Shown piece by piece: positions 1 through 64,000 of a DNA stretch of 64,000 nucleotides. Position 1 is the first letter of the stretch. Each line of letters starts with the position of its first letter. Position numbers and translations under genes: made by a program. Below the pieces are notes generated by a model. The model saw only the letters and a list, made by a program, of their open reading frames with translations. It was not told the DNA's origin and did no database searches. This DNA comes from Bacteroidia bacterium (GTDB taxonomy: Bacteria; Bacteroidota; Bacteroidia; Bacteroidales; GWA2-32-17): NCBI GenBank assembly GCA_016218155.1, contig JACREQ010000030.1, positions 1 to 64,000 of the forward strand, read 5' to 3'.

Positions 1-462
1 GGTTTTGATCCTATCAATGCAAACATTATTAAAAACGAAATACTAAATCTGAAAAAGCAAGGCTCTACCATTTTATTTTCTACTCATAATATGGCTTCTG
101 TTGAAGAACTTTGCGATGATATTGCTCTTATAAATAAATCTAAAGTTGTATTAAGTGGTGCTGTTAATGAAATTCGTCAGCGGTTTAAAAACAATATGTA
201 CGCAGTAACTTATTCTGGTTTTATTAATTTAATTGAAGCTTCTCTCAGGCACCAATACGAGATTTTATCTCATGTAGAAAAAGATGGATTGCATCATCTT
301 AAATTTAAGCTTTTAGATTCGTCAGTAAGTACAAATATGCTTATTTCAGGACTTTTGCCTTTAGGAAATATGATTTCGTTTAACGAAGTATTACCAACAA
401 TGAATGATATTTTTATTAATGCTGTAGGTGAGATGACAAACGAAAAAATATTAACAAATTAA
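1..462 (+). CDS. ABC transporter ATP-binding protein, C-terminal part (5' truncated by window edge)
   Basis: The open frame runs in from base 1, so the Walker A region lies outside the window. What remains begins just after Walker B (GFDP, the D-loop area) and contains the H-loop histidine in LFSTHNM, followed by the usual LCDDIALINKSKVV strand and about 90 residues of accessory C-terminal domain. This matches the NatA/CcmA-type ATPases that drive ABC-2 exporters. The permease follows 12 bp downstream in the same direction, so the two form one exporter. The substrate cannot be told from the sequence. Confidence 0.9.
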   Translation, partial: GFDPINANIIKNEILNLKKQGSTILFSTHNMASVEELCDDIALINKSKVVLSGAVNEIRQRFKNNMYAVTYSGFINLIEASLRHQYEILSHVEKDGLHHLKFKLLDSSVSTNMLISGLLPLGNMISFNEVLPTMNDIFINAVGEMTNEKILTN

Positions 463-474
463 AAAATAATTATT

Positions 475-1851
475 ATGAATAAAATATGGATAATTATTAA
501 AAGAGAATATCTTACAAGAGTAAAGAAACGTTCATTTTTAATTATGACTGTACTTGGTCCAATATTAATGGCAGCAATGTTTATCGGACCGGCTTGGTTA
601 ACTCAGATGGAGGATAATGAAGTAAAAACAATTGCTGTTATTGATAGTTCTCAACTATTTGTAAATACATTACTGGATAGTTCTAAAGTCAATATTGATT
701 CATTACCCGAAACAGAGTTTATAAAATTTAAATATTTAACAAATGTTAAGGTAAGTGATATTGAAAAAAACTTCAAGGATAATGGTTATTCTGCTTTGCT
801 ATTTATTCCACCAAGTATATTGTCATCTCCACTGGTTTCTTTATCGTCGAATAAACAACCTAGTATAGCTGTCAGGATGCATATAACCAATTCTTTAAAG
901 CGAAAAATTGAAAGCTGGAAATTAAAACTATGCAATATTGATCCTAAAGTGTTAAAATCAATTGAAACTAATGTGCACGTTGGTATAATTAAGCTAAGCG
1001 ATGATGGTAAAGGAAAAGAAGAGTTTGCCGATTTAAAAATGTATTTAGGTATTGTTGGCGGAATGTTAATTTACTTTTTTATATTTATGTATGGTGCACA
1101 GGTAATGCGTGGCGTTATTGAAGAGAAAACAAGTAGAATAATTGAAGTTATTATTTCATCAGTAAAGCCTTTCCAATTGATGATGGGAAAAATAGTGGGA
1201 ATTGCATTTGTTGGATTAACGCAATTTTTGTTATGGATTATTTTAACTGCAACTATTGTTATAGGTGCACAGAAAATCTTTTTTAACGATACACATACCT
1301 ATAAGAACATAAAATCCCAGAGTATTATGGCAAATTCGCAGAATATGAATATTGCTGATGAAAGTACTCAGAATGAAGCTGCTTTTAATGAAATGGATAA
1401 TATTTACTCAGAAATTAAAAAGATTGATTTTGTTGCAATAATTGGTTCTTTCCTTTTCTTTTTCCTTGCCGGATATTTGTTATATAGTGCAATGTTTGCT
1501 GCTATTGGCTCTGCTGTAGATAGTGAAGCGGATACTCAGCAATTTATGATGCCTGTCACAATACCACTGATTTTATCAGTAGCATTGGTAGGAAATGTTA
1601 CGAGTAATCCTGAGGGTCCATTAGCGTTCTGGTTTTCTATGATTCCATTTACTTCGCCTGTTGTTATGATGATGCGAATACCTTATGGTGTGCCTGTTGA
1701 ACAAGTTGCATTGTCAGTTGGTATTTTAATAGGATCATTTATTTTTATGACCTGGCTGGCTGGAAAGATTTACCGTACAGGAATTCTAATGTATGGTAAA
1801 AAAGTAAATTATAAAGAATTATATAAATGGTTAAAATATAAAAATTACTAA
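475..1851 (+). CDS. ABC-2 type transporter permease (NatB-like)
   Basis: A 458-residue membrane protein. There is one transmembrane helix near residues 20-42, then a large extracytoplasmic domain of about 140 residues, then further helices from about residue 190 to the C-terminus. The segment MRGVIEEKTSRIIEVIISS is the coupling-helix region typical of ABC2_membrane_3 permeases of the NatB family. It follows the ATPase by 12 bp and precedes a ppx-like gene by 4 bp, so all three are probably co-transcribed. Family function is ATP-driven export; the substrate is unknown. Confidence 0.9.
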   Translation: MNKIWIIIKREYLTRVKKRSFLIMTVLGPILMAAMFIGPAWLTQMEDNEVKTIAVIDSSQLFVNTLLDSSKVNIDSLPETEFIKFKYLTNVKVSDIEKNFKDNGYSALLFIPPSILSSPLVSLSSNKQPSIAVRMHITNSLKRKIESWKLKLCNIDPKVLKSIETNVHVGIIKLSDDGKGKEEFADLKMYLGIVGGMLIYFFIFMYGAQVMRGVIEEKTSRIIEVIISSVKPFQLMMGKIVGIAFVGLTQFLLWIILTATIVIGAQKIFFNDTHTYKNIKSQSIMANSQNMNIADESTQNEAAFNEMDNIYSEIKKIDFVAIIGSFLFFFLAGYLLYSAMFAAIGSAVDSEADTQQFMMPVTIPLILSVALVGNVTSNPEGPLAFWFSMIPFTSPVVMMMRIPYGVPVEQVALSVGILIGSFIFMTWLAGKIYRTGILMYGKKVNYKELYKWLKYKNY

Positions 1852-1855
1852 ATTT

Positions 1856-2785
1856 ATGAGGATTGCAGCCATTGACCTTGGAACAAATACTTTTAATCTT
1901 TTAGTTGCGGATGCAGATGCAAATAATTATTCTGAAGTATACCGCGATAAAAGAGCAGTAAAACTTGGTCATGGTGGAATAACTAAAAGCAGAATTTCTG
2001 ATGAGGCAATCGAACGTGGAATATTGGCAATAAAAGATTATACTTCTGCTATTGCACCACTTGGTATAGATAAAATTTTAGCAGTTGCTACATCTGCTAT
2101 TAGAAGTACAGAGAATGGATTGATTTTTACAAAAAGAATTAAAACAGAATTTAATCTTGATGTAAGAGTTATTGGAGGCGATGAAGAGGCTGAGCTTATT
2201 TATTCAGGAATAAGAAGAGCCGTACCTTTAGATTCTGAAAACGTTTTAATGCTCGATATTGGTGGGGGTAGCAACGAATTTGTAATTGGTAATAACAGTA
2301 GAATTTCATGGAAACAAAGTTTTCCATTGGGAATTGCCAGATTATTGGAAATGTTTAGTCCATCTAACCCAATTAAAGAAAATGAAATAGAAAGTGTTAT
2401 TAGTTTTATCGAAAAGGAATTAAAACCACTTGCTGATGCGATAAAGATTTATCCTGTTAAAACTTTAATAGGTTCGTCAGGGTCTTTTGATACAATTGCT
2501 AATATTTGTAGTATAGAAACATATAATAAATCTTTAAGTCAGGAAAATACATTCTATAAATTTCGGAAACCCGATGTGTTAACTTTGTGTGAAAAAATAA
2601 TTCATTCTACAACCGAAGAGAGAATAAATATGCCGGGTATGGATTTAATGAGGGTTGAAATGATTCCTTTATCGGCTTTATTTATTAAGTATATTTTATC
2701 TTTAACAAATGTTACTGATATTGTACAATCTTCATATGCAATTAAAGAAGGAATAATTTTTAGCTATTCAGAAACTGAACATTAA
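1856..2785 (+). CDS. Ppx/GppA family phosphatase (exopolyphosphatase-like)
   Basis: 309 residues with the ASKHA-fold signatures of Ppx/GppA: the N-terminal phosphate-1 loop AIDLGTNTFNLLVAD and the phosphate-2 loop MLDIGGGSNEFVIG near residue 135, followed by GSSGSFDTIA. The length matches the short two-domain Ppx form without the C-terminal HD domain of E. coli GppA. Members release phosphate from polyphosphate or hydrolyse pppGpp; which applies here is not decidable. It begins 4 bp after the exporter permease and ends 3 bp from a convergent gene. Confidence 0.9.
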   Translation: MRIAAIDLGTNTFNLLVADADANNYSEVYRDKRAVKLGHGGITKSRISDEAIERGILAIKDYTSAIAPLGIDKILAVATSAIRSTENGLIFTKRIKTEFNLDVRVIGGDEEAELIYSGIRRAVPLDSENVLMLDIGGGSNEFVIGNNSRISWKQSFPLGIARLLEMFSPSNPIKENEIESVISFIEKELKPLADAIKIYPVKTLIGSSGSFDTIANICSIETYNKSLSQENTFYKFRKPDVLTLCEKIIHSTTEERINMPGMDLMRVEMIPLSALFIKYILSLTNVTDIVQSSYAIKEGIIFSYSETEH

Positions 2786-2788
2786 AAA

Positions 2789-3130
2789 TTACTTTGTTAT
2801 TCCAAATTCTTTTTGAATTATAACAGCAACTTCTTTTTCGAATTTTGAGAATTTTCTTTGAAAGAAAATTAAGTAAAATATAATAGGTATAACAAATCCC
2901 AAAAGAACTACACTTAATACAAATGCTATTCTTTTTCCTTTCGTTGGAAAATATCCATCGACCTCAATTTTATTGCTTTTAAGAAAAATATTTGCACCAA
3001 TATTACTTGTTTTTAATATAGTTAAATCTATGCTGCCAAAATGATTTACTTTGTAATCAGGAAATTTTGCATTAAGTACGTTTTTAATGTCTTCTAACTT
3101 GATGTTTATATTTTGAGTATGTATTTTCAA
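2789..3130 (-). CDS. small membrane protein of unknown function
   Basis: 113 residues: about 65 soluble N-terminal residues, two closely spaced hydrophobic stretches (roughly 70-92, RIAFVLSVVLLGFVIPIIFYL), and a charged tail. The only start that gives the full frame is TTG at 3130, and there is no internal Met in the N-terminal half. It is convergent with the ppx-like gene (3 bp between stops) and lies 28 bp downstream of the DUF4097-like gene, so it may be co-transcribed with it. No family was recognised. Confidence 0.6.
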   Translation of the reverse strand: MKIHTQNINIKLEDIKNVLNAKFPDYKVNHFGSIDLTILKTSNIGANIFLKSNKIEVDGYFPTKGKRIAFVLSVVLLGFVIPIIFYLIFFQRKFSKFEKEVAVIIQKEFGITK

Positions 3131-3158
3131 TTATTTATTTTTTACAAATCTAATACAT

Positions 3159-4214
3159 TTAATATAAACTTATATCACAATAGTTACCTTTAATGCTAAC
3201 TTTAGATTGTGGCTGACTGCATCCAATAGCTCCTGTAACAGAAGTCTGAGAGTTTTTCATCCTTTTATCGACATTTGCCTTGGGAGAATAATCAATTTTA
3301 CCATAATTAAGGTTTGCATCAATCGTATAGCAAGCATTATCCGGGATTAAAGTTTTTACATTAGTGTAATTGCTGTTAATTGTTATGGATTCAAATTCAG
3401 GGCTTACTCTTTTAATATTAAAACTACCGTAGTTTAAGTTAAATTTTGCATCAATTTCAATTGTGTCTATAATTGTAGATGTATAATTTGCATCTAAAGT
3501 TATTTTTTTACAGTTTTTTATTTTATAATCATCATAAAAAGATGTAGCATAAATACCGTAGGAATTATTTATCCATACATGTGAGTATGCGCTCTTTATT
3601 TCTGAAGCAGTATTCTTTTTTATTATTAAAGTTGAATAGTCTGCTTCAATTTTACTCCATGTACATTTCTCAATTTCTGCTTTTGAATAATTGATATTTA
3701 TGTTACTTACTGGTTTTGCATCATAAAAAGCTAAATTTTTAGCAGTAAATTTCCCATAATTCAGGTTAATGTTAGAATTTCCGCTTATCTCGTCAATGTT
3801 AATATTTCCATATGAGTTTTCAATATTAATTTGTAGATAAACAGGATGATTTATAACATAGTCCACTTGAAATTTCGATTTGCTTTTTTTGAAAGATTTA
3901 TCAAGATTTTCATACTTTATTGTTGTTGTATATTGTATTTTATCCGAATCCTGCATTAAAACAACATCAGCATTTTCTATATATTTTTGTGCCTCTGCTT
4001 CGTTTTCTGTAAATAATGTTATTGTAATGTCCACAGAAATTTCTTTTTTCTCCCAATTATGAAAAGTAATATTTCCATAACTGTTATTAATATGTAATAC
4101 TGTATTTACATTTGAATTAAAACTATTCTGTAATTTTTTCTCGAATTTTAACTGTTGCGAAAATACAATCATCGGGATGCTTAAGCATGTAATAAATGTA
4201 ATAATTGTTTTCAT
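3159..4214 (-). CDS. secreted beta-helix protein (DUF4097-like adhesin fold)
   Basis: 351 residues with a clear signal peptide (MKTIITFITCLSIPMIVFSQ). The rest alternates short beta strands with recurring NSYGNI, LNYGKF and NYTS motifs about every 20 residues, as in the DUF4097/DUF2807 right-handed beta-helix families of Bacteroidota. In such genomes these proteins often sit near anti-sigma or stress genes; here the neighbours are a small membrane protein and a helicase. Secreted or periplasmic; molecular role unknown. Confidence 0.75.
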   Translation of the reverse strand: MKTIITFITCLSIPMIVFSQQLKFEKKLQNSFNSNVNTVLHINNSYGNITFHNWEKKEISVDITITLFTENEAEAQKYIENADVVLMQDSDKIQYTTTIKYENLDKSFKKSKSKFQVDYVINHPVYLQINIENSYGNINIDEISGNSNINLNYGKFTAKNLAFYDAKPVSNININYSKAEIEKCTWSKIEADYSTLIIKKNTASEIKSAYSHVWINNSYGIYATSFYDDYKIKNCKKITLDANYTSTIIDTIEIDAKFNLNYGSFNIKRVSPEFESITINSNYTNVKTLIPDNACYTIDANLNYGKIDYSPKANVDKRMKNSQTSVTGAIGCSQPQSKVSIKGNYCDISLY

Positions 4215-4283
4215 ATATTTATTTTTTTATAAAAATCGGATGTGCTTTTATCAAAAATTATTCCGATTGCTTTAAGTGTTCAT

Positions 4284-4291
4284 CAAAGTTA
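4284..4291 (-). promoter_or_regulatory. candidate -7 box (TAACTTTG) for the beta-helix gene
   Basis: On the minus strand the sequence reads TAACTTTG, fitting the Bacteroidota -7 consensus TAnnTTTG, about 70 bp upstream of the start at 4214. There is no good TTTG box at the -33 position, so this is weak. Confidence 0.35.
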
Positions 4292-4345
4292 ATGTATTTT
4301 ATTTGAAGTTTTTTTTATAAATATATAATAACCCGCTAACTTGAT

Positions 4346-4396
4346 AACTCTGAACCTAATAACCCAGTAACCCAACAACTCTGAACTTAATAACCC
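4346..4396. repeat. short direct repeat, two 20-bp copies with 31-bp period
   Basis: AACTCTGAACCTAATAACCC (4346-4365) recurs with one mismatch at 4377-4396, within a longer tract rich in TAACCC and TAACTT words from about 4329. It occupies the 3' end and downstream flank of the helicase gene and the upstream flank of the beta-helix gene. Noncoding; function unknown. Confidence 0.8.
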
Positions 4397-4398
4397 TA

Positions 4399-5541
4399 CT
4401 AATAGCCCTTTAAATCAATATCTTCACTATTAATCTGACTTACTCTTTTTCCCATTTTCTTTTGAATTACTTTAAAATGGTGTTGCTCTTCAGGAGAAAT
4501 AAATGAAATAGCCTCGCCAGGGGATTCTGCACGACCTGTTCTTCCAATACGGTGAATATAATCTTTAGGCGAGCGGGGGAGTTCGTAATTAATAACGTAA
4601 GGTAAAAATTTAATATCAATACCACGCGAAATTAAATCTGTTGCAACCAAAACTCTGATTTTGCCTGATTTGAAATTAGCCAATGCATCTGTTCTTGCTT
4701 TCTGACTTTTTTTACTGTGCATTGCAGTAGCATCGATGCCATGTTTCTTTAATTTATCGGTTACAGTTTCAGCTTTAAAAACAGATGATGTAAAAACTAA
4801 TACTTGTTTAAGATCGTTTTTCTTAATTAAATAACGTAGCAATGGTCCTTTCTTTTCATCTAAAACTGTATATGCCGATTGCTTTACAAGGTCAATATTT
4901 ACTACTTCAGGCTCAATTTTAATAACAAGCGGGTCATTTAAAAGTAATTGTGTAATATTTGATACATCATCGCTAAGAGTTGCTGAAAATAAAAGGTTCT
5001 GGCGTTTCTTTGGTAATAACTCAAATATGCGGCTTATCTCTATTTTAAACCCAAGATTAAGCATTTTATCTGCTTCATCTAAAACAAGTGTATCGATATT
5101 CGATAAGTGTACTGCTTTTGACTCCACTAATTCGAGTAACCTTCCTGGTGTAGCAACTAAAACTTTTACATTTTGTAATGCTATCATTTGCGGGTTAATG
5201 GCAACGCCACCAAATACAGCAAGTGATTTTATTTTTTCGGGCAGGGCTGAGTTAAATAACTGAAATACCTCTCTTACCTGAACGGCAAGTTCACGTGTGG
5301 GTACTAATACCAGAACATTTACATGTCTGTTTCTGTTTGCTGTATTTCCTTGTAAGTTCTGTAAAATAGGTAAAACATAACTTGCAGTTTTTCCTGAGCC
5401 AGTTTGTGCTATTCCTAATATATCCTTTTTATTTAATATCGCAGGTATAGCTTCTTTCTGAATTGGATATGGCTCAGTATAGCTCTGGTCTGAAACTGCT
5501 TTTATTAATTCCGGAGATAAACCTAATGATGAAAAAGGCAT
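4399..5541 (-). CDS. DEAD-box ATP-dependent RNA helicase, RhlE-like
   Basis: 380 residues carrying the full motif set in order: Q motif (PYPIQKEAIP), motif I AQTGSGKT, Ia PTRELAVQV, Ib TPGRLLEL, II DEAD, III SAT, the helicase C-terminal domain, and VI HRIGRTGRA. It is compact, ending about 20 residues after the core, with no basic tail or RNA-binding domain. It unwinds RNA duplexes with ATP; family roles are in ribosome assembly and RNA turnover. The gene stands alone with its own flanks. Confidence 0.95.
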   Translation of the reverse strand: MPFSSLGLSPELIKAVSDQSYTEPYPIQKEAIPAILNKKDILGIAQTGSGKTASYVLPILQNLQGNTANRNRHVNVLVLVPTRELAVQVREVFQLFNSALPEKIKSLAVFGGVAINPQMIALQNVKVLVATPGRLLELVESKAVHLSNIDTLVLDEADKMLNLGFKIEISRIFELLPKKRQNLLFSATLSDDVSNITQLLLNDPLVIKIEPEVVNIDLVKQSAYTVLDEKKGPLLRYLIKKNDLKQVLVFTSSVFKAETVTDKLKKHGIDATAMHSKKSQKARTDALANFKSGKIRVLVATDLISRGIDIKFLPYVINYELPRSPKDYIHRIGRTGRAESPGEAISFISPEEQHHFKVIQKKMGKRVSQINSEDIDLKGY

Positions 5542-5606
5542 GTATGTATATTGTTATTATTTGTATGTAAAACGTTTTTTTTGTAAAGATAAGTTAAATG
5601 TAATAG

Positions 5607-6053
5607 TTATTCATTTTTTATAAGTAGCATTTCTTTCCATGCTTTAAAATCCTCGTTACACTCCATTGTAAATCTGTCGTCAATAATTAAGGTAATATTA
5701 CTGTTTTTAAATTTATAAAATATGCGCTCAGTACTTTTATTATTAGTTGTTTTAATTTTTTCTGAGCAATTAATGAAAATATTTTCCAAATTGTTAATTT
5801 CGCTTATGGGTAATTTTACATTTAAATTTTTTCCGTTTTTTAAAAGTTCGGGATTCTTACAAAATATTGTTACGTAATTGCCTTCTACAGAAAAATTAAA
5901 TAAATGTGTGTAGCCACCCCAGTCACCTATATATTCTTCTTCGAGTGTGAAGGATTTTGAAGATAAAATTTGTTTTAAACTATCTTTATTTACCTGTGAA
6001 AATGTAATTAAAGAAAAATTCAGTATGCTAATAAGTAAAATATATTTTTTCAT
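5607..6053 (-). CDS. secreted protein of unknown function
   Basis: I place the start at the ATG at 6053, giving 148 residues with a signal peptide (MKKYILLISILNFSLITFSQ). The longer frame to 6128 would only add residues overlapping the methyltransferase gene. The mature part is mixed alpha/beta with no recognised motif. The start lies 1 bp after the upstream methyltransferase stop, implying translational coupling. Confidence 0.7.
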   Translation of the reverse strand: MKKYILLISILNFSLITFSQVNKDSLKQILSSKSFTLEEEYIGDWGGYTHLFNFSVEGNYVTIFCKNPELLKNGKNLNVKLPISEINNLENIFINCSEKIKTTNNKSTERIFYKFKNSNITLIIDDRFTMECNEDFKAWKEMLLIKNE

Positions 6054-6054
6054 C

Positions 6055-6684
6055 TTATAAATTATTGTTTTTCCTGAAACTGCAAAAAATAAAATTTTGT
6101 ATTGTGTCAAATGGTGTTTTGTGATCAACTTTAATGCATTTTATTTTATCAAAATAATTTTCAAGTATCCTTGTCATAGTAACTTCTGAATATTGTTTTA
6201 TTTCAATACCACTACATTTTTCAGGACCTTGTTCTGAAAATGTTCCTATTATTAATATTCCAGATGGCTTAATGCTTTTTTGAACTGTATTAAGGTAATT
6301 TGTTATTTCGTGTTCCTGAGTTAAGAAGTGAAATGCAGCACGATCGTGCCAGAAATCATATTGTTCAGTAGGATCAAATGTTGCAGCATCTGCAAGTATC
6401 CATTTTACTTCTTTCTCACGGTTGCCAAGTCTTTGTTTTGCTTTATTAAGTGCTGATTCCGAAATGTCAAGTACTGTTATATCCTTATACCCGAGTTCGA
6501 GTAAATGGTCAACAAAGAAACTATCACCTCCGCCAATATCAATTATTTTTGCTGTCAAAGGTAATTCAAACTGTTTTACAAAATCTAATGATGTTTCGGG
6601 ATTTGGTTGGTACCAGCTAACTTCACTAATTTGTTTAGTGTTATATATCTTTTCCCAATGTTTTTTGCGATCAAACTCTTCCAT
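6055..6684 (-). CDS. class I SAM-dependent methyltransferase
   Basis: 209 residues. Motif I is IIDIGGGDSFFVDHLL, followed by the acidic end of strand beta-2 (ITVLDIS) and motif YDFWHDRAAFHFL, all typical of Methyltransf_25/31 class I enzymes. It transfers a methyl group from S-adenosylmethionine; the acceptor is unknown. The W-HDRA-FHFL region resembles small Bacteroidota and proteobacterial methyltransferases annotated only at superfamily level. It sits 4 bp downstream of a DsrE-like gene. Confidence 0.88.
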   Translation of the reverse strand: MEEFDRKKHWEKIYNTKQISEVSWYQPNPETSLDFVKQFELPLTAKIIDIGGGDSFFVDHLLELGYKDITVLDISESALNKAKQRLGNREKEVKWILADAATFDPTEQYDFWHDRAAFHFLTQEHEITNYLNTVQKSIKPSGILIIGTFSEQGPEKCSGIEIKQYSEVTMTRILENYFDKIKCIKVDHKTPFDTIQNFIFCSFRKNNNL

Positions 6685-6688
6685 GATA

Positions 6689-7108
6689 TTAAAAAGTAAT
6701 TACAATTTTGTTTTTACGAACAAGTTCATAAAGGTCTTTCATTGAGGAAAATTTGCAAACCTGTGGCTCATTATATTTTCTGCTTTGTAAGCAGGTTCCA
6801 CAACCAAGTATTGTTCCACCACTTTCTAAAAACAAATTGGTTTGTTCTTTTAAGTCATTTTCTGTTTTTACAAGATTATCCAATTCAACACCTTTGCCAA
6901 GAAGAAAAATACCTACTGTATCACCCTGGTTTTTCGAGAAATTTGCAAACCGTATAGCATTCCATATAGTTTCAACATCGTTTGAGTATATTACTATTCC
7001 AATACTTGTTGGCTTTGTAGTATTGGTTTTATTTCCATCACATTGAGCATTAATATTGCTTGTGAAAGTTATTATTAGTACCGAAATAATAAAGATTGTC
7101 TTTTTCAT
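6689..7108 (-). CDS. secreted DsrE/DsrF-like protein
   Basis: Start placed at the ATG at 7108 (139 residues) because it gives a proper signal peptide (MKKTIFIISVLIITFTSNINAQ); the in-frame start at 7129 adds seven residues before it. The mature part has the DsrE-like Rossmann layout: GIVIYSNDVETIWNAIRFA, then VGIFLLGKGVE, then GGTILGCGTCLQSR with two cysteines at the spot used for sulfur relay in DsrE/YchN proteins. Export plus a paired Cys suggests periplasmic thiol or sulfur handling, by inference only. Confidence 0.75.
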   Translation of the reverse strand: MKKTIFIISVLIITFTSNINAQCDGNKTNTTKPTSIGIVIYSNDVETIWNAIRFANFSKNQGDTVGIFLLGKGVELDNLVKTENDLKEQTNLFLESGGTILGCGTCLQSRKYNEPQVCKFSSMKDLYELVRKNKIVITF

Positions 7109-7131
7109 ATTAAAAAAATATTTTGTCAAAA

Positions 7132-7383
7132 TTAAATATTTCTATTTATGTTTTTTTCGTAATCGTCCACAATAATTTTTGCGTTTTCATAATCAATAAC
7201 TGATACCACAACTTTTACAGCTCCACTTCCTCCGGCTGCAGTGTACCATGGTGCAATAGTTCCCGTATTCTCATTTAGTAAAAAAGTTTCAATTTCGGCA
7301 TTTTCTAAAAGACTTTTAACCATTTCGGCTTCCATAATTGTTCCGGCAAAAACTTCTATCGGTCCTTCTTTTTTATTATTCAT
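7132..7383 (-). CDS. DUF2007-type putative signal-transducing protein
   Basis: 83 residues: PIEVFAGTIMEAEMVKSLLE, then IETFLLNE, then AVKVVVSVIDYENAKIIVDDY. This is the ACT-like alpha/beta arrangement of DUF2007 proteins, where the first strand is followed by an EA-x-x-V/LL helix. No catalytic residues are evident. It heads a compact minus-strand set with the DsrE-like, methyltransferase and secreted genes (3-24 bp gaps). Confidence 0.75.
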   Translation of the reverse strand: MNNKKEGPIEVFAGTIMEAEMVKSLLENAEIETFLLNENTGTIAPWYTAAGGSGAVKVVVSVIDYENAKIIVDDYEKNINRNI

Positions 7384-7404
7384 ATTATTTTATTCTATTA
7401 TTTG

Positions 7405-8421
7405 TTATTGTTTTACTATTTTTTCAATGTAAACATTTTCTTTATCAAATATTTTAATAAAATAAATACCTTTTTGTATGCTGGTAATATCAATATCATT
7501 TGTAATCTGTGGTGACTGTATACTGTACATTTTTTCACCAAGCAGATTATAAATCTCTATTTGTTTAATGTTTTTGCCTGTAATTATTATGTTATTTGTT
7601 GCAGGGTTTGGATAAACTCTGAATTCATTTATATTTGTGGTGTGTTCTTCAATTTCTGTATTTATAAAGCAAGAATTGCTGTTATATGGAGTTGTTGTAT
7701 TTGTGCTGTATGTTAATCCGTTTAGTGCCGAACCTGTTGCTGTTGCATAATTATTTACTGTAATGCCTGTTCCGTAAATGGGGGTGTTAAATTTATAATA
7801 AAGCCGTAAATTAGTTTCGTTACCTAATAATGTGTCCTGGTAGCTTGCCAATATTTCTGAAGGAGTAAGAACTTTTCCCCATATTCTGAGTTCATCCAGT
7901 AATCCGTCGTAATATGAACCTAGTGTTCCGTTAAGGAATCTGTAAACTCCAATTAACAATGGATCTGCACTACTATAAAGATTTCCACAGTAACCTCCGG
8001 TTGTATATTGTCCCGGTTGAAGAATGCCATTATAATACATTTTAACACCTGTACTTGAATAGCTAATAGCAACGTGCACGCATACTGTCGCATAAATTTT
8101 AGTCGTACATTTGTATGAGTTAACATCATTACAATTTCCAGTACAATTAAAAGTAAAGCTAATTGTACTATCTGTATTAATTGCAACATTGTATGAAGAT
8201 AATGCAGTTGTACATTTCCCTTCTTGTAATAGTACAGCCCATGTTTCTGTTTTGCTGGGTTGAAGCCAAAACTCTATAGTAAAATTATTTGTAACATTAA
8301 TTGCAGAATTATTGGGCGTAGTTATATAATTATTATATGTTTGATTAAAGCTTAAACCTTTGTTTTGTGATAATAATTTGCAAGAAACTATTAATAATGC
8401 AGATAATAATATTAGTCTCAT
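7405..8421 (-). CDS. T9SS-secreted LamG-domain protein
   Basis: 338 residues. After a signal peptide (about residues 1-18) comes a LamG/concanavalin A-like domain: FTIEFWLQPS near residue 47 and the closing GLLDELRIWGKVLTPSEI near residue 170. The C-terminus is a type IX sorting domain beginning EFRVYPNPATNNI and ending GIYFIKIFDKENVYIEKIVKQ. It is therefore predicted to be exported across the outer membrane and surface-anchored or released. LamG domains commonly bind glycans or proteins; the ligand is unknown. Confidence 0.88.
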   Translation of the reverse strand: MRLILLSALLIVSCKLLSQNKGLSFNQTYNNYITTPNNSAINVTNNFTIEFWLQPSKTETWAVLLQEGKCTTALSSYNVAINTDSTISFTFNCTGNCNDVNSYKCTTKIYATVCVHVAISYSSTGVKMYYNGILQPGQYTTGGYCGNLYSSADPLLIGVYRFLNGTLGSYYDGLLDELRIWGKVLTPSEILASYQDTLLGNETNLRLYYKFNTPIYGTGITVNNYATATGSALNGLTYSTNTTTPYNSNSCFINTEIEEHTTNINEFRVYPNPATNNIIITGKNIKQIEIYNLLGEKMYSIQSPQITNDIDITSIQKGIYFIKIFDKENVYIEKIVKQ

Positions 8422-8697
8422 TTTAATATAAGTTTATGATATTACAAAATTAAGTATTTGTTTTCAAATTAATTATATTTTGTAGATTATTTAACACGAG
8501 TTAAATATAAATAATAGAATATATAGTTTTACTAGTTCACTGCGGCAAAAGAGCATCGTTTTCTTATATAGAATTCACGTTAATTAAATATTTTTACACT
8601 CATGTCTGTGATTTCTTATACTTGTCGCTAACAGCCTGCTAAATTTTAACAGTGTGTTAGTACTTGTGTATAATGTTATTGTCGTAGAATTACTAAT
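8422..8697. other. 276-bp intergenic region between two T9SS cargo genes
   Basis: AT-rich with stop codons in all frames. Near its downstream-gene end it contains CTAACAG and CTGTTAG-like half sites around 8628-8661 (a weak inverted repeat) and the direct repeat ACTTGT. On the minus strand TAATTTTG (8445-8452) fits the -7 consensus for the LamG gene, without a matching -33 box. No gene is evident. Confidence 0.5.
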
Positions 8698-11600
8698 TTA
8701 ATTATTTTTTACAATTTTCTTAAATTCAAAAGTGTTACCATTTTCAAGTTTTAAAAAATAAAAACCTGTCGCAAAAGCAGTTGTTTTTACTATAGTTTTT
8801 TCAATCAAGGTTCCATTATAAATAACTTGCCCAATCGAATTTTTTATTTCAAAATTTATTTTTTCAATATTTCCTTTAAATTCAATAATTAATTCATTAT
8901 TAACCGGGTTTGGATAAATTGAAAGTTTATCTGTTTTTTGTGAATTAATTCCTACAGTTGTTATATTTACACAAGAAGATGTATCAGAGCAGATGCCCTG
9001 AGTTATTACTACTGCGTAATTCCCATTTTCTGTTGCAGTAAAATTTTGATTTATTTCACCACTAATTGGTGCTAAATTATTATCACAATTTAACCATTGA
9101 TAATTAGCTCCAATTACATTTGAGGTTGCTGTTGGGTTCAACACGGTAAGTGAAGTATCAATTGAATTTACATATAAGTTAAGTGCATATACGCTATCGC
9201 AACCATTAATCGTAAATAAACTGTCATTATAAACTCCAGAAAATGAATAACTGCTTCCATGCCAGTTGTAGGTTTCTCCATCACAAATACTGTGGTTTTC
9301 AGTAAAGGAATAAACCGGATTAACAGTTAAATTCAAAGTGTAAATGCTGTCGCAACCACTTATACTCGAATAATTGGCGGTGTATGTATTAGTAGTTGTT
9401 AAACTCTGACCATGCCAATTATAAGTTTCTCCATCACAAATACCGTGGTTTTCAGAAAAAGAATAGACCGGATTGACAGTTAAATTCAAAGTGTAAATAC
9501 TGTCGCAACCACTTATACTCGAATAATTGGCGGTGTATGTATTAGTAGTTGCTAAACTCTGACCATGCCAATTGTAAGTTTCTCCTTCACAAATACCGTG
9601 GTTTTCAATTATAGAATAAATCGTATTGACGGTTAAATTCAAAGTGTAAATACTGTCGCAACCATTGAGGTTAGTATTGTTTTCGGTATAAGTTCCAGAA
9701 GTTGAATATTCTGTCCCATGCCAAATATATGTTTCACTTGAGCAGATTTCTTGGGTTGTAATAAAGTTGTAACTGGAGTTGACAGTAATAAAATTATGTT
9801 TCAAAATTGTGTCAGAATGATCAACCCAATGTGTAATAAGCATAACATCGTAATTACCAGGAGTATCATATGTAATTTTTGGATATTTCTGTGAAGATGA
9901 ATTTTGTGAAGCACCATAAAAAGTCCACTCCCAGCTTATAGGATTACCACTTGAAATATCTGAAAATTTAATAGTATCACTAGCACAAATGTGAGTTGAA
10001 TTAAGAGCGCTAAAGTCAGCAATTCTTGTACTGTCAACCCAAACTTTTGATAAGTTAGTTGTGATTGGAGCCTGAGTATCGAAAATAATTTTAGCGTTGT
10101 TAAATATAGTATCACCATTCTGCATTGGCGATGTAGGTTTTATTCTGAACCATAAACTTCCATGTGAGCTATCTGGGTTTAAATTAGTAGGTGTTAATAC
10201 AATTGGATAAAAAGTAAACTGAATTATACTATCTGTCGCATATGATACTGAACAAGGATGTGTGCTTCCTAAAAATTGAAAAGTATTGGGATTAAGCTTA
10301 AATGATAATTTATCCCTGACAATTACATGTGTTGCGTTTGCAGTTCCTATATTTTCAAAATTAATGTTATAATATAGAAAGTCGTTAAAATTTGGATTAA
10401 CAATAGGTGTAGAGACTAATTTATTATTTGGATCGAATGGAAATCCAAAATTTGTATTTACCGTAACTGAATCGGAAACATATACACTAGTAGAAGCGAT
10501 ATTGTTGATTAAGTTCATATCAGAGATAGTTTCTGCTGTTACATTAAAAGTGTGGTTTTCGTTTTGAGCTAAACCTGTAACAGATAAAACAACAGAATTA
10601 AATTTTGACTGAAACGGTTGCAATGAAGTAGTCCAATAAAGTGTATCTCCTATAACATTTCCAAATGTTGATGAAATTACATTTACACCAGATGGTATCG
10701 GAAGTTTAGTATTTGCAGTATTTGAAGTAGTACCATTATTTATAAGAGTAATCATAAGTGTCAATGGTTCATTTGCAGCAACAGTTCCGTTATTAGATAA
10801 TGTAACTTCAATGTCATCATACTGGCTGGTTGCAATAATTCTAAAGTTATGATGAATGTTCTCATCAGGACCAATAGTAGCATTATAAGGATTGGTACAT
10901 TGCAAATAATTTGGTAGTTGAACAACATCTATATTTACTATTCCACTGTCAACAGATAATCCATAATATCCATTGTTATTTGTAATAATATCTGAACTCT
11001 GGAAAAAACTTAAATGTTGATTTTGCATTCTGATATCGGTTACATCAAGAACTCCATTCAGATTTTGATCAAAATAAACGGTTCCGTTTATAAAACCAAT
11101 AGACTGGGAACAATTAGGAATTGGTAAAGTATTGTCAAAAGTGTATTGTAGATCATAATACATACAACCTGCTTGATAAACGCTTACATTATTCAATAAT
11201 CTTGCAATAACAAAGCGATTCGTACATCTCAAACAATCATATATAAGATTGTTGTTTGCATGTAGAAATGAGCATTGCTGATTAAGATAATCTGGAATAT
11301 TTCGGGCAAGGTTATTATCGTAATTAATATATTTAGCAATAGGAATGTTAGGGATAATAGAAATAAAATTATTATTAACAATTAAACTATCCAGATAAGG
11401 AAGACGATTTGACGGGAAATAACTTACAAGATTATTTGAAACGTCTATTTTTTTCAGAAATACAAAATATTGCAACCCCTCCAATGATTCTATACAACTA
11501 TTTGGTCTGATTATTCTTCTCAATGAGATAACGGCATTAGATGTGTAATCAAGACTGTCACCTATAAATCCTGAAGGAATTAAAGATTGTAAATACGTTC

Positions 11601-12156
11601 TGAAACAATTATCAGGAATAAAAGCCTGGTTCTGCTTCTCGAAAATTCTGATGTCGTCAATATATGCTGTGGGGTTAATACCATTCATTTTAAATGCTAA
11701 TCGAATTGTAGTATTTGAATAAGGCAAAAGATTTATACTATTGAATCCATCGGCATTTAGCACCGAGACACTGTCTGTTAGACCAGATAATGTAGTGTCA
11801 TTTGGATTTGTAACAATCCATACTGAAAACATTATGCCTGTAGATTTGTATGAATAAAACTGAGCCCAAGGTTTGTTCTGTAGTGAAATTGGCGGACTAA
11901 AGAAAACCTTATTACTTGAACCAATAAGTGATTTCACTCCTAACATATAATCCATGATTTCTGTAGAAGGAGGTATTCCGGCAGTAACTGATTTGGTAAT
12001 TAACCCAACTGTTGAAGGTATTGTATCGGTATCAATTATTACCCATCCTTGATTAGGTTGCCAGTTCCTGAAACTGTTTTCATAAATAATTGAGAATTGA
12101 GATTTCAGATTTAGAGTACAGATAGCGAATAAAGCTAGTAGTATTATTTTTTTCAT
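8698..12156 (-). CDS. large T9SS-secreted modular surface protein (LRR, DUF11/DUF7619, PKD, Cys-rich repeats)
   Basis: 1152 residues. Order: signal peptide; a beta-sandwich resembling choice-of-anchor or MAM modules (to about 175); a short leucine-rich section (SLEGLQYFVFLKKIDVSNN); an SdrD-B-like segment (GTVYFDQNLNGVLDVTD); DUF11 and DUF7619-like beta domains (FENIGTANATHVIVRDKL); a PKD domain (WEWTFYGASQ ... YDTPGNYDVML); four tandem units of about 51 residues with paired Cys (IC..ETY.WHG ... GCDSIYTLNLTVN); an Ig-like segment; and a C-terminal T9SS sorting domain (LSIYPNPVNNELI ... FEFKKIVKNN). Predicted surface adhesin or structural protein. Confidence 0.9.
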   Translation of the reverse strand: MKKIILLALFAICTLNLKSQFSIIYENSFRNWQPNQGWVIIDTDTIPSTVGLITKSVTAGIPPSTEIMDYMLGVKSLIGSSNKVFFSPPISLQNKPWAQFYSYKSTGIMFSVWIVTNPNDTTLSGLTDSVSVLNADGFNSINLLPYSNTTIRLAFKMNGINPTAYIDDIRIFEKQNQAFIPDNCFRTYLQSLIPSGFIGDSLDYTSNAVISLRRIIRPNSCIESLEGLQYFVFLKKIDVSNNLVSYFPSNRLPYLDSLIVNNNFISIIPNIPIAKYINYDNNLARNIPDYLNQQCSFLHANNNLIYDCLRCTNRFVIARLLNNVSVYQAGCMYYDLQYTFDNTLPIPNCSQSIGFINGTVYFDQNLNGVLDVTDIRMQNQHLSFFQSSDIITNNNGYYGLSVDSGIVNIDVVQLPNYLQCTNPYNATIGPDENIHHNFRIIATSQYDDIEVTLSNNGTVAANEPLTLMITLINNGTTSNTANTKLPIPSGVNVISSTFGNVIGDTLYWTTSLQPFQSKFNSVVLSVTGLAQNENHTFNVTAETISDMNLINNIASTSVYVSDSVTVNTNFGFPFDPNNKLVSTPIVNPNFNDFLYYNINFENIGTANATHVIVRDKLSFKLNPNTFQFLGSTHPCSVSYATDSIIQFTFYPIVLTPTNLNPDSSHGSLWFRIKPTSPMQNGDTIFNNAKIIFDTQAPITTNLSKVWVDSTRIADFSALNSTHICASDTIKFSDISSGNPISWEWTFYGASQNSSSQKYPKITYDTPGNYDVMLITHWVDHSDTILKHNFITVNSSYNFITTQEICSSETYIWHGTEYSTSGTYTENNTNLNGCDSIYTLNLTVNTIYSIIENHGICEGETYNWHGQSLATTNTYTANYSSISGCDSIYTLNLTVNPVYSFSENHGICDGETYNWHGQSLTTTNTYTANYSSISGCDSIYTLNLTVNPVYSFTENHSICDGETYNWHGSSYSFSGVYNDSLFTINGCDSVYALNLYVNSIDTSLTVLNPTATSNVIGANYQWLNCDNNLAPISGEINQNFTATENGNYAVVITQGICSDTSSCVNITTVGINSQKTDKLSIYPNPVNNELIIEFKGNIEKINFEIKNSIGQVIYNGTLIEKTIVKTTAFATGFYFLKLENGNTFEFKKIVKNN
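9150..9752 (-). repeat. four tandem ~153-bp coding repeats
   Basis: Within the large surface protein gene, about 51 codons are repeated four times. Units share ICxGETYNWHG, a Ser/Thr-rich stretch and GCDSIYTLNLTVNPVYSF. The two central copies are nearly identical at DNA level (compare about 9290-9445 with 9446-9600), indicating recent duplication or gene conversion. Each unit has one Cys at each end, consistent with a disulfide per module. Confidence 0.9.
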
Positions 12157-12517
12157 AAAGAATATTTTTAGTGTAACAGTTATATCTTTTGATTTAAAAT
12201 AAAATTGTTAAAATATACGTTAAGTTTTTAGCTATTATTTTTTATACATTTTAATATTACGTAATTTATTAATATTAAGTTGCATTATAGGAATAGGTGT
12301 TAAATAATTAAACAATGATAATAATATTAATTCAATTTTGTGTATGTTTAGATTATGGTTTATTTTGATATCCTGTCTTCTCTTCGCTTTGATACTAACG
12401 GTTGAAGTTATTCAACACCGTGCAATTACTTGCAGTGATTGTTAAACCGCTAAGAATTATATCTAATGTTAAAGTTGTCAAGTTGCCCATGTCTGCTAGT
12501 TGTTATTGTAGGTGATG
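12157..12517. other. 361-bp intergenic region with cassette-boundary-like sequence
   Basis: The first ~200 bp are very AT-rich with no gene. From 12398 there is a hairpin-forming stretch (ACGGTTGAA 12398-12406 facing TTCAACACCGT 12411-12421). At 12475-12487 lies TTGTCAAGTTGCC, which recurs at 13301-13313 in the spacer on the other side of the next gene. The region runs into the inverted repeat at 12517 and is interpreted as the second recombination-site-like spacer of the cassette pair. Confidence 0.5.
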
Positions 12518-12531
12518 TTATAGCCTATGTT
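12517..12531 (+). repeat. 15-bp inverted repeat, arm 1 (GTTATAGCCTATGTT)
   Basis: Exact reverse complement of 13211-13225. The pair brackets the 225-residue gene; this arm contains that gene's stop codon. It is read as the cassette-private end sequence of an integron-like cassette. Confidence 0.85.
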
Positions 12532-13195
12532 TATTTTTTAACTGCCAACCAAAATTATAAGCAAAATGAATGGTTGGAATAACATAATTATTAAATCCTA
12601 CATTACTACTCATATTCCCCCAACTTACGTATGAATGAAGATCATATTGTCTATGTGCTATAATAAGTCCTATGCCAAAATATATTTCTGTTAAAAAGCT
12701 TTTTTTAGAATAAAATTCGTAGCCTCGTAACAATCTTAAATGTATGTCATAATATTTAACAGACCCTGTTTTATAATCATTCATACTTTCACCAGCATTT
12801 ATTTGTCTAGGTGGGAAACTTAATTTATCTACCTTACAGCTAAAATAATAATATTTTGTTGGTTTTGAATAGAATTTAATTCCAAGATCTAAACCAAGTC
12901 CGTGAAGATATGACCATTCGTATATGTTCCCTTTTAACATAACATTTGGGGCTGTCCAAATTATTCCTGTAAAATGATACAAAACACCTACATTAATTCC
13001 AATTTTATTATTGAGTTTATAGTCAAAATAAATATTTGGGTTAAGTCCAGTCCAATTTACTAATTCTGTCTTAATTTTTAATAATGGAAAAGTTTTGTCT
13101 ATATTAGTGATAGAGTCATTTTGAGCTAATGAAATATTTATTCCAGTTATTAAAATTGAAATAGCAACAAGTCCAGTTTTGATATTTATTGTCAT
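12518..13195 (-). CDS. secreted/outer-membrane-like protein of unknown function (cassette-like gene)
   Basis: 225 residues with a signal peptide (about residues 1-24, ending SLAQ). The remainder is rich in alternating aromatic strands (YFDYKLNNKIGINVGVLYHF, FYFGIGLIIAHRQYD, HFAYNFGWQL), as in small outer-membrane beta-barrels of Bacteroidota. The stop codon falls inside one arm of a perfect 15-bp inverted repeat and the start lies 16 bp inside the other arm, so the gene fills the unit between repeats. No precise family was recognised. Confidence 0.7.
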   Translation of the reverse strand: MTINIKTGLVAISILITGINISLAQNDSITNIDKTFPLLKIKTELVNWTGLNPNIYFDYKLNNKIGINVGVLYHFTGIIWTAPNVMLKGNIYEWSYLHGLGLDLGIKFYSKPTKYYYFSCKVDKLSFPPRQINAGESMNDYKTGSVKYYDIHLRLLRGYEFYSKKSFLTEIYFGIGLIIAHRQYDLHSYVSWGNMSSNVGFNNYVIPTIHFAYNFGWQLKNKHRL

Positions 13196-13210
13196 ATAGT
13201 TACTTTTTGA

Positions 13211-13225
13211 AACATAGGCTATAAC
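13211..13225 (-). repeat. 15-bp inverted repeat, arm 2 (AACATAGGCTATAAC)
   Basis: Exact reverse complement of 12517-12531. It lies 16 bp upstream of the 225-residue gene's start and abuts the long imperfect palindrome at 13232-13339. Confidence 0.85.
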
Positions 13226-13231
13226 GAGCTG

Positions 13232-13339
13232 CGCTTGGAAAATCTGGGCGATTAGCTGCAGATTTTGTCAAGGTGCGGCGAAGTTTGTATTTTGTTAATT
13301 TTGTCAAGTTGCCACCGCCCGCCCAGGTTTTGCCAAGCG
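13232..13339. repeat. attC-like imperfect palindrome between two cassette-like genes
   Basis: The left arm (13232-13250) and the right arm (13320-13339, CGCCCAGGTTTTGCCAAGCG) are reverse complements except for one unpaired base and one G-T position, around a 69-bp loop. A long stem with an extrahelical base, flanked on each side by short TAAC/GTTA boxes, is the architecture of integron attC sites. The local G+C is far above the surroundings. The flanking boxes do not fit the canonical GTTRRRY core exactly, so the class of recombinase is uncertain. Confidence 0.6.
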
Positions 13340-13349
13340 TGTGTTACCA
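13340..13349 (+). repeat. 10-bp inverted repeat, arm 1 (TGTGTTACCA) of the AbiJ-like gene
   Basis: Exact reverse complement of 14243-14252. It lies just past the AbiJ-like gene's stop codon. The sequence differs from the inverted repeat around the neighbouring gene, so each gene has its own private pair. Confidence 0.7.
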
Positions 13350-13354
13350 CCTGT

Positions 13355-14221
13355 TTATTTGTCAAACTTAATTCCAATTTTATTAGCTTTTGAAATTAAG
13401 TAATTAATAAATGCACTACATGAAACTAACATGAATTTTGCATCCTCAAAGTCGCAATTTGGTTCTTCGGTTAATGAATGCCTTATCCCATCACTGTCAC
13501 TTGTGTAACCATAAATTTGTTTAAATCCTTTTTCTAAGGCAGGATGAATTTTAGTTTTACCCTTAATTTTATCTAATGCTCCTGCTAATGTATCATTTTT
13601 ATTTTCAGATATAATTTTAGCAATACATTCTACTGCTGAAATAGATTCTTTTATTGAATTTCTGTAGTCAGGGTTTTGCTTATTTGAAATTTTGTCTAGA
13701 GAATTCAACAAATGTGTATTCACACCAAAAAGTGCAGTAAATTCTCCTGATTTATTTATTACTTCTTCTATCTCATTTATTTCAGTTGGATTTGTTATGG
13801 GAGCTATATTATTTCCAATAAATCTATAACCAGAATTCTCTTTTTCAAATATATTATTGCAGTATTCTTTAAAAAGATCATTACTATAAGGGATAATATC
13901 AGTGTCAATATTTGCAATAAATTCAATAAAGTCATATACTTCGTACCAATTAAACTTAAAAAATCTTTCTCTAATAAAGAATTCAGTATTATGAAATGAA
14001 TTTGGAATAGTGTCAATGGTCAGCTTAAAGTGATTTTGCCATAACAATTTACTGTAAGTAACATAATCGTAATCGCCTGCATATTTTGACGTTGTTTCAA
14101 TTTGGTCAATGAAATTGATTTTATATGAGTTCCAAAGGCCATTTTTTAATTCAATATCCATTTCTTCAAGCTGAAGAACCTTTTTCATAGGAGCTTTTCC
14201 TATTCTTTGTGAAAATTTCAT
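13355..14221 (-). CDS. AbiJ N-terminal-domain-4 protein (possible abortive-infection protein)
   Basis: Start set to the ATG at 14221 (288 residues), which gives the family N-terminus MKFSQRIGKAPMKKVLQLEEMD seen in AbiJ_NTD4 proteins; the frame extends ten residues further upstream. The C-terminal half (about 165-285) is helical and ends DSDGIRHSLTEEPNCDFEDAKFMLVSCSAFINYL, where R-H-S-L resembles the HEPN-type RxxxxH/R-H surroundings of AbiJ-associated domains. AbiJ-family proteins are linked to phage defence. No toxin-antitoxin partner lies beside it; it sits in a cassette-like unit. Confidence 0.75.
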   Translation of the reverse strand: MKFSQRIGKAPMKKVLQLEEMDIELKNGLWNSYKINFIDQIETTSKYAGDYDYVTYSKLLWQNHFKLTIDTIPNSFHNTEFFIRERFFKFNWYEVYDFIEFIANIDTDIIPYSNDLFKEYCNNIFEKENSGYRFIGNNIAPITNPTEINEIEEVINKSGEFTALFGVNTHLLNSLDKISNKQNPDYRNSIKESISAVECIAKIISENKNDTLAGALDKIKGKTKIHPALEKGFKQIYGYTSDSDGIRHSLTEEPNCDFEDAKFMLVSCSAFINYLISKANKIGIKFDK

Positions 14222-14242
14222 TTTGTTTTTTTTATAAATTTT

Positions 14243-14252
14243 TGGTAACACA
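14243..14252 (-). repeat. 10-bp inverted repeat, arm 2 (TGGTAACACA)
   Basis: Exact reverse complement of 13340-13349, located about 22 bp upstream of the AbiJ-like start codon. Confidence 0.7.
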
Positions 14253-14312
14253 TCGCTAATATTATATTTTAATTATTTCTAATTGCATATAAATACTTAT
14301 AACTATTTAAGT

Positions 14313-14320
14313 CAAATATA
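14313..14320 (-). promoter_or_regulatory. candidate -7 box (TATATTTG) upstream of the AbiJ-like gene
   Basis: The minus strand reads TATATTTG, matching TAnnTTTG, 92 bp upstream of the start and outside the cassette-like unit. There is no TTTG at -33. Confidence 0.3.
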
Positions 14321-14332
14321 ATAAATAAAAAT

Positions 14333-14363
14333 AAAAAAAGCTGTCCTTTTGAGACAGCTTTTT
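14333..14363 (-). terminator. intrinsic terminator downstream of the porin gene
   Basis: An 11-bp perfect stem (AAAAAGCTGTC / GACAGCTTTTT, 14335-14345 and 14353-14363) with a 7-nt loop. On the minus strand it is followed by a U-rich run, 20 bp after the stop of the alginate-export-like gene. The A and T tracts on both sides would let it work in both directions. Confidence 0.85.
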
Positions 14364-14382
14364 AAAATAATAAAAACTATTG

Positions 14383-15633
14383 TTACAAAAACTTCGGCTT
14401 TAAAGTAAACATAATATACGCCCAATGGTTAAGACTGTTTTTATCTCCACCTGATAAAGTTTCTAATGAGGTTTGAGCCATTAAATATGCATAGCCAAGC
14501 TCAAGTGAGGCTTCTTTTGATAGATTAAATTTTGCACCTAAGTCGATTTCTGAACCAAGGTTTTTATTAAGTGTTACATTATTTTTTACACATTTGTTTT
14601 GAAGCATAAAAAAATGATAATCCAGCGTTATAGTAGTGTTTTTACAACATTTATATGCAAGTTTTAAATAAATATCATTTAATCCTGCATTTGCTGTATT
14701 CTTTGTTAATGAAGTGAAATAATCCATATTGCCATGAATGCTATGATTTGTTCCGTATAATGGATCGAATGCATTTATTTTTTTGTTAGCAGTATCAGTT
14801 GCATCGGTTCCCGAAGCATAAAAAATACCCGCAGTTGCAATAAAGTTTTTAATTATTGTATCAGTTAAATTTGCACTAAAATAATATGCAGCTATTTCTT
14901 TTCCTGCATTGTTTTTTCCTGATTGATAAAAACCTCTTCCCTGAAATAAAAATGTACTGAAAGGAATGTCAAAGCCTCCGCCATAGGTATAGCGCATATA
15001 TATTGTAGCTTTTGTTCCGGCTTTTTGGTAACCATCATTAATACCGGCTATGTGAGTATTTATTTTCCCGAATTTTTTTGATAGCCATAATATATTCATT
15101 AGCTTATAATTTTTGTCATATAAAATATAATCATTCCCTACAAGCTGATCAGAGGAATTGTTATATGCAGAAACAAAGTCAACGCTTGTCTTGTTTTTGC
15201 TATATGTTAATTTTAAAGCATCATGAACCTGTGCATTCTGATTCCAATTGTTTGTACTCATTAAAACCTTATCGTCAAAGAATATTTCCTGACGACCCAT
15301 TTTTATCCACAAGCTATCACAGAGTTTATATGCCAGCCATGCCTGATAAACTGCTGTTGATGCAACGTCTTCTTTTGGAATCTGATCACCCCACAAGCGA
15401 ACATCTTGCAATGATAAACCAACTTTATATTTTTCGGCACTGTAATTTAAGTTTAATCTTGTACGTTGACTGATTAAAACTGCAGGATCTTTTCTTAATG
15501 AATCGTCTGATAATTGTTTGTAACCATGTCTGAATTCCCCACGGGGTCTGAATTCACCGGTTAATGAAAATTGCGAAAAACCATTTAAGCTAATCATAGC
15601 AATAATTAAAGTCAAATAAACTATTTTTTTCAT
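14383..15633 (-). CDS. outer-membrane beta-barrel, alginate-export/porin-like
   Basis: 416 residues with a signal peptide (about 1-20). It opens FSLTGEFRPRGEFRHGYKQ, then has the phrases RLNLNYSAEKYKVGLSLQDVRLWGDQ and WIKMGRQEIFFDDKVL, the N-terminal pattern of Alginate_exp (PF13372)-like barrels, and it finishes with alternating strands to a C-terminal LKPKFL. Its position directly downstream of pstSCAB suggests, by inference, an anion or phosphate porin rather than an alginate exporter; no alginate genes are nearby. It ends at a strong terminator. Confidence 0.8.
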   Translation of the reverse strand: MKKIVYLTLIIAMISLNGFSQFSLTGEFRPRGEFRHGYKQLSDDSLRKDPAVLISQRTRLNLNYSAEKYKVGLSLQDVRLWGDQIPKEDVASTAVYQAWLAYKLCDSLWIKMGRQEIFFDDKVLMSTNNWNQNAQVHDALKLTYSKNKTSVDFVSAYNNSSDQLVGNDYILYDKNYKLMNILWLSKKFGKINTHIAGINDGYQKAGTKATIYMRYTYGGGFDIPFSTFLFQGRGFYQSGKNNAGKEIAAYYFSANLTDTIIKNFIATAGIFYASGTDATDTANKKINAFDPLYGTNHSIHGNMDYFTSLTKNTANAGLNDIYLKLAYKCCKNTTITLDYHFFMLQNKCVKNNVTLNKNLGSEIDLGAKFNLSKEASLELGYAYLMAQTSLETLSGGDKNSLNHWAYIMFTLKPKFL

Positions 15634-15719
15634 AATTAAATATATTAAGTTATAAATTTCAAATCATTATCATTAGTAATTATCACTAAAGTGATTTATA
15701 AACTAGCCCAATACAATGG

Positions 15720-15787
15720 GTCATGTTGAGGCTCTCGAAACATGTGTGAAGGGTTGTGGGCAAATCCTTCGAGTACCTCAGGATGAC
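15720..15787. repeat. REP/MITE-like element copy 1 (GTCATGTTGAGG ... CCTCAGGATGAC)
   Basis: A 68-bp element with imperfect 12-bp terminal inverted repeats (10 of 12 match) between the porin gene and pstB. A second copy with the same ends lies at 18385-18464. Part of the 221-bp gap, which otherwise shows only AT-rich sequence. Confidence 0.7.
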
Positions 15788-15854
15788 TGTGAATGGTGTT
15801 GCTTACAAATTGGACTACTTATTATTTCACTTTGGTATAATTATCATTAATTAA

Positions 15855-16610
15855 TTAATTAAAAGCTCCCTTCAAATATGCTTTAGTCCTTTCCTCTTTT
15901 GGGTTCGAGAAAAATTCTTCAGCAGTACCACACTCAACAACTTCGCCTAAATACATGAATATTACATAATCTGCAATTCTTCTTGCCTGTCTTAAAATAT
16001 GAGTTACCATCACTACTGTATATTGTTCTTTTAGCTCGATAAATTTTTGTTCTATAGCCTGACTCGAAATAGGGTCGAGAGCAGAGGTTGGTTCGTCGGC
16101 AAGAATAATTTCAGGATCAACAGCTAAACCACGTGCCAGACATAACCTTTGTTGCTGACCAATACTTAATCTCGAAGCAGGGCTGTGTAAACGATCTTTA
16201 ACTTCTTCCCATAAATTTACCTGTTTCAGATGGTGTTCTACACGTTGTGATATTGTTTTTTTATTTTCACTATCTGAGATTCTGATTCCGTATGCCACAT
16301 TTTTATAAATTGACATTGGAAGCGGGTAGGGGCGCTGTGCAAGTAATCCCATTTTTTTTCTGATTGCTGTAACATCCTGACTTGAATGCAAAATATCTTC
16401 ATTGTCTATTATTATTTCACCAGTGACTTTTACATCTTCATACAAATCAGTTAGTCTGTTTAAGCTTTTTAGTAGTGTAGTTTTTCCGCACCCTGACGGA
16501 CCAAGGATAATAGTAATTTTATTTTCGGGAATCTGAACATTAACATTATTCAGAATTTGTTGCTTTCCGATGAATAAATTAAGATTTTTTATGTCGATTT
16601 TTGATTTCAT
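15855..16610 (-). CDS. pstB: phosphate ABC transporter ATP-binding protein PstB
   Basis: Start set to the ATG at 16610 (251 residues), 1 bp after the pstA stop; the longer frame to 16661 would intrude into pstA. Motifs: Walker A GPSGCGKTTLL, the PstB-typical LYEDVKVTGEI and QRPYPLPMSIYKNVAYG, signature LSIGQQQRLCLARGLA, Walker B IILADEPTSALDP, and H-loop MVTHI. It energises uptake of inorganic phosphate by the PstCA permease. The pst genes are separated by 1 bp each except pstS-pstC. Confidence 0.97.
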   Translation of the reverse strand: MKSKIDIKNLNLFIGKQQILNNVNVQIPENKITIILGPSGCGKTTLLKSLNRLTDLYEDVKVTGEIIIDNEDILHSSQDVTAIRKKMGLLAQRPYPLPMSIYKNVAYGIRISDSENKKTISQRVEHHLKQVNLWEEVKDRLHSPASRLSIGQQQRLCLARGLAVDPEIILADEPTSALDPISSQAIEQKFIELKEQYTVVMVTHILRQARRIADYVIFMYLGEVVECGTAEEFFSNPKEERTKAYLKGAFN

Positions 16611-16611
16611 A

Positions 16612-17466
16612 TTAGAATTTAATACGGTGTTTGTTATACTTTGCTGATACAACTCTTGCAATTACAGAAATCAATAAAATGATTATTGTTAAAATTAATG
16701 CTGATGAATATGCTCTGCTTCTTACTTCTTCAATTGGTGAACCCAACTGGAAGAATATTGCCAGCGGCAAAGTTGCAGTAGGTTGCATTACAGAAGTAGG
16801 TATATGATCAGTATATCCTGTTGTGAACAGTACTGAAGCAGCATCGCCGATTGCGCGTCCGAATGATAATAAAATAGCAGTTGCTAAACCAGGAATAGTC
16901 TGACGGATAAAAACTCTAAATGCAGTTTCGGACCTTGTAGAACCAAGTGAAAGTGAAGCTTCAAATAAGCCTACGGGAACAGTTTTTAAAACTTCATCCA
17001 ATGCTCTAACCATTATTGGCAATATAAATATGCTTACTGTTATAATACCTGCAAGTAATGAGGTTTTAATACCGAGCATAACCATAATAGTAAATCCGAA
17101 TGCGCCATAAACAATAGAAGGTATTCCCCATAACAAATCAAGAAAGAATCTTATACCATTTACGAATCGGTTATATTTTCTTAAATATACGTTCATGAAA
17201 AGTGCTATAGGAATTCCAAAAAGCATTGCTAGTATTGTTGCTCCTATTGATAAATATAATGAACCGATAATTGCATTTAATATTCCGCCTTCTTTTCCGA
17301 AGTAAAAACCACCTTTTGGTGTCTGGCTAACCATTTCCCACGACAAAGATGGTAAACCTTTGTAAAAAATACTGAAAACAATTAGAAATAAAGATGCAGT
17401 AATAAAAGATACCGACAAATACATCAGACCTTTGAAAATAATTTCTTCAGTTTTCTTTAGTTTCAT
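16612..17466 (-). CDS. pstA: phosphate ABC transporter permease PstA
   Basis: 284 residues with six hydrophobic helices and the EAA-type cytoplasmic loop near residue 165 (GLFEASLSLGSTRSETAFRVFIRQTIPG). Other landmarks are GGFYFGKEGGILNAIIGSLYL and FGRAIGDAASVLFTTGY, all characteristic of PstA. It forms the inner-membrane channel with PstC. Its stop is 1 bp from pstB and its start 1 bp from the pstC stop. Confidence 0.96.
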   Translation of the reverse strand: MKLKKTEEIIFKGLMYLSVSFITASLFLIVFSIFYKGLPSLSWEMVSQTPKGGFYFGKEGGILNAIIGSLYLSIGATILAMLFGIPIALFMNVYLRKYNRFVNGIRFFLDLLWGIPSIVYGAFGFTIMVMLGIKTSLLAGIITVSIFILPIMVRALDEVLKTVPVGLFEASLSLGSTRSETAFRVFIRQTIPGLATAILLSFGRAIGDAASVLFTTGYTDHIPTSVMQPTATLPLAIFFQLGSPIEEVRSRAYSSALILTIIILLISVIARVVSAKYNKHRIKF

Positions 17467-17467
17467 A

Positions 17468-18361
17468 TTACTGATTTTTTTCTGAACGGATTATTGCCAT
17501 TCGTGATAAGAAATTAAATAATAACACTATTCCAAATAATATTAATGCAGCAAGCATTAATGCCGAGTCATATCTTGGAATAGAAAGCATCTCGCCATAA
17601 TTATTAGCAATTAATGCGGGTAGGGGATAACCTGAATCAAAAACCGATGTTGGAACTTGTACAACATTCCCTACTACCATAAGTACAGCTATGGTTTCAC
17701 CAAATGCTCGTGCAACACCCAGTCCGGTTGCAGAAATAATTCCTGGATAAGCTTTTTTTAACAAAACGTATTTAATTGTTTCCCATTTTGTTGCTCCAAC
17801 TGATAATGATGCCTCTGTAAGTTCTTCAGGAATTGTTCTGAAAACTTCTATCAAAATATTTAAAATAAAAGGAATAACCATTATTGATAATACTATAGCT
17901 CCTGCAAGAATAGTATATCCCGAAGTTTGTAAACCAAAGAATGGTGCAACAGTTTTTGAAATAAATGGTACAACAATTAATACTCCCCAGACTCCGTAAA
18001 TAACAGATGGAAGTCCTGCTAGAATGTCAATTACAGGGTGCATAAAAGCTAATACTTTCTTTCTTGCGTACTGTGTTAAATATATTGCAGTAAGAATACA
18101 TACAGGTGCAGCAATTAAAACAGATAGAAATGTAACCCACAATGAGCTTGTTATAAAAGGTAAAAATCCGAATTTACCCTGCATAGGTTTCCATTCCGAT
18201 TCAGTAATTAAATCAAAAAAGGATTGTTCATGAAGTATAGGCAACGATTTTAAATATAAACCAACGGCAAGTAAAATTGGCATCAGTAATAGAATTACCA
18301 ATGATATTACCATCCAGAAAAGGGCAGTTTTATCGCGAAATTTTCTACTTAATAAGCTCAT
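17468..18361 (-). CDS. pstC: phosphate ABC transporter permease PstC
   Basis: 297 residues and six hydrophobic helices. Landmarks are FLPFITSSLWVTFLSVLIAAPVC, the EAA loop EELTEASLSVGATKWETIKYVLLKKAYPG, and ARAFGETIAVLMVVGN, typical of PstC. It partners PstA. A 121-bp gap holding a G+C-rich repeat element separates it from pstS, unlike the 1-bp joints elsewhere in the operon. Confidence 0.96.
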   Translation of the reverse strand: MSLLSRKFRDKTALFWMVISLVILLLMPILLAVGLYLKSLPILHEQSFFDLITESEWKPMQGKFGFLPFITSSLWVTFLSVLIAAPVCILTAIYLTQYARKKVLAFMHPVIDILAGLPSVIYGVWGVLIVVPFISKTVAPFFGLQTSGYTILAGAIVLSIMVIPFILNILIEVFRTIPEELTEASLSVGATKWETIKYVLLKKAYPGIISATGLGVARAFGETIAVLMVVGNVVQVPTSVFDSGYPLPALIANNYGEMLSIPRYDSALMLAALILFGIVLLFNFLSRMAIIRSEKNQ

Positions 18362-18384
18362 TTATTTTTTTTCATAATTTTAAA

Positions 18385-18464
18385 GTCATGTTGGTCCTTC
18401 GTCAAGCTCAGGGTCGAAATATGGTGTTCGTCCTTCGATCCGCCGCGGCGGACCTCAGGATGAC
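18385..18464. repeat. REP/MITE-like element copy 2 with a G+C-rich palindrome
   Basis: An 80-bp element with the same ends as the copy at 15720 (GTCATGTTG ... ACCTCAGGATGAC). It includes a perfect 14-bp palindrome TCCGCCGCGGCGGA at 18439-18452. It sits between pstS and pstC and would form a stable hairpin in the pst transcript. REP hairpins in such positions can lift expression of the upstream binding-protein gene over the permease genes; here that is inference. Confidence 0.75.
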
Positions 18465-18482
18465 TATCTTTATTTTTATGAG

Positions 18483-19451
18483 TTACTTTAATTTCTCAAT
18501 TTGTGATTTAATATTTTCGTCGGTTAATTTAACATAACCACCTTCATCAATAAATTTCTGGCCATCTGTTAAAATCCAGTTGTAAAAAGCCAACACTATT
18601 GGATTAAATGTTTTACCCTTTGTTACCATAAATAATTCGCGAGCAGGTGGTGACGGATATCTGTTAGTGCGTATAGCATTTGTTATTGAATCAAGATTCT
18701 GGTAAAAGTTTTCTTCTGGATCTAAAACTCCATTTTCGTTTAAATCAATCGGAATTATTGCTAACCCCGGATACAAAACTCTGCTTTTTAAATCGTATGC
18801 ATAAATTACATTGTTATATCCTATTCCATTTACATCATTTTTTACAGCTTCTGCAATTCCAGGATCACCAAATACACCTGTTCCTGCTAAATCTTCCTGT
18901 TTTTTACCAAAGAATTTTGCCCACATTTCGCCTGCTCCACATGCATCTGATCTGTTAAATACATTTATATTAGATTTATCTTTTGTGTTATATAATTTTC
19001 CCCAGGTTGTTTTTTTACCTTCAGTAAAAAGTGTAGATAACTGACTTTTTGTTATTCCATTTTTCTGAATTTCTGCTAAAACTGGGTTTGAAGAATTAAT
19101 AACTGGTAATACAGCATCTTTTGTTACAGCAATAAACCATGCTCCTTTTTGAATTTCTTCTTCTTTAATTTCTCTCGAAATCATGGCAACGTCAACCATA
19201 TCCTGAAGTACATCCGTCATTCCTTTACCTGCGCCACCTGCCGACACATCTATTCTAACATCAGGATTTAACTTTTGAAATTCTTCTGCCCATTTCACAA
19301 CCATTGGATATAAGGCAAAGGCACCACTTATGCTTATATTGCCAGATAATTTGTTTTTATCAGTTGTTTCTGTTGTGTTGTTTGAACATGAAACCTGTAA
19401 TGTCAAAGTTGCTGATATTAATGCTAATGAAAGGAAATGTAATGTTTTCAT
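18483..19451 (-). CDS. pstS: phosphate-binding lipoprotein PstS
   Basis: 322 residues. The lipoprotein signal ends TLTLQVSC at Cys22. The PstS/PBP-like fold follows, with the phosphate-contacting loops GAFALYPMVVKWAEEF and DVSAGGAGKGMTDVLQDMVDVAMISREI, and later RSDACGAGEMWAKFFG. It captures periplasmic phosphate for PstCAB. It is the first gene of the operon, behind a consensus promoter. No phoU follows pstB. Confidence 0.95.
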   Translation of the reverse strand: MKTLHFLSLALISATLTLQVSCSNNTTETTDKNKLSGNISISGAFALYPMVVKWAEEFQKLNPDVRIDVSAGGAGKGMTDVLQDMVDVAMISREIKEEEIQKGAWFIAVTKDAVLPVINSSNPVLAEIQKNGITKSQLSTLFTEGKKTTWGKLYNTKDKSNINVFNRSDACGAGEMWAKFFGKKQEDLAGTGVFGDPGIAEAVKNDVNGIGYNNVIYAYDLKSRVLYPGLAIIPIDLNENGVLDPEENFYQNLDSITNAIRTNRYPSPPARELFMVTKGKTFNPIVLAFYNWILTDGQKFIDEGGYVKLTDENIKSQIEKLK

Positions 19452-19475
19452 AATTTAACATATTTATTAATATAT

Positions 19476-19500
19476 ATAGTCTATCGAAATAATAGACTAT
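19476..19500 (-). promoter_or_regulatory. 9-bp inverted repeat overlapping the predicted pst transcription start
   Basis: ATAGTCTAT (19476-19484) and ATAGACTAT (19492-19500) are exact reverse complements around the 7-nt spacer CGAAATA. The pair begins 1 bp downstream of the -7 box and spans the expected start site about 25 bp before the pstS codon. It could be a phosphate-responsive operator or a 5' mRNA hairpin. Confidence 0.6.
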
Positions 19501-19501
19501 G

Positions 19502-19532
19502 CAAATGTAAATTCAATTTTATTATTTCCAAA
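19502..19532 (-). promoter_or_regulatory. Bacteroidota sigma-A promoter of pstSCAB
   Basis: On the minus strand TTTG (19529-19532), exactly 19 nt, then TACATTTG (19502-19509) fit the Bacteroidota -33/-7 consensus TTTG-N19-TAnnTTTG in every fixed position. The pstS start is about 50 bp downstream. Confidence 0.85.
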
Positions 19533-19561
19533 ATATTTTTGAAATAAATTATAAAAAAATA

Positions 19562-21946
19562 TTATTTCTGCTCTTTATCAAGCACTTCAAAAATTATTGA
19601 AAGTGTTTCACCGTCTTCATCTGTGAGAGTAAGCGTATGTTTTCCTGGATTAGCAGTAATAGCAGCTTGATGTAATCCTTTTGTTTCGCATAAAAATTTA
19701 TGATCAACATGCCAGAAAATTATTGAATTTGATTTTCTGTGTGCGACTTCAAAAACAGCACTTCCGGTTTTTCCGTCAAGTTCTTTAGGGATATAAATCT
19801 GAGTATAGTTTTTAGGATAAATAATTTCCATTACTTTATTTGGATTAGCAAAAAGTTTTTCTTTACAATCTTCGCGAAATGGTGGCAGTGTAACGTAATA
19901 ATTATTTTTGCTTTTAAAATAAAACTCCATAGTAGGAGGGAGAACAAACCATGATTTATGTATCATTTGTGAAGTTTCCTCACAGTCACTGTGTACCTGA
20001 AATTCTTCGGTTTTGTCGAGATGAATAAGTTTATGATAAGGACATTTTTTAAAATTGATGCCGTTTGCAGGAATAAATACTTCTTCAGTTTCATCACAAA
20101 TATCTGATGCAAGAAAACCACTTTTACTGCATATTGTTGATTTAATCATATTAGAAGTTGGCTCAGAAAACCATTCGTTATTATTAGGAAGCAAGCTGAA
20201 TAAGTCGAATAAAATAGGGGCAGCAACTTTTATTCCTGTAAGCTCCGGACGTCCTTCGCCATCGGCATTTCCAACCCAAACACCAATAGCATATTTTGGC
20301 GTAACCCCAATAGCCCATCCATCGCGAAACCCAAAACTGGTTCCGGTTTTCCATGCTACTTTTCTACCCGAAGAAAACATTTCCCAGTTACTTTCTTCCA
20401 CCGGTCGGTCAACATCTAACATTGCCTGAAAAGTATACCATATTGCGGCAGCATTTATCCATGAATTATTTTCATTCGGACTTTGTTTTTTTATGTTGTT
20501 TTCAGTGATAAATGGATCATGAAAATCGCTTTTTGTATATCTGCCTGTAAGATTATAATGGTTTAATGTTCTTGCTAATGATGCATACATACCGGTAACT
20601 TCAAAAAGCTTTGCCTCACAGCCGCCTAAAATAAGTGATAATCCATAATCATCGGCAGTTCTGTTTATTGTTTTTAAACCTGCCTTTTGTAAGACAAATA
20701 TAAATCTTTGCACTCCAAATGCCTGTAGCATTTTAACAGCAGGAACATTTAATGATTTTGCCAAGGCTCTGTGTGCCGGAACAGCACCGTCATATCCTTT
20801 ACTGAAATTCTTTGGCGAATAACTTCCTATCTGAATTGGAATATCAGGAACAAGAGCATTTGGTAAAATTTCCCCTGAGTTTAACATTGCAGCATAAAGC
20901 ATCGGTTTTAATATACTTCCTGTGCTTCTAGGTGCATTTAAAATATCTACTTGACATCCATTCTTGTTGTCTTCAGGGTTATTGTAATTGCCTACATATG
21001 CTAATGTATTTCCTGTTTCAACTTCTAAAATTATTGCTGCCGAATTTTGAATGCCATTTCCAATCAGATTAGGTTTATATCTTTCTAAAACAAGAATTGC
21101 ATCGTTCTGAAGTTTTTCTGAGATTGTTGTTTTAACAAAGTGTACATTGTTTTTTGTGTCGTGATTCGTTTCGAGTATTAATCTGGCAAGCAGATGTGGG
21201 GCTTCCTGCGGAAAATCATTTGGTTTATCAGGAATAGGTTCATCTTTTGAGAGAATACATGTTTCTCTGTCAATAATTCCAGATTTAAATAAATTATCTA
21301 ATAGTAAGTCTCTTTTAATTTTGAGTTTTTCTCTGTTTTTACCAAGGTGTACTAATGCCGGACTATTAGGTAATACTGCTAACATACTTGTTTCCGCCCA
21401 TGAAAGCTGGTCAGGCATTCTTCCAAAATATCTCCATGAAGCCGCCTGTAAACCAACTACATTTCCTCCAAATGGTGCATTGGATGCATAAAGTTTAAGA
21501 ATTTCTTCTTTAGAATAGCTTATTTCTATTGCATATGCTAAAAGCAATTCATATAATTTTTGAAAAAAAGTTCGTGGAGGATTATTTTGGGAAAGGCGTG
21601 CTACCTGCATTGTTAAAGTGCTTCCACCACTAATTATTTTTTTGTGTTTAATGTTTAAATATATAGCTCTAATAATTGCTATTGCATCAATTCCTTTGTG
21701 AAAAAAAAATCTTTTATCTTCAAAAGTTGTAATTGCGTATGTAAATTTTTCCGGAACATTTTTTATTACCGGAAAACGCCATTGTCCATCTTCCGCAATT
21801 TTTGCTCCAAGTAGATTATCATCTTTATCGGTAATTACAAAACTAATTGGAGAGTTAAATAAATTTTTTGTAAGGCATTTAACTACAATTGCTGATATAA
21901 CAATTAAAGCAAATAATATTAACAATCGAGGGTTAAAAAGTCTCAC
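19562..21946 (-). CDS. pbpC: penicillin-binding protein 1C
   Basis: 794 residues from a GTG start. A signal anchor lies near residues 8-25. The GT51 glycosyltransferase domain has the EDKRFFFHKGID motif and GGSTLTMQVARL. The transpeptidase domain has the SxxK serine in RSTGSILKPMLY and KTGTSFGFRDGWAIG. The C-terminal BiPBP_C-type domain (about 690-794) defines the PbpC class. It polymerises and cross-links peptidoglycan in the periplasm. Many genomes pair pbpC with an alpha-2-macroglobulin gene; none is adjacent here. Confidence 0.95.
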   Translation of the reverse strand: MRLFNPRLLILFALIVISAIVVKCLTKNLFNSPISFVITDKDDNLLGAKIAEDGQWRFPVIKNVPEKFTYAITTFEDKRFFFHKGIDAIAIIRAIYLNIKHKKIISGGSTLTMQVARLSQNNPPRTFFQKLYELLLAYAIEISYSKEEILKLYASNAPFGGNVVGLQAASWRYFGRMPDQLSWAETSMLAVLPNSPALVHLGKNREKLKIKRDLLLDNLFKSGIIDRETCILSKDEPIPDKPNDFPQEAPHLLARLILETNHDTKNNVHFVKTTISEKLQNDAILVLERYKPNLIGNGIQNSAAIILEVETGNTLAYVGNYNNPEDNKNGCQVDILNAPRSTGSILKPMLYAAMLNSGEILPNALVPDIPIQIGSYSPKNFSKGYDGAVPAHRALAKSLNVPAVKMLQAFGVQRFIFVLQKAGLKTINRTADDYGLSLILGGCEAKLFEVTGMYASLARTLNHYNLTGRYTKSDFHDPFITENNIKKQSPNENNSWINAAAIWYTFQAMLDVDRPVEESNWEMFSSGRKVAWKTGTSFGFRDGWAIGVTPKYAIGVWVGNADGEGRPELTGIKVAAPILFDLFSLLPNNNEWFSEPTSNMIKSTICSKSGFLASDICDETEEVFIPANGINFKKCPYHKLIHLDKTEEFQVHSDCEETSQMIHKSWFVLPPTMEFYFKSKNNYYVTLPPFREDCKEKLFANPNKVMEIIYPKNYTQIYIPKELDGKTGSAVFEVAHRKSNSIIFWHVDHKFLCETKGLHQAAITANPGKHTLTLTDEDGETLSIIFEVLDKEQK

Positions 21947-22032
21947 AAGCTGTGTGTTTACGTAGAAATGTAAAGTTAAATAAATTTTTAAAAGGAAATA
22001 AAAATATAATAATCTGAACGATTTTATTTAGT

Positions 22033-22040
22033 TATATTTG
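22033..22040 (+). promoter_or_regulatory. candidate -7 box (TATATTTG) for the MORN-repeat gene
   Basis: TATATTTG fits TAnnTTTG and lies 33 bp upstream of the chosen ATG at 22073. The -33 position is not a TTTG, so only half of the promoter is supported. Confidence 0.45.
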
Positions 22041-22072
22041 TAACAATACCTAAACTTAGCCTAATTATGTTT

Positions 22073-24532
22073 ATGAAAAAAATAATAATAGTATTATTCG
22101 TTATTCTTCCATTTATCTGTTTTAGTCAGGATGTTACTTTGGATCAGCTTGAAGAGCGTGATAATCATACATATTATCTGATTTCTACTGGAGAAGTTTA
22201 TACAGGATTATGTGTAGGAAAGCATGCAAACGGACAAAAGAAATATGAAGGATCATTCAAGAAAGGAATACATGAAGGTAAATGGACTGAATATGATCAG
22301 GACGGACTTAGAATATTTGAAGCTTCTTACAAAGATGGTCAGTTAAATGGAACTGGTACATATTATTATCCCTATGGTCAGATTAAAGAACAGGGAGCAT
22401 ATAAAAACGGACGTAAGGTAGGTAAATGGATTGAGTGGGATGCTTATGGAAAAACAAGTAAGGAAAGAAATTACGAAACTGTTTATGAATGGTATAGTAA
22501 GGATAGAAAGAAATCGGAATCAACATTAAAGGATGGAAAAAAGCATGATAGTTTCAATGAGTATTATGAAAATAAAATGTTAAAACATCAGATAAATTAT
22601 AATTCAAATATTAAAAACGGAAAAGAAATTACCTGGTACGAAAGCGGAAAAAAGGAATCAGAAAAGAATTGGGTAAATGATACTTTACAAGGTAACTGGC
22701 TCGAGTACTTTGACAACGGACAAGTAAAAATCTCAGGTAAAATGTTGTCTGGCTATAATGATGGTAAATGGACAGAATATGATGCTTCCGGAAAAGTTGT
22801 TAAAGAAACAAGTTATAAAACTACAGTAAAATTTTATCCGAATGGTGAAAAGCAGGAATTAACTACTTTAGTTAATAACAAAAAGCATGGTGAGCTTCTT
22901 TGGTGGTATGATAATGGGCAAATGGAATTCAGGGAAACTTATAATGAAGGAATTGCTGATGGTTTATGGACAAGTTGGTATGAGAACGGAGAAAAGAGTA
23001 TAGAAGGAAAAATGAAAGCCGGGAAAAAAGACGGAGTCTGGACAGAATGGTATGCAAATGCAAAAAAATCATGTGAGTCAGCTTATACTGCGGGACAACT
23101 TGATGGTAAGTATGCCACATTCTATGAATCAGGGAATAAAAAAATGGAAGTGAATTATGAAAATGGCAAAAAAGTCGGTTCGCAGCTAGAATGGTATAAC
23201 AGCGGGCAGAAGTCTTTTGAAGGAATTTGTAAGGATGGTAAACTTAATGGAACAGCTACTCTTTATTATGAGAATGGTAAAATAATGCAACAGGGAAATT
23301 ATTTGAATGACAGACGTGAAGGAATTTGGAAAGCATTTGATGAAAAAGGAATGGCTTTAAAAGATATGGTGTATAAAACCGTTATTGAAAAATATCCTAA
23401 TGGAAAATTAAGTCTTGAAGGAACCTTAATGGGCGATAAACATGATGGATTATGGATATGGTATTATGAAAACGGACAAAAAAAATCGCTTGAAAGTTAT
23501 GTCAACTGTAAATTAAATGGACAGAGTAAATCCTGGTATGAAGATGGACGCGAATCATTTTCTGGTAACTATGTTAATGGTAAAAAAGACGGTTTAATTC
23601 AAAGTTGGTATCAGAATCGACAAAAAATGTCAGTCGAAACATGGGTTAACGGAGTACAGAATGGTGAATATAAAGAGTGGTATGAGAATGGTAGAATTAA
23701 AACAGAAGGCAATTTTATTGATGGCTTAAAAGATGGAGTTTTCAGAACAGTATATGAAAATGGTCAGAAGATGATGGAGATTAACTGTATCAAAGGAAAA
23801 GAAGACGGTACATATACAGAGTGGTTTCAGAATGGTCAGAAAAAAATGGAAGGTCTTTTTAAAAATGGAAACAAAGAAGGTACCTGGACTATCTGGTATG
23901 ACAATCAGCAAAAAAAATCTGAGGGCAGTTATACGGTCGATAAAAAAGATGGAAAATTCTCATCATGGTTTATTGATGGTAAATTAAGGTCTGAAGAAAC
24001 TTTTAAAGATGGATTACAAAGCGGTAAAGCTGTTTTTTGGTATGCAAATGGTAAAAAAGAATCTGAAGAATATTATTCAGCTGGTTTGAAAAGTGGCTCA
24101 AGTTTGCAGTGGTATGAAAATGGAAATCGTAAATCGGATGAAGTTTATTCTGCAGGAAAATTAAACGGACCTTTTACATATTGTGACGAAAAGGGAAAAG
24201 TGAAAGCTACAGGCTCATATGCTAACGGTAAGGAAGATGGTAGATGGATAGAATATTTTGAAAGCGGTAAAAAATCGAGTGAAGGAATGTATGCTGCTGG
24301 GGGTAAAACAGGAATTTGGGTAGAGTATTATGAATCTGGTGCAAAAGCTTGTGAAGGTGGCTATAAAACAGGTCAGAAACAAGGAATATGGACATGTTTT
24401 TATGAAAGCGGAACAAAGCAGGTTGAAGGAAAATATAACCTTAATCAGAAAGATGGTGTTTGGTTAGAATTTGACGAAGGAGGTAATAAAACAAATCAGT
24501 TTACATATAAAAACGGAGTTGAAGTTAATTAA
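22073..24532 (+). CDS. secreted MORN_2 repeat protein (33 repeats)
   Basis: Start set to the second ATG (22073), giving 819 residues and a signal peptide MKKIIIVLFVILPFICFSQ; the ATG at 22067 adds two residues. The rest is 33 back-to-back units of about 23 residues with the pattern G-x-W-x-E-W-Y-E-N-G-x-K-x-x-E-x-x-Y-x-x-G (MORN_2, as in YwqK-type proteins). Three irregular unit pairs, each with a shortened 19-residue second member, break the array into blocks of 5, 5, 8 and 15. Such proteins are thought to be extended beta scaffolds; the partner is unknown. It overlaps the convergent gene's 3' end by 8 bp. Confidence 0.9.
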   Translation: MKKIIIVLFVILPFICFSQDVTLDQLEERDNHTYYLISTGEVYTGLCVGKHANGQKKYEGSFKKGIHEGKWTEYDQDGLRIFEASYKDGQLNGTGTYYYPYGQIKEQGAYKNGRKVGKWIEWDAYGKTSKERNYETVYEWYSKDRKKSESTLKDGKKHDSFNEYYENKMLKHQINYNSNIKNGKEITWYESGKKESEKNWVNDTLQGNWLEYFDNGQVKISGKMLSGYNDGKWTEYDASGKVVKETSYKTTVKFYPNGEKQELTTLVNNKKHGELLWWYDNGQMEFRETYNEGIADGLWTSWYENGEKSIEGKMKAGKKDGVWTEWYANAKKSCESAYTAGQLDGKYATFYESGNKKMEVNYENGKKVGSQLEWYNSGQKSFEGICKDGKLNGTATLYYENGKIMQQGNYLNDRREGIWKAFDEKGMALKDMVYKTVIEKYPNGKLSLEGTLMGDKHDGLWIWYYENGQKKSLESYVNCKLNGQSKSWYEDGRESFSGNYVNGKKDGLIQSWYQNRQKMSVETWVNGVQNGEYKEWYENGRIKTEGNFIDGLKDGVFRTVYENGQKMMEINCIKGKEDGTYTEWFQNGQKKMEGLFKNGNKEGTWTIWYDNQQKKSEGSYTVDKKDGKFSSWFIDGKLRSEETFKDGLQSGKAVFWYANGKKESEEYYSAGLKSGSSLQWYENGNRKSDEVYSAGKLNGPFTYCDEKGKVKATGSYANGKEDGRWIEYFESGKKSSEGMYAAGGKTGIWVEYYESGAKACEGGYKTGQKQGIWTCFYESGTKQVEGKYNLNQKDGVWLEFDEGGNKTNQFTYKNGVEVN

Positions 24533-25364
24533 ACTTTCTTTTAATAAAATAAGGTAATTGCCTTAAACCTGCAATTAAATATAATAAATTAAATCTGTAA
24601 CAAATTTTACAGAATAAACTAATTTTAGAAAAAGGAATATTGTTTTTCTGTAAAAGCAGATGAATGGTAGAATCTTCAATAAAATAATCCTTTCTAATTT
24701 TATTCCTTTTCCATTCTTCATTAACCCAATGTATAACATGCCATTTAGATGGAATCTGAAAATCTTTTTTCAGAAGCTTTATTATCAATTTCCAGCTATC
24801 TTGATTAGATAATTCAATAATATAAATTTCAAGATTATAGTTTTTTACTTCATCCACAAGAATTTGAATAGGTCTATTCCAGTCTGTATTTTCTTCATTT
24901 ATTTCTGCAATGGCTCTTTTATAACACTGTGCCATTAATTCTGAATGTTTTGGGCATTTCATTAAGATTCCAACAAGTTTTAAATCAAGATGAGTTCTGA
25001 AAACGTATTCCTGTTCGAAATTTAATGGTTTTATGCAGGTAATATCCATATCTGTCCACCAACCACCATACTCGTATAAAAGTTTATATCTGAATATGTC
25101 AGAAAATCCTCCCAAGCTTCCCTTTCCATGTCCGTATTGGTTTTTATTCTTATATCTGAAAATTTTATTTTCTGGTATTATGGTGTTTGCATCTTTGCAA
25201 ACTACATTCTCTGGTAATATATTGTTTAGTGGTTGATATAACCATAAATGAAATGTATGTCCATTTTTAATAAAAGATTTTATGCATAGAATTTCCAGTA
25301 ATGATAGCTCTTTGCCAATCCACAATCCATTAATGATAATATTTTCTGGGGTAATTTTGGACAT
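24525..25364 (-). CDS. glycosyltransferase with DXD motif (GT32-like)
   Basis: 279 residues. The pattern KLLYEYGGWWTDMDITCIKPL carries the DxD metal/nucleotide-sugar site of the Gly_transf_sug (PF04488)/GT32 family, preceded by FIKNGHTFHLWLYQPLNN. No membrane helix is evident, so it is probably cytoplasmic or peripheral. It is the last gene of the radical SAM operon (3 bp after its neighbour). The donor sugar is unknown. Confidence 0.85.
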   Translation of the reverse strand: MSKITPENIIINGLWIGKELSLLEILCIKSFIKNGHTFHLWLYQPLNNILPENVVCKDANTIIPENKIFRYKNKNQYGHGKGSLGGFSDIFRYKLLYEYGGWWTDMDITCIKPLNFEQEYVFRTHLDLKLVGILMKCPKHSELMAQCYKRAIAEINEENTDWNRPIQILVDEVKNYNLEIYIIELSNQDSWKLIIKLLKKDFQIPSKWHVIHWVNEEWKRNKIRKDYFIEDSTIHLLLQKNNIPFSKISLFCKICYRFNLLYLIAGLRQLPYFIKRKFN

Positions 25365-25367
25365 TTA

Positions 25368-26546
25368 TTAATTATAAATTTTTTCGATACTATCCCACAA
25401 ATTCCAACCTTTAGTTCCAAATTCATGATAAACATGAATAAAGTTTGGATTTAGTAATTTGTTATTTTGTGTAATTACTATATTGTTTTGTTTAATTTCT
25501 GCTTTAATATTAAATTTATAGTAATCTGCAATAAAGTTGAATTCATGTGGTAATGTGGGGTGATTTTGTAAATTATATTTCCATACTGTAGCTATTAAAG
25601 TGCCTTGATCACGAATTTTCCATACATTGTTTTCAAATATTTTTAAAGTCATTTGATGCCATGTTTCCAAAAAATCATATGAGTCATCATTAAATAAAAA
25701 TACCCCGCCATTCCAATGTTGCCATTTGTTATCAGTAATTTTAATGTTAAAATTATTTTTTATTTCACTAATTAGATGATTGCATGTGCTTTTAGCTAAA
25801 TATGTATTGTCAGATTTTTTCCATTTAAGTTTCAATAAGTTTAGTTTGTAAATTGTTTTTTCTTTTATTTGCTTTCTGTAAAAAAACAAAAATGGAAAAA
25901 CTTCATTATTAATAAAAAATCCTTTTTTCTTTTTATCTAAAACAATATTATTTTTAATAATAAATTTAAATCCAAATAAACTTAACAACATTTTAAATAT
26001 TGAAACAATATTTTTTAATGGATTATTCTTGATATTTTCTAGTATTCCATATAATTCTCTGGTATTTGGATTGTGAAAATCAGGAGGATAATTACTGCAA
26101 TTTATAGCATTAGAAATGGCTTTCTCAAATGTGTCTTTTTCTGTAATATATTTGTATAAACAATTGCAATTTATAGCATAGGGGCTGAATTGATCTATTT
26201 TACAATGATCTGAGGCAAATGAAATGGGGGAATGGTAGTAATTAAATATGTTGTTACAGTTTTTATTTACTGAAATAACATCACTATCTAAATAACAATA
26301 AAGTATACCTTTAGGTAAAATCCGGTGAAGAGAAGTTTTTAACCAAATGCTTGCCTGATGATTATTGTAATCAACTGGAACTTTTATATCTATAATGTTA
26401 TTATGTTTTATTGGACTTTCATTACGAGAAGAATCAGTAACTACAATTATTTCATAATTTGAAAAATGTTTCAAATATGATATCGAGAAATCAAGAGTAT
26501 TAATATGTTTTTCTGCCCCACAAACAACAAATACGTAGCTGTACAT
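25368..26546 (-). CDS. nucleotide-sugar transferase-like protein
   Basis: 392 residues. It starts YVFVVCGAEKHINTLDFSISYLKHF, then has ILYCYLDSDVISV with a DxD site near residue 97, and later WNGGVFLFNDDSYDF and RDQGTLIATVWKYN, the order seen in GT-A fold GT8-like transferases. A lysine/asparagine-rich insert (about 180-250) is not explained by the family. It lies 5 bp from the transglutaminase-like gene. Probably adds a sugar in the same pathway. Confidence 0.7.
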   Translation of the reverse strand: MYSYVFVVCGAEKHINTLDFSISYLKHFSNYEIIVVTDSSRNESPIKHNNIIDIKVPVDYNNHQASIWLKTSLHRILPKGILYCYLDSDVISVNKNCNNIFNYYHSPISFASDHCKIDQFSPYAINCNCLYKYITEKDTFEKAISNAINCSNYPPDFHNPNTRELYGILENIKNNPLKNIVSIFKMLLSLFGFKFIIKNNIVLDKKKKGFFINNEVFPFLFFYRKQIKEKTIYKLNLLKLKWKKSDNTYLAKSTCNHLISEIKNNFNIKITDNKWQHWNGGVFLFNDDSYDFLETWHQMTLKIFENNVWKIRDQGTLIATVWKYNLQNHPTLPHEFNFIADYYKFNIKAEIKQNNIVITQNNKLLNPNFIHVYHEFGTKGWNLWDSIEKIYN

Positions 26547-26551
26547 ATTAT

Positions 26552-28045
26552 TTATTCTTCTTTGTTAATAAATAGCAATATATATAATAATTCTTCTTCT
26601 GAAGCATTTTTAAAATCATCAAATAAAATTTGATTAGGAATATTATTAATTATAAAAAATAATTTATTATAATTATAATTGTCTTGAAGTCTATTAAAAG
26701 ATTTTTCAATTTTATTAATAATCTTATTAATATCTGTTGTATTTGCATTATTTGTACATTTATAATAATCCTTCAAAATATTAATAAAATTTTCTTTAGA
26801 AAGAGGTTTATTATTATTTAAACATGGAATATTTGAATCTAGTTTTTCATTGAGAATACAAACTCTTGAATTTTCATAAAAAAAATATTGTTTGTATAAA
26901 GCTTTAACAACAGAAATAGAGTCGGATATATTTTTATTTGTAATTTTTAGTTTTGTAGTATTTACACCTTTAATACGTATAATGTTATTTGTTTTTAGTT
27001 CTGTAATAACTGGGTTAATAAAATAATATATTTCAAGCGGTTCTTTTGATTCAATAATATTAAAATTAGTTATAAAGTATTCTAAATTAGATAAAAGGTT
27101 ATTTAATTCTGCACTATTTATTATATATTCTTTTTTGTTAATCAAGACTTTTCCTTTTCCTATTATTCCTGCTAACACTAGATTGTTATTTAAATTTCCA
27201 GTCCAATTTGAAGGGATACTAATTTTGCAAAATGCTTTATATGGAAGTTGTCTTATATTAGTTGAACTAGAGTTGTAATTTATTGGAAAATCTAAAGTTG
27301 AATAAGGAGGAAGTTCTATTGAGAAATTCGAAACTGCATCAGGTATTGTTTCTTTATAAATTAAATTGTTATCATTTTTTGATATATATAGTTTTGCTAA
27401 ATCATTTGTATATCTTAAAAAATAGTATAAATTATTTTTTTGAATTTTTAAAGGATTAGTTATTAGTCTAGGGTTATTTGATAATTCTTCCACATCTGCT
27501 ATATCATTATTCTCGTTTAAATAATAAACTTTATATGCAGGATCTAACATATGCCATTTGCCATTGTAAAATACTTCTGGAACAACATGACCATTTAAAC
27601 CCCAGATTCTGGATTTATAACCTAATTTTTCCCACAGATTGGCTAAAACTAATGCTTGTTTTCCACATAAACCAAAGCCAATTGAGTTTAGATATATTAT
27701 TGGTGATGAAATCCAATTATTATTGGTTAATGAAATATTAGAGTATGTATTGTTACAAACATATTTCCATGCATAGTAATATAAGCTATCTGTACTCTTT
27801 CCAGATAAATATCTGATTTCATTTAACATTTCACCTGTATCTGCCCACAATTTATTGTTAATATTGAATGAAAAGACTGAATTAGAATTTGTTGGGTTGT
27901 ATATTGAGATGCAATTAGATGATGGATCTTTTATGTTTATATTTTTAACAAATGTATTAACTGGAGAGTCGAGTTGAGAGTATAGTTTACCAATGTTTAA
28001 TAATAAACAGATTAAAATAAAATATTTTAATTTTAAGTATGTCAT
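26552..28045 (-). CDS. secreted transglutaminase-like protein
   Basis: 497 residues with a signal peptide (about 1-24). A transglutaminase-like cysteine protease core is visible: FGLCGKQALVLANLWEKLGY (Cys127), GLNGHVVPEVFYNGKWHMLDPAY (His153, Asp168), the Cys-His-Asp triad in order and spacing. The roughly 320 C-terminal residues are unassigned. It would act outside the cytoplasm on amide bonds, by cleavage or crosslinking. Its start overlaps the sulfotransferase stop by 1 nt, so it belongs to the same operon. Confidence 0.75.
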   Translation of the reverse strand: MTYLKLKYFILICLLLNIGKLYSQLDSPVNTFVKNINIKDPSSNCISIYNPTNSNSVFSFNINNKLWADTGEMLNEIRYLSGKSTDSLYYYAWKYVCNNTYSNISLTNNNWISSPIIYLNSIGFGLCGKQALVLANLWEKLGYKSRIWGLNGHVVPEVFYNGKWHMLDPAYKVYYLNENNDIADVEELSNNPRLITNPLKIQKNNLYYFLRYTNDLAKLYISKNDNNLIYKETIPDAVSNFSIELPPYSTLDFPINYNSSSTNIRQLPYKAFCKISIPSNWTGNLNNNLVLAGIIGKGKVLINKKEYIINSAELNNLLSNLEYFITNFNIIESKEPLEIYYFINPVITELKTNNIIRIKGVNTTKLKITNKNISDSISVVKALYKQYFFYENSRVCILNEKLDSNIPCLNNNKPLSKENFINILKDYYKCTNNANTTDINKIINKIEKSFNRLQDNYNYNKLFFIINNIPNQILFDDFKNASEEELLYILLFINKEE

Positions 28046-28929
28046 TAGTCTAAAAAATATTCTTTTTTATATGGTTGAAAGTCTGGGTTATCTCTTAAAC
28101 AATCACTATATCCTTGAAAATTATTTCTAATTTCTTTTATAGGTTCAATTATTAAAGGTTTATTTTTAACTAGTTTAGATAATGTTATGAACAAAATATT
28201 ATTCCATGATTTTGTTTTTATAGTATCAAGTATTTTTAAATGTATTCTATATCCGTATTTTTGAAATGGGCCCAATATGTATAAAGAAAAATATAAAGTA
28301 ATATTAATTATTCTGATAAATTCCATTCCTTGAGGTGTTAATGATGGGTTATTATCTTTTACATCAATATCTATATGTGAGATATTTACAAAATTTTCGA
28401 TTTTATAAATGAATTTATTCTGATTATTTTTAAGTAATTCAAATGGAATGATTAATACATTATTATTCCCAAATAAATTTATATAATATTCAATTATTTC
28501 ATTATAATTAAATGGAAGCCATTGGCTGTTTTTATTTATTTTTATTAAATTATTGAAGCTTAATATACCTCCTTCTTTTACATATTGTGAGTAATTTGCT
28601 TTTATTGCTGATTCGAAACCTCTTGTTACAATTAATATTTTTGCAGTTGGAAATAGTAAAAATAATTTTTCTGCAATTTTTTTTTGGGTGTCAAAAATAT
28701 TTGAAAATTCCTTAAAGTCATTATTGTGAGGAGTTATAAATCTGGTATCTTTAATTACAATTGTTTTATCAGAAGATGTATTATTTAAACAATCTTTAAA
28801 TTTATTAATATTATTAAATGCTACCTTACTTAAATCATAAAATCTAAAATTAGGATTATTATAAAACCAACTACCAAGAAAAGTTGAACCAGCTTTTGGA
28901 TAACCAATATGTAAAAGAATTTTACTCAT
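28045..28929 (-). CDS. PAPS-dependent sulfotransferase
   Basis: 294 residues. The 5'-phosphosulfate-binding loop is GYPKAGSTFLGSWF (residues 9-22), and the 3'-phosphate-binding segment is LIVTRGFESAIKANYSQYV near residue 105. The usual length of single-domain sulfotransferases is matched. It moves sulfate from PAPS to a hydroxyl or amine, probably a sugar, given the flanking glycosyltransferases. It follows the first radical SAM gene by 18 bp. The by-product PAP would be cleared by CysQ, encoded at 53555. Confidence 0.85.
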   Translation of the reverse strand: MSKILLHIGYPKAGSTFLGSWFYNNPNFRFYDLSKVAFNNINKFKDCLNNTSSDKTIVIKDTRFITPHNNDFKEFSNIFDTQKKIAEKLFLLFPTAKILIVTRGFESAIKANYSQYVKEGGILSFNNLIKINKNSQWLPFNYNEIIEYYINLFGNNNVLIIPFELLKNNQNKFIYKIENFVNISHIDIDVKDNNPSLTPQGMEFIRIINITLYFSLYILGPFQKYGYRIHLKILDTIKTKSWNNILFITLSKLVKNKPLIIEPIKEIRNNFQGYSDCLRDNPDFQPYKKEYFLD

Positions 28930-28947
28930 TAATATTAAGTTGATTCA

Positions 28948-30276
28948 TTAAAAATTTTTGCTTATATAATAATTAATATATTCAATATTATTTGACATTA
29001 AAATTTCTATGCTTTCTGAAGTCGGTAACGATAATAAAAATAATAAAATATTTTTTAATTGTTTTTCACTTTTTTGAATTAAGATGCTATTAATAATTGA
29101 TTTTATTTCTTCTGAATAATATTTTGTTTCGTCATTTTTAATTATGTGCTGTCTTACATTTTCTACGAAAATATTAATAAGTTCATCATTGTTTAAAATT
29201 GAATATTTTGAAAGGTATTTTTCTCTATAAATCGAAGCTTCAGCCCAAGAACCAATCTGATTTATAAATTCGATAAATCTTTTATAGTTTTCACTTTTAC
29301 CACTTATTTGTAATTTATTATAAAATGCGTGAAGTTTTTTCAAATAAAAAGAATTTTGATACCATAGTGATAAGCTGTGTGGCATTATAACTGTGTTAAA
29401 ATAGACCTTAATATTTCTTTTTTCGAAATAATTTACAAATTCTGCAATTTCATATGCATTTTGTTTTAACGGACAAACCCACACACTAAAAGATGTCCCC
29501 TTTGATTTACAGTAATTTTGAAAATAGTCAAGATTATCCATAACAATATCAAAACTGGCATTAATCCTGATTTTTTCATACGTATCTTTTCTAATTGAAT
29601 CTATTGAGAAACCTATGTCAAAATTTCCTTTTGTTAATAATTCTTTTATTCTGTTATTTAAAATAGTCCCATTTGTACTTATGTTAAATATTATTTTGGG
29701 GTTAATGCTTAACATCTTTTCAATAATTGAAAAATAAAGTGGAACTAAAAATGGCTCACCACCAATAAAATTAGCATGTGTTAAATGAGGAATAAATTCC
29801 TCAATTTCATTTATTATAGAATTATTGTATTGTGTTTTTTCTAACTGAAAATTGCATTTATTTAAGATTGAAGATGACGTATATGGATTGCACATTATAC
29901 ATTCCAAGTTGCAATTATTATCCAATTCAAATTCAATTAGGGAAGGGTAACCGTTTTTATTTATTTTTAAATGGTTATAGAATCTGGCTTTTACCGAATA
30001 AAATGCTCCATTTTCAATTTGTGACTTACATTCTGAACAGCCAAGTGACAGGTCTTTTGATGAAATACATTTTCTTAATTCGTTAACTTTTTCACTAAAC
30101 CATGCTGTTTTAATATTTGTCTCGGGATATTTTCCTAATAAAAAGTCTTTATTTGCACAACATATTTGAATATTACCATTCAGACTTAATCTTAATGCAT
30201 TAAATGGAGCTTTACACAGTGTTTTTCTGTTAAATAATGGGAGAGTAGCTAAATATTTATTTATTTGTTTTGACAT
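28948..30276 (-). CDS. radical SAM enzyme with N-terminal twitch domain (array member 1)
   Basis: 442 residues. An N-terminal twitch/SPASM-like half-domain carries Cys21 (LCKAPFN), Cys39-Cys40 and Cys80/Cys83 (GCSEC), expected to hold an auxiliary FeS cluster. The radical SAM core follows: Cys122-x3-Cys126-x2-Cys129 (CNLECIMC), FIGGEP near residue 180, and STNGT. A helical C-terminal region ends with LLSLPTSESIEIL. This is the N-twitch radical SAM architecture. Substrate unknown; no precursor peptide gene lies nearby. It is last of five tandem paralogues in transcription order. Confidence 0.88.
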   Translation of the reverse strand: MSKQINKYLATLPLFNRKTLCKAPFNALRLSLNGNIQICCANKDFLLGKYPETNIKTAWFSEKVNELRKCISSKDLSLGCSECKSQIENGAFYSVKARFYNHLKINKNGYPSLIEFELDNNCNLECIMCNPYTSSSILNKCNFQLEKTQYNNSIINEIEEFIPHLTHANFIGGEPFLVPLYFSIIEKMLSINPKIIFNISTNGTILNNRIKELLTKGNFDIGFSIDSIRKDTYEKIRINASFDIVMDNLDYFQNYCKSKGTSFSVWVCPLKQNAYEIAEFVNYFEKRNIKVYFNTVIMPHSLSLWYQNSFYLKKLHAFYNKLQISGKSENYKRFIEFINQIGSWAEASIYREKYLSKYSILNNDELINIFVENVRQHIIKNDETKYYSEEIKSIINSILIQKSEKQLKNILLFLLSLPTSESIEILMSNNIEYINYYISKNF

Positions 30277-30317
30277 TTTTAAATAAAAATCAACAAAATA
30301 TATTTATAATTACAATA

Positions 30318-31736
30318 TTAATAATATTTTAGCACTAATAACTGATTTATTATTGTTTCTTTACTTTCATTTAAAAATATAGAAAGCACAAAATCGTCAG
30401 GCAAATTAAATAATTTATCTGTTAAATCAGATGTAAGCATGTTATTATTTAACCCATTTACAATTTCCTCTATTTTATTTATAAATTCAATGCTATTATT
30501 GTGTTTTGAATAATGATTTATTATTAGTTCAATAATTTGTTCTTTATTTACAACTCTAATTTCTTTATTGATGTCTTTTTCTAATTGCTCTGCCTTATTT
30601 TTCCAATATTCCAATTTTTTAATGTAAGAAATATACTGAACATTGTTATATTTCTGATTTTTGGTTTTTAAAGGAAATGAAAAACCAGAAAGATATTGTT
30701 GTATTTTTTCTATCTCTGTAGAATGTAATGTCCATATTGCTTGGTTTTCTGGTTGAATAACTTCGCAGAAAAAAATCGTAGAATCGAGTTTGTTACAAAA
30801 ATTTATAATTTCAGGAATTTCTTCCCAGTTTTCTCTAATAATACAGGTGTTAATGTTAAAATAAGTTTTCTTTAGTTTTGTGTATTTGTTTAATTCGATA
30901 ATATTTTTCATTACCGTCTCAAATGAGCCATTTTTGCGGATTTTTTCGAAAACTTCTTTTTTCAGAGAATCAATAGAAACATTAAAAGAAAATTTTCCAT
31001 TGTTAAGAATATTTTTTATTCTTTCGTTTAAAACCGTTGCATTTGTTGAAATATAAATTGAAATATTTGGATTTATTTTGTTCATTAAATGCCAGATATC
31101 GTAATATATTTTAATTAGAAATGGTTCTCCGCCAATAAAATTTGCAACTTTTAAATGTGGAATAAATTCTTCAAGCTGTTTTACAAAATCATTACCGTAA
31201 GGGCTTTTTATTGCTGAAATATGTTCGCTCTTGTTTCTTATTGAAGATGACAATTCACCGCTGCACATTATACATTCCAAATTACAGGTGTTTTCGCAAA
31301 CAAATTCCATATATGAAGGAAATTCGCTTTTGTTAATAGGGTAATTGTCAAATTTTGTTGACTTAACATTATAAAAGCTTTTATCAGATAATGACTTTCT
31401 ACAAATACCACACATTAACGATAAATCATTTGCACTAAAATTATCTCTTAATTTCTTAAAAATATCTCCTTTCCATATTTCTTTAAGTGATTTGTTCGGA
31501 AAATATTCGTAGTCGGTGATTAAATCCCAACAGGGTCTAACTCTTCCTTTCTGGTCAAAAAACATAGAATTAAAAGGTGCCAGACAAAATAGATTTTGTG
31601 GACCAAAAGGTCTATGTTTATTGAATTCGTTCAATAGTTTGTAATCTTTGTAATTCTTTTTATTTATAAAATTATTAAGCCTGAAAATTGAATATTTTCC
31701 CCAATTATTTATAGTATTAATATTATTCTTATCCAT
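30318..31736 (-). CDS. radical SAM enzyme with N-terminal twitch domain (array member 2)
   Basis: 472 residues. Twitch cysteines: Cys51 (FCLAPFN), Cys69 (PCWDL, with Trp where other members have a second Cys) and Cys109/Cys112. Radical SAM cluster Cys151-x3-Cys155-x2-Cys158, then FIGGEP, STNAT and SIDSLKKEVFEKIRKNGSFE, shared nearly word for word with members 1, 4 and 5. It has an N-terminal extension of about 45 residues. It is 41 bp from member 1 and 2 bp from member 3. Confidence 0.88.
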   Translation of the reverse strand: MDKNNINTINNWGKYSIFRLNNFINKKNYKDYKLLNEFNKHRPFGPQNLFCLAPFNSMFFDQKGRVRPCWDLITDYEYFPNKSLKEIWKGDIFKKLRDNFSANDLSLMCGICRKSLSDKSFYNVKSTKFDNYPINKSEFPSYMEFVCENTCNLECIMCSGELSSSIRNKSEHISAIKSPYGNDFVKQLEEFIPHLKVANFIGGEPFLIKIYYDIWHLMNKINPNISIYISTNATVLNERIKNILNNGKFSFNVSIDSLKKEVFEKIRKNGSFETVMKNIIELNKYTKLKKTYFNINTCIIRENWEEIPEIINFCNKLDSTIFFCEVIQPENQAIWTLHSTEIEKIQQYLSGFSFPLKTKNQKYNNVQYISYIKKLEYWKNKAEQLEKDINKEIRVVNKEQIIELIINHYSKHNNSIEFINKIEEIVNGLNNNMLTSDLTDKLFNLPDDFVLSIFLNESKETIINQLLVLKYY

Positions 31737-31738
31737 TG

Positions 31739-33064
31739 TTATAAAGCAAGTAAATTGTCTTTAAATTCATCAATGCTAATTCTATCGGTTTCGCTAATTA
31801 AAATGTTTGCAGAAATAAACTGTAACCTAATTAATTTTGATTTTAACAAATCTTTATTTTCAATAGTTTTACAAACTTTATCAAGCTTTTCAATAAAACA
31901 ACTAATTTTTGATTCTTTTATGCTATGTTTCATCCATTCTAAACTATCTAAAAATGATTTTACTTTATTATATATTTCTTCTAATAGTTTATCGATAGAA
32001 TGATTTATATATGTTTCATATTCTTTTTCACGTTCAATAGAATCTAAATGCCAATTTAAAATATCTGAAACTAGTTTGTTGTAATTATTGATATTTGAAG
32101 CGATTATTTTATTTTTAGTTTCTTTAAAATTATATTTTGATAATATGTTATGAATTTTTAAAAGTTCTTCTTTTTTTAAATTCCAGATTGATGCATAAAA
32201 TGGTTGAACTACATTATGAAAACTAACACTTATTTTTAATTTGTTGAAATATTCAATTAAAGCTGGAATGTCTTGCCAGTTATGTCTTAATGGACAAACC
32301 GAAATGCCAAAATATGTTTTTTTTTGTTTTGAGTATTCGTAAAAGTAATTAATGTTAGTAAGAACTTTCTCCAGAGTTGCGTTTACCCTTATTTTAGCAT
32401 AATTTACAGGATTTATTGATTCTATTGAAACTCCAATATTGAACTTTCCTTTATTTAATAAAGTTTTTATTCTATTGTTTAGTATTGTGCCATTTGTTTG
32501 TAAATATATTTTACAATCAGAATTTTGTTCTAAAATATATTCCCATATCTCATAATATTTCTCGATAAGAAATGGTTCCCCACCATAAAATTTAACCTCA
32601 GATAAATGAGAAATAAATGGAGACAGTTGTTGAATAATATATTGAAAATTAAATGTTTCTTTCTGTTGTAAATTTAATTTATGTGCAATTTTATCAGAAA
32701 ATAATGACGAGCACATAACACATTCAAGATTGCAATTATTTGAGAGTTCTAATTCAATAGATTTAGGGAATTTTGCATTCTTAAATGATTTATTTGTAAA
32801 AAACGAATCTTTTTTAACCTGCTGCTTTATACTGCAATTACTGCAACTTTTTTCGTTAGTGTTTTTATGAAGTGATTTAGCAAAATCTTTTCTGCTGTAA
32901 GAGTTCCATATTTCTAAAAGAGTATTATTATTTAAATTGCCTATTTCAAAATGATGATTATAACAACATACTTTAACAGTTCCATCCTGTGAAATGTACA
33001 TGTTCAGATTAGGCAGATTGCATCTGAAATTATTTTCCACTTTATTATTTATTTTTTGATTCAT
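31739..33064 (-). CDS. radical SAM enzyme with N-terminal twitch domain (array member 3)
   Basis: 441 residues. Twitch cysteines are Cys15 (RCNLPN, diverged from the APFN of the others), Cys33-34 and Cys74/Cys77; radical SAM cluster Cys111, Cys115, Cys118 (CNLECVMC). The motif KFYGGEPFLIEKYYEIWE is closest to the separate member at 49926, so these two look like one subgroup. C-terminal helices are long and charged. Its 5' end overlaps the 3' end of member 4 by 20 bp. Confidence 0.88.
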   Translation of the reverse strand: MNQKINNKVENNFRCNLPNLNMYISQDGTVKVCCYNHHFEIGNLNNNTLLEIWNSYSRKDFAKSLHKNTNEKSCSNCSIKQQVKKDSFFTNKSFKNAKFPKSIELELSNNCNLECVMCSSLFSDKIAHKLNLQQKETFNFQYIIQQLSPFISHLSEVKFYGGEPFLIEKYYEIWEYILEQNSDCKIYLQTNGTILNNRIKTLLNKGKFNIGVSIESINPVNYAKIRVNATLEKVLTNINYFYEYSKQKKTYFGISVCPLRHNWQDIPALIEYFNKLKISVSFHNVVQPFYASIWNLKKEELLKIHNILSKYNFKETKNKIIASNINNYNKLVSDILNWHLDSIEREKEYETYINHSIDKLLEEIYNKVKSFLDSLEWMKHSIKESKISCFIEKLDKVCKTIENKDLLKSKLIRLQFISANILISETDRISIDEFKDNLLAL

Positions 33065-34427
33065 AATGAAACCTTTCTATAAATTTTTCTGGAGATCGCA
33101 TTATTTCTGCTGTAATAGTTTCGGGTACAATGGAAATGAAATGTATTAATGATGTTTTTAAATTGGCTTCTTCTATATTTTGTTTGTAAATCTCTGATAA
33201 AGTTTTTTCTATAATATTTAATGTTTCTTCTTTCTTTAAAACATCAATATTGAAATCATTTATAACTGAATTATCTAAACTTTGTTTAAAAGTTATTTTT
33301 AGGTCTTTGATATCCTTTTTAGATAACTCTGAAATTGAATTTTGATTTTTTTCGAATTTCCATATCTCTAACTGGTGAATAATTTCCTGAAAACGTTTAT
33401 TGTTATTATTTTGAATATCAGAAGCTGAGGGAAGTTCATATGATTTATATAAACTAATTAATTCATCAAATTCTTGTTCGCTTAATTGTCTTAATGATAA
33501 AAACACCGGTACCCATAGTAGTTTTGGGAAAACCTGAATATTTCTGCCAGACCAGTATTGTATCATTTCTGGTAATTCCTTGGCATTTAAAGTCATTACT
33601 ACTATTTTTATACTTAACGAATTATTTTTATTTGTTGTTAAATTATATAAATACTCAATATTCTGTAAAGTGTTATTTAAACTTGCATTTTTGCGAACTT
33701 TTTCATAAATTTCTTTATTTAATGAATCAATTGATACCGTGAAGTTAAAATTCCCATTTTCTAAAATAGACTTTATGGTTTCCGGAATAAATGAGGCATT
33801 AGTAGAAATATATAATGGTACAGACGGATTTAATTCATTAAATAATTTCCATAATTCTCTGTATATTTTAATAATAAATGGTTCTCCGCCAGTAAAAGAT
33901 GCTGATTTTAAAAATGGAATAAATGGTTTTACTTGTTCAATAAAATCATTGTTATATGGACTATTATGTTTTTCGAGATGTTCTCTGTTTGTTTGAATTG
34001 CGCTGCTATACTCGCTACTGCACATTATGCATTCGAGATTACATGTATTTTCAAGCTGAAAATCCAGTAATGCAGGCATTTTATTAACATTTTGCTTTAA
34101 ATAATTATATTTATACGGACCTGATAAATAATAATTCTTATTTTTTAGTTCATAATAGCAATTCTGGCAACCGTAAGAAAGATCAGAATCTTTTATTTTT
34201 TTCCTTAGTTTATCAAAGTTTTTTCCAAACCAGATATCTTTTAAATTGTTTTTATTTATATCGCCAATAACTGTTCCCCTATTATAATGACAAGCCATTA
34301 CTTTTCCTGTAGGAACAAATAACATATTTGTAAATGGAGCATTACACAATGGTGCTTTGATTGGAATTCCAGCTTTAAGCTTGTAATTCAATTTGTTTGA
34401 TAATGTTATTTTAAATTTATCTGGCAT
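33045..34427 (-). CDS. radical SAM enzyme with N-terminal twitch domain (array member 4)
   Basis: 460 residues. Twitch cysteines Cys28 (LCNAPF), Cys46 (ACHYN, His in place of the second Cys) and Cys87/Cys90 (GCQNC); radical SAM cluster Cys129, Cys133, Cys136; SAM-binding SFTGGEPFII and STNASF. The C-terminal tail includes ISIVPETITAEIM, matching the end motif of members 1 and 5. It starts 12 bp after member 5 and runs into member 3, implying tight co-translation. Confidence 0.88.
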   Translation of the reverse strand: MPDKFKITLSNKLNYKLKAGIPIKAPLCNAPFTNMLFVPTGKVMACHYNRGTVIGDINKNNLKDIWFGKNFDKLRKKIKDSDLSYGCQNCYYELKNKNYYLSGPYKYNYLKQNVNKMPALLDFQLENTCNLECIMCSSEYSSAIQTNREHLEKHNSPYNNDFIEQVKPFIPFLKSASFTGGEPFIIKIYRELWKLFNELNPSVPLYISTNASFIPETIKSILENGNFNFTVSIDSLNKEIYEKVRKNASLNNTLQNIEYLYNLTTNKNNSLSIKIVVMTLNAKELPEMIQYWSGRNIQVFPKLLWVPVFLSLRQLSEQEFDELISLYKSYELPSASDIQNNNNKRFQEIIHQLEIWKFEKNQNSISELSKKDIKDLKITFKQSLDNSVINDFNIDVLKKEETLNIIEKTLSEIYKQNIEEANLKTSLIHFISIVPETITAEIMRSPEKFIERFHYESKNK

Positions 34428-34439
34428 TATTTTCTGAAA

Positions 34440-35864
34440 TTAACTTTCATAAGCAAATTTAGAAGTTTGTATATATTTTTCAAGAAGCTTTTCTGAAGTA
34501 CATAATTCAGTTTCGGCCATTATTACATCAATAGGTAATCTTGAAAAGTTTTTAATTGCATTTTGCTTAATGTTTAAATCTGTTATTTTTTCAAGAACTA
34601 AGTTGTGCTTTGTTAAAAAATTATTGTAAAGTTTAATTTTGTTTTCTTCGGATAAATAAGTAGTGTTATTAATATGATTTTCAACCATAGAGAATAAATA
34701 TTGTTTTAACTTAAGTTCGTCATTACAAGAGTCAATACCTGATTTTTCAAACTCAATTGCTTCATTGTGCCAAACAATAACAGAGTTCAGAAGATTATCA
34801 AACAATTGTTTGTTACTTATACATACAGAATTAGTTGTCATATATATATCAGTATTTTTATAATATTCAATTATCTCATTTATTTGTAATGCTGACATAG
34901 TGCGTATTGCGCAATAAGAAGGAAAATCAACATTGTTAAAATATAGGCTAATCGAACGTTTGTTTAAATATGATACAATTTCAGGTATTTCATGCCAGTT
35001 TTGCTGAAGCGGGCATATGTTAACTGTAATCCACTTGTTTCTTAAAGCGGAGTAATTATAAAAATACTCAAAATTCTCAATAACTTTTTCAAATGATGCT
35101 TTTTTTCTGATATTTTCAAAATTATCTTTTTTAAAAGAATCTATAGATACTGCAAAATAGAAGTTGCCTCTTTTTAATAAATCTTTAATTCTGTCATTAA
35201 GAACTGTTCCATTAGTAATTATAATGATTTCCATTTTGGGATTTATTTCAATTATTTTTTCCCATAATGTGTAATATAATTCTATTAAAAAGGTTTCACC
35301 TCCAGAAAATGTAGCTCTTTTAGCATGCAGTAAATATGGTATAATCTGTGTTAAAAAACTTTCGCCATAAGAATCAGGGTAATTGATTTGGTTTTCACGT
35401 TGTTTACGAACTGTAGAAGAAAATTCACCTGAACACATTATACAGTTTAAATTGCACGTGTTAGATAATTCAAACTCAAGTTTTTCAGGGTATTTTAATG
35501 ATTTGTCGGTTCCAAAAAAATCGTAATCAATAGATTTAAGTAATGAATAATTTTTTTGCATCAACATCCTTTGACAAAACTGACAACCTGCAGAAAGGTC
35601 GTAATTATTCATACATGTTCTTAAATTATTATATAATGAACCATGCCATATTTCGTCAATAGATTGTTCAGGAAAAGAACCAAGCTGATAAAATCTGTTA
35701 CGACAGCAACCCAGAATTTTTCCAGCAACCGAAAATCTCATTGTATTATACGGAGCATAACAAAATGCATCTTTGTGCTTTATTTTTCTTAATGAGTTGT
35801 ATTCAGAAAAATATGAATTTCCTGTTGACTTAGTTTTAATGTTTAACCAGTTAAAGATTTTCAT
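34440..35864 (-). CDS. radical SAM enzyme with N-terminal twitch domain (array member 5)
   Basis: 474 residues, first of the tandem five in transcription order. Twitch cysteines Cys35 (FCYAPYN), Cys53-54 and Cys94/Cys97; radical SAM cluster Cys137, Cys141, Cys144 (CNLNCIMC). The SAM-binding motif reads SGGETFL where the others have GGEPF. The helical tail carries IVWHNEAIEFEK and FSRLPIDVIMAE. It overlaps the asparagine-synthetase-like stop/start by one base, so the two are translationally coupled. Confidence 0.88.
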   Translation of the reverse strand: MKIFNWLNIKTKSTGNSYFSEYNSLRKIKHKDAFCYAPYNTMRFSVAGKILGCCRNRFYQLGSFPEQSIDEIWHGSLYNNLRTCMNNYDLSAGCQFCQRMLMQKNYSLLKSIDYDFFGTDKSLKYPEKLEFELSNTCNLNCIMCSGEFSSTVRKQRENQINYPDSYGESFLTQIIPYLLHAKRATFSGGETFLIELYYTLWEKIIEINPKMEIIIITNGTVLNDRIKDLLKRGNFYFAVSIDSFKKDNFENIRKKASFEKVIENFEYFYNYSALRNKWITVNICPLQQNWHEIPEIVSYLNKRSISLYFNNVDFPSYCAIRTMSALQINEIIEYYKNTDIYMTTNSVCISNKQLFDNLLNSVIVWHNEAIEFEKSGIDSCNDELKLKQYLFSMVENHINNTTYLSEENKIKLYNNFLTKHNLVLEKITDLNIKQNAIKNFSRLPIDVIMAETELCTSEKLLEKYIQTSKFAYES

Positions 35865-37564
35865 TATTTATCTAATTTCAAATATTTACACAAAGTTATA
35901 AAATCAACAAAATACTGTTCTTCAATAGTTCCTGTATTTGGCTTTTCAAAATTTTGGCAGTTGAGCCATTTATTAGATATATTGTTAAATTCTTCAATAT
36001 TTATTTTTCTTTCAATAGTTCTGCTATCTCTTGGTTCAACGCCTTCTTTTAAATAAAGAATACAATTTCCGGAAATTAAACCGAATTTTGAATTAGTCGG
36101 AAAAGAGGATAATTCAGGATAAATTTCACTATAAATGGAATTGTAAAGTGGCATATTAACATCTTGCAGAATAGCAGGAGGTATAGTCATTAAAAAAGTA
36201 AGAAAGTCTGTATCAAGAAATGGTGAATCTGATTTAAGTTGAAGTAAATAGGGTGTGTGCCATCTTGAATTTATACCTCCATATATTGATGTGAAGAAAC
36301 CTCCCGTTATATATGTAAGAGCAAACCAAAAAAGTTTATTCTGCATTGATAACTTATTGTAGTTAAATTTAAGTTCATCAAATATCTCGTTAGAATACTT
36401 AGAGATTTCGATGGGAAGTAGTTTTCGGATTTTTCTTGATTTAATACTTTTAAATTTAGAATAGATGTTGAATTTATTTTTATCAATAAGAAATATTTCT
36501 TTAGGCATCATTTCAAAACAACCTCCACTGATAAGTTCCCCGCCATAAAATCCTCCAATAGTATATGTTTGAGGTATGTCTCGCCATACTTTTAAATGTT
36601 CCGGAGATAGCTCAGTTTCCCACAAACTTGACCATGGCTGGTAATTAATTACTTTATGATTAAGTTGTTTTTTATTAGCGATCATTTTAGAAATGATAAT
36701 ATCTCTGTCTAAAGTTTCATTAACTCTAGGTGAAGTGAATGTTATAAATTCAATAGTTTTTCTGATATCATCAGGAATACAGCTAAGGATAAATCTTGAA
36801 TCAAGTCCGCCTGTAAGCATGCATTGCTTTGGTTGCTCAATTTTTAAACGGGTATTAACTGCTTTATTAAAAATCTCTGCTAATTGACTAGAAGTTTCTT
36901 TTATGTTTCTTTTGAAATTTATTTCAGGCCAATTTATGGTATAATTTGTTTCAGATATTTTATCTTTATTGCAATTTATTACTGAGCATGGTTTAATCTT
37001 TGAAATGTTTTTAAAGAAAGTTTTTCCATTAAGAGGAGAGCCAAGGAAAAAATATTCTGAAATGCCTTTATAATCAGGGCTTAAATCAAATATGTTTTCA
37101 ACCAACAGTTCATATTCAGTAGAAAAAAATAATCCAATCTCTCTTTTCTTTATAAACATTGGCCAGATGCCAAATTTGTCATTTGTTATAAATAAAGTGT
37201 TTTCTTGTTCGTTATAAATTAAGATTGAAAATTGACCTTTAATCAAAGTTGCAAATTCATCTCCTTTATTTAAGTATAAACTAAGGACTATTAAAGCATG
37301 TGAGTCCGTAAGTGGTTGATTTGGTAAATCTTTTAACTCATTTATGTTAGTAATTCTACCAGATATTATACAGGAATAATTTTTAAATTCAGCAAAGCAG
37401 TTTTCTATTGTATTCCATAATGGGTTAACTAAAACAAATAACCCATTTTTATTAATTTTATGAATAATTGAAGAATTGCCAATGCTAACGCTTGTTAAAA
37501 ATCTTTGCTTTTCATCAGTCAATTTATCAATGTTATTAGAATATATGCCGCAGATTAGTGCCAA
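35864..37564 (-). CDS. asparagine synthetase-like protein lacking the N-terminal catalytic Cys
   Basis: 566 residues. An N-terminal Ntn-hydrolase-like domain (1-200) is followed by an asparagine synthetase domain with the PP-loop LTGGLDSR at 250-257. The start is TTG, giving MALICGIYS: the Cys that normally sits at position 2 is at position 5, so self-exposed glutaminase chemistry is not expected. Similar arrangements occur in beta-lactam synthetase and lasso-peptide cyclase relatives, which adenylate a carboxylate for amide formation with another amine. It opens the operon with the five radical SAM enzymes. Confidence 0.82.
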   Translation of the reverse strand: MALICGIYSNNIDKLTDEKQRFLTSVSIGNSSIIHKINKNGLFVLVNPLWNTIENCFAEFKNYSCIISGRITNINELKDLPNQPLTDSHALIVLSLYLNKGDEFATLIKGQFSILIYNEQENTLFITNDKFGIWPMFIKKREIGLFFSTEYELLVENIFDLSPDYKGISEYFFLGSPLNGKTFFKNISKIKPCSVINCNKDKISETNYTINWPEINFKRNIKETSSQLAEIFNKAVNTRLKIEQPKQCMLTGGLDSRFILSCIPDDIRKTIEFITFTSPRVNETLDRDIIISKMIANKKQLNHKVINYQPWSSLWETELSPEHLKVWRDIPQTYTIGGFYGGELISGGCFEMMPKEIFLIDKNKFNIYSKFKSIKSRKIRKLLPIEISKYSNEIFDELKFNYNKLSMQNKLFWFALTYITGGFFTSIYGGINSRWHTPYLLQLKSDSPFLDTDFLTFLMTIPPAILQDVNMPLYNSIYSEIYPELSSFPTNSKFGLISGNCILYLKEGVEPRDSRTIERKINIEEFNNISNKWLNCQNFEKPNTGTIEEQYFVDFITLCKYLKLDK

Positions 37565-37583
37565 AATATTAAATTTAGTATAT

Positions 37584-37591
37584 CAAATATA
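37584..37591 (-). promoter_or_regulatory. candidate -7 box (TATATTTG) for the radical SAM operon
   Basis: The minus strand reads TATATTTG about 20 bp upstream of the TTG start at 37564, in the 72-bp gap after asnB. A leader of roughly 12 nt would result. No TTTG at -33, so moderate support. Confidence 0.45.
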
Positions 37592-37636
37592 ATAAATTTA
37601 ACTTGAAAAAAGGTTGGCTTAATTAATAATATAAGA

Positions 37637-39412
37637 CTAGAACCACTTTTTATACCATTTTTCAAAAATTACAATTTTCCATAACCTCCAAAAATCTATT
37701 GAATTTATTGAGTTTTCAATAAAATTTCTGTTAATTACACCATTCTCAACTAAAATTGAGTTTTTAAGTTCGGTTTTATACCATTCAACATTTTGATAAT
37801 ACCTATCCGGACCTGTAAATCCCTGTTTTTTTCGATTAATAATTTCAGTAGGTACAAAAGGCTTTAATATTTCCTGAAGAATATATTTTTGTGTTCCTTT
37901 TTTGAAATATACTTTTTCATCAAGGTTAAACATGAATTCTACTAGTTCCAAGTCAAGAAAAGGAACTCTTGCTTCATGTGAATTTGCCATGCTGGCTCTG
38001 TCTACTTTCTGAAGTACCAGTTCAGCCATAAAAGTTTTAATATCGAGGTATTGGAATGCTTTTAAGGGACTTAGGTCATTCCTGTAATGCTGTCGATAGA
38101 ACCAGAATGGATCATCGGAAATGTAATTATGATAATTTTTTGTAAATAGTTCTTTTAATTTGTTATTATTAAATAGTCCCATTGACATTGCATTAGAATA
38201 ACCATCTATTCCATGCATTTTATTGCCGTTTAGGATATTGTAAATATTGTCTTTCTTTAATAAATTATTTCTGTTCATTAAATTATGATGCCAGGTATAT
38301 CCTCCAAATATTTCATCTGCTCCTTCACCTGATAAAACTACTTTTACATGCTTAGATGCAAGTTGACTAACTCTAAAAGTAGGAATGGTGCTAATATCAC
38401 CATTTGGTTCATCATAATTCCATGCTAGATTATCAAGTATTTGCAAGCTGTTAGCATCAATAATTTCTTTATAATGCTCGGTTTTGAATTGTTTTGCAAT
38501 TATTTCAGCATAATTGTGCTCGCTGTTATTCCAATTGTCAAAACCAATGGTAAATGTTTTTTGCTTATATTTTAATTCGTCCTGAAGTAAAACTAATGCA
38601 GAGGAATCATAGCCACCGCTAAGAAATGTGCCGACTACTACGTCACTTAATAAGTGTTTTTTTACTGATTTTAATAAAAGTTCACGCGCCTGATGAACAG
38701 CGTCATTAAAAGGGATTATTCTGTTTTCAGAATTTAGCTTCCAATATTCGTTTATAGTTGTTTTACCATTACTTTCAATTAAAATAGAGTGAGCAGGAGG
38801 GAGCTTACAAACATTTTCCCAGATTGTTCTAGGGCTTGGAATATATCGGTATGTAAAATAATCGCAAGCAGATGACCAATCAATTTTCTTTTCGTGATCT
38901 GGATTTGCTACAATTGCTTTTAATTCAGATGAAAATGTGAATAATGAAGGTGCAGATTTATAATAAAATGGTTTTATCCCAAATCTGTCACGTGCAGCAA
39001 ACATTTGTTTATTTATTTCATCATATATTGCAAAAGCAAACATCCCATCAAGCTTTGAAGGTAAATTTGTTTTCCATTCTTCCCAACCATGAACTATAAC
39101 TTCACTGTCAGAGTTAGTTTTGAAAATATGTCCTGCTTTTTCTAATTCGGTTCTTAGTTCTTTGTAATTATATATTTCTCCATTTACTACTGCGTGAACA
39201 TTGTTATTTTCATTGTGCATTGGTTGATTTGCTCTTTTATCTAAATCAATAATTGCTAACCTGGTCTGAGAAAGTCCTATATTTTTATTTTCAGAAAACC
39301 ATGAATCAGATGAATCTGGTCCACGATGAGACAAGGTGTTACGTTGTACATTAAAAATTTCAGTATTTAATGGTGAACTATTAAAATTCCACTGTCCAAA
39401 AATTCCGCACAT
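37637..39412 (-). CDS. asnB: glutamine-hydrolysing asparagine synthetase
   Basis: 591 residues with an intact N-terminal Cys2 (MCGIFGQW) and glutaminase landmarks SHRGPDSS, RLAIIDL and NGEIYNYKELR. The synthetase domain has the PP-loop SGGYDS at 265-270 and GEGADEIFGGY. The length suits the AsnB/WbpS-type enzymes that amidate amino acids or sugar acids in surface-glycan loci. Its start overlaps the GT2 stop by one base, so it belongs to the acyl-carrier operon. It could amidate a uronic acid or provide Asn; not decidable. Confidence 0.9.
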   Translation of the reverse strand: MCGIFGQWNFNSSPLNTEIFNVQRNTLSHRGPDSSDSWFSENKNIGLSQTRLAIIDLDKRANQPMHNENNNVHAVVNGEIYNYKELRTELEKAGHIFKTNSDSEVIVHGWEEWKTNLPSKLDGMFAFAIYDEINKQMFAARDRFGIKPFYYKSAPSLFTFSSELKAIVANPDHEKKIDWSSACDYFTYRYIPSPRTIWENVCKLPPAHSILIESNGKTTINEYWKLNSENRIIPFNDAVHQARELLLKSVKKHLLSDVVVGTFLSGGYDSSALVLLQDELKYKQKTFTIGFDNWNNSEHNYAEIIAKQFKTEHYKEIIDANSLQILDNLAWNYDEPNGDISTIPTFRVSQLASKHVKVVLSGEGADEIFGGYTWHHNLMNRNNLLKKDNIYNILNGNKMHGIDGYSNAMSMGLFNNNKLKELFTKNYHNYISDDPFWFYRQHYRNDLSPLKAFQYLDIKTFMAELVLQKVDRASMANSHEARVPFLDLELVEFMFNLDEKVYFKKGTQKYILQEILKPFVPTEIINRKKQGFTGPDRYYQNVEWYKTELKNSILVENGVINRNFIENSINSIDFWRLWKIVIFEKWYKKWF

Positions 39413-40371
39413 TAGCTTTTACCTGAAAATATCTGTTTAACAAAGTTAAATTTATAGTATGCACCTTCCCAAAACATTGCAATAAATAAATACCATAAAT
39501 AACCAACCATGTATTTGAAAATAATTCTGTTATTTGTTTTATTTCTTAAAATACATTCATATTCTTTGACAATGCTCTGATTGATGGTATTTAAATACTT
39601 TTTATAAAATGAATCTTTTTTGAAATATTTTAAAATAGAGATATTGTTTAACGTAAAATTTTCTGAATTTACTTTTTTGCTTAAACCTTCATTATGGTCA
39701 AGGTAAACAGACCAGCAACGATTAAAATATTTAAAATTGCCTTCACTAATTATTTTCAATTGAAAAGCCCAGCTGAACGAATAAATATTCAAATTGTAAT
39801 TATTCATAAATGCTGAAAAATCTGATTTTCTAAAAACAAGCGATGCTGTTGGTATAATGTTACGTTTTAAAAGCAAATACGGTGTAAATTCTTCTTCGTA
39901 ATGATTAAACTGACTATAATACCTGTATTTATGAAGTGATTGAAGTTTTGTTTGTTCGTTTACGTGCAGTTGTTCATTTGTTTTAATTAATGCATCATGA
40001 AAACAGCCAGAATAATTAGGATTTGTTTCTAAAAAATCTAATTGAATTTGTAGTTTTGAATGAAATGTCCAGTAATCATCAGCATCAAGCCATGCAATGT
40101 ATTTTCCTTTTGCATTTTCATACATCTGTTTTGCTCTGAAAATAGGACCTTTTGATTCAGGGAAAATGAAAAGCTTAATTACATCAGGATTTTCTTTATA
40201 ATACTTCTGAAATATTAACGAAGTTCCGTCATTACTGCCATCATCAAATAATATAATCTCAAAACTATAAGTTAATTTTTGAGAAAGAGCTCCCTTAATC
40301 GCTTTTTCAATTGTTTTCTCATGGTTATGAGCTAAAATTGCTATAGTTATTATGGGATTATTATCAGGCAT
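39412..40371 (-). CDS. family 2 glycosyltransferase
   Basis: Start set to the ATG at 40371 (319 residues); an in-frame TTG lies three codons upstream. GT-A signatures: ITIAILAHNHEKTIEKAIKGALSQ, LFDDGSNDGTS, and WLDADDYW as the metal-binding DxD. A hydrophobic stretch near the C-terminus (MVGYLWYLFIAMFWEGAYY) suggests membrane association. It overlaps the phosphopantetheinyl transferase gene by 8 bp and the asnB start by 1 bp. Donor and acceptor unknown. Confidence 0.9.
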   Translation of the reverse strand: MPDNNPIITIAILAHNHEKTIEKAIKGALSQKLTYSFEIILFDDGSNDGTSLIFQKYYKENPDVIKLFIFPESKGPIFRAKQMYENAKGKYIAWLDADDYWTFHSKLQIQLDFLETNPNYSGCFHDALIKTNEQLHVNEQTKLQSLHKYRYYSQFNHYEEEFTPYLLLKRNIIPTASLVFRKSDFSAFMNNYNLNIYSFSWAFQLKIISEGNFKYFNRCWSVYLDHNEGLSKKVNSENFTLNNISILKYFKKDSFYKKYLNTINQSIVKEYECILRNKTNNRIIFKYMVGYLWYLFIAMFWEGAYYKFNFVKQIFSGKS

Positions 40372-40951
40372 TAGTAGCAATATTTAAGTTTTTTAATTCG
40401 CTGTAAACAAGTGTTTCAAAGTCGTGAGTTATTGAAATATCAATGTTCTTTGCCTGATCTGAAATAAATGGAACTCCGTTTTTATGAAAAAAAAGCTGTT
40501 TATTATTATAGTTTAAATATTCGTTTAAGTATAAATTGTTAGAACTTCTTTTATCCGAAACATTATTTGGAAAAAAGATATTATTAATGCAATTTAATGT
40601 ATTGTAATTGTTTGATGCATTTGAAAATACAAAATCTTTATTTACTTCAGTTTTGAAATTGTAAATTTTGTTCGAATAAACAGCTTTACCGATATATTCG
40701 TTTAAATTCTCAGAAATAAATTCTATTATCTCAATTGTTTTAGGAGAAAAGGCTTTTTGATTGCCTTCTTTGCACGTTATTTTATAAATGCTTTCTTTGA
40801 TTGTCCATGCAATTATCAGGTGATTATTCAAACAAAATGAATGAAATAATTTTGATTCATTTTTAGATAATATTTTATCAGTAACACCTTTTCTATTAAA
40901 AGTATTAACATTATTTTTAAAGTACATAATGTCGTTACCAATAAAACTCAT
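40364..40951 (-). CDS. 4'-phosphopantetheinyl transferase superfamily protein
   Basis: 195 residues. The N-terminal FIGNDIMYFKN corresponds to the metal-binding GxDI site of AcpS/Sfp enzymes, and IIAWTIKESIYKI near residue 55 is the W-x-x-KE-x-x-x-K motif. It transfers 4'-phosphopantetheine from CoA to the Ser of a carrier protein. The carrier gene lies 4 bp upstream, making it the obvious partner. The C-terminal part (SITHDFETLVYSEL) matches the family's last strand pair. Confidence 0.85.
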   Translation of the reverse strand: MSFIGNDIMYFKNNVNTFNRKGVTDKILSKNESKLFHSFCLNNHLIIAWTIKESIYKITCKEGNQKAFSPKTIEIIEFISENLNEYIGKAVYSNKIYNFKTEVNKDFVFSNASNNYNTLNCINNIFFPNNVSDKRSSNNLYLNEYLNYNNKQLFFHKNGVPFISDQAKNIDISITHDFETLVYSELKNLNIATNA

Positions 40952-40955
40952 TTTA

Positions 40956-41198
40956 TTATTTTAGTTTTTCTGAGATTATATTCATTGCATCTTTAATAGA
41001 AATAATTCTTTCAAGACTTTTGTCGTCAATTTCAATATCATATTTTTCTTCAATATCCAGAACAATATCCACAATTCTGGCAGAATTAATTCTGAGATCG
41101 GCAATAATTTTTGAATTTTCCTCAGCTTTATCGACTAAAGTTTTATCGAAAGCATATTTTTTGATTATATCTTTTACTTCTTCAAATAATTTGTTCAT
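40956..41198 (-). CDS. acyl carrier protein
   Basis: 80 residues, the usual ACP size and acidic. The attachment site reads DLRINSARIVDIVLDIEEKY, with Ser39 as the expected phosphopantetheine site; the common DSL triad is NSA here. Helices before and after fit the four-helix fold. Its stop is 4 bp from the phosphopantetheinyl transferase gene and its start overlaps the ketosynthase stop by 4 bp (ATGA). It carries the acyl chain for the neighbouring ketosynthase, dehydratase and reductase. Confidence 0.88.
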   Translation of the reverse strand: MNKLFEEVKDIIKKYAFDKTLVDKAEENSKIIADLRINSARIVDIVLDIEEKYDIEIDDKSLERIISIKDAMNIISEKLK

Positions 41199-42475
41199 GA
41201 CTTAAATTTATTAAAAATTAAACATGTATTAACGTCTCCAAATCCAAAACTTGCTTTAGCTATGCAATTTAAGGAAATATTTTCAATAGTTTGCTTTGGG
41301 ATACAAGTTTCGTCAATAATCTCAAGAATCTGTGGATGCAAATCATCGCAATTTATTGAAGGATGAAGGAAACTATTTTGCATTTGAATAATTGCAGCAA
41401 TACTCTCAATTGCACCGGCAGCACCAATTGTATGTCCTATTAAAGATTTTGTGGAGTTTATTTTAGGGAAATCTTTTCCTTTTCTGTTTAAGGCCTTACT
41501 CCAGTTGCTGATTTCAAGAGGATCAGCCATAGTTGAGCTTAAATGTCCTGAAATATAATCGATATCAGTCTCATTAATTTCACTTTCTTTTAATGCACCC
41601 TGAATGCATTTAATAACTCCATCAGATGAAGGTGCAGTCATGCTTCCACCATTACGTTGACCACCGGAATTAATATAACCACCTTTAATTTCAGCATAAA
41701 TATGAGCATTGCGTTTGAGTGCTGATTCCAGTTCTTCAAGTAATACAATTCCTGCACCAGCAGCTGGTACAAATCCACTTGCAGATTCGCTCATAGCTCT
41801 GCTTCCTTTTTCTGGTTCATCGTTATGCTTGCGCGTTGTTACTCTCATCGAATCAAATGGTGACCAATGCCACGGGGAATAAGGCTCTGATGCACCTGCA
41901 AGCATTCGAACTGCTTTTCCATTTTTAATTCTTTCAAAAGCATGAATAATAGCTTCGGTACCTGTGCTACATGCAGAAGAATTAAAACTAAGTTGATTTC
42001 CTAATCCAATAATAGCACTTAAAGTTGCAGCGCCACCACTAAGCATACTATGTTCAACTATTGTACTTCGTAATTTTTTAATGTTTTTCTGATTTGTTAT
42101 AGGAATAATTCGTTCACCATAAATATCTATTGTTCCAATTCCGCTCCCAATGATTGCACCAGTATTGTAATCAACTTCATTTGAGCCTTGTTGAGGGATT
42201 TGCAAACCAGAATCCTCCCATGCTTCGAGTCCAGCAAGAACAGCATATTTTATCATTGAACTTGCTGTTTCAAGCCCATATAATTCAATAAATTTATTAA
42301 AAATGTTATTTGAAGTATCAGGAATTCCACCAATTTGACAGCCAAATTCTAATTCTGCAAGTTCTGGTAAGTGTTTAATTCCACTTTTACCTGAAATAAG
42401 TGCATTGGTAAATTCCTTTTTGCCGCAACCATTAGGTGCCACAACTCCAATTCCTGTAATTACTACTCTTTTCAT
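41195..42475 (-). CDS. beta-ketoacyl-ACP synthase (FabF-like)
   Basis: 426 residues in the thiolase fold. The nucleophile is Cys169 in FNSSACSTGTEAIIHAF, and the two catalytic histidines are His311 (ISGHLSSTMADPLE) and His348 (NSTKSLIGHTIGAAGAIES), with Lys343. The His311 loop is diverged from the HGTST-x-x-x-D of housekeeping FabF, as in ketosynthases of specialised acyl pathways. It performs decarboxylative Claisen condensation on ACP-bound chains. Overlaps both neighbours by 4 bp. Confidence 0.93.
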   Translation of the reverse strand: MKRVVITGIGVVAPNGCGKKEFTNALISGKSGIKHLPELAELEFGCQIGGIPDTSNNIFNKFIELYGLETASSMIKYAVLAGLEAWEDSGLQIPQQGSNEVDYNTGAIIGSGIGTIDIYGERIIPITNQKNIKKLRSTIVEHSMLSGGAATLSAIIGLGNQLSFNSSACSTGTEAIIHAFERIKNGKAVRMLAGASEPYSPWHWSPFDSMRVTTRKHNDEPEKGSRAMSESASGFVPAAGAGIVLLEELESALKRNAHIYAEIKGGYINSGGQRNGGSMTAPSSDGVIKCIQGALKESEINETDIDYISGHLSSTMADPLEISNWSKALNRKGKDFPKINSTKSLIGHTIGAAGAIESIAAIIQMQNSFLHPSINCDDLHPQILEIIDETCIPKQTIENISLNCIAKASFGFGDVNTCLIFNKFKS

Positions 42476-42912
42476 TTTGTTTCAACTAAAGTTAAAATGG
42501 CAGTAGTTTTTGCGACTTCTTCATTATTCGAATTAGTCATTGTGATATTACATTTCAGAATATTATTTCTGAAATAAACTTTTTTTGAAATTACAGTTAC
42601 CTTATCACTAGGGTAAACAGATTTTGAGAATTCTGATTCTACAAATGAAAGCATTGGTTTATAATTAAAATCAGGATAGGTGAGTGCTAATGCAAAACCT
42701 ACTAAACCAATTTGACCCATGCATTCAACAAGTATTAAACCTGGTGTGACAGGATCATTTTTAAAATGACCTTTATAAAAAAACTCTTCTTTATCAAAAG
42801 TATAAGTGCCTGTAATTTCATTTTCGTTATATGATATAATGTTATCTACAAACAGAAATGGTTTGGAGTACGGTAGATTTTCAAGAATATATTTCTTAAT
42901 ATTTTCGTCCAT
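42472..42912 (-). CDS. 3-hydroxyacyl-ACP dehydratase, FabZ-like hotdog protein
   Basis: 146 residues with the FabZ/FabA active-site helix: YKGHFKNDPVTPGLILVEC, His49 and Glu63, followed by MGQIG. It also has the N-terminal PFLFVDNIISYNENEITG. It removes water from 3-hydroxyacyl-ACP to give a trans-2-enoyl chain. It overlaps the ketosynthase start by 4 bp and lies 1 bp after the SDR reductase. Confidence 0.9.
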   Translation of the reverse strand: MDENIKKYILENLPYSKPFLFVDNIISYNENEITGTYTFDKEEFFYKGHFKNDPVTPGLILVECMGQIGLVGFALALTYPDFNYKPMLSFVESEFSKSVYPSDKVTVISKKVYFRNNILKCNITMTNSNNEEVAKTTAILTLVETK

Positions 42913-42913
42913 T

Positions 42914-43696
42914 TTATAATCCTATTATTTGTTCGCCACCGTCAACACGAATAATTTCACCGGTTATCCATGCAGCATTTTCTGATAACATAAACTCAGC
43001 AACTTTAGCAATATCTTCAGGAGTAGTTAACCTACCGGATGGGTTACGTTCTTTTGCTTTTTTTACAAATTCTGCAACTGTTGGAAATATTTTAATTGCT
43101 GGGGTTTCAATTACTCCTGGATTTAATAGGTTAACTGTAATTCTTTTTGGTGCAAGTTCAATTGCTAAATATCTGCAAGCTGCTTCGAGTGTAGCTTTTG
43201 CCATGCCAACAGCACCATATTGTTCAAGAACTTTCTGGCTTCCTTCGCTTGTAAAACCAAGCACACGACCATTATCTGATAAAAGATTATTTTTTAATAA
43301 AAGCTGAGTCCAAACAACAAATGACGAACCCATTGAATTTATAGTTCTAAGAATTCCGTATTCGTCTGTTTTTCTTTCGGTTTCTAAGGTAAAACTTCCA
43401 ATATTACCATCAGCAATTGAGTGTATAAGTGCATTTATTGAACTAAATTCCTGTGAATGTGATTTAATTTCAGCAATTATTTCTTCCTGTCCCTTTGTTT
43501 CACAGGCATTATTGTTAATTGTTAAAAGAGTAGCTCCATAACTTTTTATTTCTTCAAAATGAGGTTCAATTGCTGGCATATTTCCACGCCTATCGCGATG
43601 AACAATAATTATATTCCAGTTATTTTTAGCCAGAATCTTTGCAGTTGCTAATCCAATTCCACTTGAAGCACCAAGAATAAGAGCCGCTTTTTTCAT
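42914..43696 (-). CDS. SDR-family enoyl-ACP reductase-like protein (FabI/FabL type)
   Basis: 260 residues. The Rossmann loop is LGASSGIGLATAKIL. The catalytic pair is Tyr160 and Lys167, spaced Y-x6-K (YGAVGMAK), the spacing of FabI/FabL enoyl reductases, not the Y-x3-K of FabG ketoreductases. The segment ALIHSIADG also echoes the VHSIGF of FabI. The C-terminal ends AAWITGEIIRVDGGEQIIGL. It would reduce the enoyl chain made by the dehydratase. First gene of this operon, with a consensus promoter. Confidence 0.85.
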   Translation of the reverse strand: MKKAALILGASSGIGLATAKILAKNNWNIIIVHRDRRGNMPAIEPHFEEIKSYGATLLTINNNACETKGQEEIIAEIKSHSQEFSSINALIHSIADGNIGSFTLETERKTDEYGILRTINSMGSSFVVWTQLLLKNNLLSDNGRVLGFTSEGSQKVLEQYGAVGMAKATLEAACRYLAIELAPKRITVNLLNPGVIETPAIKIFPTVAEFVKKAKERNPSGRLTTPEDIAKVAEFMLSENAAWITGEIIRVDGGEQIIGL

Positions 43697-43714
43697 TAAT
43701 CAATATTTTTTTAT

Positions 43715-43745
43715 CAAACCTACAAAAAAAATATTTATCTTCAAA
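43715..43745 (-). promoter_or_regulatory. Bacteroidota sigma-A promoter of the acyl-carrier/ketosynthase operon
   Basis: On the minus strand TTTG (43742-43745), exactly 19 nt, then TAGGTTTG (43715-43722) fit TTTG-N19-TAnnTTTG at all fixed positions. The SDR start is about 19 bp downstream of the -7 box. The -33 box lies 18 bp from the start of the divergent radical SAM gene. Confidence 0.85.
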
Positions 43746-43763
43746 CATTAAGAATTTGTGTTT

Positions 43764-44870
43764 ATGAACCCAATGTTTCACACATTATATTTAGAAGCAA
43801 CGCGTAATTGTAATTTTGCATGTCAAAGTTGTTCAAGTGGTTCGCAGCATAAAGACAAAATAGAAGATGACTTGCCTTTTGATATAATTGTTAATAGAAT
43901 TTTAATTCCTGCAAGAAAATTAGGAACAAAGAATATAGATTTTTCCGGCGGAGAATTTTTACTCAGAAAAGATGCATTTGAAATACTTGCAAAAGCAAAT
44001 GAATTAGGTTTTTCTATTGGCATTTTATCAAATGGAAGTACACTATCTGAAGAAACATTATTAAAAATAAAAGAAATTTTAGGACAGAATGTGATTATTT
44101 CCCTGGGAATAAATTCATTTGATGAAGAAAATATAGAATCGCGTGAAAGTTCGCAAGATTATTTTTTGAAAATTCTGAATAGATTAGAGAGTCAACATTT
44201 CAGAGTTAATGTTTCTGTAACAATGGGCAGTTTTAATAAACATTCCTTTTGTAAAACTCTTGATAAAATAAATGAACTTCATTTGCCTTTTAATCGTGTT
44301 CCTTACTCTCCAAGAAACAGCACTAACCGAAAATGGATGTTTGATAAAGAGGCAATGAAAAACTATTTGCATCCTGCACTCAGGAAGCATTATAAAGGTT
44401 ATGTGAGTTACGTGCCATTATTTCTTTCAACTGAAAATTACAAAAAATATAGTCATCAAAAAGAGAACCTGAATCATGTTCCAACTAATCCTTCTGTAGG
44501 TTGTTGGGTCGGTTCATTTTATGCAATAAATCCAAAAGGTGATGTGGCTCCATGTCCTTTGGTTTCTGATCATGTCTCAGGTGGAAATGTTTTAATAGAA
44601 GATTTATATGATATACTTTATAAATCTGAATTATTTTCAAAAATTGTTAATCGTAACAATTTAAAAGGGAAATGTGGAAAATGTAAATTTCGCTTTACAT
44701 GTGGCGGTTGTAGGGTCTATTCGTATTATATGACAGGTGATATTTACGAATCTGATCCAACTTGTTTTATTGAGGATTTATCTGATAAAGAATTAAAAGT
44801 TATGGAAGACGAAACTGTAAAACAATACAGGAATTATTGCAGAATGGTGCATTTTGGGTCGAATAAATAA
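43764..44870 (+). CDS. radical SAM/SPASM domain protein
   Basis: Start set to the ATG at 43764 (368 residues); a GTG two codons earlier is also possible. Radical SAM cluster Cys16-x3-Cys20-x2-Cys23 (CNFACQSC) very near the N-terminus, then FSGGEFLLR and ILSNGST. A C-terminal SPASM domain has CWVGSFYAINPKGDVAPCPLV and CGKCKFRFTCGGCR ... DPTC, giving auxiliary FeS clusters. This differs from the N-twitch enzymes of the locus. It is divergent from the ketosynthase operon, 67 bp away. Substrate unknown. Confidence 0.88.
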   Translation: MNPMFHTLYLEATRNCNFACQSCSSGSQHKDKIEDDLPFDIIVNRILIPARKLGTKNIDFSGGEFLLRKDAFEILAKANELGFSIGILSNGSTLSEETLLKIKEILGQNVIISLGINSFDEENIESRESSQDYFLKILNRLESQHFRVNVSVTMGSFNKHSFCKTLDKINELHLPFNRVPYSPRNSTNRKWMFDKEAMKNYLHPALRKHYKGYVSYVPLFLSTENYKKYSHQKENLNHVPTNPSVGCWVGSFYAINPKGDVAPCPLVSDHVSGGNVLIEDLYDILYKSELFSKIVNRNNLKGKCGKCKFRFTCGGCRVYSYYMTGDIYESDPTCFIEDLSDKELKVMEDETVKQYRNYCRMVHFGSNK

Positions 44871-44918
44871 TTGTATAGCTGCTTGTTCTAGTTTATCGAG
44901 AATAGCAGTAACCGCTCG

Positions 44919-44966
44919 TCGGGGTTTGTAACCCCGATGTTAATATTTGAGGATTTGCAATCCTCA
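44919..44966. repeat. paired REP-like hairpins
   Basis: Two 19-bp hairpins 29 bp apart: TCGGGGTTTGTAACCCCGA (44919-44937) and TGAGGATTTGCAATCCTCA (44948-44966), each a 6-bp stem around a TTTGYAA loop. Same loop with unrelated stems indicates selection on structure. They lie 3' of the SPASM gene, in the 231-bp gap before the NeuD-like gene. Confidence 0.8.
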
Positions 44967-45035
44967 CCTTGATGATTTATTTAATTGCAGATTTAGCCAT
45001 GCTGAAAATGCTTCAAAACCTGCAATAGTATATGT

Positions 45036-45087
45036 TTATAATTTGTCGAAATAGATTCCTCATTTCGTTCTGAATGACAAATTATAA
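45036..45087. repeat. 52-bp miniature element with perfect 12-bp terminal inverted repeats
   Basis: TTATAATTTGTC (45036-45047) and GACAAATTATAA (45076-45087) are exact reverse complements around a 28-bp core that contains a further GAAAT/ATTTC pair. No coding capacity. It lies just 3' of the NeuD-like gene stop, so it could also serve as an AT-rich terminator hairpin. Confidence 0.75.
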
Positions 45088-45101
45088 ATATATTTTGTTA
45101 A

Positions 45102-45701
45102 TTAACCCAGAAAAGTTTCATAATCATTTAAATCTTTATTTACTGTAGCTCCGGCTGCAATAATAACGTGCTTTCCTATTTTAATATTTGGTAATACTAA
45201 TGTTTTTGCACCAACATAAGTGTAATCGCCAATCTCAATAGGACCAATGATAGTGGCTCCAGGTCCCACATTTACATATTTGCCAATTTTTGCAGCATGA
45301 CCAATACTTGCATGAATATGAATAGCACAGCCTTCTCCAAGACTTAATGCATGTGAAATTCCAACAAAAGGCTCAATTATAGTTGCAGTTGAATAGTCGT
45401 TAAATTGAAAAATAGCAGATTCATTAGAAATAACATTAGTGCTTTTACCACCAAGTTCTCGCATTTTTATTGTGAGTTTCTCACGAATACGAGGGTTTCC
45501 AATACCTACAATAAAATCTTTAGAAATGTCAGAAAAATATTTTTGCACTTCATTTTCCTCATGAAGTACTTTAAATTTATTATATAAAAGGGAAGGAGTT
45601 GATTTGTTTTCGTCGTAAAAAGTAATGTCATCTGACAATTTATATTTTAAAACCATACCAAATATTTCTTTGGCTAATCCACCTGTACCTATTATTAACA
45701 T
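45102..45701 (-). CDS. NeuD/PglD-family sugar O- or N-acyltransferase
   Basis: 199 residues: an N-terminal Rossmann-like PglD domain (MLIIGTGGLAKEIFGMVLKY) followed by a left-handed beta-helix of hexapeptide repeats (GEGCAIHIHASIGHAAKIGKYVNVGPGATIIGPIEIGDYTYVGA). Members acetylate amino sugars such as sialic acid or bacillosamine precursors. Directly downstream of a DegT aminotransferase, so an amino sugar made by that enzyme is the likely acceptor. Overlaps it by 7 bp. Confidence 0.88.
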   Translation of the reverse strand: MLIIGTGGLAKEIFGMVLKYKLSDDITFYDENKSTPSLLYNKFKVLHEENEVQKYFSDISKDFIVGIGNPRIREKLTIKMRELGGKSTNVISNESAIFQFNDYSTATIIEPFVGISHALSLGEGCAIHIHASIGHAAKIGKYVNVGPGATIIGPIEIGDYTYVGAKTLVLPNIKIGKHVIIAAGATVNKDLNDYETFLG

Positions 45702-46807
45702 AAGCCTTTAGAATTATAAAATTTAATAATGCAATCACAAATCCATTTTATTTCTTCGTCATGAAGTTCAGGATAAATAGGAAGTGAAAGTTCAGTTTTA
45801 GCTAATGCTTCTGCAACAGGAAAAGTGTTATTTGTTATACCAAATAAACTATATTCGGGAAGTGTTTTTTGATAATGAATTCCTGTTTCTATATTATTTA
45901 ATGTTAAAAATGATTTTAATTCATCCCTGTATGAAGTAAAAATTGGAAATTTATGATAGTTCCATGATTCTGATGGGGAAGGAGATAGGAATTTTAATGT
46001 TTCAATATTTTTTAATCTAGAATAATAATAGTCAGCAATAAAAGTTCTTTTTTCAATATATGATTTAATGTTTAACAATTGAAACTGTAGGATTGCTGCT
46101 TGTATACCTGGTATTCTGCTGTTATAACCTAAAGTTTCAAAATCATTATTGTTTTTAGATTTTCCATGAACACGAATACTTTTAACTTTGTTGGCTATTT
46201 CTTCGTTATTTGTAACTACACATCCCCCTGTTCCAAATGCATGAATAATTTTTGAAGGATCGAAACTGAAACAGCTTGCTATGCCAGTTTTTCCAGCAGG
46301 GATTTCATTATATTTACTTCCTAATGCTTGCGCTGCATCTTCAATAATTATTAATTTATATTTTTCTGCAAAACTATTAAGTTCTTCAGGATTTACTATT
46401 CTTCCAAAAATATGTACAGCAATTATTGCTTTAGTATTACTTGTTATTTTTTCTGCAGCTTTATTTAAATTTATTAATCCGTCTTCGTTAACGTCAATAA
46501 ATACTGGAGTAGCACCAGTGCGAACAATTGCTGATGCTGAAGCAATAAATGAAAATGTAGGAACTAATACTTCATCACCTTTTTTTATACCTGAAGCAAT
46601 TAATGAAAAATATAATGCGTCCGTACAACTATTAACTGTAAGTGAATACTTGCGATTTGTTAATTTTGCAAGTTCTTCTTCAGCTTTTTTTACGTAATCG
46701 CCTTCAAGTACTTGTCCTGTTGAGAAAACCTCATTGGTTAACTCAAGTATTTTATCTTTGTGAGTCTGATAAAATCTGTCGACATTATAGAATTTTATGT
46801 GATTCAT
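45695..46807 (-). CDS. DegT/DnrJ/EryC1/StrS-family PLP aminotransferase
   Basis: 370 residues. The N-terminal block YVKKAEEELAKLTNRKYSLTVNSCTDALYFSLIA and IIEDAAQALGSKYN are family hallmarks; the PLP lysine lies in SFDPSKIIHAFGTGGCVVTNN. It transaminates keto-sugar nucleotides to give amino sugars. It sits between an epimerase/dehydratase and an acyltransferase, the usual trio for N-acylated amino-sugar synthesis. Confidence 0.92.
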   Translation of the reverse strand: MNHIKFYNVDRFYQTHKDKILELTNEVFSTGQVLEGDYVKKAEEELAKLTNRKYSLTVNSCTDALYFSLIASGIKKGDEVLVPTFSFIASASAIVRTGATPVFIDVNEDGLINLNKAAEKITSNTKAIIAVHIFGRIVNPEELNSFAEKYKLIIIEDAAQALGSKYNEIPAGKTGIASCFSFDPSKIIHAFGTGGCVVTNNEEIANKVKSIRVHGKSKNNNDFETLGYNSRIPGIQAAILQFQLLNIKSYIEKRTFIADYYYSRLKNIETLKFLSPSPSESWNYHKFPIFTSYRDELKSFLTLNNIETGIHYQKTLPEYSLFGITNNTFPVAEALAKTELSLPIYPELHDEEIKWICDCIIKFYNSKGLC

Positions 46808-46808
46808 A

Positions 46809-47825
46809 TTAAAAATACTTTTCAGGATAATCGAGATTTAAGATATGTTCCTTTACCTGTTCAATATATAATTTCATGCCTTTTTGAAGAGAATATTCAG
46901 GAGCAAAGTCTAACAACTTTTTAGCTTTTGAAATATCCAAAGCTCCACGATTCGGTCTGAATGGTCTGCATTCACTGTTATTTATAGTAACATTAGGTAA
47001 AATATCTTTTATTATTTCAGCTAATTCTTTTATTGAATTTCCTTCTCCGTAACTTAAATTAAAAGTCTGATTTAATGCATTAGGGTTTTCAATAGTTGAA
47101 ATAATTCCCGAAACTAAATCATTCACGTAAGTAAAATCTAAAAGATGTAATCCACCGTTATCAAGTAGAATAGGACGTTTTAAAATTGCATTTGCTACAA
47201 ACAGTTCAGTTACCCTAAAATTACAATCATTTGGACCATAAACTGCAGTTGGACGGATTACAACATATGGTAGTTTCTTTCTGTGATGAAATGCTTTTAT
47301 TAAATGTTCGCAACAAAGTTTAAATGAACCGTAAATATCAATTGGGTTACAAGGAGCATCCTCGTTTGGTGGAATAATGTTATCATTTTCGTCTTTTGGG
47401 AAATGTCCATATACCATTGAGGAAGAAATATAAATAAATCGTTCAATATGGAATTCATTTACAATGGTTTGTAATAAATTGTATGTTATATCAAAAATAT
47501 TCTCTTTTGCTTTATCCGGGTAATAATCAGCAATACCGGCAACAGAAACAGATGCCAAATGAATAACAATATCAGGTTTATTTTCTTTGAAAATTAATTT
47601 TATTTGTTCTTTATTAAGTAAATCTGTTTTAAAAATTTTAACAGAATTTTTAAAAAGTTTTTGTTCTCTTAAGTTTTTATAATAATTGTAATTTAAGTTG
47701 CCTTTTTCAAAAAAATATTTTTCAGAATCAATTACAGAAACAGAATAGTTTTTATTTTCAGAAAGTTGAACTGCTAAATGTGATCCAATAAAACCTAATC
47801 CGCCTGTTATAAGAATGTTTTTCAT
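46809..47825 (-). CDS. NAD-dependent nucleotide-sugar epimerase/dehydratase
   Basis: Start set to the ATG at 47825 (338 residues), 1 bp after the Wzt-like gene stop; the longer frame overlaps that gene. Extended-SDR features: ITGGLGFIGSHLA, SSSMVYG, and the Y-x3-K pair in IDIYGSFKLCCEHL, then RPTAVYGP. It modifies a nucleotide sugar, probably giving the keto or epimerised substrate for the downstream aminotransferase. Confidence 0.9.
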   Translation of the reverse strand: MKNILITGGLGFIGSHLAVQLSENKNYSVSVIDSEKYFFEKGNLNYNYYKNLREQKLFKNSVKIFKTDLLNKEQIKLIFKENKPDIVIHLASVSVAGIADYYPDKAKENIFDITYNLLQTIVNEFHIERFIYISSSMVYGHFPKDENDNIIPPNEDAPCNPIDIYGSFKLCCEHLIKAFHHRKKLPYVVIRPTAVYGPNDCNFRVTELFVANAILKRPILLDNGGLHLLDFTYVNDLVSGIISTIENPNALNQTFNLSYGEGNSIKELAEIIKDILPNVTINNSECRPFRPNRGALDISKAKKLLDFAPEYSLQKGMKLYIEQVKEHILNLDYPEKYF

Positions 47826-47826
47826 G

Positions 47827-48969
47827 TTAGGTAGTTTTATTAGATATTTCCCAGCTTGCATCAGAAATTAGCAATCCTGGAATAAATTGATAATTATGAA
47901 TATTGTTATTATTTGCTTCAAATTCAAATACTCTTGGAAAAAATAACCAATTGTCTTCATTAATTTTAATAGCTAATGAAATAATATATATTCCATTACT
48001 TAGAATTTTATTTGGAAAGTTACAAGACAATACTATTTCTTTTTTTACTTCAGTTAATTCTATTGAGCTGTGCCCAATTGGGATGTCAAAACTGTTATTA
48101 ATTACAATGTAAATTTTTGAATTTAAAATAGAATTTATTATCGGTTTTATGGTAAATGTAAATTTGTAATTTTCTTTAGAAGAAATAATTCTAAAATCGT
48201 TAAATTTAAAGTAATTATTTTTAAAATTATTCTTATTATTTGTTACAATATCTAAAATATTATTTTTTATTATTTTTTGGTAGAAAATTATTGCTTCAAA
48301 TGTATTTCCGCTATGAATAATTTTTCCTTCATCTAAAACTATTGCTTTATTACATAACGATATCAAATCAGTAATTTTATGTGAAGCAATTATAATAGTT
48401 TTATTTTCGTTTTGCAAATCAATAAGTTTTTGATTCATTTTTCTTGAAAATACTTGATCACTTCCATTTAATGCTTCATCTAAAATATAAATATCTGCTT
48501 TTATGTGAATTATTATTGAAGCTGCAAGTTTGCTAATCATACCCGTTGAAAATTTTTTAACAGGCAAATGAATGAATTTACTTAAATTACAAAACTCAAT
48601 AATTTTTTCTTCTATATTTTGAATTTCTTTTGATTTTAAACCCCATATCTGAGCAGTGTTTCTTATGTTTTCTTTTCCTGATAAATCAAAATTAAACCCA
48701 CTTGTGACTTCAATTGCAGAAACTAATTTCCCATGTATTTCAGCTTTTCCTTTAGATGGTTTAGTAACTTGGCTAAGTATTTTTAATAATGTACTTTTTC
48801 CTGATCCGTTTCGTCCAATTATTCCAAGTATTTCTCCTTTTTTTACTTCAAGATTTAAGCCTTCCAAAGCTTTTATAACTCTATCTTTTTTATGAAAAGA
48901 AAATATCCCTTCTGAAATATAATAATATTTCGTTAAATTTTCGGCAGATATAACAATTTCTTTATTCAT
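47827..48969 (-). CDS. polysaccharide ABC exporter ATPase with C-terminal carbohydrate-binding domain (Wzt-like)
   Basis: 380 residues. Walker A GRNGSGKSTLL, signature FSTGMISKLAASI, Walker B IYILDEALNGSD and H-loop IIASHKITD. The linker and roughly 150 C-terminal residues (from about 235) form a beta-sandwich-like region as in Wzt proteins, which recognise the non-reducing end of the glycan. Paired with the permease 3 bp upstream, it exports a lipid-linked polysaccharide across the inner membrane. Confidence 0.9.
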   Translation of the reverse strand: MNKEIVISAENLTKYYYISEGIFSFHKKDRVIKALEGLNLEVKKGEILGIIGRNGSGKSTLLKILSQVTKPSKGKAEIHGKLVSAIEVTSGFNFDLSGKENIRNTAQIWGLKSKEIQNIEEKIIEFCNLSKFIHLPVKKFSTGMISKLAASIIIHIKADIYILDEALNGSDQVFSRKMNQKLIDLQNENKTIIIASHKITDLISLCNKAIVLDEGKIIHSGNTFEAIIFYQKIIKNNILDIVTNNKNNFKNNYFKFNDFRIISSKENYKFTFTIKPIINSILNSKIYIVINNSFDIPIGHSSIELTEVKKEIVLSCNFPNKILSNGIYIISLAIKINEDNWLFFPRVFEFEANNNNIHNYQFIPGLLISDASWEISNKTT

Positions 48970-48972
48970 AGA

Positions 48973-49779
48973 TTATAAGTTATCTGCCATATTTCCATCT
49001 TTCTTAACAAAAAGAAAAATGCCAAATAAAAAGATCAATACAATAATTGAAAATCCCCAAATATATCTTAAATCAAAATTAGTATTAAAAATTGCCCACC
49101 GAAAACCTTCTACTACTCCTGCTAAAGGGTTTAAATAAATAAAATCAGTTAAAAATGCCGGAAATATTTTTACAGGATAAAATATTGGTGTAAAAAACAT
49201 TCCTATTCCAGTAATTAATGGGGCAAATAAAGCAACGTCACGTTTTCTAAGGCTTAATAATAATATCCACAAACCTATAGCTAGTCCTGATATAATATCT
49301 ATTATTAAAAAAATAAATATTGCAAGAAAATTTATAGATGGGATAATTTTATAATAAATTAATAATAATGTTAATATTAATAACCAGCCTAAAAAATCTA
49401 GTATGACTGATATTCCGTAAGAAAATGGTAAAATAATTCTTGGAAAATATACCTTTGAAGCTAATAGATGATTTTGAATAACAGAAGTTCCTGAGAATAC
49501 AGCAACATAAGAAAAAATATACCACCCCATCATTCCAGTAACAGCAAACAAAATATATGGATATGTTATAGGAAATGTAATAAAATGGCTTACGAGCAAG
49601 CCAAAAACTATAGTTAAAAAAATTGCTTGCAAAAGAACTGTAAATATTCCTAGTCTGGTTTGAGCAACTTTCCCTTTAATATTTCTCTTAGCAAAAACCC
49701 ATAAAAGACTTTTGCTTTGCCAAAGTTTATTTAGATATGAAAAGATATTGTAATTACTTATTGAATCAATAATTATCAT
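48973..49779 (-). CDS. polysaccharide ABC exporter permease (Wzm-like)
   Basis: 268 residues with six hydrophobic helices. The N-terminus has the ABC-2 pattern LLWVFAKRNIKGKVAQTRLGIFTVLLQ and the C-terminal half has FFTPIFYPV and YLNPLAGVVEGFRWAIF, typical of Wzm/KpsM/TagG permeases. It heads the export and sugar operon 49779 to 45102. A minus-strand TATATTTG box (49824-49831) lies 45 bp upstream. Confidence 0.93.
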   Translation of the reverse strand: MIIIDSISNYNIFSYLNKLWQSKSLLWVFAKRNIKGKVAQTRLGIFTVLLQAIFLTIVFGLLVSHFITFPITYPYILFAVTGMMGWYIFSYVAVFSGTSVIQNHLLASKVYFPRIILPFSYGISVILDFLGWLLILTLLLIYYKIIPSINFLAIFIFLIIDIISGLAIGLWILLLSLRKRDVALFAPLITGIGMFFTPIFYPVKIFPAFLTDFIYLNPLAGVVEGFRWAIFNTNFDLRYIWGFSIIVLIFLFGIFLFVKKDGNMADNL

Positions 49780-49823
49780 CTTATAAAATTTTCTGAATTA
49801 TTTTGACTAGCATCTTTTATAGA

Positions 49824-49831
49824 CAAATATA
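49824..49831 (-). promoter_or_regulatory. candidate -7 box (TATATTTG) for the wzm/wzt operon
   Basis: Fits TAnnTTTG, 45 bp upstream of the permease start. There is no TTTG at 19-nt spacing, so support is partial. Confidence 0.4.
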
Positions 49832-49925
49832 AATATATTTTTTATGTTTCGTTAATATAATAATTATTAGAGGAAGTTATAAAAATACTTTTATGTCTAC
49901 ACGATGTTATTTTGTCGTAATTATA

Positions 49926-51239
49926 CTAAAACCTGATAATATTATCTTTTATTTCAAACTCGTCTTTGTTAATTACCTCATTATAAATTGTTTCCGAAGA
50001 AGATGAATTTAGTTTTTCTATTAAAGTTGAAAATGGAATAAATTTAAAGATTTCGTCTAAAGAGCTGTTTATTTTTTCTTTTTGAAGAATGTAATCTATC
50101 TTAATATTTTTTTGATTAGCAAATTCTAAAGTTTTATTCTTTATAATATTGAATATTTCTATTTTAAATTCATTAATTTCTTTGTTTGATAACTGAGGAC
50201 GATGTTTTGCAATTATTGACCAGTTATGAATTTGTTTAATAAAAGAATTCCATCTAAATTTATTAATAATTGATACTTTTGAATTAGTACGAAACTTAAT
50301 TGTTTTATAGTAATTATAAATTTCAATTAATTCATTGTATGATAGACTCCATAGAGCCATATTCCATGGAGAAAATACTGAATTGAAAAAGATTAAAAAT
50401 TTATTTTTATTACAAAATTCTAAAATTTCAGGTATTTCTTTCCAATTAATTCGCATTGGACATAAAGAAATACTAATTGATTCGTGCTTTAAAACTGCTA
50501 TTTGTTTTAGCTTTTTTAAATTTTGCATAGTGATTTCAAAATCGGCACCTTTTCTAATTATTTCGTAAGAATTTTTATTTATTGAGTCAATTGATATATT
50601 ATAACTAAAGTTACCCTTCATTATTAAATTTTCAATTCGAGAATTTAAAATTGTACCATTTGTTTGTATTAAAAATTTACATTTTGGATTAACAGCAATT
50701 ACATGTTCCCAAATAGAATAATATTCCTCAATAAAGAAAGGCTCTCCACCATAAAACCTCATTAATTTTATATTATCAATAAATGGTGTTATTTGTTCAA
50801 TAAGATTAAATTTTTTAAATCCAATTTTTTCTGGGTTAATATTTAAATGATTTTCATTTCGCTTGCACATAGTGCATTTAATATTGCATTTATAACTTAA
50901 CTCAAATTCAATTATTGATAAACTATTTTTTAACACAGGAAAATTTTCAAAGGTTGTAATACCTGAATTAGCTTTATTTCCATTTTTTAGATGATTCTTA
51001 CAAATCTTACATCCATTTGGAAATATCCCATTTTCAATTTTTTTTCTTAAATCAATTATTTTGGGATTATTTATAATATCTATTAACGGAGAATCATAAA
51101 TATTACCTAATATATCAGTTCTATTAAAACAGCAAGTTGTAACACTTCCATCACCGCTAATATATATACTATTAAAAGGAGCTTTACAAAGATATTTTTT
51201 ATGAAAAATTTTGCTGAAATTAGAAATAGTTGAATACAT
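49926..51239 (-). CDS. radical SAM enzyme with N-terminal twitch domain (separate sixth member)
   Basis: 437 residues. Twitch cysteines Cys18 (LCKAPFN), Cys36-37 and Cys77/Cys80 (GCKIC); radical SAM cluster Cys118, Cys122, Cys125 (CNIKCTMC, diverged from CNLECIMC of the others); RFYGGEPFFIEEYYSIWEHV and QTNGTIL. It is closest by eye to array member 3. It lies alone, 146 bp upstream of the wzm operon and about 14 kb from the five-gene array, tying the array to the exporter genes. Confidence 0.87.
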   Translation of the reverse strand: MYSTISNFSKIFHKKYLCKAPFNSIYISGDGSVTTCCFNRTDILGNIYDSPLIDIINNPKIIDLRKKIENGIFPNGCKICKNHLKNGNKANSGITTFENFPVLKNSLSIIEFELSYKCNIKCTMCKRNENHLNINPEKIGFKKFNLIEQITPFIDNIKLMRFYGGEPFFIEEYYSIWEHVIAVNPKCKFLIQTNGTILNSRIENLIMKGNFSYNISIDSINKNSYEIIRKGADFEITMQNLKKLKQIAVLKHESISISLCPMRINWKEIPEILEFCNKNKFLIFFNSVFSPWNMALWSLSYNELIEIYNYYKTIKFRTNSKVSIINKFRWNSFIKQIHNWSIIAKHRPQLSNKEINEFKIEIFNIIKNKTLEFANQKNIKIDYILQKEKINSSLDEIFKFIPFSTLIEKLNSSSSETIYNEVINKDEFEIKDNIIRF

Positions 51240-51599
51240 TTTAAATATAAATAAAAAATTTTCTAAGTCTTAAAATAATTTGAACGATTTATTTAGTTGC
51301 AATTTTACGTATTAATTTGATTTTATATCATTTTATTTTCTTGATTAAATAGATGTTGTTTAAATAAACATTTTATTAAGTATTTAGAAAAGTAAAATAG
51401 AAATGGCATATTTTAAAGATTTTGTTATTAAATTTTTACTTATTTGTTAATAAGTATACAAATCTTATTTTATAAGTCTTTTTTAATCATAAATATATTT
51501 TAGTTTCAAAATTTCTAATTATTAAAATCATGTTACTATCTAATATTATGCATCTAACGCATTCTAAATTAATAGAAATTTTAAAAAATAAAATCAATA

Positions 51600-51619
51600 T
51601 ATATAGATATATCTATATA
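51600..51619. promoter_or_regulatory. 20-bp perfect palindrome, candidate operator
   Basis: TATATAGATATATCTATATA is its own reverse complement. It ends 37 bp upstream of the -33 box of the acyl-CoA dehydrogenase promoter, a position suited to an activator or repressor dimer. Low sequence complexity means chance is possible. Confidence 0.45.
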
Positions 51620-51656
51620 ATGAAAGGTCAATTAATTATTTTATCAGGAAACCAAC

Positions 51657-51687
51657 TTTGTTTTTTATCATAATCCTTTTAAATTTG
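51657..51687 (+). promoter_or_regulatory. Bacteroidota sigma-A promoter of the acyl-CoA dehydrogenase gene
   Basis: TTTG (51657-51660), exactly 19 nt, TAAATTTG (51680-51687): a full match to TTTG-N19-TAnnTTTG. The ATG at 51712 is 24 bp beyond the -7 box, giving a short leader. Confidence 0.88.
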
Positions 51688-51711
51688 CAACCCGTAAAAC
51701 ACATATAACTA

Positions 51712-53496
51712 ATGGAAAATATTAAAGTATTAAAGGGAGGAGAATTTCTTATCTCAGAGTCATCTGCAAAAGATATTTTTATTCCAGAGGAGTTTAATGA
51801 AGAGCAAAAAATGATTGCCGGAATGTGTCAGGATTTTCTGAAACAGGAAGTTTTTCCAAATCTTGATAGAATTGATCATATGGAACCTGGTTTAATGAGA
51901 AGCCTAGTTACAAAATCTGGTGAGATGGGTTTATTGGGAATATCTGTTCCTGAGGAGTATGGTGGATTTGGCCAACCTTTCGTTACATCTATGATCGCTT
52001 CAGACGAATTAGGTGCTGGTTATTCATATGCTGTAGCATTTTCAGCTCACACAGGTATTGGAACTTTACCTATATTATATTATGGTACTGAAGAACAAAA
52101 ACAAAAATATCTTCCAAATTTAGCAAGTGGAGTTTGGGCAGGATCATATTGTTTAACTGAACCTAATGCTGGATCGGATGCCAATTCAGGAAGAACAAAA
52201 GCTGTACTTTCAGAAGATGGAAAAAATTATATTCTTAACGGTCAGAAAATGTGGATCACAAATGGTGGTTTTGCTGATGTTTTAACCGTTTTTGCAAAAA
52301 TTGATAACGATAAAATTCTTTCTGCTTTTATTGTTGAAAGAAATTTTCCTGGAGTTACATTTAATCCCGAAGAAAAAAAATTAGGTATTAAAGGTTCGTC
52401 AACTGTTCAGATTTTCTTTAACGATTGTGTTGTACCTGTTGAGAATTTACTCGGAAAAAGAGGTGAAGGATTCAGAATAGCACTAAATATTTTACATATT
52501 GGACGTATTAAATTAGGTGCAAATGTTTTGGGTGCAGGCAGAACAGCTATTTCTGATTCAGTTAGATACGCAAATGAAAGAAAACAATTTAATAGTTTGA
52601 TTTCCAATTTTGGAGCTATTAAATATAAATTAGCCGAACAGGTTATTCGCCAGTTTACTGCTGAATCAGCTCTTTATCGTACTTCAAAATATGTTGATGA
52701 TACAATTCAGCAGAATATTGCAAATGGTATGGAAAAGATTAAAGCTTATATGGAAGCTTTGGGTGAATATGCAATGGAAGCTGCAATATTAAAGGTATTA
52801 GGTTCAGAAGCACTTGATTATATTGTTGACGAAGCAGTTCAGATTTATGGTGGAATGGGTTATTCTGCTGAAATGCCTGTAGAACGTGCATATCGTGACT
52901 CCAGAATTAACAGAATATTTGAAGGTACAAACGAAATTAATCGTTTAGTTGCTACAGATACTTTATTAAAACAAGCTAAAAAATGTGAATCTGTAATATT
53001 TAGTTTAGGAAAATCAATTTACGAAAAAATTGATACAAATACTGATAGTTCACTTTCTCATACTGATTATTTTGCAAAGAAACATTTTTATATCAGTCAG
53101 TTAAAAAAAGCTGTATTACTTATCTTTAATAAAGCTCATGAAGCTGTTGGAAAACAATTCAATATTGAACAGGAAATAATGATGAGTATTTCTGATATGT
53201 CAATTCAAACTTATGCTGCAGAATCTGTTGTTTTAAGAGTTGAAAAATTAAAAACAATAAAAAGCGCAGAAGACTTTGTTGTTTATTCAGATATATGTGA
53301 TGTTTTAGTTTATGAAGCTTCTTCCAGATTATTGAAATCAGGAATGGATGCAATTAATGCATTTGCTCAGCCTGAAGAATTTGTAAAACTTAAAAAAGCA
53401 TTACAGAATTTAACTTCGATAGAACCTGTAAACATTAAAGAAGCCCGAAGAAGAATAGCAACTAAACTAATAGACGATAACGTTTATAAATTCTAG
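51712..53496 (+). CDS. acyl-CoA dehydrogenase
   Basis: 594 residues, the long form with about 190 residues beyond the usual core. FAD/substrate landmarks: YCLTEPNAGSDANSGRTKA, WITNGGFAD, ARKQF-like NERKQFNSLISNFGAIKYKLA, and QIYGGMGYSAEMPVERAYRDSRINRIFEGTNEINR near the C-terminal end of the core, which holds the usual catalytic-base region. It oxidises an acyl-CoA to the 2-enoyl-CoA with electrons passed to ETF. It has its own promoter and terminator. Confidence 0.93.
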   Translation: MENIKVLKGGEFLISESSAKDIFIPEEFNEEQKMIAGMCQDFLKQEVFPNLDRIDHMEPGLMRSLVTKSGEMGLLGISVPEEYGGFGQPFVTSMIASDELGAGYSYAVAFSAHTGIGTLPILYYGTEEQKQKYLPNLASGVWAGSYCLTEPNAGSDANSGRTKAVLSEDGKNYILNGQKMWITNGGFADVLTVFAKIDNDKILSAFIVERNFPGVTFNPEEKKLGIKGSSTVQIFFNDCVVPVENLLGKRGEGFRIALNILHIGRIKLGANVLGAGRTAISDSVRYANERKQFNSLISNFGAIKYKLAEQVIRQFTAESALYRTSKYVDDTIQQNIANGMEKIKAYMEALGEYAMEAAILKVLGSEALDYIVDEAVQIYGGMGYSAEMPVERAYRDSRINRIFEGTNEINRLVATDTLLKQAKKCESVIFSLGKSIYEKIDTNTDSSLSHTDYFAKKHFYISQLKKAVLLIFNKAHEAVGKQFNIEQEIMMSISDMSIQTYAAESVVLRVEKLKTIKSAEDFVVYSDICDVLVYEASSRLLKSGMDAINAFAQPEEFVKLKKALQNLTSIEPVNIKEARRRIATKLIDDNVYKF

Positions 53497-53504
53497 TAAA
53501 ATTT

Positions 53505-53532
53505 AAAAGACGTCGAAAGACGTCTTTTTTTT
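53505..53532 (+). terminator. intrinsic terminator of the acyl-CoA dehydrogenase gene
   Basis: Perfect stem GACGTC (53509-53514) / GACGTC (53519-53524) with a GAAA tetraloop, extended by A-U pairs and followed by eight Ts. It lies 8 bp after the stop codon. Confidence 0.93.
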
Positions 53533-53554
53533 ATCCATTAATTAAAGTATTATT

Positions 53555-54358
53555 ATGTTAGAAAATTTGCTTGTTGTTGCAGTAAATGCATCATTAAAAG
53601 CTGGTAAAGCAATACTTGATATTTATAAAAATGAAAATTTCGAGACTGAGTTAAAAGCAGATAATTCTCCTTTAACTATTGCAGATAAGAATGCTCATTC
53701 AGCAATTATAAAAGTTTTAGATACAACACATATTCCTGTTTTGAGTGAAGAAGGAAGAAATATTTCTTACGAAGAAAGAAAAAATTGGGATTACTTATGG
53801 ATTGTTGATCCTTTGGATGGAACAAAAGAGTTCATTAACAGAAATGGTGATTTTACAGTAAATATTGCATTAGTAAAAAATAATGAGCCCATTATTGGAG
53901 TAGTATATGTTCCTGTTTCAGGGCAAATTTATTTCTCAATTCTGGGGCAGGGTGCATATACAACCAATATTCAGGTTGATGCTATCTTTAATTCTGAATA
54001 TAAGAAATATACAAAGATTCCAAATATAGCGAATAGGAGTAATTTTGTTGCTGTAGCTAGTCGTTCGCACATGAATGTTGAAACAAAAGACTACTTAAAA
54101 AAGCTTGAAACAGAAAAAGGAAAAGTTGAGTTATTGTCCAGAGGAAGTGCATTGAAAATTTGTATGGTAGCAGAAGGTGAAGCAGATATTTACCCTAGAT
54201 TTGGTCCAACAATGGAATGGGATACTGCAGCAGGTCATGCAGTAGCAATTGAAGCAGGTTGTACTTTTACTCAGGCAGATGAAAAAACGCCATTTGTTTA
54301 TAATAAAGAAAATTTACTGAACCCATATTTTATAGTTAAAAGGGATAGAAGTAATTAG
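53555..54358 (+). CDS. cysQ: 3'(2'),5'-bisphosphate nucleotidase CysQ
   Basis: 267 residues of the inositol monophosphatase fold: KADNSPLTIADKNAH, the metal-binding SEEGR, WIVDPLDGTKEFINRNGDFTVNIAL (the DPLDGTKEF hallmark of CysQ), and MEWDTAAGHAVAIEAG. It hydrolyses PAP to AMP, relieving inhibition of sulfotransferases and other PAP-sensitive enzymes. This links functionally to the sulfotransferase at 28045, though it is not in that operon. The POT transporter follows 8 bp downstream. Confidence 0.93.
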   Translation: MLENLLVVAVNASLKAGKAILDIYKNENFETELKADNSPLTIADKNAHSAIIKVLDTTHIPVLSEEGRNISYEERKNWDYLWIVDPLDGTKEFINRNGDFTVNIALVKNNEPIIGVVYVPVSGQIYFSILGQGAYTTNIQVDAIFNSEYKKYTKIPNIANRSNFVAVASRSHMNVETKDYLKKLETEKGKVELLSRGSALKICMVAEGEADIYPRFGPTMEWDTAAGHAVAIEAGCTFTQADEKTPFVYNKENLLNPYFIVKRDRSN

Positions 54359-54366
54359 ATTTTAAA

Positions 54367-55806
54367 ATGTCAGGATTTACAAAAACTGTAAAAACACTTC
54401 CCAGAACTTTTTGGGCAGCAAATACTCTTGAACTTTTTGAACGCTGGGCATATTATGGGCTTTTTAATTTATTAGCACTTTATTTAACAAATTCTTCTGA
54501 AACCGGTGCACTTGGCTTTTCACAGGTTGAAAAAGGTATGATAATGGGAATTGTTAATGCAATTCTTTATTTTTTACCAATAATTACAGGTTCTATAGCA
54601 GATAAATTTGGATATAAAAAAGTTCTAATAATAGCATTTGTTATCTTATCCTCAGGATATTATGTCATGGGAATTGTAACATCATTTGCAGCTGTATTTC
54701 TTGCATTTTTATATGTTGCAATAGGTGCTGCTCTTTTTAAACCGATAATTTCTGCAACTATTGCAAAAACTACCAATGAGTCAAATTCCAGTATTGGCTT
54801 TGGTATTTTTTATATGATAGTAAATATTGGTGGTCTAGTTGGACCATTTACCGCTTCGTATTTACGTGAAATTAATTGGAATTATATTTTCTTAATGTCA
54901 TCTGGTGCAATTTTATTGAACCTTGTTATTGTAATAATTTTCTTTAAAGAGCCTGTAAGAGATAATAATTCTGAATCTTTAGCAAAAAGTCTTGGCACAG
55001 TATTTAAAAATATATTTACAGTACTTAAAGATTTTAAATTTGTGACATTTTTATTGATAATTGTTGGTGCCTGGACAGTTTACTGGCAGTATTTTTATAG
55101 TCTCCCTGTTTTTATTGAACAATGGGTAGATACTGCACCACTTTATAGGGGATTATATTCTATCTGGCCAGCTTTTGCAAAGGCAATAGGTACTTTGGAT
55201 GGTCTAATTCTTACTGAAAAAATTATTGCTATGGATGCATTTTTTATTGTTGCATTTCAAGTAATAATTAGTTATGTTGTTATGAAGCTTAGACCTTTAT
55301 CAGCAATGACAATAGGTATTTTAATAAATTCTCTTGGACTTGTATTAATGGTTTTAACACGAAATCCATTTTTTGCATTAACATCTATCATAATTTTTTC
55401 AATAGGTGAGATGACTTTTTCTCCAAAAATTCTTGAATATATAGGAAGAATTGCGCCAAAAGATAAGGCTGCTTTATATATGGGTACTCAGTTTTTACCA
55501 ATTGCTTTAGGTAATTTTTTTGGTGGATTTATTTCAGGTGGTGTTTATTTAAATCTTTCTGATAAATATGAAATGATAAAAAGAATGTTACCTGAATTAA
55601 ATTCTTTGAATCTTACAAATGAACAATTAACAGAAAAAGCTATCAGCTTATTAAATACTGATTCAAAAGGATTAACAGATTTGTTATGGAATACTTACCA
55701 TCCTTATATGTTTGGTACAGTATTGTTTAGTATAGGTACAGCAACAGTTATCTTACTGTATTTTTATGATAGAAAATATAAAAAAGAAGTGAAATCTATT
55801 AAATAG
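54367..55806 (+). CDS. POT/PTR2-family proton-dependent peptide transporter
   Basis: 479 residues with about 12-14 hydrophobic helices. The first-helix motif NTLELFERWAYYGLFNLLALYLTN is the E-x-x-E/R-x-x-YYG signature of POT transporters, followed by GSIADKFGYKKVLI (MFS loop 2-3). A soluble insertion of helices around residues 250-290 and the C-terminal YFYDRKYKKE are consistent. It imports di- or tripeptides with protons. It is 8 bp from cysQ and overlaps the convergent gene by 8 bp. Confidence 0.9.
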   Translation: MSGFTKTVKTLPRTFWAANTLELFERWAYYGLFNLLALYLTNSSETGALGFSQVEKGMIMGIVNAILYFLPIITGSIADKFGYKKVLIIAFVILSSGYYVMGIVTSFAAVFLAFLYVAIGAALFKPIISATIAKTTNESNSSIGFGIFYMIVNIGGLVGPFTASYLREINWNYIFLMSSGAILLNLVIVIIFFKEPVRDNNSESLAKSLGTVFKNIFTVLKDFKFVTFLLIIVGAWTVYWQYFYSLPVFIEQWVDTAPLYRGLYSIWPAFAKAIGTLDGLILTEKIIAMDAFFIVAFQVIISYVVMKLRPLSAMTIGILINSLGLVLMVLTRNPFFALTSIIIFSIGEMTFSPKILEYIGRIAPKDKAALYMGTQFLPIALGNFFGGFISGGVYLNLSDKYEMIKRMLPELNSLNLTNEQLTEKAISLLNTDSKGLTDLLWNTYHPYMFGTVLFSIGTATVILLYFYDRKYKKEVKSIK

Positions 55807-56086
55807 GCAATTGAGTCCTGTAAATCCATACAGCAGCAATAATTACAGCAGCAATAGCTAATATTTTAATTACAGTTTTAGTCTCAAAACTTTTCTTTTT
55901 AGTAACTAATTCAAGTTTTTCGTTTACTAATTTATCGTTAAAATGCATTTCAAGAGCTTCATTATAAAATTCTCTTGATGCCATATACTGATGAATATTA
56001 AACAAATCATCGCCACGACGAATACAATCGTTGAATTTAATTTCCTCAGGACTTAAGTGTTCGTTGTCTTCATGATGGTGAGCCAT
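55799..56086 (-). CDS. small tail-anchored protein of unknown function
   Basis: 95 residues. A His-rich start (MAHHHEDNEH) is followed by a helical segment resembling a single TPR-like pair (CIRRGDDLFNIHQYMASREFYNEALEM) and a C-terminal transmembrane helix (about 72-90, IKILAIAAVIIAAVWIY). Probably cytoplasmic-facing and membrane-anchored. It ends within the 3' end of the peptide transporter gene. Confidence 0.7.
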   Translation of the reverse strand: MAHHHEDNEHLSPEEIKFNDCIRRGDDLFNIHQYMASREFYNEALEMHFNDKLVNEKLELVTKKKSFETKTVIKILAIAAVIIAAVWIYRTQLPI

Positions 56087-56227
56087 AATTCTTATATTTA
56101 AGTTGATTTATTTGAAATTTATAAAGCCTAAAATTAATAGTATTTTGTATTAATACAAAATTGTTGAATAAATAGATTGAAAATCTATATATGTAAATGT
56201 ATTATATTCTTTTTTGATAAATTATTT

Positions 56228-56692
56228 TTAAATTAAAGCTTGTCTTACAATTTCGCGGGCTAATTTATCGACCTCAGAATTGTAATTTGAATTTTCTGAT
56301 TCCGTTTTCTGATGTGCTTTTACTTTTACAAATTCAATAGAATGATTTTCAATCTGAGTAATTAATATTTGCAATAAGTCATTATTATTTAATTGATTTC
56401 CTTTTTTTGTAATAAACTTATTTATTTTAAGTTTCTCCATTCTTTCTGGAATTCTAAATACATATTGGCTGTCAGTGAAAATTTTTATTGAAAAATTTTT
56501 GTAATTTGTTTCTGCAAATTCAATGGCTTTTATTACTGCAAGTAATTCCATTCTATTGTGAGTTGTGTTAAATTCTTTTCCCTTTATTATAGTTTTTTTG
56601 TTTTCAAAAAATATAATTGCTGCCCAACCACCAATGTTTAATTGAGTATGGCAGCTTCCATCAGTATAAATGTTAATTAGTTTTTGATTCAT
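56228..56692 (-). CDS. rnhA: ribonuclease HI
   Basis: 154 residues with the catalytic acidic set in order: YTDGSC (Asp), HNRMELLAVIKAIEFA (Glu), FTDSQYV (Asp), and EVDKLARE (Asp), plus the basic KVKAHQ before the last. It cleaves the RNA strand of RNA-DNA hybrids. A minus-strand TACTTTTG box at 56762-56769, matching TAnnTTTG, is 70 bp upstream. Confidence 0.93.
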   Translation of the reverse strand: MNQKLINIYTDGSCHTQLNIGGWAAIIFFENKKTIIKGKEFNTTHNRMELLAVIKAIEFAETNYKNFSIKIFTDSQYVFRIPERMEKLKINKFITKKGNQLNNNDLLQILITQIENHSIEFVKVKAHQKTESENSNYNSEVDKLAREIVRQALI

Positions 56693-56761
56693 GAAAATAA
56701 TTATCGGATTAAATTATAATAAAATTGCTGTATAATGTTATTTGTTTTTTTTATTATAATA

Positions 56762-56769
56762 CAAAAGTA
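56762..56769 (-). promoter_or_regulatory. candidate -7 box (TACTTTTG) for rnhA
   Basis: Fits TAnnTTTG on the minus strand 70 bp upstream of the RNase HI start. No TTTG at -33. Confidence 0.35.
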
Positions 56770-56841
56770 GATTCTTCTGCCAATTATTAGCAGAAATTCA
56801 ATGATTATTTTAAAATACTGCAACTTAACGTGAATTCTAAC

Positions 56842-56849
56842 TACCTTTG
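56842..56849 (+). promoter_or_regulatory. candidate -7 box (TACCTTTG) for the DEVD helicase
   Basis: TACCTTTG fits TAnnTTTG and lies 20 bp upstream of the GTG start at 56870, similar to the spacing at the acyl-CoA dehydrogenase gene. The -33 position lacks TTTG. Confidence 0.5.
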
Positions 56850-56869
56850 CATAATTAAAATATATAGTT

Positions 56870-58213
56870 GTGACATTTGAAGAATTAAATATAAACACTC
56901 CACTGTTAAAGGCTTTGGCAGACTTGGAATATGTGTATCCGACACCAATTCAGGAGAAAGCGTTTCCAATAATTATGTCAGGAAGAAATGTTGTTGGTAT
57001 TGCTCAAACCGGTACTGGTAAGACATTTGCCTATTTATTGCCATTATTAAGACAATTAAATTTCTCAGACCAAAAAGATCCACGAATTCTAATTCTTGCA
57101 CCTACCCGCGAACTCGTAATTCAGATTCTAAATGAGATTAAAAAATTAACAACATATTCTAATTTACGTTCCGGAGCAATTTATGGAGGAACAAATATTA
57201 ATACTCAGAAGCATCTAATATATGCAGGATTGGATATTCTAGTTGCAACTCCGGGGAGGTTAATTGATTTGGCTTTTACAGGAGTATTAAGATTAAAAAG
57301 TATTCAGAAAGTTGTTATTGATGAAGTTGATGAAATGCTAAGTTTAGGATTTCGTTCTCAATTGTCAAGTTTATTGGATTTGTTGCCACAAAAAAGACAA
57401 AATCTGATGTTTTCGGCTACTTTAACTCAAGATGTTGAAGCATTTATAAATGATGCAATTCCAATCCCTCTTAAAATTGAGATTGCTCCACATGGTACAC
57501 CAATCGATAAGATTATTCAAAAAGGTTATTATTTACAAAATTTTAATACTAAAGTTAATCTTATAAAATCACTTCTTTCTGACGATAAGGATTATAATAA
57601 AGTACTAGTTTTTGTTGGGTTAAAAAAATTAGCAGACAAGTTATTTGATCAGGTAGATAAAATATTTCCTGGTAAATTTGGTGTAATACATTCAAATAAA
57701 TCTCATAACAATAGATTAAATGCATTAAAGTTATTTCAGGATGGTGATCGAAAATATTTAATTGCAACAGATATTATTGCGCGCGGAATGGATATTACAG
57801 ATGTTTCGCATGTAATTAATTTCGACATTCCTGAGGAACCAGGAGATTATATTCATCGTATTGGTAGAACAGGGAGAGCAGATAAAGCAGGAATCGCAAT
57901 TTCTTTTGTAAGTCAGATAGAGGAAGAATTTCTTAATCAAATAGAGCAATTAATGAGGAAGAAAATTCCAATTGAGAAATTGCCAGAAGATGTTGTTATT
58001 TCAAAAGTATTTAATGAGGATGAAAAGCCAGCAAGTTTATTTGATAAAAATTACCATAAAGAACCATCAATAAAAGGTTCTAAGGGAGCTTTTCATGAAA
58101 AGAAAGAAAAGAATAAAAAAGTGAATTTGGGTGGACCGGGAAGAAGAAATCCTAAATTTGATAAATCCGGAAAACGAAATAAATCATTCAAAACTGGTAA
58201 ACCAAGGTTTTAA
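56870..58213 (+). CDS. DEAD-box-family RNA helicase with DEVD motif II and basic C-terminal tail
   Basis: 447 residues from a GTG start (MTFEELNINTPLLKAL is the family N-terminus; an in-frame stop lies just upstream). Motifs: YPTPIQEKAFP, I AQTGTGKT, Ia PTRELVIQI, Ib TPGRLIDL, II DEVD in place of DEAD, III SAT, VI HRIGRTGRA. A lysine/glycine-rich tail follows the core from about residue 400 (KGSKGAFHEKKEKNKK), probably binding RNA. Distinct from the compact helicase at 4399. Confidence 0.94.
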   Translation: MTFEELNINTPLLKALADLEYVYPTPIQEKAFPIIMSGRNVVGIAQTGTGKTFAYLLPLLRQLNFSDQKDPRILILAPTRELVIQILNEIKKLTTYSNLRSGAIYGGTNINTQKHLIYAGLDILVATPGRLIDLAFTGVLRLKSIQKVVIDEVDEMLSLGFRSQLSSLLDLLPQKRQNLMFSATLTQDVEAFINDAIPIPLKIEIAPHGTPIDKIIQKGYYLQNFNTKVNLIKSLLSDDKDYNKVLVFVGLKKLADKLFDQVDKIFPGKFGVIHSNKSHNNRLNALKLFQDGDRKYLIATDIIARGMDITDVSHVINFDIPEEPGDYIHRIGRTGRADKAGIAISFVSQIEEEFLNQIEQLMRKKIPIEKLPEDVVISKVFNEDEKPASLFDKNYHKEPSIKGSKGAFHEKKEKNKKVNLGGPGRRNPKFDKSGKRNKSFKTGKPRF

Positions 58214-58227
58214 TTCTTATTTATATA

Positions 58228-58608
58228 ATGACACTAGACTATATCGAAAACATTAATGAATACGGTGAAAATGTTGTTCGTCTTTATGATTTTAATATGT
58301 CTGAGGCAATAAAATTCAAGAAAAAAATTCAACTTGAAATAATTAAAAACAACGAGCAATTAAGTTTGTCAGATATTTCTTTTATCGAACTACGAAATTG
58401 TAATTTAACACTTCGTTTATTTGAAGAAGACTTAGGGATAACATCAGATGATAAGGTTAATTTCTTCTGCGATATGACTCATGCAGGATTTGAAAAAATG
58501 GTGTTATTATTAGAACCATTTTGTAAAAAAGAAACTAAAGGTTATCAATGGTTGTACGATATTGATAATCCAATAGACTTTTTGTTTTCCCCGGGAGGAA
58601 CCTGGTAA
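58228..58608 (+). CDS. conserved hypothetical protein
   Basis: 126 residues, 14 bp after the helicase gene and probably co-transcribed. The frame is acidic, without signal peptide or membrane helix, and ends in NPIDFLFSPGGTW, a distinctive C-terminus. The central part (FIELRNCNLTLRLFEEDLG) looks alpha/beta. I do not recognise a characterised family. Ends 5 bp from the convergent tpiA stop. Confidence 0.8.
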   Translation: MTLDYIENINEYGENVVRLYDFNMSEAIKFKKKIQLEIIKNNEQLSLSDISFIELRNCNLTLRLFEEDLGITSDDKVNFFCDMTHAGFEKMVLLLEPFCKKETKGYQWLYDIDNPIDFLFSPGGTW

Positions 58609-58613
58609 ATAAA

Positions 58614-59372
58614 CTAAAGAGCTTTTATTATTTCAATAAACTCATTAGCTTTTAAAGAAGCACCACCAACAAGTCCACCATCAACATCTGTTTGTGAGAA
58701 CAGTTCTTTTGCATTTGCAGCATTACAACTACCACCATATAAAATTGAAATTTCATTGGCAATTGTTACACTGTATTTCTCAGTAATTAATTTGCGAATA
58801 AAAGCATGCATTTCCTGAGCCTGAGCAGGAGAGGCTGTTTTGCCTGTACCTATTGCCCATACTGGTTCATATGCAATAATTATTTTGCAAAATTCTTCTG
58901 AATTTAGCTCAAATAAACCTTCTTCTAACTGTTTTTTTACAACATTAAATTGGTTCTCTGATTCCCGTTCCTGTAACAATTCACCACAACAATATATAGG
59001 TAAGAGTGAATTTTTTAAACATAGTTTAACTTTTGTTAAAAGTGTGTTGTTATCTTCATTAAAATACTGACGTCTTTCAGAGTGACCAATAATAACATAT
59101 TGTGCGCCAATTGAGTTTAGCATTTCAGCAGAAACTTCGCCTGTGTAGGCACCTTTTTCCCAAGCAGCACAATTTTGTGAAGAAACAGAAATATTATTGC
59201 TGTCAACCTCTTTTAATATTGATGCAAGATGAGTGAATGGAGGAGCTATTATAACTTTGTTATTTCCTAAATTAAAATTTAGTAAAAATTCATTAAGTTC
59301 TTTTGCTAGATTAATACCATCACTTAAGTTAGTATTCATTTTCCAGTTACCTGCAGCAATATTTTTTCTCAT
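58614..59372 (-). CDS. tpiA: triosephosphate isomerase
   Basis: 252 residues with the full signature: N-terminal NWKMN (Lys), [11 protein letters not shown] (catalytic His), [16 protein letters not shown] (catalytic Glu and flexible loop 6), and [10 protein letters not shown] with [10 protein letters not shown] binding phosphate. It interconverts DHAP and glyceraldehyde 3-phosphate in glycolysis. Starts 1 bp after the DoxX-like gene stop; the pairing with that gene is common in Bacteroidota. Confidence 0.97.
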
Positions 59373-59373
59373 G

Positions 59374-60522
59374 TTACTTTGTTAAAAATTCTTTTTCAAA
59401 ATCTTCTGGACTAGGAATGTCATTACTGTGCCATTTAGCAACAATAATTCCTTTCTTTAAAACTATTACGCCAGGATTAGCTCTGATCATAGTTTTTAAA
59501 GTTGTTTCATCACAAGTATAATATTCAAAAGTTGTTTTAGAAGAATTAATAAATGAATTAATTTCTTGTTCTAAAGATGATGTTAGCCCTAAAAATAATA
59601 AGTTTTTAGATTTTGCCCAGTTTGCAAGAATATTTATTTGTTCAATGTTAGAAATATTTGCTTCTTCTACTTTTTTCAATACCAGAATAAATGTATAATT
59701 GTCAATTTCTAAAACAGAATCAAGTATATTAGTGCCATCAGGTTTATTAATTGAAAAGTCATGAATTGGTGTTTCGTAGCCTTTTTTTACTAGTTTTGGT
59801 TCAGAAATGCTTACATATTTGTACTTTGTTCCGGTTCCCCAGTAAGTAGAATCATTTGAATATGTGTCAACTGTTATTTCTATAGTCTTATTTAATGTAG
59901 TGTCTTTTACAGTAATAAACTGTTCGTATACATCTTTCGGCATATTGTCCGGAACTTTCATTTTTTCAACTAAGTTTGTTCCAACTTTATAAGGTAAAAA
60001 ATCAATTAATGGAAGATGTGCATATGAATACCACATAATACCAGAAATTATTAAAGCTCCGACACCAGCAAATAACCATTGTTTGTCGCATGATAAATAT
60101 GGTTTAAATCTTTTTTGTTGAATAAATAATACTAATACCGGGATCATTATTATTACATTCTTGTAGAATGTTTGCCAGTTCGAAAGTTTAATAGCATCTC
60201 CAAAACAACCACAATCTGATACTTTGTTAGAAATTGCTAGCCATAAAGTTAATGGAAGGAAGAATAGCATTAATAATAATGCTCCCCAGGTTGAAAGTCT
60301 CAGTTTAAAACCAAAGAATAAACAAAATCCAATAATAAATTCTGCGCCAATCATTATTACTGAAAATGCAAATGCATATGGAGCAAGCCATTCCATTCCT
60401 AAAGCTTCAAAATATTCTTTGAATTTATAAGTAGAACCAAGTGGATCAACTGCTTTAATAAAGCCAGAAAACATAAATACTGCTCCAACAAGTACCCTGC
60501 AAATAAGTCTTAAAATTTTCAT
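59374..60522 (-). CDS. DoxX-like membrane protein with thioredoxin-like C-terminus (BT_3928-type)
   Basis: 382 residues. The N-terminal 160 residues have four to five hydrophobic helices with the MauE/DoxX pattern ([26 protein letters not shown] ... [21 protein letters not shown]). The C-terminal part (about 250-382) has a thioredoxin-like shape ending [28 protein letters not shown] but no CxxC. Role suggested by the family is thiol or quinol-linked electron transfer; not established. 1 bp upstream of tpiA. Confidence 0.85.
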
Positions 60523-60604
60523 TGTTTAATATTTTACATTAAGCGTATAAAATTAATCATTTTATAAAATAACAGTATTTTATAAGGTAGTATTATAAAA
60601 CATT

Positions 60605-61294
60605 TTAAACTTTTTTAAGATGTTTTTCTAATTCGGTTTTGATTTTATTGAAAATATCTTCGGGGTTACACATATTTTGATTACTGTCACTACAATCAAT
60701 TCTTTTAAAATTATTTTCAATTTTACATAAATGAAGATATTCACTTCTTACCTGCTCCTGAAAATCTAGATTTTTCTCATGAATATCGCTATTCCCGTTT
60801 AAATAATCTCTTTCATTACCTGTTCTGGATTGTGTGAGTTTGTTTTTTGTAAAAACGAATGGAACGTCCAAAAATAAATTTAAATCGGGCTTTGGTAAGC
60901 AGTAATATTCAAATTCGAAGTCAATTATCCAGTTTCTTAATTTGTCTTTTTCTTCTTGTGATTTTAGTTTTGCACATTGGTATGCAATGTTCGAAAACAC
61001 ATATCTGTCGGCAATAACAACAAAATCCTCTTTTAACCATGAAATAATTTCTGCTGAAGCATCTTTTCTGTCACCAGCATATAGCATTGCAACAATGTAT
61101 GGGTTTACATTGTCTATTTCACCAAAATCGCCACGTAAAAAACGTGCAATCATTTCTCCAAAATATGGAGATTCTGTTCTTGGAAAATGCAGAAACTTTG
61201 TCTGAATATTCTGCTTATTCAAATATTCTGTTAAAAGTGAAACCTGTGTTGACTTTCCAGCACCATCCAAACCTTCTAATACAATAAATTTCAT
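60605..61294 (-). CDS. tmk: thymidylate kinase
   Basis: 229 residues. P-loop EGLDGAGKSTQ at the N-terminus, DR-x motif in VVIADRYVFSNIAYQ, and the lid region near TQSRTGNERDYLNG. It phosphorylates dTMP to dTDP. Slightly longer than the usual 205-215 residues, with an extended lid. Divergent from folP, 40 bp away. Confidence 0.94.
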   Translation of the reverse strand: MKFIVLEGLDGAGKSTQVSLLTEYLNKQNIQTKFLHFPRTESPYFGEMIARFLRGDFGEIDNVNPYIVAMLYAGDRKDASAEIISWLKEDFVVIADRYVFSNIAYQCAKLKSQEEKDKLRNWIIDFEFEYYCLPKPDLNLFLDVPFVFTKNKLTQSRTGNERDYLNGNSDIHEKNLDFQEQVRSEYLHLCKIENNFKRIDCSDSNQNMCNPEDIFNKIKTELEKHLKKV

Positions 61295-61314
61295 AAATAA
61301 TAAAGACGATTAAC

Positions 61315-61322
61315 TAACTTTG
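61315..61322 (+). promoter_or_regulatory. candidate -7 box (TAACTTTG) for folP
   Basis: TAACTTTG fits TAnnTTTG, 18 bp before the ATG at 61341, inside the 40-bp divergent gap with tmk. No TTTG at -33. Confidence 0.45.
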
Positions 61323-61340
61323 AGAAATTTTTAATTGAAC

Positions 61341-62201
61341 ATGTGTAAAGATACATTTTTTAATAAAAAGAAATCAATACGATTTCGGGATGAAATTTTT
61401 GTAATGGAAAAGCCTATTGTAATGGGTATTTTAAATGTTACTCCCGATTCTTTTTATGATGGTGGAAAATTTTCTTCTGAAATGGAAATAGTTTCAGCTG
61501 TTGAGAAAATGATTTTAGATGGAGCAACTATAATTGATGTTGGTGCTGTTTCTACAAGACCTGATTCAATACAAATAAATTCTGAAGAAGAAATTAAAAG
61601 ATTAAAACCTGCATTTTCTATTTTACAAAAAATGTTTCCAGATACATGGTTCTCATTAGATACTTATAGGTCAAATGTTGCAAAAATGGCTGTAGAAGAA
61701 TATGGATTTGGAATGATTAACGATATTTCAGCCGGTAAATTTGATAATAAAATGTTTACCGTAATTTCCGGGTTAAAGATTCCTTACATTATAATGCACA
61801 TGCAGGGAACACCCGAAAACATGCAACACAATCCAGTTTATTCTAAAATTACTCCGGAAATAATTTCAAATTTTTCAGAAATATTAAATGAATTAAAGCA
61901 ACTTGGTGTTAATGATGTTCTTATTGATCCTGGTTTTGGTTTTGGAAAGACAATTGAACATAATTATAAATTATTAAAAGAACTTACAGCATTTAAAATA
62001 TTTGAATTACCTATTGTTGTAGGAGTGTCAAGAAAATCTATGATTTACAAACTGCTCCAATGTTCTGCTGATGATGCATTAAATGGAACTTCAATAGTGA
62101 ATACTTTAGCATTAATTAATGGTGCTGATATTCTAAGAGTTCACGATGTAAAACAAGCAGTTGAAGCATTAAAAATTGTTGAACTTTACAAAAATTGCTG
62201 A
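61341..62201 (+). CDS. folP: dihydropteroate synthase
   Basis: Start set to the ATG at 61341 (286 residues); a TTG two codons earlier is in frame. Motifs: MGILNVTPDSFYDGGKF, IDVGAVSTRPDS, FSLDTYRSNVA, INDISAG, MHMQGTPENM, DPGFGFGKT and GVSRKSM. It condenses 6-hydroxymethyl-dihydropterin pyrophosphate with p-aminobenzoate in folate synthesis. The diadenylate cyclase gene follows, a pairing frequent in Bacteroidota. Confidence 0.96.
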   Translation: MCKDTFFNKKKSIRFRDEIFVMEKPIVMGILNVTPDSFYDGGKFSSEMEIVSAVEKMILDGATIIDVGAVSTRPDSIQINSEEEIKRLKPAFSILQKMFPDTWFSLDTYRSNVAKMAVEEYGFGMINDISAGKFDNKMFTVISGLKIPYIIMHMQGTPENMQHNPVYSKITPEIISNFSEILNELKQLGVNDVLIDPGFGFGKTIEHNYKLLKELTAFKIFELPIVVGVSRKSMIYKLLQCSADDALNGTSIVNTLALINGADILRVHDVKQAVEALKIVELYKNC

Positions 62202-62299
62202 TTTTTTCTTAATTTTACCAAGAAAAAGTTGAAAGCGTTTAAATACTTAAAGAGTCTAAAGTTAATTTTAAAACCAAAAATAATAAATCATTTTAATCT

Positions 62300-62327
62300 T
62301 AAATCGAAATTCCTAAATCGAAAATCC
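62300..62327. repeat. 14-bp tandem repeat upstream of the diadenylate cyclase gene
   Basis: TAAATCGAAATTCC (62300-62313) is followed directly by TAAATCGAAAATCC (62314-62327), then a partial third TAAAT. It ends 9 bp before the TTG start at 62337. It could affect translation initiation. Confidence 0.8.
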
Positions 62328-62336
62328 TAAATAAAT

Positions 62337-63122
62337 TTGATTCCTGCATTTATAAATATTACATTTTTTGATATTCTGGACATAGTACTTGTAGCTTTTT
62401 TACTGTACAAAGTTTACATGTTAATTAAAGGTTCTGTTGCAATAAATATTTTTGTTGGAATTGCTCTAATTTATATTGTTTGGATTATTGTTAAAGCATT
62501 AAAAATGCAGATGCTTAGCTCTATTTTAGGGCAGGTAATGGGAGTAGGGGCTATTGCATTAATTATTGTATTTCAACAGGAAGTAAGACGGTTTTTATTA
62601 TTAATTGGATCAAAATATTTTACTGAAAATTATAAATTGCGATTTACACGACTTTTTAGTTTAAAGTTTAAACCACAACCTATGCTTAATATTAAGTCGA
62701 TTATGGTTGCAATTGATAATATGTCTAAGAAAAAAACCGGATCACTTATAGTAATTGCAAAGAAGATGAGTCTTGATAATTATTCGCATATTGGAGATGT
62801 ACTTGATGCAAAAATTTCCAGCCGTATTCTTGAATCTATTTTTTCTAAAGAAAGTCCGCTTCATGATGGTGCAGTAATTATTTTTAATAACAAAATTCAA
62901 TCAGCGCGTTGTATTTTACCGATTTCGGATAGAATAGATTTACCTCCGCATTTTGGAACACGTCATCGTGCAGCGCTTGGTATGACAGAGGCTACAGATT
63001 CTTTTATTATTGTAGTATCTGAAGAAACCGGATCTATATCTTATGCTATTAATGGTGAATTAACTTACGATATAACAACTCAACAACTCACAACAATTCT
63101 TGAAAAGGAATTTAACTTCTAA
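62337..63122 (+). CDS. diadenylate cyclase (CdaA-type)
   Basis: 261 residues. A TTG start at 62337 is chosen because the next ATG would remove the first membrane helix; IPAFINITFFDILDIVLVAFLLYKVY matches the family N-terminus. Three hydrophobic helices (to about residue 85) precede the DAC domain with its DGA motif (SPLHDGAVII) and RHR motif (FGTRHRAALGMTEATD). It makes cyclic di-AMP from two ATP. The TIGR01777 gene begins directly after its stop. Confidence 0.94.
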   Translation: MIPAFINITFFDILDIVLVAFLLYKVYMLIKGSVAINIFVGIALIYIVWIIVKALKMQMLSSILGQVMGVGAIALIIVFQQEVRRFLLLIGSKYFTENYKLRFTRLFSLKFKPQPMLNIKSIMVAIDNMSKKKTGSLIVIAKKMSLDNYSHIGDVLDAKISSRILESIFSKESPLHDGAVIIFNNKIQSARCILPISDRIDLPPHFGTRHRAALGMTEATDSFIIVVSEETGSISYAINGELTYDITTQQLTTILEKEFNF

Positions 63123-63983
63123 ATGAAAATATTTATAACAGGAGCAACTGGATTTGTAGGATCAAATCTTGTAAATTATCTAATAGATAATGGTTATGAT
63201 GTTAGTTCTATTACAAGAAAAGATTTATTAGGGTCAGCCGAAGATATAGCTTTAAAAATTGAAGGAGCTTATGCTGTTATAAATCTTGCAGGTGCAACAA
63301 TTAATAAAAGATGGACAAGAAAGTATAAGCGTGAAATTTATACCAGCAGAATATTTACTACAAAAAAAATAGTTGAGGCCATTGGATTATGTAAAACAAG
63401 ACCACTGATATTAATTAATGCTTCTGCAATCGGGATATATGATGACATTCATGTTCATGATGAACAGAGCCACCATTTGGCATTTAACTATCTTTCTAAA
63501 GTAGTAAGAGATTGGGAACATGTTGCAAATAGTGCAATGGATTTTGGTACTCAGGTTTTTATTTTAAGATTGGGTATTGTGTTAGGTAGAAATGGTGGGA
63601 TGTTAAAGAAACTGATTCCTTTATTTAAAATGGGACTAGGTGGTAAAATTGGTAATGGAAAACAATATTTTAGTTTTATTCATATTAAAGACATTCTTAA
63701 TGTTATTGATTTTGCTTTAAGCAAAAAATTACCAACAGGTGTATATAATTTAACTTCTCCTGAGAGATTAACTAATTATGATTTGATCAAACAAATTGCA
63801 CGAATTGTTCGCAAACCTGCTTTTTTTCATCTTCCGAAATTCTTTTTTAGTTTATTATACAAAGAGGGAGCAATTGTTTTAACAGGAGGACAAGCTGCAA
63901 TACCTTTCAATTTAATGGAGCATGGTTATAAATTTCAGTTTCCTGTACTTTTTGATGCATTAACCGAAGAATTAAAAAAATAA
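63123..63983 (+). CDS. TIGR01777-family NAD-dependent epimerase-like protein
   Basis: 286 residues of the atypical SDR group: ITGATGFVGSNLVNYLI at the N-terminus, AYAVINLAGATI near residue 55, INASAIGIYDD, and a C-terminal DUF1731-like segment (ALTEEL at the end). Its ATG directly follows the cyclase stop codon. Family function remains undefined; cell-division links (SulA-like name) come from annotation tradition only. Confidence 0.9.
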   Translation: MKIFITGATGFVGSNLVNYLIDNGYDVSSITRKDLLGSAEDIALKIEGAYAVINLAGATINKRWTRKYKREIYTSRIFTTKKIVEAIGLCKTRPLILINASAIGIYDDIHVHDEQSHHLAFNYLSKVVRDWEHVANSAMDFGTQVFILRLGIVLGRNGGMLKKLIPLFKMGLGGKIGNGKQYFSFIHIKDILNVIDFALSKKLPTGVYNLTSPERLTNYDLIKQIARIVRKPAFFHLPKFFFSLLYKEGAIVLTGGQAAIPFNLMEHGYKFQFPVLFDALTEELKK

Positions 63984-63987
63984 ATTC

Positions 63988-64000
63988 ATGAAAAAGATTC
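63988..64000 (+). CDS. start of a further gene, truncated by window edge
   Basis: ATG AAA AAG ATT begins 4 bp after the preceding stop, in the usual spacing of this gene set. Only four codons are visible, so nothing can be said about the product; the MKKI start is typical of exported proteins here. Confidence 0.35.

Follow-up and report, generated by a model that had tools for sequence, protein, structure and literature searches.

A five-gene array of N-twitch radical SAM enzymes, probably an exchangeable tailoring cassette, in an apparent surface-glycan locus

Among described twitch-bearing radical SAM enzymes, the epimerases HygY and NeoN provide a model for a Cys-dependent switch between epimerase and dehydrogenase activity on sugars. 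Both have the twitch domain at the C-terminus. Mutation of one Cys turned HygY into a dehydrogenase, according to the title of a study cited in PMC10991966. BtrN, a 2-deoxy-scyllo-inosamine dehydrogenase (PDB 4m7s/4m7t), acts on a sugar-like cyclitol and has its twitch at the C-terminus, and BlsE is a cytosylglucuronic acid decarboxylase (PDB 7vob; glucuronic acid moiety). Canonical SPASM maturases of RiPPs have a C-terminal SPASM domain and two auxiliary clusters. An N-terminal twitch is represented by the NCBIfam model NF033640 ("N_Twi_rSAM", twitch domain-containing radical SAM protein), a model without an assigned function, and we found neither literature on this N-twitch family nor a characterised member of it.

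Earlier publications mention in passing that radical SAM genes stand in rows in sugar loci and phages, with no function given. Plasmid pBHWA1 of Brachyspira hyodysenteriae carries five adjacent radical SAM genes (BHWA1_02674-02678) with rhamnan/LPS genes around them, and pelagimyophages and other marine T4-like phages carry multiple radical SAM genes as well as LPS genes (PMC7029224, PMC5332604). A preliminary description of the present locus knew of no characterised pathway with such a layout; given the Brachyspira run and the phage cassettes, the layout is not unprecedented.

The window analysed here, a stretch of 64,000 nt (uncultured Bacteroidia bacterium GCA_016218155.1, contig JACREQ010000030.1, positions 1-64,000), contains five head-to-tail N-twitch radical SAM genes, spaced 41, 2, and 12 bp apart except where two of them overlap by 20 bp. 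The array lies inside a minus-strand run of 17 genes (24525-43696) with gaps of ≤72 bp. The features of the locus are:

24525-25364, minus strand, DXD glycosyltransferase (Gly_transf_sug / Caps_synth)
25368-26546, minus strand, GT-A-fold glycosyltransferase of a family without a Pfam or NCBIfam model
26552-28045, minus strand, 497-aa transglutaminase-like protein with a probable signal peptide
28045-28929, minus strand, sulfotransferase (23.5 bits against a cut-off of 22)
28948-30276, minus strand, N-twitch radical SAM 1, 442 aa, Cys class at the strand-5 position
30318-31736, minus strand, N-twitch radical SAM 2, 472 aa, Cys class
31739-33064, minus strand, N-twitch radical SAM 3, 441 aa, Cys class
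33045-34427, minus strand, N-twitch radical SAM 4, 460 aa, Val class, without Cys at the strand-5 position
34440-35864, minus strand, N-twitch radical SAM 5, 474 aa, Cys class (Cys284)
35864-37564, minus strand, AsnB-like protein with GATase_7 and a degenerate Asn_synthase domain; TTG start, Cys not N-terminal
37637-39412, minus strand, AsnB, glutamine-hydrolysing amidotransferase (259 bits)
39412-40380, minus strand, family 2 glycosyltransferase
40364-40951, minus strand, phosphopantetheinyl transferase
40956-41198, minus strand, acyl carrier protein (ACP), 80 aa
41195-42475, minus strand, FabF-like ketosynthase (KS)
42472-42912, minus strand, FabZ-like dehydratase
42914-43696, minus strand, short-chain reductase (FabL/FabG-like)
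43758-44870, plus strand, seventh radical SAM gene, C-terminal SPASM type, divergent from the ACP module
45102-49779, minus strand, PglD-type acyltransferase, DegT aminotransferase, epimerase/dehydratase, Wzt-like ATPase, and Wzm-like permease
49926-51239, minus strand, sixth N-twitch radical SAM, beside the Wzm/Wzt genes

The array genes are borne out by their open reading frames, domain matches, and Cys motifs. All five proteins matched Radical_SAM (PF04055; 52-62 bits against a gathering cut-off of 29.5) and, at the N-terminus, SPASM (PF13186; 22-48 bits, above the gathering cut-off). The SPASM/twitch region covers residues 15-112 with the radical SAM core downstream, and every array protein has twitch cysteines spaced C-x17-C-x~40-C-x2-C followed by a CNLxCxMC core motif. 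These cysteines, invariant or nearly so across 170 bacterial homologues, make up a single N-terminal four-Cys site per protein, and the array proteins thus lack both the C-terminal SPASM domain and the paired auxiliary clusters of RiPP maturases. The sixth N-twitch gene, at 49926, is equally genuine, though it belongs to a separate clade with L193, L202, and L203. Motif phrases described earlier as shared are general only in part, as the 31739 protein reads QTNGT/SIESINP and the 34440 protein ITNGT, and a C-terminal LPxxxxxE motif is clear in just two or three of the five.

NF033640 was the best NCBIfam model for all six N-twitch proteins. The domain order is shared and the alignment is nearly full-length, but the curated cut-off of 170 bits was missed by the five (142.7-154.9) and by the sixth (120.5), and the array proteins differ from the model further in an extra helical C-terminal tail of ~100 residues. 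Their twitch domain is closest to that of BtrN, with which all four twitch cysteines align. Twitch and core both match BtrN in sequence, though in swapped order and with a weak core match (E 8e-4). The AlphaFold2 model of the 34440 protein had a pLDDT of 92.9. BlsE was the best core fold match, and viperin/MoaA cores were also among the best; in each case the core alone aligned (TM ≤0.36 by query length), and no solved structure among the matches listed covered the whole N-twitch architecture. The Brachyspira proteins have twitch-type cysteines, as in the window array, but are ~335 aa long with the twitch at the C-terminus, for which reason we rejected them as N-twitch family members; tblastn with a window protein did not recover their genes. 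N-twitch arrays are present in IMG/VR contigs. Phage radical SAM proteins are mostly shorter than the array proteins, without the C-terminal tail, and more distant in sequence.

The preliminary description attributed the array to duplication in place. Both the family tree and an AU test computed on 66 of its rows, which rejected monophyly of the five proteins (P = 1.2e-81), speak against local duplication. For four of the array proteins, the tree supports a sister grouping with proteins from loci in other genomes: radical SAM 1 with L195_7636 (G036), radical SAM 2 with L195_15317 (99*, 46% identity), radical SAM 4 with L199/L045 (95*), and radical SAM 5 with L192_8932 (100*), while radical SAM 3 is phylogenetically unplaced. 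Within the window, the 34440 protein shares 29-33% identity with the remaining N-twitch proteins. The five array enzymes are thus related but anciently diverged, and the earlier view of them as homologues divergent enough for different roles stands. It had also been proposed that an array of non-monophyletic genes would be incidental; this does not follow here, because arrays recur in other genomes and keep the same partner genes.

Loci for comparison were chosen by similarity to window genes. The 76 genome loci contain 157 N-twitch genes, 85 of which have an immediate same-strand N-twitch sister; in the 80 viral loci, 120 of 191 do. Arrays of two to five genes occur in many loci, and this recurrence of the layout at varying copy number in unrelated genomes supports a system. 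N-twitch genes that stand alone are common too, for example in the cultured isolate Taishania pollutisoli CZZ-1 (L096), where the gene is near Wzm/Wzt and AsnB; function therefore does not depend on an array. Neighbours in other genomes (n = 108 scanned) included further radical SAM genes (14), GDSL (14), sulfotransferase (8), family 2 glycosyltransferase (7), ABC-2 permease (7), UbiA (6), B12-binding (6), and AsnB (5). A phylum-wide search at a strict threshold scored only four candidates per genome and for that reason was kept out of the prevalence evidence.

The glycosyltransferase family of the 25368 gene and full-length N-twitch genes were both present in 13 of 60 Bacteroidales genomes and both absent from the other 47; the 13 genomes come from 4 of 51 families, with ten in one family. 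In G056, the two genes are on different contigs. Each of the 13 genomes has a single glycosyltransferase gene of this family, apart from G036 with two, whereas N-twitch genes number 1-12. The DxD motif of this glycosyltransferase is invariant, and its predicted structure matched, among the matches listed, just glycosyltransferases and related sugar-phosphate transferases.

The locus resembles gene clusters for sugar coats of the cell surface. Domain matches confirmed the AsnB, AsnB-like, sulfotransferase, and glycosyltransferase neighbours, and the Wzm/Wzt export pair at 47827-49779 has glycosyltransferases and sugar-modifying enzymes nearby, the make-up of an ABC-exported surface polysaccharide locus. 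AsnB relatives occur in 19 of 76 loci. A promoter scan gave no more sites than shuffled sequences did. Compared with a congener, G001, the window retains the backbone (identities: ACP 88%, KS 85%, DXD glycosyltransferase 63%, 25368-type glycosyltransferase 53%, AsnB 53%), whereas the N-twitch genes of G001 share just 34-41% identity with those of the window and fall in other clades. The congener has kept the backbone but has other enzymes in place of the five.

The family falls into Cys, Asn, Thr, and Val classes according to one residue, located where barrel strand 5 ends towards the active site. Among 170 homologues, 120 have Cys, 26 Thr, 19 Asn, 4 Val, and 1 Ile, and the tree requires 8 changes of this residue, compared with no fewer than 37 after shuffling. 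In the model of the 34440 protein, Cys284 comes directly after the strand at 279-283, a position from which this residue and its counterparts would probably face the active site. HygY offers a precedent, by analogy, for a Cys rule, in which the conserved strand-5 Cys might correspond to the hydrogen-donor Cys of HygY and NeoN. Eight loci have a Chitinophagales-type arrangement with Cys, Asn, and Thr classes once each, for which we claim no significance because they represent one inherited arrangement (55-98% identity).

We consider it probable that the array acts as a tailoring cassette with exchangeable members, each of which carries out a single radical modification of a sugar in an ABC-exported glycan. 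The near-constant backbone (ACP/ketosynthase module, glycosyltransferases, AsnB, and ABC export) would make and export this glycan. In each enzyme, the [4Fe-4S] cluster of the CxxxCxxC motif would cleave SAM to give a 5'-deoxyadenosyl radical, and the N-terminal twitch, BtrN-like but in swapped domain order, would hold a second [4Fe-4S] cluster. The radical could then abstract hydrogen at one position of a sugar, whether nucleotide-linked, lipid-linked, or in-chain, with the outcome set by the strand-5 residue. A Cys-class enzyme would give a hydrogen back from the opposite face, resulting in epimerisation, while a Val, Asn, or Thr class enzyme would pass an electron to the twitch cluster, resulting in dehydrogenation or perhaps another reaction. 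Exchange of enzymes between strains and species would vary the set, and with it the glycan. We infer the sugar substrate, a site of its own for each enzyme, the division between Cys and non-Cys reactions, and the identity of the glycan. If the cassette model is true, bacteria and phages would widely diversify their antigens through radical reactions on surface sugars, such chemistry would no longer count as a rarity of antibiotic pathways, and the residue classes would predict which N-twitch members epimerise and which oxidise. The assembly line on one product, as first proposed, is still plausible, with the evidence favouring a variable cassette for surface-glycan tailoring over a natural-product pathway.

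Other readings of the array have to be weighed against this one. The substrate could be an acyl chain, because the window has FabF and ACP genes, and the enzymes would then act on an acyl or lipid part from the ACP/KS/FabZ/SDR module, or on a prenyl carrier, instead of on sugars. No backbone protein is better conserved relative to G001 than ACP and KS, UbiA genes are frequent neighbours, and alkyl chains are among the known substrates of radical SAM enzymes, with GDGT-MAS (7tom) among the fold matches. We nonetheless regard this as unlikely, given a KS gene in 5 of 76 loci against a glycosyltransferase in 28 (loci not full-length), a Methylomagnum N-twitch gene with AsnB, UbiA, glycosyltransferases, and ABC export but no KS in view, and twitch and fold matches that favour sugar-type substrates. 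Modification of a peptide has a still smaller probability. The SPASM/twitch families of known function are largely peptide maturases, maturase models score 20-75 bits on the array proteins, and a transglutaminase-like neighbour is found in 8 loci, but every such model falls far below its cut-off and the conserved neighbours are sugar genes. Throughout the 24.5-43.7 kb run there is no gap >80 bp without an assigned gene and no unassigned small open reading frame between genes, the only small one being the ACP; a RiPP maturase cluster was rejected for want of a precursor-sized frame.

Nor do we give much credence to a secreted, aminoglycoside-like small molecule built by five sequential steps. 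The relatives BtrN and BlsE, from aminoglycoside-type and nucleoside antibiotic pathways, and the AsnB-like enzymes known in natural-product clusters are set against Wzm/Wzt-type exporters that recur in 13 and 20 of 76 loci, phage-borne relatives that sit among sugar genes, and a backbone kept between congeners while the cassette changes, as is typical of surface antigens. A tandem amplification of recent date, serving dosage with no separate role for each gene, is extremely improbable: the common architecture and adjacency of the five would fit, but the tree already rejects it, and they are non-monophyletic, ~30% identical, and of differing residue classes. More tentatively than the cassette reading itself, N-twitch arrays might edit finished or growing surface glycans combinatorially at unactivated C-H positions, with residue classes encoding the reactions and phages carrying matching sets that change the host surface or their own receptor interaction. 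We rate this as possible but doubtful; if true, surface antigens would be diversified by a route not recognised before.

Two further genes of the locus deserve mention. Relatives of the 497-aa protein (26552-28045) occur in 8 of 76 loci; it had no match in the PDB, and two of its homologues matched Transglut_core weakly. The seventh radical SAM gene (43758-44870) is of the C-terminal SPASM type, lies on the plus strand, and does not belong to the array. A relative of this gene adjoins the same ACP module in locus L076.

Each of the five adjacent minus-strand genes encodes an N-terminal SPASM/twitch match followed by a Radical_SAM core, both above Pfam gathering cut-offs, and the ORFs were confirmed in the window at the coordinates first assigned to them (28948-35864). 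Their four twitch cysteines are spaced C-x17-C-x~40-C-x2-C; these and the three core cysteines were invariant or near-invariant across 170 bacterial homologues. The nearest NCBIfam model was NF033640 ("N_Twi_rSAM"), whose cut-off of 170 bits none of the five reached (scores 143-155). On these scores the five should not be classed as members, though the architecture is common to both. For the 34440 protein, AlphaFold2 gave a confident model (pLDDT 92.9, pTM 0.90), whose secondary structure runs from a short N-terminal domain through a core of alternating strands and helices to a helical tail. BtrN was the top PDB sequence match to the family profile, with twitch and core both alignable but swapped in order. 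Foldseek searches with the 34440 model against solved structures aligned chiefly the core (BlsE best; TM by query length ≤0.36), with the whole chain covered by none of the matches listed. Predicted viral structures were far better matches (TM by query up to 0.59), indicating that the N-twitch architecture is common to phage proteins. The array belongs among the twitch radical SAM enzymes, a known class, and needs no separate new category.

The array lies inside a minus-strand run (24525-43696) with intergenic gaps of ≤72 bp, in the order SDR, FabZ-like, FabF-like KS, ACP, PPTase, GT2, AsnB, AsnB-like, five N-twitch, sulfotransferase, transglutaminase-like, and two glycosyltransferases (GTs). 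Adjoining it are PglD, DegT, epimerase, Wzt, and Wzm genes and a sixth N-twitch gene.

Genes of the array region
24525-25364, minus strand: DXD glycosyltransferase
25368-26546, minus strand: GT-A-fold glycosyltransferase (GT392)
26552-28045, minus strand: transglutaminase-like protein
28948-35864, minus strand: five N-twitch genes, named by start (28948, 30318, 31739, 33045, 34440)
35864-37564, minus strand: AsnB-like protein
49926-51239, minus strand: sixth N-twitch gene

GC content is 24-26% across the array versus 29-33% across most of the flanks; such a relative drop is common in surface-glycan loci. The AsnB-like protein has a degenerate synthetase domain, and its glutaminase activity is doubtful because the Cys expected at position 2 sits several residues past the TTG start. 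The transglutaminase-like protein (~500 aa, without any database match) is probably secreted and stands beside N-twitch genes in eight loci. A C-terminal SPASM radical SAM gene (43758-44870) is oriented divergently from the SDR-FabZ-KS-ACP module, and a relative of it adjoins the same module in another locus, L076. Convergent with the operon end is an 821-aa MORN-repeat protein (22067-24532); weaker MORN matches occur two genes upstream of relatives of the sixth N-twitch gene in loci L202 and L203.

The preliminary description had derived the five genes from duplication in place. In two trees of N-twitch homologues, one of 170 rows and one of 66, supported relatives of four of the five instead came from other genomes: 28948 grouped with L195_7636 (set of 4, support 98), 30318 with L195_15317 (99), 33045 with L199/L045 (95), and 34440 with L192_8932 (100); 31739 was left without a placement. 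Constraining the five to one clade cost 228.5 log-likelihood units (p-AU 1.2e-81), which, with the kin elsewhere, rules out local amplification. The array was therefore put together from lineages that had diverged long before. Closely related N-twitch pairs also span two phyla, in a Delongbacteria MAG (L064) and a Bacteroidales MAG (L044), through either horizontal transfer or binning error.

Non-monophyly had been expected to make the array incidental, an equation that the gene neighborhoods overturn. A same-strand N-twitch gene was directly adjacent for 85 of 157 N-twitch genes in 76 genome loci and for 120 of 191 in 80 viral loci, fractions that are not population estimates, as loci were chosen by similarity to the window. 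Arrays recur elsewhere at varying size, with three- to five-gene runs in L058, L044, L068, L149, and L135, and the same partners return across the 76 loci: the 25368 GT (28), Wzt (20), AsnB (19), the DXD GT (17), and the transglutaminase-like gene (8). Locus L039, ordered KS-ACP-PPTase-GT2-AsnB-[N-twitch]-transglutaminase-GT-[N-twitch]-GT, is a near gene-for-gene match to the run around the array. Because arrays recur with the same partner genes, the array is not incidental; it is a genuine and repeatedly found gene arrangement, as yet unexplained, whose glycan-tailoring role is well supported by gene context. Very long ORFs (773-854 aa) containing an N-twitch protein, possibly fusions, were seen at L194:2072-4393, L142:8705-11269, and L146:8735-11293.

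Among 60 relatives (window genome included), full-length N-twitch genes occurred in 13 (G000-G009, G035, G036, G056), and the 25368 GT family was present in the same 13 and in 0 of the 47 others. Kinship accounts for part of this co-occurrence, as the 13 represent only 4 of 51 families; by family, it was still significant in the first 41 genomes (Fisher test, 2e-4). GT copies number one per genome (two in G036) and N-twitch copies 1 to 12. Neither Pfam nor NCBIfam yielded a match for the GT family; its DxD is invariant, and GT-A glycosyltransferases made up nearly all matches listed for the predicted structure.

Identity to the congener G001 (locus L185) was 88% for ACP, 85% for KS, 63% for the DXD GT, 53% for GT392, 53% for AsnB, and 48% for PPTase. 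The N-twitch genes of G001 form two pairs, whose orthologs are found in G002 and G004 and not among the five. A tailoring cassette seems to have been replaced within a conserved glycan locus, as between serotypes. B12-binding radical SAM proteins flank the congener's array on both sides (L185:476-3590 and 16607-18121), which suggests C-methylation in the same pathway.

The array chemistry is a testable proposal. Among the 170 homologues, the residue just past barrel strand 279-283 was Cys (120), Thr (26), Asn (19), Val (4), or Ile (1); it would face the active site, judged by barrel position rather than measured distances. Its Cys/non-Cys state required 8 changes on the tree versus at least 37 in 50 shuffles. 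The six window proteins read C, C, C, V, C, C in coordinate order; one inherited Chitinophagales-type arrangement, found in eight loci, has three members reading C, N, T. According to a title cited in PMC10991966, one Cys decides between epimerase and dehydrogenase activity in HygY. Cys-class members may likewise be epimerases, and Val/Asn/Thr-class members would be dehydrogenases or catalyze other reactions.

Radical SAM gene rows in sugar loci are already known. Five in a row are described amid rhamnan/LPS genes on pBHWA1 of Brachyspira hyodysenteriae (PMC4267127), radical SAM cassettes within the host recognition cluster of pelagimyophages (PMC7029224), and 12 radical SAM genes in a T4-like marine virus genome (PMC5332604); the relevant passages of these papers give no reaction for the rows. 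The pBHWA1 row (L206, 10855-16105) has five adjacent genes like the window but, unlike it, a C-terminal twitch, and is a parallel array in which the domain order is reversed. Of 74 neighbors of N-twitch genes in the viral loci that were fetched, 26 were further radical SAM proteins. Putative phage contigs from IMG/VR (L133, L140, L135, L149, and others) carry up to seven N-twitch genes within 15 kb, alongside numerous further radical SAM genes and some sugar-related ones (NeuB, UDP-glucose dehydrogenase).
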